A stretch of 28,306 bases of DNA, from IMG/VR virus record IMGVR_UViG_3300007509_000045, positions 1 through 28,306 of that record; one strand, written 5' to 3'. Both the position numbers and the translations under genes were made by a program. Each line of letters opens with the position of its first letter. Positions within the stretch are counted from its first letter, which is position 1. The notes under the pieces are model-generated. The model worked only from the letters and a program-made list of their open reading frames with translations. It searched no databases and was not told the origin of the DNA. This DNA comes from a virus. This document shows, one piece after another, positions 1 to 28,306 of the stretch.

Positions 1-242
1 CAATGACAGCCTCTATCGTTTTCATTGTAAAAATCTACAATTTGAACGCCTCTCCCGCCACCGCCCATCTCTTCAAGATTTGTTACACCTTCGGCGACTG
101 TTTGATTGATGCAAGTTAGTTGTTCATCTTGAACTGTACAAATATCTTTCAGTGCGGAGAATGTCGCATTGGCAAGATATTCCATAGTTTGGTCAACTTC
201 TTTTGCCATCTGGTTCATCTTACCAAGTGTTAAAATATCCAT
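1..242 (-). CDS. Unidentified tail-region protein, N-terminal part (runs off the left edge)
   Basis: Reading from the ATG at 242 gives an open frame to the window edge, 80 complete codons with no stop. The protein begins MDILTLGKMNQMAKEVDQ, then has a helix-like stretch with two cysteines, a short glycine-rich hinge (MGGGGRG) and the end VDFYNENDRGCH. The start is supported by a GGAG ribosome binding site about 10 bases upstream, in the same GGAGATAAAC context used by the neighbouring gene at 294-3884, and by a late promoter box at 278-285. It is the last gene of the tail cluster seen here, so a fibre or fibre-associated role is plausible, but I do not recognise the family. The remaining length is unknown. 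Confidence 0.75.
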   Translation of the reverse strand, partial: MDILTLGKMNQMAKEVDQTMEYLANATFSALKDICTVQDEQLTCINQTVAEGVTNLEEMGGGGRGVQIVDFYNENDRGCH

Positions 243-277
243 AGTTGTTTATCTCCAGAAATTCTTTTATTTACTTC

Positions 278-285
278 TATTTATA
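278..285 (-). promoter_or_regulatory. T4-type late promoter box TATAAATA
   Basis: The plus strand reads TATTTATA, so the minus strand carries an exact TATAAATA, the -10 element recognised by the sigma-gp55 late polymerase in T4-like phages. It lies 36 bases upstream of the ATG at 242, in the short gap after the 1196-residue gene, and would drive the gene leaving the left edge. Confidence 0.7.
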
Positions 286-293
286 TTAATTTA

Positions 294-3200
294 TTAAACG
301 TCCCATACATCTTTCAATGTAATAATTCCACGCATATTTTCATTATTACCATCATATCTACTAGAAGTGTATAGTAGTGAATCTGGCGTTCCTTTTTTCC
401 AAGACTGGCATTTGAATGTCCAATAATCATCCATAGAATGACCATTTGGATTCTCAAACTGAATCATAATACCATTCTTAAAGTTTGTTCCGGCTGTGTT
501 ATTAGCAGAAAATGGGCTATTATCTGTATTTCCTTCTGGCCCATACAGTGCTAAATCAGTATTAACATTATTGATAGAAGCACCAGTATAACTAACTGGT
601 CCTGCAACCACCACTACAGGTTGCTTATAAGCAGTTCCAGGATTAGTGAATGTGATAGATGAAACATTGCCTGCCGCTCCAAGTTGAACTGTGCCAGTAG
701 CACCGTAACCAGTAGGAATAGGATCTGCATCAACTACTATAACTCTTGTTTGTCCATCAATATAATTTTGCCAATCTTCAACGATTGTAGCCGAGCCGAT
801 ACCATTATTAAGTGTGACTGTTCCAGCGAATCCACCGCCAATTGTGCTATCTAAAGTAGTACCAATCTTACCTGAAGGATCAGATATAATTATGATAGGC
901 TCATTGTAATTTGAACCTCGATTAGTCAAACTTACATCAGAGATTATATTATTAACATCTGGTGTCAATGAACCACCTGCACCAGTTCCAGCAGGATCAT
1001 TAATAATAAGTTGAATATCATTATAATTAGAGCCGCCATCATCTACATTAACATCAATTATTTCACCTATAGTGATTTCTGCATTCCAAGTTGCCCCGGC
1101 CCCTTCACAATCCGCTTGAACGAGAAATTGCGAATCAGAACAAACAGCTGGAACGTATTCTGTTGTTAAATTTGGTCTCAAAATAGCTCCAGAACCATAT
1201 GTTCTTCCTGTTTCTAATCCAGTAGCAGAATCAATGATAGGAGTACCAGTAGGATCAAACGCAAGAATTTGAGTATTCTCAGAATAACCAGTTCCCTTAT
1301 TCACAACAGTAACAGCACCAATAGAGCGATTAGTTTCTACAGAAGCATATGCTCCTTCTCCTGGGCCAGATACATCAATAATACGAACTGTATCTGTTGT
1401 ATTATATCCTTTTCCTGGGTTATCAACAGTAATATCAATTAAGTTTCCTGATGCATTAATAGTACCAAGACCTCTCAGACCACCACCAGTTGTTGTGTTC
1501 ATTTCAACAAATACCGTGTTTTCACGAACCCAAAGAGTAGCAGTAGTTTCAGTATTATTCTCATCAACAATATCATATCTATCTGTTAATTCAGTGTCCT
1601 TTGTGACTGTATATGAGAATGTAGCATTTTGTGGAATATCACCAGAATTAAACATTCCATCAGTATGTGTTACTGTATGCGCTTGAATATCAAGATTTGT
1701 AAAGTCGATTGTATCTCCAACATTTACAGAAATAACGGACGGAGTGAAAGTATTGTTTTGAATATCCACCTGAACAGTCTTTGCTGTATTATCAGTATAT
1801 CCAGTACCTTGATCTGAAACTGCAATACTTGCGATACCACCATCAGCAAGATTCATTGATACTTGCGCAGGAGTAGCAGGGGCTCCACCACTAATAGAGA
1901 CTGTATCTCCTACTCCATAATCAGCACCACCATTAGTTATAATAACTTCATCTACTGTTCCATCTTCTGCTAATACAACATAACCATCAGCAAGACCACC
2001 AGTATTTGTTGTGAATGCTACTGTAATTGTTGGATTAACATTATGTGTTGTAATAGTCATTTCGTGGTCGTGACCACCGCCAACTGTTTGTGTTAGAATG
2101 AATGAATTGTTAAAATCATTCCAAGCAACAGTAATATCGTGTGAGTGACCTGCCTCAACGGTTGCGCCGACTTGAGGAGTTCCTGCTTTAATTTGATTAA
2201 TTATTGCTTGTGAAAATTGTAATGTATGAGTATGACCATCACCACCCGGAACTTCAGGAACGATAATTTCATAATATCCGGTATAACCTGCACCAGCATT
2301 AGTAATTAAAATCTCATCAACCATACCATTCTTTAATGTATGAGTTGCTACTGCTTTTGTTTCAATGGAACCTGTAACATCAACAGCACCTAAATCAAAT
2401 GCTCTTGCAGATGAGTTTTTAGAATATTTTGTACCTCTATTAGTGATTGTAACATCTGAAACACCATTATCATAAACAGCATTTAAGATTGCACCAGTAT
2501 CTTGTTTGCCATTAGCATCAATTGTGTATGCATACGAATCAATGAAACCGGAATCATCATTAATGTATACATTATAGATAAGACCATCAGATAAATCAGA
2601 ATCATAAGATTCACCAGCAATATTAAACTCATAAGAACGACTTAAATCATCTAAAAGAGCAACATTAGAATCTTTATACATTTCACATTTTACAGGAGTG
2701 TCATATAGGCCGCCAGAAGAATCAATATCAATAGCATTCATACTAGCATCCACACCCCATCCAGTTACGGATGATGTTGAATCGTGACAATAGGAAGAAT
2801 AAGGCTTAAATAAAGTTGTATCATAGTTCTGTGCATATTGGCCAACAATACCTTCATTGTAAATAGAACCATCAAGATTTGTGATTGTAATAAAATCACC
2901 ATCATCAAGACTACCCCACATCATAGCTGAATCAATACCTCTTCTCAAGACAAGTTCAGGATTATCAGTATCAGCAATAGACGTATTATTAAGAATAGTT
3001 AATTCAACAGCCGGTGTGCCATCTTCTTCGTGTCCAGTTCCTCTGAATGAATTAACATTAGTAGTGGATACATACTTGTTTATATCATATGCTTTAATCT
3101 TAGTAACAGAAGTTGAGCCAGTAGAAGCCTCTTGTTCAAGTTTAAGATGTTGAACGAATGGACGAGGCTCACCTTCGATTTGCATTGTCTCACCAAATGA

Positions 3201-3884
3201 CTGAATAGCGCCAGTTGATTTGTTATATGAAATATGATGTGTTCTATTTGGTCCTTCTTCTGCGAATGTGATCTGACCTTCTGCATTGTATTTGTAGTTA
3301 TCAAATCCAATCTCACGAGTCATCGTAACATCGGCAAGTAATTCATTGGTTTGATGAATAGAATAACCAGAATCTGCCGCACCAGAAGTATATTGAGCAA
3401 TATTAGATAATATATCATCAAGGGCCTGCTGGATAATAGCATCCTGAGATTCAACGTGAAGAGTGTAGTCACTTTGTAACTGTGATATTGTTCCAGTCAC
3501 ATTAGTTTCAAGAATGTTTGCGTGATTTGAAAGAATATTACCAGCATCGTTTGCCCAAGGCACAAATACTGTATTAACGAAACCTTGAACTTCATCATTC
3601 ATATAGGTTTCAACAGCATTCATAGCAGTGTTGGTTCTTATAATCACTTCATTCTTGAATGTGTTTTGTTGGTTCTCTAGTGGCGCACTAATATTATCAT
3701 TCAACCAAGTTTTCATTGAACCAGCCATTGCGTTCAACTTAGTTGGAATCATCACCGCAGGAGTGTTAGTATAAATTTCTACTTCTTCGGTGAAAGCCGT
3801 GATGTCGATACTATCAAATGTAATATCTGGAATATCGTTAAACGGATCAACCGCAGTTGTTATGTTTGATAGTGTTACGGACAT
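294..3884 (-). CDS. 1196-residue fibre-like structural protein with HxH, GxGY and degenerate cupredoxin modules
   Basis: This is probably a tail or baseplate appendage protein. The first ~165 residues are helical and rich in N, T and Q, as in phage fibre stems. The rest is a mosaic. A His-rich module at about residues 545-622 has three HxH motifs (HTH, HSH, HDH). About nine beta repeats of the form V-x-[IV]-x-N-x-G-x-G-Y-x-x-x-x-x-V-x-[IV] occupy much of residues 470-1090. A cupredoxin-like fold sits near residues 704-795. A single Cys loop (CSDSQFLVQADC) is near residue 915. The C-terminus is a unique ~80-residue domain ending LKDVWDV. The ATG at 3884 follows GGAGATAAACTAAA, a good Shine-Dalgarno site, and two late promoter boxes lie 37 and 56 bases upstream. 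Its position downstream of the baseplate genes suits a host-contact protein, but no receptor or enzymatic activity can be read from it. Confidence 0.8.
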   Translation of the reverse strand: MSVTLSNITTAVDPFNDIPDITFDSIDITAFTEEVEIYTNTPAVMIPTKLNAMAGSMKTWLNDNISAPLENQQNTFKNEVIIRTNTAMNAVETYMNDEVQGFVNTVFVPWANDAGNILSNHANILETNVTGTISQLQSDYTLHVESQDAIIQQALDDILSNIAQYTSGAADSGYSIHQTNELLADVTMTREIGFDNYKYNAEGQITFAEEGPNRTHHISYNKSTGAIQSFGETMQIEGEPRPFVQHLKLEQEASTGSTSVTKIKAYDINKYVSTTNVNSFRGTGHEEDGTPAVELTILNNTSIADTDNPELVLRRGIDSAMMWGSLDDGDFITITNLDGSIYNEGIVGQYAQNYDTTLFKPYSSYCHDSTSSVTGWGVDASMNAIDIDSSGGLYDTPVKCEMYKDSNVALLDDLSRSYEFNIAGESYDSDLSDGLIYNVYINDDSGFIDSYAYTIDANGKQDTGAILNAVYDNGVSDVTITNRGTKYSKNSSARAFDLGAVDVTGSIETKAVATHTLKNGMVDEILITNAGAGYTGYYEIIVPEVPGGDGHTHTLQFSQAIINQIKAGTPQVGATVEAGHSHDITVAWNDFNNSFILTQTVGGGHDHEMTITTHNVNPTITVAFTTNTGGLADGYVVLAEDGTVDEVIITNGGADYGVGDTVSISGGAPATPAQVSMNLADGGIASIAVSDQGTGYTDNTAKTVQVDIQNNTFTPSVISVNVGDTIDFTNLDIQAHTVTHTDGMFNSGDIPQNATFSYTVTKDTELTDRYDIVDENNTETTATLWVRENTVFVEMNTTTGGGLRGLGTINASGNLIDITVDNPGKGYNTTDTVRIIDVSGPGEGAYASVETNRSIGAVTVVNKGTGYSENTQILAFDPTGTPIIDSATGLETGRTYGSGAILRPNLTTEYVPAVCSDSQFLVQADCEGAGATWNAEITIGEIIDVNVDDGGSNYNDIQLIINDPAGTGAGGSLTPDVNNIISDVSLTNRGSNYNEPIIIISDPSGKIGTTLDSTIGGGFAGTVTLNNGIGSATIVEDWQNYIDGQTRVIVVDADPIPTGYGATGTVQLGAAGNVSSITFTNPGTAYKQPVVVVAGPVSYTGASINNVNTDLALYGPEGNTDNSPFSANNTAGTNFKNGIMIQFENPNGHSMDDYWTFKCQSWKKGTPDSLLYTSSRYDGNNENMRGIITLKDVWDV
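1490..1785 (-). other. Cupredoxin-like domain lacking the C-terminal copper ligands
   Basis: Residues ~704-795 of the 1196-residue protein read as a plastocyanin-type fold: the strand NNTFTPSVISVNVGDTIDF, then N-L-D-I-Q-A-H-T-V (H736 at the first His-ligand position), then the FNSGDIPQNATFSYTVT segment. The closing C-x2-H-x2-M loop of copper-binding members is absent. The corresponding stretch (YDIVDENNTETTATLWV) has no Cys, His or Met, so a type 1 copper site is unlikely. It probably survives as a structural beta-sandwich. Confidence 0.6.
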
Positions 3885-3920
3885 TTTAGTTTATCTCCAA
3901 ATTAAATCTATTTCTGATTA

Positions 3921-3947
3921 TATTTATAATAATTAAAACTATTTATA
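3921..3947 (-). promoter_or_regulatory. Two tandem T4-type late promoter boxes
   Basis: The minus strand has exact TATAAATA at 3940-3947 and again at 3921-3928, 56 and 37 bases upstream of the ATG at 3884. Both sit in the 79-base gap after the 2511-residue gene. Tandem boxes suggest strong late expression of the 1196-residue protein. The distal box overlaps the loop and one arm of a small inverted repeat (3936-3954). Confidence 0.65.
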
Positions 3948-3954
3948 ATAGTTT
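3936..3954 (-). terminator. Possible weak terminator hairpin overlapping a late promoter
   Basis: AAACTAT (3936-3942) and ATAGTTT (3948-3954) form a perfect 7-bp stem around a 5-base loop, 10 bases after the stop codon of the 2511-residue gene. In the RNA the stem is followed by U-rich sequence (TTTTAATTATT). The stem is almost entirely A-T, so it may be only an accident of the AT-rich gap. Confidence 0.3.
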
Positions 3955-3963
3955 AGTATCTCT

Positions 3964-6900
3964 TTATGCTATAACTACTGCATCAATTTCAGTGAATGTT
4001 GATCCATCAGAATTATCAACTCTCACATCATATGTACCAGGATTTACAACATCAGTAAATGAAATATTGTTAGCATCAACAAATGTTACCGTTTGAGGAT
4101 AACCAGTTGTAGTTGCTTGGTCAATAAGTGTTACTGTTGTAGTAGATTCAAATGATGCTCCTGTAACTCCATAAGTGCCATCAAGATTATCAGTAACAGT
4201 AATGATTCTCAAGTGATCAAGTACAGTGAATGGCACATCAAGTATAGCAAAATCACCGTCAATATTTGTAATCTTAAATTCTTGTATTCCTAGTGGAGTA
4301 TCAGCATTTAATATAAAGTTAACCTTAGTTGGTAGATTTATTGGTGAAGATGATTGTTCAACCCCACCAATAGTGATAATATAGTTTGGATCAATACCAT
4401 CACCAGTTACTTCGATTGTGTCTCCAGTCATTGCCTCAACTACAGTAGCATCCCAAACTCCTCTTGGTGATTCACAAGAAGATTGGTCATTGAAAGATAA
4501 GTCAGTACAATGAGCTGGATTCTCAGGTGTCCAAACTCCTCTTGGTGATTCACAAGAAGATTGGTCAGTGAAAGATATGTCAGTACAAACACCAAATGTC
4601 CAAGTATTATTATCAGAAGTCCAAACTCCACCAGAAGTAGTACACTGTGATTCATTGTTGTTAAACTGTGTATCAGAACACGTTCCCGCATCTTCACAAG
4701 ATGTAACATCTCCATATATTGGATTAGAACAAGAACCAGCAGTCCAAGTACCATTAGGCTCAATACAAGACACTTCATCTGGATAGATTGAATCAGAACA
4801 GAAGGATACTACTGTATCGAACCAAGTACCGTTAGGTGTCTCACAATCTACTTGATTATTATATAGATCATTAGAACAAGAAGGATTAATTGCTGTAACC
4901 GCTCTTGTACCAAACTCAATATTCATACCGGTCAGAGATACAGGTGGATTCAAGATATCATTAGAACGTCTGTTAACATCATAGTAATTTTCAATCACTG
5001 ATTCGCCAAATGATTCCAGTGTACGCATACCAGAGATAGGCTGACCTGTATAGTCTGCATTTTCCATATCAAGATGGACACTCTTCCATCTTTCTTCTCC
5101 ACCGATAGGTACACCAAACACATTCAAAGAACGTGCAAGCAATAGATACTCATCAGAAGAAAGATTAGGAATAGTCTTAACAGAAACATTATCCCAATAA
5201 GTGAAGCCATTTCCAGTAGTAGAAAGTGTTATGTACGCAACACCAGTAACTGGTGCAGTGAATATAAAGTCTTTATCTCCATCATTATCATTAGCAGTGA
5301 TTTCAAAACTACCATACGTGTCTGAATCTGGAGTAGGACCAATCTTAACAATAGAATCAGTAGGTCTATCAATATTGAAGCCTACACGATAGTTCATTTC
5401 ATTAGTGATTTCAAATGAGATATGTGCGATTCCTCTTGCACCAGTACCAACACCAGAAGTGTAAATCTGTTGTGAAGTTTGGTCAACATATGAATTACCA
5501 CCTTCTTGAGAAGCGAAAGTCCAATTCTCTTCCACTTCACGAACTGAAATATTATCAATAGATCCTTCAAAACCAATATTAGTGTAGTAAGGATTATTTT
5601 CTTCAGGACGATTATTGTCCACATCAGCAATGAAGTGAATCTTAGAGTCGTGTGAACCAGCTCTCGTATAGTAAGATTGTTCACCATTAGGAACAACACC
5701 AGTAGAGTCATAATCAATTGCTGGTATTTCTTCTTCAACTAGCTTAACGGAGTTGATAGAACCTGAACCATTCATCTGTAGCATAAATGTAGATGAAGCC
5801 TCTCCAACTAAATCAATGTGATGGATACCAGTTGTAGAAATAGTATGTTGAGCAACACCATCAACAAACACATCAATTGTAGGATTGTTATTAGTAGTTG
5901 ACACTAGAGTTAATTCATCGTGACCTTCAGGAATTGTTTGTGAAACTAACACATAACTCATAATATCTTGAGACCAAGCAATTGTAAAGATGTGTGTATA
6001 TGTTTCTGCGTGATAACCATCAGTCTGCACAAATGATAGCGTATTAACAGATGGATTCTCTTGTAACCAATTACTCTGTGTTTCAGTCATTTGGAATGTA
6101 TGAGCGTGAGTTCCAGCAGGCCCAGGCCCAACTTGGAAATTCAAGATATTTTCATCAAACACATCACAATCAATAGTTGCTTCATACTTCTCATTCTTAA
6201 CAAGAGCATTAGCTAAGGTGTATGTAGCAGTGCCATTTGTAGAAGAATTGAAAATTAACTTCTCATTAACAATCTGTACATCAGGACCAGAAGTTGTCCA
6301 ATTAACTAGAACAGGATCAGTGAAATCAAAGTTCCAATTTGAAATTAAATTCTCAGGATTAGTACCTAGAGTAACACGTAATCTACCAGACATACCGTTA
6401 TCATTAGGGTCGAGGTCTGCTAAATTATACTTAACTTCATATAGTTTACCAGTCTCAATATCAACAGTCTGGTTAACTTCTGTTTTAGAAGAGATAGTGC
6501 CGTCAATATATGCTTTACCTCCGACTGAATTCCAGCCTTCACCCATATACCAAGCATTTTGACCAGTTACACGTTCACGGATTGAAACATTATCAATCTT
6601 ACCCTTACCTGTGTTATTTAGTCTCAATATATTTGTATTAGCAGGAGCAATTACTGTTTCGGAGTAGTGTCCAACTGTAGTATTAGATGTGCCTTCAACA
6701 ATAGTATCACCAATAAGAACTGCTTGAACTGTTCCAACTTCCGCATCAAAGTCATCCTTGAATGATTCTACGATATCGTATTGGATCTCGTATGTTGTGC
6801 CTTCAACAATTGAACCAGTAACAATCTGCTCAATATATCCTGCAACAGTAGTATTCGTAAATGCAGTACCACCTTGAATCTGCCAAGAACCAGATTCTGT

Positions 6901-9900
6901 CCATACAACTTCCTTGAATGTTACGTTATCAAGAGAGATATTAGAACGCTTATCTATATCAACACTGATATAAACCTTAGCAAGACCACTTTCATTGTTT
7001 GTTACAAGGAATTGCTCAGAACCAATTCCTGGAATCATCACAAGTGGATCAATATAAGATGTAGTGCCAAGTTCAATATTCATTGCTTGAATCTTTGGAA
7101 TTGCACCTTCACCTGTAGCAGTTAACAGATTGCCTTCATTAAGTACGTCTGCTTGAGTTCCTTTTACTGGGAATGAATTTACTGGCTCAGGCTGTACCTG
7201 GAAGTAGTCAGTAGAAGTGCCGTTATCAACAACAATCTTATCCTTAATATGTAGAGGAGTGTACATATTGTCCTGACCGTGATGGTAGTAAACAACAATA
7301 TCTTCACCAGCATTAACAACAGGCAAGTCAATAATATTGAATTGTCCCATCATAGAAGCGTGCCAAGCACACTGATAGTAAAGTGTATCAGGAGCGACAG
7401 ATGGTACAGTGAATTCTAAAATTTCATATTTAGGAACGCCTGCCCCATCAAGACCAAAGTTAGAAGAATCAGCGTATGTTTGGTCACCAGCTCCCTCTTC
7501 TGCTCTTGAACCATTTACACCAAGTAGATACTCACCAAAATAAGCACCTGGAGTAAAGTGTGAACCATCATCAGTTGTAATATACATTGGGTGACCAGCC
7601 GCATTCACACGGAAGCGATAAGTGCCACCACGATAAAGGTTGACTGTTCTGTTAGTACCTTCAATCATACCTTCTTTATCAAATTTATATAGACCACCAT
7701 CAGCTTCTACAGCATAGTATCCATTTACTTCGCCAGGCGCAACAAATGGACCAAGTCCAGAATTACCATCAGAACCAGTAAGACCGAAATCTTCAGGAAT
7801 CTTCCAAGTGAATTCTTTAGAGAAGTTACCAATGTATTGTGATTCTCTCCATTGCGCTAATCCAACCTCACTTGTTGGATTCAAATCTAAACAAGTCTGT
7901 TTATCATCTTCGCCATTGTAGTACCATCCATCAACGTCTAACTCTTCACACCAACCATTTAACCCCATACAAACCGGGAATGTTTCTGTAGAAGTCCAGT
8001 TGCCTGGCTCCTCTTCAAGATTGTTGAATGGATTATGATCACCAGCAACGATAGTTAGACCGTGATCTGCTCTCATAGAAACACACTTCTTACCATCATT
8101 CTGTACCATACCCGCTTCAACTAGATTATCCCACCCTGCGCCGAGAATAGCTTTAACACCAGCCGCGTGCATATACATTGGAGTAGGGAGTCCAGTGAAT
8201 GGATCAGGCTGTACGATATGACCTGATGGATTCCAAGCATTATTAGTGAATTTATATGTACCACCACGATATAAGTCAAAACCACCTGTTGTTCCTTCGT
8301 TACCACCAAATGATGCTGCCACTGCTTCATCTACTTGATAAGGAGCATATGATGGATCAGAATGATCCCACCAAGTCCAGTACCAAGGTGAGTCTTGTGC
8401 GCCTTCAACAGTAGTGGTGTCTGGATCAACAAATGTTAATGTAGTTTGCGTATCTACAGTGATTTCCATATTGTCAGTCGGGCCATAACCATCACCAAGC
8501 GCAACAACAGTATGGTCGTTCATAGCACCAGGTAATTCAGATGGTGTATATGGTTGTGGTCCAGAAGGTAACTGAACAACATCGCCAACAGAAAGTCCGT
8601 GATTGGTTGATTTTACTGTTCTAGGACGTGACCAATGAATCTCTACGCCTTCAATATATGGAGAACCAACGTGATTTGTTAAATCTCTTTCTACTTCAAA
8701 TCTATATGATGCTAAATCCGCAACAACTTCATAAGATTCAACAACATCGAATTGTGTTGGAGTTGTGCCAGGAGCATTTTCAAGCGGATAAATAACAGAT
8801 TCGGTTAATACAAAGTGATCCCAATCGATAACATAGTCAACAAAGTAGTTAGTATTACCGTGATGAATGCCGTTATAAACATTCTGATAATGAACTTTAT
8901 CGCCAGCTTTCAAGCCGTGAGCATCACATTCGATACCTTTATCTTTCTTAACATATCCAATAATATCAATAAATGGAAGATTAATAGATGTGGGATTAGT
9001 ATCATCTCCACCTAACGCAAAATTATACTGACCAAGTGTAAACTGTGAAGAACCAGGGTACCAAACTCTATCGAAATCGTGGATATGCTGGTCAATAGCA
9101 ATGATTAAGTAAGTATCATTGTCTGGATCCAAACACCCCATCTCAAGAGTATGGAAATGCTGAGGATCAGAAGTACCGTAGTCAGAAGTAAGAATCAGTG
9201 TATTGCCTGAAGTAGCACTCCAAGTACCGTCAGTATCCTGTGTTACATTCTGTAGTGGAGCGGCCTTAAGAGTAGCCTCATCATCAAGAGAAATTAGAAT
9301 CTCGTGATAGTGACCGAAGTTAGTAAGTTCTACCTTAGTGCCGCCAGTAATATCATAATAGTTCTGCATTCCGTGAGTGTGTGAACCTGTCATACCAACA
9401 AGGTACATACCACCGTCGCCATTATTTAATGCAGGATCCCAATCGAAAGTTGCAGAGTGTGAGTGTGGAGAATTCTCTCCAGAACCTTCACCATCAGTAG
9501 AAGTCATAATAACTGTAGGTGTGCCATTCTTAATCTGTTGATATTCAGCAGGAGTTAATTCAGCAGTATGCAAGTGTCCGATAACATTAACATCATCAAA
9601 GAATATATCTACACGAGCATCGCCCTTTTGAACAGCAGTAATAATATATTCTTCCCATTTACGTTCGCCTACTCCAACAGAACCATCACCAGAACCATAA
9701 CCTGAGCCACCTGATATAAGTGTAATACCAAGAACAGAACCGTTAATTTCTCCACTAACACTACCTGCTACTGTAGGTGTACCACCTACAAGTGTAATAG
9801 TTGGAGGAGAATGGTAACCACTACCATTCTCCGTAATGGTAATAGAATCTATTGACCCAGAGGCATTAATTGTTGCTATAGCAGTTGCTGGAGTTGTTGG

Positions 9901-11499
9901 TATTGTGCCACCAATACCATCAGGAATTGTTGCTACATCTGGAGCAGATATTTGAACAGTAGGAGCAGTTTGGTAACCAGAACCGATATCATCAATACTT
10001 ATAGATGTTATGTTGCCAGAGAAATTAATTGATGCAGTAGCACCAGCACCGCCTCCACCCACAATATAAACTGTAGGAATTTCAATATATCCAGAACCAC
10101 CACTTGTTAGTGATATATCAGAAACAACACCGCCAGTGACTTGAACACTCGCAGACGCATTAGCAGTATCTGAACCAGTGCCGCCTTGAAAAACTACATC
10201 AACAGGAACACCAGCATCAGGATTCGTTTCAACTTCACCAGACTGGAAGGAAACAATATTACCAATTGATAAATCGTGATATAGAGACTCAACTACATTT
10301 TGGTCGCCCGCACCACCAAGTGAAGTACAAGATTGTGGTAATGCTAAGTTAATAGCATAAGAATTTGATAATGATGGTAATGCAACATTCGCACCATAAT
10401 TAATAGGAATCTTAACTGTATCGCCCGGATTCAAACCGTGGTCGATAGCATAAACGTATCTATGATTAGTTGTGGAAGTTAAACGACCTTCTTCAAGTGG
10501 GTGGAATGTACAGTGGAAATACAAGTCGTGATAACCGTCAACTACCCAAGACCAAGATTCTCCTGGATTTAAGTCTGGTGAAATGAATGCAATATTATCA
10601 TCAGATACAGCATTGTGAACCAGAATAGATGTAGATGGATTAGTGAAAATGATTGTGTCGCCTTCCCGAGCATTAATATGATAAGGAATCAGTATGTGAT
10701 TTTGTGCTTGTGGATCATTAATAGCGCCTTCATCCCAAACGCCGCCGCCAGATTGACAATCAATAGCCATTTGTTCAATAGAAGTATTCCACTCGATGGC
10801 AACGCCATCACAAGTAGGACGAACCAAAGATGCATCTTCAATTACAGAACAAATGAATGTTTGTGGATCAGGGCCGCCGCCAGTCTCCGAGAATACTGCT
10901 TTATCAGAAGATGGTATATCAACCATATTGAAGCCACCACTCAGTAAATCCCAATTAACTGGATTTACAGTCAAGTCATAAGAAAACTTGTACTGTGTAT
11001 TGGGTTTTAATTCAGTCTCGAACCAAGTAAGAGCAGTCTGTTGTCCATCAGTGAATGCTTGAACAATTTGAGTGCCTTCTGTAAATAATGTATCAAACTT
11101 ATATGCAATACCATTCGCCCAAGGACGTGCAAGGTCAACAGGAACATCAAAACCAGAGTTTTTAATTATTTCAAGTTCAAAAGCATCAGCAGAAAAAGAC
11201 GAATTGGTGACAAGGTTTGTTGTGTTATATGTTACATCAAAACCACCATTAGGAATCATTTCTGTTGGATTAACAAATGTTGCAGAACGATTAGCAACAT
11301 TAATCAGAAAGTCTTTATACTCTGGTAAATGCTCAAGATTCTCCATTACTTCCAGAGACTTCAACATCAGAGATAGATCCTTAACTAACAGATCAGGAGC
11401 AGATAATTTAATATTCAGAGAGTTGAGAAAATCACTCTTCTGTTGTTCTATTGTATTTAATTCAGTTAAAGTGAATTTGTGACCTGTATAGTGTGCCAT
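3964..11499 (-). CDS. 2511-residue mosaic tail/adhesin-like protein with copper-type cupredoxins, HxH modules, CBM-like domains and Cys repeats
   Basis: This giant structural protein is probably a baseplate-attached adhesin. Order of parts: a helical N-terminus (residues 1-80); a Cys loop at ~215-255; a cupredoxin (~265-340); GxGY beta repeats (~445-605); an HxH block (~635-795, six motifs); a first RGGTY segment (~1070) and a full RGGTY cupredoxin (~1282-1392); tandem jelly-roll, carbohydrate-binding-like units recognised by the repeated DN[VI][ST][VIF] ending (~1500-2110), with one HxH module between them (~1800-1873); six or so Cys-loop repeats (~2204-2356); and an IPT/TIG-like C-terminus. 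The ATG at 11499 follows AGGAAG at normal spacing and lies 18 bases after the small gene at 11518-11709. The nearest promoter is inside the gene at 11714-11923. The N-terminus matches no T4 baseplate protein that I recognise, so the place in the virion is inferred from context only. Confidence 0.8.
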   Translation of the reverse strand: MAHYTGHKFTLTELNTIEQQKSDFLNSLNIKLSAPDLLVKDLSLMLKSLEVMENLEHLPEYKDFLINVANRSATFVNPTEMIPNGGFDVTYNTTNLVTNSSFSADAFELEIIKNSGFDVPVDLARPWANGIAYKFDTLFTEGTQIVQAFTDGQQTALTWFETELKPNTQYKFSYDLTVNPVNWDLLSGGFNMVDIPSSDKAVFSETGGGPDPQTFICSVIEDASLVRPTCDGVAIEWNTSIEQMAIDCQSGGGVWDEGAINDPQAQNHILIPYHINAREGDTIIFTNPSTSILVHNAVSDDNIAFISPDLNPGESWSWVVDGYHDLYFHCTFHPLEEGRLTSTTNHRYVYAIDHGLNPGDTVKIPINYGANVALPSLSNSYAINLALPQSCTSLGGAGDQNVVESLYHDLSIGNIVSFQSGEVETNPDAGVPVDVVFQGGTGSDTANASASVQVTGGVVSDISLTSGGSGYIEIPTVYIVGGGGAGATASINFSGNITSISIDDIGSGYQTAPTVQISAPDVATIPDGIGGTIPTTPATAIATINASGSIDSITITENGSGYHSPPTITLVGGTPTVAGSVSGEINGSVLGITLISGGSGYGSGDGSVGVGERKWEEYIITAVQKGDARVDIFFDDVNVIGHLHTAELTPAEYQQIKNGTPTVIMTSTDGEGSGENSPHSHSATFDWDPALNNGDGGMYLVGMTGSHTHGMQNYYDITGGTKVELTNFGHYHEILISLDDEATLKAAPLQNVTQDTDGTWSATSGNTLILTSDYGTSDPQHFHTLEMGCLDPDNDTYLIIAIDQHIHDFDRVWYPGSSQFTLGQYNFALGGDDTNPTSINLPFIDIIGYVKKDKGIECDAHGLKAGDKVHYQNVYNGIHHGNTNYFVDYVIDWDHFVLTESVIYPLENAPGTTPTQFDVVESYEVVADLASYRFEVERDLTNHVGSPYIEGVEIHWSRPRTVKSTNHGLSVGDVVQLPSGPQPYTPSELPGAMNDHTVVALGDGYGPTDNMEITVDTQTTLTFVDPDTTTVEGAQDSPWYWTWWDHSDPSYAPYQVDEAVAASFGGNEGTTGGFDLYRGGTYKFTNNAWNPSGHIVQPDPFTGLPTPMYMHAAGVKAILGAGWDNLVEAGMVQNDGKKCVSMRADHGLTIVAGDHNPFNNLEEEPGNWTSTETFPVCMGLNGWCEELDVDGWYYNGEDDKQTCLDLNPTSEVGLAQWRESQYIGNFSKEFTWKIPEDFGLTGSDGNSGLGPFVAPGEVNGYYAVEADGGLYKFDKEGMIEGTNRTVNLYRGGTYRFRVNAAGHPMYITTDDGSHFTPGAYFGEYLLGVNGSRAEEGAGDQTYADSSNFGLDGAGVPKYEILEFTVPSVAPDTLYYQCAWHASMMGQFNIIDLPVVNAGEDIVVYYHHGQDNMYTPLHIKDKIVVDNGTSTDYFQVQPEPVNSFPVKGTQADVLNEGNLLTATGEGAIPKIQAMNIELGTTSYIDPLVMIPGIGSEQFLVTNNESGLAKVYISVDIDKRSNISLDNVTFKEVVWTESGSWQIQGGTAFTNTTVAGYIEQIVTGSIVEGTTYEIQYDIVESFKDDFDAEVGTVQAVLIGDTIVEGTSNTTVGHYSETVIAPANTNILRLNNTGKGKIDNVSIRERVTGQNAWYMGEGWNSVGGKAYIDGTISSKTEVNQTVDIETGKLYEVKYNLADLDPNDNGMSGRLRVTLGTNPENLISNWNFDFTDPVLVNWTTSGPDVQIVNEKLIFNSSTNGTATYTLANALVKNEKYEATIDCDVFDENILNFQVGPGPAGTHAHTFQMTETQSNWLQENPSVNTLSFVQTDGYHAETYTHIFTIAWSQDIMSYVLVSQTIPEGHDELTLVSTTNNNPTIDVFVDGVAQHTISTTGIHHIDLVGEASSTFMLQMNGSGSINSVKLVEEEIPAIDYDSTGVVPNGEQSYYTRAGSHDSKIHFIADVDNNRPEENNPYYTNIGFEGSIDNISVREVEENWTFASQEGGNSYVDQTSQQIYTSGVGTGARGIAHISFEITNEMNYRVGFNIDRPTDSIVKIGPTPDSDTYGSFEITANDNDGDKDFIFTAPVTGVAYITLSTTGNGFTYWDNVSVKTIPNLSSDEYLLLARSLNVFGVPIGGEERWKSVHLDMENADYTGQPISGMRTLESFGESVIENYYDVNRRSNDILNPPVSLTGMNIEFGTRAVTAINPSCSNDLYNNQVDCETPNGTWFDTVVSFCSDSIYPDEVSCIEPNGTWTAGSCSNPIYGDVTSCEDAGTCSDTQFNNNESQCTTSGGVWTSDNNTWTFGVCTDISFTDQSSCESPRGVWTPENPAHCTDLSFNDQSSCESPRGVWDATVVEAMTGDTIEVTGDGIDPNYIITIGGVEQSSSPINLPTKVNFILNADTPLGIQEFKITNIDGDFAILDVPFTVLDHLRIITVTDNLDGTYGVTGASFESTTTVTLIDQATTTGYPQTVTFVDANNISFTDVVNPGTYDVRVDNSDGSTFTEIDAVVIA
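4430..4890 (-). repeat. Tandem Cys-loop protein repeats (C-x-D-x2-[FY]...C...G-x-W)
   Basis: About residues 2204-2356 of the 2511-residue protein contain six or seven units such as CTDISFTDQSSCESPRGVW and CSDSIYPDEVSCIEPNGTW. Each has two cysteines about 9-11 residues apart, then G-x-W. The spacing suggests one small disulfide or metal-binding loop per unit. The array separates the CBM-like region from the IPT/TIG-like C-terminus. Confidence 0.8.
4453..4588 (-). repeat. 58-bp direct DNA repeat within the Cys-repeat array
   Basis: Positions 4453-4510 and 4531-4588 are identical at 56 of 58 bases by eye, with a period of 78 bases (26 codons). They encode two nearly identical Cys units, both containing DQSSCESPRGVW. 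Such high DNA identity points to a recent duplication or gene conversion. Confidence 0.85.
7325..7660 (-). other. RGGTY-type cupredoxin domain with a complete type 1 copper ligand set
   Basis: Residues ~1282-1392 of the 2511-residue protein run from NLYRGGTYRFRVNAAGHPM to LYYQCAWHASMMGQFNIID. The ligands expected for a blue copper site are present: H1303, C1377, H1380 and M1383, with C-x2-H-x2-M spacing as in amicyanin-like cupredoxins. Similar YRGGTY...C-x2-H domains are, from memory, frequent in marine phage structural proteins. Copper binding is predicted from the ligands, not shown. Confidence 0.75.
9680..10170 (-). repeat. GxGY beta repeats in the 2511-residue protein
   Basis: Residues ~445-605 hold four units of the form S-D-I-x-L-x-x-G-G-S-G-Y-x-x-x-P-T-V-x-[IL], each followed by a Gly/Ala-rich turn, for example GGSGYIEIPTVYIVGGGGAG. 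The same unit recurs about nine times in the protein at 294-3884. The pattern suggests a repetitive beta structure acting as a spacer. Confidence 0.7.
10480..10700 (-). other. Cupredoxin domain with His-Cys-His ligands and Glu at the axial Met position
   Basis: Residues ~265-340 of the 2511-residue protein show the cupredoxin pattern IPYHINAREGDTIIFTNPS, H295 in SILVHN, then YHDLYFHCTFHPLEEG with C330 and H333. At the C+6 position where Met would be expected there is E336 (L335 before it). This resembles type 1 copper sites without a Met axial ligand. Metal occupancy is unproven. Confidence 0.65.
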
Positions 11500-11517
11500 T
11501 ATTATTCTTCCTAAATA

Positions 11518-11709
11518 TTAATCAGTTGTTTCACTTGCGTAATTTAACTGCATTGAAGTAGTAACATATGGATCACTTACTCCCAGCATCTCAAATTCCT
11601 GCATTCTAACGAAATTATTTTGTTGCTGAATCATTTGATTTGTACGTTCACGCCAAGTTTTGAAAGTTTCGTCCTTTCTTACGTATGGTATTTCAGTAGT
11701 TCCAATCAT
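11518..11709 (-). CDS. Small 63-residue protein with the W-x-x-R-T-N motif of fibre N-termini
   Basis: The protein begins MIGTTEIPYVRKDETF and continues KTWRERTNQMIQQQN, a motif I associate with the N-terminal attachment segments of marine T4-like fibre proteins; here it stands alone in a short gene. I chose the ATG at 11709 because it follows AAGGA (11717-11721) with 7-base spacing. A TTG seven codons upstream (11730) would give a 70-residue form overlapping the previous gene and lacks a clear binding site. It is placed 4 bases after the 69-residue gene and 18 bases before the 2511-residue gene. It may be a small connector or chaperone-like protein for the giant adhesin; its function is unknown. 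Confidence 0.7.
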   Translation of the reverse strand: MIGTTEIPYVRKDETFKTWRERTNQMIQQQNNFVRMQEFEMLGVSDPYVTTSMQLNYASETTD

Positions 11710-11713
11710 AGAA

Positions 11714-11923
11714 TTATCCTTGATTTTCAATCAAACCTTTTAGGAGTTGTTTCAGCCCATTAATTTCATTTCTAAGACTATTTATAACTTTTTTAGAATC
11801 TTTCTCTACAGCCTTAGTGATTTTCTGTTTCTCAATTACTTTTTTTCTTTGAGCATAAGCATCCACATCATTGAAGATAACAGCACCTGTTTTTCTATCT
11901 TTGGTGTAATTTAGTTCTTTCAC
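11714..11923 (-). CDS. Small 69-residue coiled-coil protein, translationally coupled
   Basis: The protein starts with GTG at 11923. It begins MKELNYTKDRKTGAVIFND, a D-x-[KR]-T-G-A-[VL]-[IL]-[FN]-x-D opening that I recall from short proteins of marine T4-like phages, followed by a Lys-rich region and a C-terminal heptad-like helix (INSLRNEINGLKQLLKGLI). The AGGAG at 11930-11934 overlaps the TAG stop of the 1802-residue gene, so reinitiation is likely. The AAGGA that serves the next gene lies in its own last codons. It carries an internal late promoter box at 11779-11786. The function is unknown; an assembly or trimerisation role is a guess. Confidence 0.75.
   Translation of the reverse strand: MKELNYTKDRKTGAVIFNDVDAYAQRKKVIEKQKITKAVEKDSKKVINSLRNEINGLKQLLKGLIENQG
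11779..11786 (-). promoter_or_regulatory. T4-type late promoter box inside a coding region
   Basis: The minus strand reads TATAAATAG within the 69-residue gene, 70 bases upstream of the ATG at 11709. If used, it would drive the 63-residue gene and the 2511-residue gene, which otherwise have no promoter in the 4-base and 18-base gaps before them. Confidence 0.5.
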
Positions 11924-11929
11924 TTTATT

Positions 11930-11934
11930 CTCCT
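11930..11934 (-). promoter_or_regulatory. Ribosome binding site AGGAG overlapping a stop codon
   Basis: On the minus strand, ACATAGGAGAATAAAGTG places AGGAG six bases before the GTG at 11923 and inside the TAG stop (11933-11935) of the upstream gene. This supports the GTG start and suggests coupled translation. Confidence 0.8.
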
Positions 11935-14900
11935 ATGTTACTGCCATTACACGTAATTCACGTACAGCAGGAAGATAAACTGGATTAGTTGTGTGAAGTT
12001 CAATCTTAACTCTAAAGTGATCAAACTCATCAACAATTTTCTTCAATGGAGAGAAAGTATGTTCAACAAACTCCATATCAGTAACAATAGAAGAGTTTGT
12101 AATACCTGTACCTGAGTCTTTCATTTCTCTCCAAGTGACTGCATCTTCTTCAATAACAGCAAGATTAATACCAAAATCAGGATGCTCTTCTGGAACCTCA
12201 GAATCAATTTCAAGAACAGGAACTTCTTCCTTACTCATAGAACCATCCGCCATCAGAATTTTACGATAGAACTTTCTATCCAAGTCATTATCCCAAATAC
12301 CGAACCAAATATCTCCAACTTCATAATTAGAGATATCAGTACCAATACCAGCACTTGTAACATCAGCAGTTACAGTATCAAGGTCATATCTTGAAATGAA
12401 ACAAGACTTAACAATACTCTTCATATTAGATATATCAGCAATATGCATCATAGTTGTATTATCTGGATTATCATCACCATCAACATATGCTGTTGAAACG
12501 TGAGTAGAAGCAGGTGTGGATCCAATCACACCAGTCCAAGACGCAATACCTTGGCCATTATTAGTGATTGTATTCTCAGGACTATTAGTTCCAGCAGGAT
12601 ATACATAAGCATATTCTTCCTCAAAATCATTCACATTATAATCACCGTGTGTAATCGTGTTTGTATAGGATTTAGTAGTAATATAACGCGGAATCACTTT
12701 ACCTGTGTCATAGAACACTTTAATATATGTATTAGGAACTGCTTGAATAGACAGCCACATAACTAAATCCATTGCTGGATTTGAGAGTTTAATATCTTTA
12801 GAAAGATAAACACCTTTCTGATTCTTTTCCTCAGTTGCATTATCAAAAACAACATTGTTTTGAATAATAGTGCCCATTCTCTCTGTGTTAATAACGGGAG
12901 ATATATTTGAGTTTTCAGAAGAAACAGTTGCTATATAAGAAATTGGGGTATATTGATAACCACCTTCAATTGTATGAGATCCATCAATAGTTTCTTGTTG
13001 TTCAAGGAACTCGTTCTCGTTATCAAGAATACCGGTAATAGTATTATTCGTATTACCGTTAATAATTCCTTCAAGAGTGAAATCAGTTCCAGTTAGAACC
13101 ATAGGCTGGAAGTTTGGCGTAAAACTGGTAATCTTTTTAGTTCCATCAAATCCCTTCATATTCAATTGAATGGTTCCTTCGGAACCAGTATCAAAATCAC
13201 ACCTGTTAATCCGGAACTTAACATCTTTATTTTGTTCGGCAGTCCAAGTTGTGTTATTCTGTGAAGTGAACATTGAACCAAGATAAGGTTGTGAAGATAT
13301 ATACTCTCCTGTCGCTAAATCTGTTTCTCCTAATTCTGAAATAAACAAATTGTATTTAAGTGAATCGGAAATAACAACGAAACAATATTCTGTGCCGTTC
13401 ATTAGATAAATTGGATCAGCAAAGGTGAAACGAGTATTAGCAGTACCATTTGAAGCTGTTACAACATCTTCAGGATATAGCATAGAAGAAGCCAATGGGA
13501 TTTCAGAAGCCGTAGGATATCCATTCTCCATTGTACGAAGTTCAACACGAACTGGAGTTGATTCGTCATCTTTTGACCAGAAGTAAAGATCAATTGAATC
13601 AATAAATACCCCGCCCTCCATATCATTAACAAGGAATGATTCTGCTACTGGATCATACCACAACGAAACATTCATCCTTGATGTAGAGGAATTAGTTACT
13701 CTACTTCTCGAAACAGTTCTGCGTGGTCCAAGGATTGATCTATCATCTCTAATAGATTCTGTGACTGTATATGATTCGAGAGTCGAAAGAATATCTTTTT
13801 GTCTGGTGTGAAGTGTTCCAGCAGAGGTGAATGGTGCAATTGCTTGAGTCGTCATATCAGACTCATATGAATCTTTCATATCAAGTATTTTTGTGCCAGT
13901 TCTAAATCTAACGCCATCGGAACCTTCGGAAGGAACAGTGAATATAGTATTTCTTAATCGTCCCATAGAATCCGTAGAAACAGCATCACCCATTGAACCG
14001 CCTTCAGGAGTCATATAAGCATCAACATCGACACCGTCAAATTTAAAATGTATTACAGTATTAGGTCGTAATTTATCTGCTTCCACTGTGATAGGTATTG
14101 ATCTCATCCAAGGAATAGCAGAAGTATCAACTAAACGGTCACCAACTTCTGTTCTGATATCATTGGTTTCCATCCAACTTCTTTCACCTGTACGAACTTG
14201 AGAACTTTGCTGTTGCTGAGCCTGTTGCCATCTTTCTCTATTAACAATAGTTCTCCAAACACTAACCTGTCTTGAGATACCGCCTGATTGACGACCAAGT
14301 CTTCCTTGGGTTCCATTGAAAACTCTTCTTGCTGTACCAGCACCACCCCAACCGCCGAATGTTTGTTCTGCACCACTGGTTACTCCAAATCTTCCGCCAG
14401 TATCTCTCCAACCAGACCAAGTTGTCTGCCAATTACCCCAGCGAGTTTGAGTGCCATAAGTCTCTACTTGTTGTAGAACTGCATTATTATTTTCATTTTG
14501 AATAATAACATCAGGCATATATTCTTCTTCAAACCAAGTATCAGTTGAAGGAGTAAGTGTTACGAATCCAACCCAAGATTTTCTTGCGTAAGGATTTAGA
14601 TTGATAACTTGTGAACCATATGGTTGAGAAATCCAACTCTCGATAATATCAAAATCAAGTGTATATGTAATGTTATTCTTTCTCATTCCAGAGACAACAC
14701 CACCCTCAAAATCAAGACCACTCATTTCAAATGGAGTTGTGCAAATACCTGCTTCTGGATAAATCGAAACATAGTATTCTTCATCATTGATATCACCAAT
14801 GCCGTGGTCTACGAATGGATCCACTAGCATACCATTCTTATAACGCATTAAACCAGTCTCATCAATAACCTGCATCGCCGCAGTTTCTTGTTCTAGTAGA

Positions 14901-17341
14901 TTTAGTGCGGTGTAATATTCTAATTTATCAAGTCTATTCTCAATGCCTCGAATATCCTGCATTGTGTATCGTTTGTTTTTAACGTGAGTGACATTAACAT
15001 TTTTATGTTCAAATGTATAAGCAGGAACAAACATTGTATATAGTGTCATTTCATTTGGTTCTTCTGTAGGAAGAATCGGATCATCAGAAGGGAATCCCTC
15101 TTTGATTGAAATAATACCATCATCATCAATTACAAGTCTATCCTTTCTAGGAAGATAGTAGTCATATGAAACAGAAATATTAGATGAAGGAAGTGGTAAA
15201 TATGTACCCACAGCATAATCATCCTCCGATGTTCTGAAATCAAGTGTATCTGCTAGTGAAAAAATTTCCTGATTAACATTTCCTCTATATGCAGGAATAA
15301 TCTCATATGATAAACCAGCATCAGTATATGAGTTTACAGCGAAATAGTTTGCTGTTGTGATGTTGCCGAAGTTATATACTTCATATGTAACTGTATATGT
15401 GCCCGGTTGAGAGGCGTTTACTGTATCTGTCCAAGTGAGTGTGGCATTGCCATATGTGGTGTCAGTCTCACCATAAAGGAAAGTGAAAGAGTTAGTAACA
15501 TTTGTTGTATCAGGAGCAATTACAGAAACAATTTTAGTTACACCGTGTGGAAGAGTCAACACTTCATCGGAAAGAATGAAGTCACCAGATGCGGCAGCAT
15601 CTTGACCAATTGACCTCCACTGGGCATTACTCATATACATATCAGCCATAATGCTAATATGGTGTCCACTTAAATTAGTGCTAACATTACCATCCTGGTC
15701 AACTATATTAATAATAGCGTTTGTGTTTCCTGATAAGTCAGCAGTCCACATATCACCAGAAGCGACCGTGCCAGATTTAGGAATAATACTTCCTGTAGTA
15801 TCATCGAAAATGTATAAAACACGTTCCCAATGCATATCATTAAATACAGCAGGAACAGAAGCAGTATCAGAGGTTAATGTTGCACTGAAATTCTTTTGTG
15901 TTGAGAATGTTACCTGTCCAAGAGTAACAGACGAAACAATATCCGTCATTTTATATATCCAAGGATAATTAACCCCATTGCGGGTTGCTACTCCCGTTGG
16001 ACGATATAGTTTAGCATATACATCAGGATCACTTTCTGAAACAATATAACGTGCTGGTGAAATAGCATCTAAACCATCATCATTTTCAACATAGATTCTA
16101 AAAGAGGTATCCTCTTTAGTAACGTGGGTAATTCTTTGTTTCTGACCTACAGTTGTTGGATTCGCAATAGCAGAAGTATAATTTTCATCAGTTACAAAAT
16201 TAACATATTCCTTATTAACTACATTAAATACACCGTGTAAATCATTAACACTTTCAATCTCAAAATATGGACCAAATTCAGGAGTGATGTGGTCATTTGC
16301 CACGTGCCTTGATGTTCTTGCTCTATTAGATTCAAGTTCAGTAGGAACTAATAATTCGTGAGAATGGCCATTAATATATGCTTTTGATGGTTCTACTTTA
16401 ATTATAAATTTACTAGAATCAGCACTCTCTTTCATCTCTAATGGGAATGGATTTAGTGTATAGTTACCACTCTCATCATATGTACGCTGTGCCAATTCAT
16501 TTGCTAGAAGGGAATATGTAGTTGATTCAAATGTAGTTGTGATTTTACCTTCAGAAATGTCCATCAACCAAATCCATTTATTAGATTCAGCAGAATCCTC
16601 TTCTTTTACTAAGGTTAAAGCAATTTGATATCTGTCTGCACCAGGAGCATTCTGATTATAGAATCCTGAAGCAGGATCAAGAAGTCTCGGATCAGTTGTA
16701 GATTCAATGATATTCTCTCCAATATCAAAACCAACTTTTGTTGTTGGTGTTGGAGAGGTTGGAGAAAGAAAAATTGTTTGTTCTAATACTGGAGTGAAAA
16801 ATCCATCCAACCAGTATATTCCATTCCCAACTTTAGCTTCAAGACCTTGACCCTTTGCTGTAATAACACCCGCTTTGTATGCTTGAGTAGCATCATACCA
16901 AGAGTTGTCCGCGCAATTACCAGATTCATCGAAACCACCATCACAAACCGTATCATATGTATGTAGATTTTCAGTATCAGCAAAATTTCCTGAAAGAACT
17001 CTATAATAATAAATTGGCTGAGTTTCATCATCGTGTAGTTGCTCAATTATCGCAACCGCGTTTGATGTTTCTCCATAAACAACACGATTCAACCAGGTCG
17101 AATCAACATCAGCTAATTGTAACCATTCTCTTGTATTAATTGATACTTCACCACCAATTACTGGAGTACCGTTCTTCCAAATATGGTTGGCGCCTGACTG
17201 CAATTGATTCTGTAGAATGGATTGAATTTGCGTTAATTCTCTTGCCTGGACAGCACGACCTGGATTGAATAGAATCCTTAGAAATCTATCATCTGCATTA
17301 AAATCGTCATAGTATGGTGAAGTGTTAAAATTATACGCCAT
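11933..17341 (-). CDS. 1802-residue DUF4815-type phage structural protein
   Basis: The N-terminus (NTSPYYDDFNADDRF, then ILFNPGRAVQARELTQIQS) matches the DUF4815 family common in marine T4-like phages, where it is a virion protein encoded after gene 8. A mid-region with GDRLVDTSAIPWMRSIPITV followed by L-R-P-N-T-V-I-H-F-K-F-D-G is also typical of the family. Around residues 980-1080 there is a Gly-, Arg- and Gln-rich linker (QQAQQQQSSQ). A small Cys pair (VCDGGFDESGNCADNSW) lies near residue 135. By position it replaces T4 gp9/gp10, which attach fibres to the wedge; that equivalence is inferred, not visible as sequence identity. The ATG at 17341 follows AGGATAAGATA. The gene sits after a terminator-like hairpin whose loop holds a late-promoter variant, so it may begin a separate transcript. 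Confidence 0.8.
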   Translation of the reverse strand: MAYNFNTSPYYDDFNADDRFLRILFNPGRAVQARELTQIQSILQNQLQSGANHIWKNGTPVIGGEVSINTREWLQLADVDSTWLNRVVYGETSNAVAIIEQLHDDETQPIYYYRVLSGNFADTENLHTYDTVCDGGFDESGNCADNSWYDATQAYKAGVITAKGQGLEAKVGNGIYWLDGFFTPVLEQTIFLSPTSPTPTTKVGFDIGENIIESTTDPRLLDPASGFYNQNAPGADRYQIALTLVKEEDSAESNKWIWLMDISEGKITTTFESTTYSLLANELAQRTYDESGNYTLNPFPLEMKESADSSKFIIKVEPSKAYINGHSHELLVPTELESNRARTSRHVANDHITPEFGPYFEIESVNDLHGVFNVVNKEYVNFVTDENYTSAIANPTTVGQKQRITHVTKEDTSFRIYVENDDGLDAISPARYIVSESDPDVYAKLYRPTGVATRNGVNYPWIYKMTDIVSSVTLGQVTFSTQKNFSATLTSDTASVPAVFNDMHWERVLYIFDDTTGSIIPKSGTVASGDMWTADLSGNTNAIINIVDQDGNVSTNLSGHHISIMADMYMSNAQWRSIGQDAAASGDFILSDEVLTLPHGVTKIVSVIAPDTTNVTNSFTFLYGETDTTYGNATLTWTDTVNASQPGTYTVTYEVYNFGNITTANYFAVNSYTDAGLSYEIIPAYRGNVNQEIFSLADTLDFRTSEDDYAVGTYLPLPSSNISVSYDYYLPRKDRLVIDDDGIISIKEGFPSDDPILPTEEPNEMTLYTMFVPAYTFEHKNVNVTHVKNKRYTMQDIRGIENRLDKLEYYTALNLLEQETAAMQVIDETGLMRYKNGMLVDPFVDHGIGDINDEEYYVSIYPEAGICTTPFEMSGLDFEGGVVSGMRKNNITYTLDFDIIESWISQPYGSQVINLNPYARKSWVGFVTLTPSTDTWFEEEYMPDVIIQNENNNAVLQQVETYGTQTRWGNWQTTWSGWRDTGGRFGVTSGAEQTFGGWGGAGTARRVFNGTQGRLGRQSGGISRQVSVWRTIVNRERWQQAQQQQSSQVRTGERSWMETNDIRTEVGDRLVDTSAIPWMRSIPITVEADKLRPNTVIHFKFDGVDVDAYMTPEGGSMGDAVSTDSMGRLRNTIFTVPSEGSDGVRFRTGTKILDMKDSYESDMTTQAIAPFTSAGTLHTRQKDILSTLESYTVTESIRDDRSILGPRRTVSRSRVTNSSTSRMNVSLWYDPVAESFLVNDMEGGVFIDSIDLYFWSKDDESTPVRVELRTMENGYPTASEIPLASSMLYPEDVVTASNGTANTRFTFADPIYLMNGTEYCFVVISDSLKYNLFISELGETDLATGEYISSQPYLGSMFTSQNNTTWTAEQNKDVKFRINRCDFDTGSEGTIQLNMKGFDGTKKITSFTPNFQPMVLTGTDFTLEGIINGNTNNTITGILDNENEFLEQQETIDGSHTIEGGYQYTPISYIATVSSENSNISPVINTERMGTIIQNNVVFDNATEEKNQKGVYLSKDIKLSNPAMDLVMWLSIQAVPNTYIKVFYDTGKVIPRYITTKSYTNTITHGDYNVNDFEEEYAYVYPAGTNSPENTITNNGQGIASWTGVIGSTPASTHVSTAYVDGDDNPDNTTMMHIADISNMKSIVKSCFISRYDLDTVTADVTSAGIGTDISNYEVGDIWFGIWDNDLDRKFYRKILMADGSMSKEEVPVLEIDSEVPEEHPDFGINLAVIEEDAVTWREMKDSGTGITNSSIVTDMEFVEHTFSPLKKIVDEFDHFRVKIELHTTNPVYLPAVRELRVMAVT

Positions 17342-17369
17342 TATCTTATCCTACAGTTTGTTCTTATGA

Positions 17370-17415
17370 AATATCCCTATTCGTATATTTATCTTATATA
17401 CAGAATAGGGATATT
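17370..17415 (-). terminator. Strong hairpin after gene 8, probable terminator
   Basis: A perfect 13-bp inverted repeat pairs 17370-17382 (AATATCCCTATTC) with 17403-17415 (GAATAGGGATATT). The stem can continue past one bulged base by GTATAT pairing with ATATAC, leaving a 7-base loop. It lies 20 bases beyond the stop of gene 8 and is followed in the RNA by a short weak U-run (ATATTTCATAAG). The lack of a long U tract leaves open a role as an RNA-stabilising or processing hairpin. Confidence 0.65.
17386..17393 (-). promoter_or_regulatory. Late promoter variant GATAAATA in the hairpin
   Basis: The minus strand reads GATAAATATA, one base from TATAAATA, 45 bases upstream of the ATG at 17341. The distance matches those of the exact boxes in this window (28-56 bases). 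It sits in the inner stem and loop of the hairpin at 17370-17415. Confidence 0.4.
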
Positions 17416-17434
17416 CAGTATAGCTTTTACAGAT

Positions 17435-18445
17435 TTAGAATTCAACTACAAGTTTCAAATCTTCAATCTGATCAGAAGCACGAGTAATCGCACGGCGATT
17501 CTCAAGATAAATTAACTGTCCTGAATCTTGTTCAAGTGATGTAACAGCATCAGCATATACCGCAGATTGTGCCTTTGTTCCACCGCCCGCCAATTCAGGA
17601 TTACGTAACAGACCAATTTGACGGAAGTCATCATTTTCTGGGAATCCATCAGAAGTTTCTAGTCGAACGTGAATCAAACCGTGATGACATTTTGCCGTAA
17701 AGATAGCATCAACATCACCAAAGTTTGATTGCTCAGAACCAGAAAGAACACCAGTACCAGAAATAACAGGCATCCAGTCATTTGTAGTTGAGTTAATAAT
17801 ATCATTCAATTCTAGCTTATAAAGGAAAGTCCACACATAACCATCAGCAGTAGTAATTGCTTGTGAAGTTAGTCCTGCCGCATCACCTGTAAATCCAGTT
17901 GGTTCCTCAGAAGCACCAGTAGGTAGCCATAATCCACCAGTAGTGTTCTCACAAGTTGTACGTGAAGTAGCAGTACCACCATCAAATACACCACCAATAT
18001 AACACTTACCACCAGTAGGTTCACCAGTACACATATAAACACGATACTCTGAATTCATTATAACTGAATGATATCCAGTCTTTGAAACGAAAGAACGACC
18101 GGGCTCAGCGATACCTACAATACCATTAGTAGTATCACCATCGAATGCTAAAGTATCACCGCCTTCCCAGTCAACACGTGGAAGTACAGGTGATATATCA
18201 TCATTCTGAATACGCTTTGCGCCAACAATGTCAGCCCAATATTGTCCTTCATCTTCATCAAGTGGATCAGGTAATGTGAAGTTACCTGAAGATTCGTCAT
18301 TTCCTTGAGCATCATCAGCCCACGCTTGTGAACGTCCGAAGCCTAGATACAGGAAGTTATCATCAACAGAACCAGTAGTTTTGAACTGGTCAATAAATAC
18401 CATCAAGTTCTGTGTTCTAAATTTACTGGTTACAATTGCACCCAT
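17435..18445 (-). CDS. 8: Baseplate wedge protein gp8
   Basis: At 336 residues this is almost the length of T4 gp8 (334), which forms part of the baseplate wedge with gp7 and gp10. It begins MGAIVTSKFRTQNLMVFIDQ and has the marine gp8 signature YLGFGRSQAW, a middle EYRVYMC strand, TTADGYVWTFLYKLELNDII with NDWMPV, and the C-terminal LENRRAITRASDQIEDLKLVVEF. Between YRVYMC and the PTGF segment lies a Cys- and Gly-rich loop (two cysteines, then CENTTGGLW) resembling the Cys-loop repeats of the giant proteins, so this copy appears to carry an added surface module. The ATG at 18445 follows AAGGAG with 8-base spacing and an exact late promoter box 51 bases upstream. Gene order (after gp7) supports the call. 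Confidence 0.85.
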   Translation of the reverse strand: MGAIVTSKFRTQNLMVFIDQFKTTGSVDDNFLYLGFGRSQAWADDAQGNDESSGNFTLPDPLDEDEGQYWADIVGAKRIQNDDISPVLPRVDWEGGDTLAFDGDTTNGIVGIAEPGRSFVSKTGYHSVIMNSEYRVYMCTGEPTGGKCYIGGVFDGGTATSRTTCENTTGGLWLPTGASEEPTGFTGDAAGLTSQAITTADGYVWTFLYKLELNDIINSTTNDWMPVISGTGVLSGSEQSNFGDVDAIFTAKCHHGLIHVRLETSDGFPENDDFRQIGLLRNPELAGGGTKAQSAVYADAVTSLEQDSGQLIYLENRRAITRASDQIEDLKLVVEF

Positions 18446-18495
18446 TTTGAATACTCCTTAAAGTTTTTTAATATATTTGATTAAATAATCAGAAC

Positions 18496-18503
18496 TATTT
18501 ATA
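18496..18503 (-). promoter_or_regulatory. T4-type late promoter box before gene 8
   Basis: Exact TATAAATA on the minus strand (TATAAATAGTTCTGATT), 51 bases upstream of the gene 8 ATG and within the 82-base gap after the gp7-like gene. Its downstream context resembles the box at 3940-3947 (TATAAATAGTTTTAATT). Confidence 0.7.
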
Positions 18504-18527
18504 CATCTAAAAATAATTATCGTTACA

Positions 18528-21500
18528 TTATACTGGGACAGGCCACACATTTGAATCATCAATGATTGTAGTATGTATATGGTCGCCTGCACCGCCGCCT
18601 TCAAAGTTTTGTGTCCATTCTCCACCTAATGCAACACTACCTAAATATGTCAACAAATTGTGATTGTCATAGTCGCTAGTTTGTGATACAATGTTATATT
18701 GTCCAGTCGTATGTGAAACTGTCAATTCGTGTGTATATTGAGTTGCGTGAATCATATCTCTCTGAGGAGTTATAACGAGATTTCCAGAAAGAAGAGAAGT
18801 GTATTCAGAAACGCTCATCCAATAATCGTGATCGTGATAACCACCAGACAACTTGAATTTATGTACAGTCTCACCAGTACCAGGAATTCTATCAAACTGA
18901 GTGATTCCTGTTACAACAAACTCACCATCTGGCCCAATATTAGGATTAAACTTAATTGTATATCCGTGATAATGAGCGTCAGCCCCATTAGGCGAATCGA
19001 AGAAAATGAATCCGTAATTAATATCCTGAGCATTGATTAATTCATTTGCTTGTGAAAGTGTAATTGGTTCACAGATTCTGCCTGCATATTGACCTTCTGA
19101 GTCAAGTGTACAGCCATCATATAATAAGTGGTCGTGTGAACCTTCTCCATCAATAAATGATGGCTGAATCCAAATAACAGGCGGGTTATTCGCCTGAAGA
19201 ATTCCATTAACGAATGTCTTTCTTTCTGTCAAATCTTCTACTGTTTCTGTTGTTGTAGTAGGCGTAGAAACATTTGAAATTACTGGTTCACCAACTACAA
19301 CTTGATTTGCTCCATCAGAATAATATGTTGTAGTGGTTGTAGTGGTAGTGATTGTTACTGTTTCTGTTGTTGTAGTAGTTATCAAATCAGAATAAGTCGT
19401 GATAACAGTCGTATCACCAGCTTCTGGAGTGTCATTGTATGTTGTAGTTTCAGGACTTAATTCTGTTGATGATGATTGTACTGTAATCTGTGGATCAGAA
19501 GTTAATACTTCATCAACGCTTGTTGTTCTTGTTACAAAGATTGAACCACCAGTCTGTTGAGGAACTGGAGCGGTATTAGGATTCCAGTCAACAGTCAAGT
19601 TATGCCAATGAAGTCCTTCGGACTCATTCATTACAACAGATGTATAATATTTCGAAGTGTCTTGTGTATTATCTTCAATACCACCACGAATCCAAGTAGT
19701 GGATTCTGAACAATAGAATTTATTTGTCACATCGTTCCATTTGATTGTATAATCGTGGAAGTGGGCACCCTCAATTGAATCATACACTAATACTGATTCT
19801 TCAATACCATCAATCAGATTCATTGCTTCTGTGGTTGATAAACCATCAGCGTGTTCAATCTCATTATTCCAAGCAAATGGTCCAACAACTGTATTATTGA
19901 AGAAGTGTGGATGCGAACCACCAGGATACGGATAACCAGGCGCACCGAACGTTGGAAGAATTGATAATGATTCATTGAATCCAGGTCGTGAAATAACATT
20001 AGAAACACTTGTTGCGTGAGCGTGTGACCTTGGCGTAGTGTTGAAGAACTGAGCACCATCTGTAGATTCCCATTTCTCCACATCCTGGGCAATGAATGAC
20101 AATGAATCACTATCATAGGTTACACGAATGCCGTGATAATGGTCGCCGTTTGCGATAGAAGAATATATCATAATTTCTGCTGAATCGCCATTAATCAAGT
20201 CAGTTGCTTGTTCATCTGTTATAGGAAGAGATTGTCTTCCTGCATTAACACCAATTGTATCAAGTGTTGTATTATTAAATGAATGAAGATGATCAATTTC
20301 AGACCCTTCAAGATTGTCCCAATCGTGGGCATTTGCAAGAGTTACATCAGGAGCAGAATGAAGTGGAGTACCATTCCATCCTAAGTGAGTAGTTAATCCA
20401 TCTACTGTCAATGTATGCTCGTGAGTTCTTGTGTCCTCTGTTACCATAGTGTATTCACCAGTGTTATATTCATCCCAGAATTCACCGATTTCATTTGCAA
20501 TGAATTGTTGAGTGGATAAATTCCAAAGAATCTTATACTTATGATAATGTAATCTATTGCCAGAGTTAATGATAGATGAGTAAATAATTACTTCATTCAC
20601 AACACCATTTGCTAATTCTTGTGCTTGGATACGTGTGAGTGGTGTAGCGAGTCTATCTGAATTTGCACCAAGTGTGTCAAGTTGTGAACTATCAAAATAG
20701 TGGATGTGAGTGTTTTCTCCATACTCATTTGCACCAAGAATGTTTACAATAGGAGCATTTTCAATATAGAATGTAGTTGGTCCATCATCAGTCTCAGGTG
20801 TCCAAGGTGTATCTGCACCAGTGTCATATGGTTCCCAAATATCATTCTCTTCGTTATAATACCATCCAGCAGAGGAACCAATAATGGTATCTTTATCAGT
20901 AACACCAGTCCAAGATGTGATAACAGGATGAATATGGGAAGCTGGATCATTTAATGACCAGATAGGCCAGAATTCATCCCAATCTTGCATTTCGATATCT
21001 GAAATCTCTTCGACTTGGAACATATTCTCATTATCATACGTCACTTTGTATCCGTGAACGTGAGCCACTTCCGTAGCTGGTATCTGAGCTGGTGCATTAG
21101 GAATATCAACAGAACTGTAAGTTTCTGTTAACTTATAAATGTTTGTATTATTTGGGCCAGTTCCTTGAGCAGTGTCAATACCACCACGGGTGGAGAAGTA
21201 TAATTCTCCATCTGTATCTTCGCCGATAGTTAATAATGATTCGTCATATGTGGTAAGGGTGACAACTTCGGTCACAGGATCCCAAAATGAAAGAGGTTTT
21301 CTTATATATGCAAAATCATCTGACCACTTATCAAACTCTAATATGTCGTGTCCTTCAGGATTTGTCTGACCAACAAGATGGAATTGATTATCTGCTGTAC
21401 TCCATATCATTGTAAATGTATGAACATAGAATTCAGAATGAACAGAATCCGTCTGAGTCACCACAACAGGTGATCCTGGATTTGCTTGTAAGAATTGAAC

Positions 21501-24500
21501 GTGTGCCGCAGTTAATGTTAGTGTATGACTATGGGTAGAGCCATTTGTTGGATTCGGCAGAACAATAAAATGAGCAGATAGTCCCTCATTATTCTCTTCT
21601 AATGTATATAAATGACCAGATGTACCTTCCCACGTAGTAGACCAATCACCAAAGATATACTTACCTACCAGTTCAGGCATAGCAGTACCACGATACACAA
21701 AACCACCACACACTGAAATACCAGTGCCGTGAGAATATTCGTGAATAGGTTGCTTTAAGTCATTCAAGTATTCGTTTGTAGTAGTATATCCTAAATCAAT
21801 AGCAATTTGGTCAATAATTGGTTGTTGTTCTTCATAGTAATGATATGCTTCCATTACTCTCCAACCGTAGTTGCCGCCCGATTCTACAATATTAATCTCT
21901 TCAAATTTATCTTGACCAACATCAGCACACCAAAGTCTTCCAGTGTTATCAAAAGAGAATCTCCAAGGATTTCTGAATCCGAATGCGAAGATTTCAGGCC
22001 TATATGCTACTGAATCTGGGCCGTAAATTGAAGCAGTAAATGGATTATCCACAGGAATAGTATACGGTAGATTGTTTACTGTATCCTCTGTAGGATCGAT
22101 TCTAAGAATACATCCAAGTAGATTAGTAGGATTTTGAGCATTACCATAGTTGCCGTGTCCACCGTGGCCTGTAAGCGGAGAAGTGTCACCAGCAGAACCA
22201 CCATCACCAAGACCAATATACAGCATATCATCTGGTCCGAATGCTAGTTCACCACCATTGTGATTGAAATCAGGCTGTGGAATAGTCATTAGGACTCTTT
22301 CTGTTGAAATGTCTACAGAATGAGTAGCAGGATCAGCAGAAGTGAATTCTGATATAACAGTAGATGAAAGAGGATACCCCCAAGCACCAGTTGCGCCGCC
22401 CTGTTCTGTCATATAGTAAACATATAACTTACCATTATTAACATAGTCAGGATGAAACGCTATACCAAGCAATCCTCGTTCATCATAGTTTGCGAACGGG
22501 CCGAGACCAATAGTTAGATTCAATGAAGTCAAGTCCATAAAACCATCAGTTGCGCCAGTTATAGTGTCTAATAGATAAATCAATCCAGCTTGGTCACAAA
22601 TAACAACTTTATTACTATCCATTGGATATGCTTCAATAGTGGCGATATCAGTTACTTGATCTGTCAACATAGTAGCACTTACTAGGTCTCCAGTATCACC
22701 AGTGCCGGCAATTTGAGCAATATGATTAGATGAGTAAATTTCTACCCAATCAACATTTGGATTTAGCTGTTCACTCCATACTTGATTGTGTTGTAGTGTA
22801 ACATCAGGATTGTTTAAGAAACCAGCAACATATTCGTCCGAAACTTCCATAAAGACGTTCTGAGGCCATTGATTGCCCATAAAGTCCATTCCACCCATAG
22901 AATCAGGATCAACAATCTTGTCTGGCTGATAGTTGAAACATAGCCAAGTAGTTACAGGAGTGTATATAAATCCGTGAGTTAATGGATTATTCTGCCAGTC
23001 AGTTTTGTTTTCCCAATCAGCATCATATGTCACTTCATATTCGTGATAATGGGCAGAAGTAATTTCTCCGTGGATATTCGTGATTGTGCCACCTTGAGTC
23101 ACATCGTATTCATCAACAATAGGATGACCATTATCAAGTTTACCGATATTGTCATATAGTGTAACAGAAGTGATATCACCATCAATTAATTGTCGTGCTT
23201 GTATTCTTGAAAGAGGATCAGCAGTACGCCCTCTTTGTCTATCAACAACTTCACCAGGTTCAAAATATGAGGCGTGTCCTTTCAGTGGAGATAATGATTC
23301 AAGTGTGAAATAGCCCCAAGATTGTGAATTAGTATGACAAGTCGCTTCGTCTGGAGATGTTTGATCGGAACACATTGGATTCATCCAGAACATTGGGTCA
23401 CCAAAGAACGCCACACAATCAGCTTCGTTTGTGTATTGTGAATTGAAACATTCTCCGATACCATTATAACGTGGATCAGTTTCAGAAGCAACCCAATCAC
23501 CCCAAAGAGGAGGTGTCATAATTCCACCACAAACGAGATTAGCACCATAGAATGTTGGAATCTCGAATGCGTTTCTATTAATCAAATCTCTTGCTTCTTG
23601 GTGTGATAATCCTCTTGCAGTTGCTTCTTTGCCGTGTACAATAAGATTCTTGATTTGCTCACCATTAAAATCGTGAACGTGGAATGCCGAAGCCCCAACA
23701 TTCATTTCAGGCAATTCAAGTCCTTTTGTGATAACAGTCTCCACAAGAGGAGCAAATCCATTCTTTTCTCCGTGAGAATGGATTTCGTGTTCACTTTCAA
23801 ATGCCTGAATCTCAACAGTATCAATTACATCATTGGTTACGCCATAAATATTGTGAATTCTATTTGATTCTCTATTAGCCTCAAAATACTTGTATGATTT
23901 CTCAGGCGCATAGTCTGCCTCTGGCATAAATGAATCAACCCATTCAACAAGTTTTTGAAGTGCTTTATATACAGACATTTCCCAAATTTCAGCAGAAATC
24001 ATTCTACCATCTGTGGAACTATACAAATCATCAACAATTTCCAATTCTTGTGTTGCAGACGGGAATTCATCAATAGGTAGAACCTTCAATTGTTTTGTGA
24101 ATTCAAGAGCAGTTGTTTCTGGCCAAGCAAGAATTGAGTTTCTTACATCTTCATTCATCCAAGAAATTGTATATAGTTTCTCTTTAACTATAGTGCCAAT
24201 TCTACCAGCATCAATCTCAAAGTTTACAGATAGATGGTCTGTTGGATTATCCCAAGATTCAGCAGAAATTAATGCGGATCTATTGTCCATCATATTCATA
24301 ATTTCTACAACATATTCATCAAATCCATCTTCAAGATAAACACCAAATCCAGTATGCGCTCTTCCAACTGTACCGTGTTGTTCTGACTCTTGGTCCCAAA
24401 TATCAATAGCAACATCAAGATATGAGAAGATGTATGTAATCAATTTAACATAATTCGATGGCATTTCAACCTTAAGGTCTACGGTAGACTGGAATGAGAA

Positions 24501-25976
24501 TTCAGCAAATAGTTTTAGACCAACTGGATGAACCAGCTTCTTTAATACTTCACGGTATGTCTGTACAGGAACATCAGATTTAATTACATAAGAGAAGTCC
24601 TGATAATAACTATTATCTTGGAGTTTTCTATCAGATGATAAGAATCCGCCAGAATCTAACCAATAACCATTTGTCTTCCAAACAGCAGTTTTAACTTTTG
24701 AATGAGAACCATCAAGAAGATTATTACACTGTTCACGAGTAACTGGCCGTGCTGTGCCTTCTGTGAGAATGTTATTTTCTACGCTTTGTATAGTTGAAGT
24801 AACTTCGGCTAATGGGAACCAGTGTAGAAATGCTGGTTCACCGAAGAAAGGTGATTCATTAATATGTCCTTCTGGATGCAGTGCATTTACACAATCAATT
24901 TCATTATCAAATGTGAATAGCGGATAATCATTACTTGAGGAACAGAACGAAGATGTTGGATTTTCCCAATATATTGAACCAGCAGTATTGAAAATATTCT
25001 CACCAACAACAAACTCACCATCAATATTTTTTAGGTCAAATCGTGTCCAGTCTGTATTAAATCCTTCAATAATCGCTGTTGCATTTGATGTAGTACCTTT
25101 AATCGCGCCAGCGCCTTCTGATATGATATACTTAACTTCATTCGGATGGGTTGTGATATGCATCCAACGATCTGCCCAAGAGTTACCGTTGATTATACAT
25201 TCACCTTCAGTTTCGATGCCTTCCGAGATAATAACAGCAACGTATGGTATCTGACCAGATGTACCAACATCTTCCCAGATTGGCTCGCCCTTGATGAACT
25301 CTCCTGAAACTTCTGTTAAAAGTAACTTCTCATAATCAGAAGTTGCTGAACTTTCATCCATATCAATGAAAGCAGTAGCCCCAGATATTTGACCAATAAC
25401 TTTCTTATTATATACTGTCCTTACAGTTTCAGCAGTATGAACATTTTCAATCTCATTATAGTATTCAGATTCAGGATTAGTGGTCTCTTTATCTGTTAGA
25501 ACTGTAATCCATTTTGGCTCATACCAAATTGAACCAGACGATTTCATCAACCACTGTTTCGGATAAATAACATTTACATCGGTATTAAAATCTCTTCTGA
25601 ATAGAAAATTAAGTGCAGATGTTGTACCTTTTTGTCGATAAACATCTTGAATATTTTTAGCAAGGAATGCCTTATCTGTAGTAGGTACAGTGGGATCGAT
25701 TGCAGTGTGTGGAGTTGTTGTTAGATATTGTTTCTCGAACTCTGGTATAAATTGATCCAAAGCGTGGTCAATATCAACATTCTGAATTAAATCTGTAATC
25801 TGAGAATATTCACCAAGTTCACCATTGACGTCCGTTTCCCTTTCCAGATATTCAAAATACTTCCGTAAGAAAGTAATGAACATAGGATGATCTTCCCGAA
25901 CATAATCAGGAACCATTCTCTCTACAAAGATTGAAAGAAACTTTGCTGGAGTTTTGGAAAAATTATCGTTGGCCAT
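18528..25976 (-). CDS. 7: 2482-residue gp7-like baseplate wedge protein carrying a sugar-dehydrogenase propeller and HxH repeats
   Basis: Residues ~1-510 resemble the C-terminal half of T4 gp7, the wedge organiser: VREDHPMFITFLRKYFEYLE, then VYRQKGTTSALNFLFRRDFN, a VIGQISGATAFID segment, and HPVGLKLFAEFSFQSTVDLK. Gene order (6, this, 8) agrees. T4 gp7 is about 1032 residues; the extra length here lies after this core. From about residue 735 the protein is a His-rich array with 19 HxH motifs, including six copies of a unit with R-x2-P-[LI]-[ST]-x2-[QE]-A-x2-L-I-x-G. After the second copy a glucose/sorbosone dehydrogenase propeller (~1090-1615) is inserted. A Thr-rich linker (~2145-2250) precedes the last copy. 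Cys loops occur in the gp7-like half and near residue 850. The ATG at 25976 follows AGGT, 20 bases after gene 6. The gp7 identity is good for the N-terminus; the functions of the insertions are unknown. Confidence 0.75.
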   Translation of the reverse strand: MANDNFSKTPAKFLSIFVERMVPDYVREDHPMFITFLRKYFEYLERETDVNGELGEYSQITDLIQNVDIDHALDQFIPEFEKQYLTTTPHTAIDPTVPTTDKAFLAKNIQDVYRQKGTTSALNFLFRRDFNTDVNVIYPKQWLMKSSGSIWYEPKWITVLTDKETTNPESEYYNEIENVHTAETVRTVYNKKVIGQISGATAFIDMDESSATSDYEKLLLTEVSGEFIKGEPIWEDVGTSGQIPYVAVIISEGIETEGECIINGNSWADRWMHITTHPNEVKYIISEGAGAIKGTTSNATAIIEGFNTDWTRFDLKNIDGEFVVGENIFNTAGSIYWENPTSSFCSSSNDYPLFTFDNEIDCVNALHPEGHINESPFFGEPAFLHWFPLAEVTSTIQSVENNILTEGTARPVTREQCNNLLDGSHSKVKTAVWKTNGYWLDSGGFLSSDRKLQDNSYYQDFSYVIKSDVPVQTYREVLKKLVHPVGLKLFAEFSFQSTVDLKVEMPSNYVKLITYIFSYLDVAIDIWDQESEQHGTVGRAHTGFGVYLEDGFDEYVVEIMNMMDNRSALISAESWDNPTDHLSVNFEIDAGRIGTIVKEKLYTISWMNEDVRNSILAWPETTALEFTKQLKVLPIDEFPSATQELEIVDDLYSSTDGRMISAEIWEMSVYKALQKLVEWVDSFMPEADYAPEKSYKYFEANRESNRIHNIYGVTNDVIDTVEIQAFESEHEIHSHGEKNGFAPLVETVITKGLELPEMNVGASAFHVHDFNGEQIKNLIVHGKEATARGLSHQEARDLINRNAFEIPTFYGANLVCGGIMTPPLWGDWVASETDPRYNGIGECFNSQYTNEADCVAFFGDPMFWMNPMCSDQTSPDEATCHTNSQSWGYFTLESLSPLKGHASYFEPGEVVDRQRGRTADPLSRIQARQLIDGDITSVTLYDNIGKLDNGHPIVDEYDVTQGGTITNIHGEITSAHYHEYEVTYDADWENKTDWQNNPLTHGFIYTPVTTWLCFNYQPDKIVDPDSMGGMDFMGNQWPQNVFMEVSDEYVAGFLNNPDVTLQHNQVWSEQLNPNVDWVEIYSSNHIAQIAGTGDTGDLVSATMLTDQVTDIATIEAYPMDSNKVVICDQAGLIYLLDTITGATDGFMDLTSLNLTIGLGPFANYDERGLLGIAFHPDYVNNGKLYVYYMTEQGGATGAWGYPLSSTVISEFTSADPATHSVDISTERVLMTIPQPDFNHNGGELAFGPDDMLYIGLGDGGSAGDTSPLTGHGGHGNYGNAQNPTNLLGCILRIDPTEDTVNNLPYTIPVDNPFTASIYGPDSVAYRPEIFAFGFRNPWRFSFDNTGRLWCADVGQDKFEEINIVESGGNYGWRVMEAYHYYEEQQPIIDQIAIDLGYTTTNEYLNDLKQPIHEYSHGTGISVCGGFVYRGTAMPELVGKYIFGDWSTTWEGTSGHLYTLEENNEGLSAHFIVLPNPTNGSTHSHTLTLTAAHVQFLQANPGSPVVVTQTDSVHSEFYVHTFTMIWSTADNQFHLVGQTNPEGHDILEFDKWSDDFAYIRKPLSFWDPVTEVVTLTTYDESLLTIGEDTDGELYFSTRGGIDTAQGTGPNNTNIYKLTETYSSVDIPNAPAQIPATEVAHVHGYKVTYDNENMFQVEEISDIEMQDWDEFWPIWSLNDPASHIHPVITSWTGVTDKDTIIGSSAGWYYNEENDIWEPYDTGADTPWTPETDDGPTTFYIENAPIVNILGANEYGENTHIHYFDSSQLDTLGANSDRLATPLTRIQAQELANGVVNEVIIYSSIINSGNRLHYHKYKILWNLSTQQFIANEIGEFWDEYNTGEYTMVTEDTRTHEHTLTVDGLTTHLGWNGTPLHSAPDVTLANAHDWDNLEGSEIDHLHSFNNTTLDTIGVNAGRQSLPITDEQATDLINGDSAEIMIYSSIANGDHYHGIRVTYDSDSLSFIAQDVEKWESTDGAQFFNTTPRSHAHATSVSNVISRPGFNESLSILPTFGAPGYPYPGGSHPHFFNNTVVGPFAWNNEIEHADGLSTTEAMNLIDGIEESVLVYDSIEGAHFHDYTIKWNDVTNKFYCSESTTWIRGGIEDNTQDTSKYYTSVVMNESEGLHWHNLTVDWNPNTAPVPQQTGGSIFVTRTTSVDEVLTSDPQITVQSSSTELSPETTTYNDTPEAGDTTVITTYSDLITTTTTETVTITTTTTTTTYYSDGANQVVVGEPVISNVSTPTTTTETVEDLTERKTFVNGILQANNPPVIWIQPSFIDGEGSHDHLLYDGCTLDSEGQYAGRICEPITLSQANELINAQDINYGFIFFDSPNGADAHYHGYTIKFNPNIGPDGEFVVTGITQFDRIPGTGETVHKFKLSGGYHDHDYWMSVSEYTSLLSGNLVITPQRDMIHATQYTHELTVSHTTGQYNIVSQTSDYDNHNLLTYLGSVALGGEWTQNFEGGGAGDHIHTTIIDDSNVWPVPV
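19225..19545 (-). repeat. Thr-rich low-complexity linker
   Basis: Residues ~2145-2250 of the gp7-like protein are dominated by Thr, Ser and Val, including eight consecutive Thr (VTITTTTTTTTYYSDG) and the segments LITTTTTETV and STPTTTTETV. It resembles a flexible or extended linker between the fifth and sixth His-rich repeats. Confidence 0.75.
21130..22710 (-). other. Glucose/sorbosone (PQQ-dependent sugar) dehydrogenase-type beta-propeller domain inside the gp7-like protein
   Basis: Residues ~1090-1615 carry the series of motifs of the GSDH family in the right order: ERGLLGIAFHPDY with NGKLYVYY; HNGGELAFGPDDMLYIGLGD; NAQNPTNLLGCILRID; PEIFAFGFRNPWRFSFD; LWCADVGQDKFEEINIV; GGNYGWRVME; HEYSHGTGISVCGGFVYRG; KYIFGDW; and, after an insertion, LTIGEDTDGELYF with IYKLTE. 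H1239 (in HNGG) matches the catalytic His of soluble glucose dehydrogenase, and R1335-N1336 match cofactor-site residues. The Lys usual in LLGKILRID is Cys here. A ~70-residue HxH module (about 21330-21545) splits the domain before its last strands. Whether it binds PQQ and calcium, or only sugars, is not known. Confidence 0.8.
21330..21545 (-). other. HxH module inserted within the dehydrogenase propeller
   Basis: Residues ~1478-1548 read THSHTLTLTAAHVQFLQANP, then VVVTQTD, then YVHTFTMIWSTADNQFHLVG and QTNPEGHDILEF. The same module occurs in the 2511-residue protein (THAHTFQM ... FTIAWS ... QTIPEGHDELTL) and the 1196-residue protein (GHTHTLQF ... HSHDITVAWN ... GHDHEMTI). Confidence 0.75.
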
Positions 25977-25996
25977 TTGTACCTACACTTATCAAA

Positions 25997-27760
25997 TTAT
26001 TCTGCGATTGATTGCATTGTAACACTACTATTATTTAGTACAAGCAAGTTACTTCTTATTGCAGAAATATCATTTGATTGTGGTGTAGCATATAAACTAA
26101 TAACTGAATTTGTGTCAAGTACAGGTCTAAATCCGATTAGCTCAATAACTCCAGTATCATAGTCTACTGTTCCCTGTTCTGTATTCACGAATACCTCAGA
26201 AACAATATCATAAAGAAGTATATTTCCTTGACCATCATCTAGTAATGCATATTGAGTAGATGCCTCAGTATTACCAAATACAGAAGAAACAGCAGTACCT
26301 GGTTTAATTGCATTATCATATTTGAATATATAGTTACCAGTTGTATTGGATGCTTGAATATAGAATTTCTTATAAATCTTAATATCAGTCAAGTTATTAC
26401 TAATTGATGAATCCGTATTATCAATCGTATTGGTTAATTTAGAATATCGTAAGGTGACTTTGAATTGACTGATTTCGTCTTTGAAGAATCGTTCAATACT
26501 ATTAATAATATTACTCTGAATTTCACCAGCAGATAATGATGTCTCTAATGGATTATATTTCACTGTGGTATCAACATCAATATATGTGTATTCAGGAGCA
26601 GTAATTATTGGATTAATTGCCAACATATTATACTTTGAAAGAATATCTTTCGTCAATTTTTGTTTAGTTAATGGTGATAATTCGAGTCCGTGTTTAGGTT
26701 TAATACAGATGAATACCGCACCATATTGCGGAGGATCATTATCTTCGCCACCCCATACAGAAATAGAATCGATGTTTGGATATTTCTCAATCAGAATAGT
26801 TTTATAATCTTCTGCTGTTACAGCACGATTTTGACGTTCATACGCCCTCGGCGCAGTCATTTTGATATTTTCTGTTGATTCGATATTTGAACCCAGAGAA
26901 GAAATATCAACAGTTTCCACACTAACTTTACTTGAATCATATACACCATCAATGGTTGTTTCAAGTGCAAACACTTGTTCATTAATTGTTGATGAATAGT
27001 TGCCGGCTTCACCAGTTGTTGAAAGATATGTAACACTGATTACAGAATTATGATATGGCACTTTTCCGAATATATCATTACCGAAATAAATCTCAGTTAC
27101 TCCATCCAGACCTTCTTGAAGAAAGTAAATATTTGAGGAGGGATTCGTTTCAGAAAGAAATTGATCATTGGACCAAGGAATATCATTAACAGTTAATTTA
27201 ATTGTACTTCTATCGCAAGTAGGATCCTTAATGATAAAGTTTTGTATTTCAGAAAGTCCTTCATCATATGTCCATTCAAGACCTTTTAGAGAGCCTTGAT
27301 GAAGTTTGATTTCACCTGAGAATTCATTTCCTTCATCCTCAAAAATATTCACGGTATCAACATTTGTGAATGGCATAGAAACACCATTAATACTAGAAAC
27401 AAATTGTGTTCCTCTTTCAACTATGATATAATTTGGATCATATCCATCAGTATTGAATGAAAGTTTAACAATAGCCTCGGCAGCAGTAGCGGATTTAGGA
27501 GTATATCCAATAGTCTTTGCGTGAGATACTACAGAATTTCGTAGTGTTGCAGTATCAAGAAAGGATTCATTGATTGCCATATTAGTATGGAAACCCATAT
27601 AATGAGTTGTGTATGCCATTACATCAAGCATAACGCTCATACCAGAACCTTCAAAATCATAGTCCACGAATTCATCTTGATTAATCAAGAATTCTTTGAT
27701 ATTCTTCTTAATTCCATCAAATTCAAGATTTGAAATATTTAATTGTCTTTGTTCTGCCAT
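25997..27760 (-). CDS. 6: Baseplate wedge protein gp6
   Basis: This 587-residue protein (T4 gp6 is 660) matches the gp6/baseplate J-like family, which forms the inner ring joining neighbouring wedges. Signatures are the N-terminal NISNLEFDGIKKNIKEFL with FEGSGMSVMLDVMAYTTHYM, the ESFLDTATLRNSVVSHAKTI-GYTP segment, YLSTTGEAGN, PRAYERQNRAVTAEDYKTIL followed by KYPNIDSISVWGGE, and a C-terminal Y-D-T-G-V-I-E-L strand. Here the T4-like order is gene 25, gene 6, gp7-like, gene 8. The ATG at 27760 follows AAGGT and lies 4 bases after the gene 25 stop, so the two are probably co-translated. No insertion modules of the kind in the neighbours are evident; this core gene looks unembellished. Confidence 0.9.
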   Translation of the reverse strand: MAEQRQLNISNLEFDGIKKNIKEFLINQDEFVDYDFEGSGMSVMLDVMAYTTHYMGFHTNMAINESFLDTATLRNSVVSHAKTIGYTPKSATAAEAIVKLSFNTDGYDPNYIIVERGTQFVSSINGVSMPFTNVDTVNIFEDEGNEFSGEIKLHQGSLKGLEWTYDEGLSEIQNFIIKDPTCDRSTIKLTVNDIPWSNDQFLSETNPSSNIYFLQEGLDGVTEIYFGNDIFGKVPYHNSVISVTYLSTTGEAGNYSSTINEQVFALETTIDGVYDSSKVSVETVDISSLGSNIESTENIKMTAPRAYERQNRAVTAEDYKTILIEKYPNIDSISVWGGEDNDPPQYGAVFICIKPKHGLELSPLTKQKLTKDILSKYNMLAINPIITAPEYTYIDVDTTVKYNPLETSLSAGEIQSNIINSIERFFKDEISQFKVTLRYSKLTNTIDNTDSSISNNLTDIKIYKKFYIQASNTTGNYIFKYDNAIKPGTAVSSVFGNTEASTQYALLDDGQGNILLYDIVSEVFVNTEQGTVDYDTGVIELIGFRPVLDTNSVISLYATPQSNDISAIRSNLLVLNNSSVTMQSIAE

Positions 27761-27764
27761 AATA

Positions 27765-28172
27765 CTACCTTAATCTTTTTAAGAAGAAATCCAAATTAAT
27801 CAAACCAGAATCATTATTTGGTGTATAAAAAATGGAAACTGTATAGCCATTTTTATCTGGATCAGCATTTACAATAATTCTTTGTAATGATATTCTCGGT
27901 TCGTGAAGTCTTATAGCGGCTTCAATTTGTGCTTCTAGTGTAACTCTTGTTTCAATACTCATCGGTTCAAATAATGAACTATATATTGTACTACCAAAAT
28001 CTGGTTGAAAAACACGCTCCCCCTTTTGTGTTTTAATTATATTAATAATCGAACCATTAATAGCCTCAACATCATTTCTTCCAACAATATCATTTGTTAG
28101 AGGATGTACAATCATATCTAGGTCAATATCCCTATATCGTCTTGTAATTTCAGTTTTAATCGGCTGTGGCAT
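27765..28172 (-). CDS. 25: Baseplate wedge protein gp25
   Basis: At 135 residues this is close to T4 gp25 (132), the small sheath-initiating wedge subunit related to the lysozyme-like GpW/gp25 family (without a lysozyme role here). Visible family traits are the RYRDIDLDM opening, VEAINGSIINIIKTQKGERV, F-Q-P-D-F-G-S-T-I-Y-S-S-L-F-E-P, and the conserved E-P-R core in IRLHEPRISL, ending LDFFLKRLR. The ATG at 28172 follows AAGGAT, and an exact late promoter box lies 28 bases upstream, right after the PAAR gene stop. It appears to start the gene 25-6-7 transcription unit. Confidence 0.93.
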   Translation of the reverse strand: MPQPIKTEITRRYRDIDLDMIVHPLTNDIVGRNDVEAINGSIINIIKTQKGERVFQPDFGSTIYSSLFEPMSIETRVTLEAQIEAAIRLHEPRISLQRIIVNADPDKNGYTVSIFYTPNNDSGLINLDFFLKRLR

Positions 28173-28199
28173 CAGAATAAATCCTTATATTATCTTCTA

Positions 28200-28207
28200 T
28201 ATTTATA
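28200..28207 (-). promoter_or_regulatory. T4-type late promoter box before gene 25
   Basis: Exact TATAAATA on the minus strand, directly abutting the TAG stop of the PAAR gene (28208-28210) and 28 bases upstream of the gene 25 ATG. Confidence 0.7.
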
Positions 28208-28306
28208 CTATCCATTTGCAATCACATCTTGAGAACCTGTTTGATTTGAACTACCACAGTCAACTGAATCTCCAATTCTAGCTAGAGGCTTCCCATTCAC
28301 AAACAC
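28208..28306 (-). CDS. PAAR-motif spike tip protein, C-terminal end only
   Basis: The frame enters from the right edge and ends at TAG 28208-28210, giving the last 32 residues: VFVNGKPLARIGDSVDCGS, then SNQTGSQDVIANG. The V-N-G-K-P-x-A-R-x-G-D pattern followed by a Cys and an N-G end is the signature of PAAR-repeat proteins, which form the sharp tip of the central spike (T4 gp5.4 and type VI secretion tips). Its place just before gene 25 fits a baseplate cluster. The start lies outside the window. The open frame is short, so the call rests on the motif and gene context. Confidence 0.75.
   Translation of the reverse strand: MFVNGKPLARIGDSVDCGSSNQTGSQDVIANG

Follow-up and report, generated by a model that had tools for sequence, protein, structure and literature searches.

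A 28,306-nucleotide viral sequence, IMG/VR record IMGVR_UViG_3300007509_000045 (hereafter the window), encodes a gp7-type baseplate wedge protein that contains a complete beta-propeller of the glucose/sorbosone dehydrogenase (GSDH) and HHIP-like type. The carriers of this propeller are uncultivated, probably marine T4-like phages. We lean towards the view that the propeller is a sugar-binding adsorption domain displayed on an accessory baseplate arm, and we think plain sugar binding likelier than turnover. An earlier note on this DNA had recognized the dehydrogenase motifs; to these we add the kinship with HHIP, a histidine-rich insert, sister phages that lack the arm, and the recurrence of GSDH domains in other virion genes.

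A propeller within the gp7-type wedge gene

The propeller lies in a long open frame on the minus strand. Its gene order, gp25-gp6-[2,482-aa ORF]-gp8, together with matches to baseplate wedge families (PHROG 17744, E=4e-46; PF23786, 36.2 bits against a cut-off of 27), identifies the product as gp7-type.

18528-25976, minus strand: gp7-type baseplate wedge protein, 2,482 aa
25997-27760: gp6, adjoining the gp7-type frame
17435-18445: gp8, adjoining it on the other side
24162-25976, minus strand: gp7 core, residues 1-605, 66% identical in sister phages with a gp7 of ~711 aa
22731-24161, minus strand: end of the core, split HxH module and Cys-containing segment, residues 606-1082
21111-22730, minus strand: complete GSDH/HHIP-like beta-propeller, residues 1083-1622, from the PF07995 match and structure models
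18531-21110, minus strand: C-terminal tail, residues 1623-2482, with four HxH modules (1755-1834, 1895-1970, 2020-2096 and 2279-2361)

The protein resembles T4 gp7 in gene order and wedge-family match, but differs in having an additional arm of ~1,800 aa, as reckoned from the size of T4 gp7, that bears the propeller and HxH modules. The G+C content of the propeller is not an outlier (39.3%, versus 36.1-38.5% in the rest of gp7).

The propeller is complete and closest to HHIP

The domain scores 117.5 bits against PF07995, whose cut-off is 25 (E=1e-33), and two structure models both return a GSDH propeller (pLDDT 86.6 for the propeller model). The GSDH motif series claimed in the earlier note is borne out, with the HNGG histidine (H1239) and the RNP pair (R1335-N1336) located where it had put them; its domain limits of 21130-22710 were correct in location but not at the exact edges, the true span of 21111-22730 being slightly wider. 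In the better model, structural Z scores are 33-40 to HHIP and bacterial PQQ sugar dehydrogenases, aligned within residues 8-540 at an rmsd of 2.4-3.5 Å. HHIP (40.2) and 3a9g (39.8) are tied, followed by 3das (37.5) and 1cq1 (33.9), with lower values for the AA12 fungal pyranose dehydrogenases (26.5-27.5). As modelled, the propeller is complete and six-bladed, the blade number being borrowed from the matched structures. Scores against TIGR03606 (NCBIfam) are 66.9 bits for the full protein and 71.4 for the domain alone, both below the cut-off of 434.55, as are those of the cellular relatives L064 and L067.

The C-terminal part of HHIP (7pgm, 7pgn, 3ho5, 2wft), which gives the top structural Z, is also the closest solved sequence (E=2e-27). 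Both proteins are GSDH propellers with an inserted segment; HHIP has six blades and its insertion is functional. In contrast, HHIP is a secreted animal antagonist with EGF repeats rather than HxH modules, and the equivalents of Arg228 and Asn229 of soluble glucose dehydrogenase are changed in it to H and D.

A conserved pocket without the PQQ anchors of soluble glucose dehydrogenase

Soluble glucose dehydrogenase and Asd (1cq1, 2g8s, 3a9g, 3das) share with the gp7 propeller the fold, the catalytic His, the Arg-Asn pair and the Gly of the Ca2+ loop. The corresponding sites in the window, with soluble glucose dehydrogenase numbering for the equivalents, are:

22260-22262, minus strand: H1239 of HNGG, equivalent of the catalytic base His144
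21969-21974, minus strand: R1335-N1336 of FRNP, equivalents of Arg228-Asn229
21912-21917, minus strand: G1354-Q1355, equivalent of the catalytic Ca2+ loop Gly247-Pro248
21231-21239, minus strand: S1580-L1582, where the enzyme has Arg406 and Arg408, missing here

Further motifs, LLGCILRID, DVGQ and GNYGW, start at residues 1286, 1352 and 1368. The equivalents of His144, Arg228 and Asn229 are kept in all 23 aligned gp7 copies, in which the Gly and Gln of the Ca2+ loop and D1258 are likewise invariant; a Gln at the Pro248 position is also present in 3das, a PQQ-bound structure. Overall, 51 of 58 subfamily-invariant positions are retained in at least 22 of the 23 gp7 rows. Retention alone is a poor discriminator, however, as 37 of the 45 subfamily positions covered are also kept by HHIP, for which no enzymatic activity is known. 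In the gp7 propellers dN is well below dS, and we favour the conclusion that their pocket is under constraint.

The propeller differs from soluble quinoprotein glucose dehydrogenase in the absence of the PQQ-carboxylate anchors Lys377, Arg406 and Arg408, which are replaced by S/G, S and L/I/M, respectively, in 23/23 gp7 rows. In the cellular subfamily, too, few members have an equivalent of K377, R406 or R408 (1, 9 and 3, respectively, among the best 80 of 552 relatives). Thus, nearly all cellular relatives examined lack the anchors too, and their loss is not phage-specific evidence. Three other residues, R1597, K1408 and H1412, are invariant in 23/23 phage rows and rare among cellular relatives; judged from the alignment, they could be candidate substitute PQQ anchors.

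Added cysteines had been proposed to argue against full activity, a point that did not hold: the Lys-to-Cys position in LLGCILRID is N, T, C, K, S or A across the 23 rows, and Cys1127, Cys1289 and Cys1423 are present in the window row alone, so the cysteines say little on activity. Of the suggestion of a retired enzyme serving as a glycan-binding propeller, we favour the glycan-binding part, whereas "retired" is too strong because the His144, Arg228 and Asn229 equivalents persist in every copy. Equally, an active PQQ dehydrogenase is not demonstrated, since all three anchors are absent throughout.

A histidine-rich segment inside the propeller

The alignment delimits a further element within the propeller:

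21330-21551, minus strand: histidine-rich segment, residues 1476-1549

Five histidines (H1482, H1484, H1513, H1519 and H1543) and two aspartates (D1510 and D1544) of this insert are invariant in 23/23 phage rows, and at least half of the cellular relatives (best 80 of 552) have gaps in the same columns. The insert matches the HxH module profile weakly: E is 6.5e-4 in one protein (L006) and between 0.06 and 2.5 in the remaining 11. The half-module after the propeller matches this profile in 12/12 gp7 proteins (E 2e-6 to 9e-3), whereas the half before it is unmatched (E 29 to 72 among the 8 proteins listed), and for this reason the arrangement is only suggestive of a propeller nested inside one HxH module. 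A blastp comparison of gp7 against itself yielded no repeats at E <1e-3.

Distribution among phages

The search for the same fusion in other viral genomes, proposed in the earlier note, placed the GSDH propeller in 35 viral contigs, whole or nearly whole in 33. The same gene, differing at 3 of 7,449 bases, occurs in a separate 99-kb contig, within a 28.3-kb region 99.9% identical to the window; a second contig has a domain 99.8% identical to that of the window, and relatives at 60-75% identity are present in another 31. These occurrences exclude the earlier concern that the fusion might be a chimera, made when a phage contig was assembled with a bacterial one, whose probability we regard as virtually nil.

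The gp7 core is found within the same gene in 28 of 33 loci, the remaining 5 ending at a contig edge, and gp8 lies downstream of the propeller gene in 31/33. Among close gp8 loci with sufficient upstream DNA, 33 of 36 have the propeller. Three close sister contigs (L113-L115) encode gp6, a gp7 of ~711 aa and gp8 and lack the whole arm, indicating that the arm is accessory.

GSDH domains recur in other phage genes. In a second phage group (7 contigs) the domain is on a tail fibre (entries L246-L248 and L252-L258), and two single contigs have further GSDH fusions. Another phage GSDH, L249, is close to a gp5-like hub, and its catalytic His is replaced by Leu. In the literature covered, which lies largely outside subscription journals, we found no phage tail protein described as having a GSDH domain. 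At the nucleotide level the domain had no match among 50,697 phage records, and tblastn gave five weak matches at ~26% identity. Four of these are contigs of "Acinetobacter phage MD-2021a" and were rejected; the one viewed carries yliI, ycgN and rarA and looks bacterial. The fifth is an unannotated faecal scaffold.

Origin and cellular relatives

Identity of the gp7 propeller to cellular proteins is 33-45%. In a tree built by a quick method, the gp7 copies form one clade (SH-aLRT 100) nested among cellular proteins, which supports what was apparently a single capture from a cellular protein. A split with SH-aLRT 99 separates sGDH, Asd, 3a9g, 3das and L249 from the rest; the gp7 propeller groups on the HHIP-like side, where the HHIP branch is long, and its best PDB sequence matches are HHIP.

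A profile scan of genome contigs returned no relative with a phage-only alignment; the best 80 of 552 relatives used here came from the scan with cellular members added. The scan patterns include the NHN motif, along with FGPD, and so themselves partly impose conservation of the His144 equivalent on this set; they do not include R228, N229 or the anchors. In a cruder, alignment-free motif search, 67 of the best 80 of 552 relatives showed the His motif and 77 the RN motif. Prokaryotic HHIP-like proteins annotated as "PQQ-dependent sugar dehydrogenases" (for example from Halobaculum, Deinococcus and Pontibacter) share both the pocket signature and the missing anchors with the gp7 propeller. Unlike it, they lack the histidine-rich insert and, in the records viewed, are not fused to a phage protein.

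Possible functions of the propeller

In T4, gp7 sits at the rim of the baseplate. By analogy with that position, the long accessory arm on the wedge protein would display about six copies of an intact HHIP-like propeller with a histidine-rich segment threaded in; the conserved GSDH pocket would bind host-surface sugars during adsorption, and the HxH modules may be metal-stabilized spacers. This adsorption reading draws on the virion location, the constraint on the pocket, the recurrence on tail fibres, and the precedents of HHIP and phage propellers. The available text of one report describes virion propellers, with receptor roles that are either proven or putative, in the phi11 receptor-binding protein, PRD1 P2 and PhiKZ gp131C (PMC4901313). 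Those propellers have five or seven blades. To our knowledge none belongs to the GSDH family. The C-terminal part of HHIP binds heparin; in the accessible part of that study, the heparin contacts are surface clusters on the propeller and EGF repeats and are not placed in the central pocket (PMC8660895). Kinship with HHIP supplies a concrete glycan-binding hypothesis.

Retention of the His, Arg and Asn exceeds what binding needs, which favours catalysis and counts against a binding-only reading. The propeller might accordingly be a working virion quinoprotein, loading itself from the medium with Ca2+ and a quinone (PQQ or another) and oxidizing terminal sugars of the host surface at adsorption, a possibility we take seriously while considering it unlikely. 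All 23 rows preserve the catalytic base and the two residues that contact the quinone, the Ca2+ loop keeps its Gly with a Gln as in PQQ-bound 3das, and the fold scores highly against 3a9g, 3das and 1cq1, but the K377, R406 and R408 equivalents are missing from the same 23 rows. R1597, K1408 and H1412 might substitute for them, and fungal AA12 enzymes, according to the available part of their description, bind PQQ without Lys377 (PMC6881789). Searches for PqqD and PqqE were negative in 7 virus records, all possibly fragments, with a weak control for PqqE, whose model stayed below its cut-off in all 14 controls. Nor do we know of any prokaryotic HHIP-like subfamily enzyme that has been assayed or otherwise characterized. 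That a contractile-tail baseplate carries a virion-borne oxidoreductase of the quinoprotein type oxidizing host sugars, with the same trick on the tail fibres of the other phage group, seems to us rather doubtful.

Partner binding of the HHIP kind, in which the propeller serves protein-protein contact or structure, docking a tail or host protein, and the pocket residues merely hold the fold, is also improbable in our estimation. HHIP, the closest solved sequence, binds its protein partner via a loop inserted in blade 3, as described in the accessible text (PMC8660895), and the phage propeller likewise has an insert carrying invariant residues; the His-to-Leu change in L249 points the same way. 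However, R228 and N229, altered in HHIP, are both kept in 23/23 gp7 rows. Far less probable still is an enzyme of auxiliary metabolism that serves the infected cell and is fused to gp7 by chance. AA12-type quinoprotein glucose and L-sorbosone dehydrogenases do appear among mangrove-soil viral carbohydrate genes in the available part of one survey (PMC6460857), but the propeller is inside a long structural frame with the gp7 core at every locus not cut at a contig end, and the other phage copies are likewise in tail or virion genes.

Known phage-tail enzymes are mainly hydrolases, lyases and esterases. A signature-intact dehydrogenase fold in a conserved baseplate gene, and in tail fibres, points to domains of an unexplored class that recognize or modify the host. 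The role of the arm can be tested, since the sister phages include both carriers of it and phages that lack it. Among other viruses, a GSDH fold is encoded in the genomes of the giant viruses Pithovirus LCPAC202 and Marseillevirus LCMAC102, which are likened to the present case by predicted fold only and differ in not being phages.

A GSDH propeller in a gp7-type baseplate protein

The glucose/sorbosone dehydrogenase (GSDH) propeller in the gp7-type baseplate protein is a real feature of this virus. The window, 28,306 bases long and itself an IMG/VR virus record, has the T4-like order gp25, gp6, propeller gene, gp8, on one strand throughout:

27765-28172, minus strand: gp25 (Pfam or PHROGs match)
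25997-27760, minus strand: gp6 (Pfam or PHROGs match)
18528-25976, minus strand: gp7-type wedge ORF, 2,482 aa (ORF translation, gene order and family matches)
18531-21110, minus strand: gp7 tail with HxH motif enrichment (HxH motif count and module positions)
17435-18445, minus strand: gp8 (Pfam or PHROGs match)

Baseplate-wedge families match the N-terminal part of the ORF (PHROG 17744, 4e-46, residues 12-244; PF23786, 36.2 bits, residues 446-493), and PF07995 matches residues 1164-1443 significantly (E=1e-33, 117.5 bits, cut-off 25), which together with the motifs themselves, found where the earlier note had placed them, bears out its claim of a GSDH motif series in a gp7-like ORF. The gp23 of the same virus is nearest to those of pelagiphage HTVC008M (54%) and methylophage Melnitz (53%), relatives that suggest a marine setting.

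The same 28.3 kb recurs at 99.9% identity in a separate 99-kb contig (3300007513_000015), with three base differences in the gp7 gene, and this copy and the further contigs rule out an assembly artefact. A search of viral genomes for the same fusion, as the earlier note had proposed, recovered 35 IMG/VR contigs from 32 sample numbers, a total that includes several near-duplicates; 33 (29 plus four from a further scan) hold the whole or nearly whole domain and two hold its end at a contig edge. The gp7 core lies upstream of the propeller in 28 of the 33 loci, the remaining five being cut by contig ends, and gp8 lies downstream in 31. The exceptions are L026, whose contig ends within the gp7 tail, and L009, whose remaining 2.8 kb yielded no gp8. 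In L009 the gp7 tail similarity stops early, after 12439, which may reflect a variant end or a misassembly. Locus L024 has a frame change within the gp7 tail.

Fold and subfamily of the propeller

The solved protein closest in sequence is Hedgehog-interacting protein (HHIP; 2e-27), followed by glucose dehydrogenase (8e-15). Cellular relatives, at 33-45% identity, are spread over numerous phyla of bacteria and archaea. A maximum-likelihood tree was built from 117 rows by a quick method with no bootstrap and contains several long branches; in it, 23 gp7 copies form one clade (SH-aLRT 100) within the cellular HHIP-like radiation, and the two together are split (SH-aLRT 99) from the side holding soluble quinoprotein glucose dehydrogenase (sGDH) and its E. 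coli relative Asd.

A first AlphaFold2 model, from 23 phage rows, reached a middling pLDDT of 66.9, its best matches already being HHIP and PQQ glucose dehydrogenases. The second drew on 17 of those 23 phage rows together with 57 of 80 cellular rows and the tail-fibre-associated locus L246, and reached pLDDT 86.6 and pTM 0.88. As the earlier note anticipated, the predicted fold is a GSDH-type propeller, with structural Z of 33.9-40.2 against HHIP and bacterial or archaeal dehydrogenases: HHIP-C 40.2 (349 residues, 2.9 A), Pyrobaculum PQQ sugar dehydrogenase 3a9g 39.8 (334 residues, 2.6 A), Asd 38.4 (334 residues, 2.5 A), PQQ-bound 3das 37.5 (324 residues, 2.8 A) and sGDH 1cq1 with PQQH2 and glucose 33.9 (363 residues, 3.2 A). 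Fungal AA12 enzymes score 26.5-27.5 and the next propellers at most 22.6. A BFVD structure search gave four strong matches (E at or below 2e-18), all to proteins of giant viruses, of which three bear the name GSDH; the highest-ranking phage row had E 1.8e-6 and TM-score 0.16. GSDH proteins of Pithovirus LCPAC and Marseillevirus LCMAC are close in predicted fold (A0A481Z5E4, A0A481Z663, A0A481YUV5).

Active site and conservation

In sGDH numbering, two papers assign His144 as the base, Arg228/Asn229 to the PQQ ketones and Gly247/Pro248 to the catalytic calcium (PMC6881810), and Lys377 and Arg408 to the PQQ carboxylates (PMC6881789). Our phage alignment comprised 23 of 34 rows (33 contigs plus the window), 11 near-duplicates having been dropped (L001, L003, L008, L011, L014, L015, L016, L020, L024, L027 and L028). 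H1239 (sGDH H144), R1335 (R228), N1336 (N229), D1258 (D163), G1354 (G247) and Q1355 (P248) are each unchanged in all 23. At the PQQ-anchor positions, among which we take Arg406 to belong with Lys377 and Arg408, phage rows carry S/G (K377), S (R406) and L/I/M (R408).

In the best 80 of 552 cellular relatives, the same sites hold H in 79 (partly built in, as the search patterns included the His motif), R in 80, N in 80, G in 79 and Q in 79, while the anchors are Lys377 in 1, Arg406 in 9 and Arg408 in 3. Since the anchors are also rare there, their loss from the phage sequences is a subfamily trait rather than phage decay. These 80 relatives share 58 columns with conservation of 95% or more. At 51 of these columns the residue is kept by 22 or all 23 phage rows; HHIP retains 37 of the 45 covered and sGDH 34 of 56.

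Nei-Gojobori estimates over 16 pairs, many with dS close to saturation, gave propeller dN far below dS (L005/L006, 0.13 vs 1.01; L004/L023, 0.13 vs 1.12). In these two pairs the propeller (82-83% identity) exceeds the gp7 core (64-69%) and tail (57-68%); it falls below core and tail in L012/L025 (85% vs 90% and 90%) and L013/L019 (80% vs 84% and 82%).

An accessory arm

The arm, a gp7 extension of ~1,800 aa, is accessory, because sister gp7 proteins lack it: three contigs (L113-L115) carry gp6, gp7 and gp8, and their gp7 stops at ~711 aa, without propeller and HxH tail. Their gp8 are 81-82% identical, and the three are perhaps one lineage. Among 51 gp8 loci, counts that include near-duplicates, GSDH is present in 33 (two with its end only) and absent in the three sisters and two distant loci (27-29% identity); the other 13, with no more than 1.5 kb of upstream sequence, are uninformative.

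HxH motifs number 19 in the window gp7, compared with 2.96 after shuffling (maximum 9 in 500), and four HxH modules of ~80 aa each lie C-terminal to the propeller. Within the propeller, a histidine-rich inserted segment (1476-1549) may form a metal site: H1482, H1484, H1513, H1519, H1543, D1510 and D1544 are invariant in all 23 phage rows, at columns where half or more of the cellular rows (best 80 of 552) have a gap. Extra propeller inserts are Cys-rich in L012 and L022 and of other kinds in L026 and L029. Elsewhere in the window, a 2,511-aa ORF (3964-11499) has 7 HxH motifs against 1.33 shuffled (maximum 5 in 500) and 58-bp near-identical direct repeats at 4453-4588.

Possible role

In T4, gp7 belongs to the baseplate wedges and lies at the periphery, and the arm should therefore, by analogy, be exposed on the baseplate. 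We favour, as moderately probable, a displayed propeller that binds sugars and whose pocket is under constraint, because HHIP shows that propellers of its type can contribute to glycan binding, with an inserted loop binding its partner (PMC8660895), and virions display propellers in phi11 RBP, PRD1 P2 and PhiKZ gp131C (PMC4901313). A working quinoprotein, that is, a virion-borne dehydrogenase, ranks second and seems unlikely; the PQQ/Ca2+ site comparison suggested in the earlier note cuts both ways here, with the equivalents of H144, R228, N229 and G247 kept throughout and K377, R406 and R408 absent. More doubtful still is HHIP-like partner binding, ranked third: R228 and N229 are changed in HHIP, whereas the gp7 propellers keep both. 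Virion-displayed propellers are already known as a kind, of which the GSDH version on a baseplate is a variant; in the literature searched, which covered few subscription journals, we found no report of a GSDH domain in a phage tail protein.

GSDH in other phage genes

A protein with GSDH at its C-terminus, probably from the tail fibre of a different phage group, is encoded on seven contigs (L252-L258; L246-L248 are further labels for three of these). L246 was the one scanned: its GSDH domain reaches 163.6 bits, the N-terminal part weakly matches tail-fibre family PHROG 2710 (1.8e-5) and is common to four others among the matches listed, and the gene adjoins one matching a wedge/tail-fibre connector. 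L246 keeps 56 of 58 subfamily-invariant positions. T4-type gp23 was seen in the L248 contig alone among those of L246, L247 and L248. The gp7 and tail-fibre GSDH copies are housed in different genes and sit on separate long stems of the tree, and may stem from independent captures.

Two further loci are single contigs. L249:5050-6828 encodes a GSDH protein (197.5 bits), second ORF past a gp5-like baseplate hub gene, with Leu at the catalytic His and the Arg406/Arg408 pair (RxR anchor motif) retained. L251:3760-7443 is a 1,228-aa frame with Calx-beta, GSDH and a head-tail-attachment match below cut-off, adjacent to a capsid gene.

Elsewhere, G001:58757-62275 (L075-L076) and G002:44420-47947 (L080) hold two adjacent ORFs that look NodU-type carbamoyltransferase-like by eye, and G002 ORF 82355-82738 looks IscU-type scaffold-like by eye. 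CAKLQH020000008.1 (L071), the one examined of four matched records labelled 'Acinetobacter phage MD-2021a', carries yliI, ycgN and rarA and resembles a bacterial chromosome contig.
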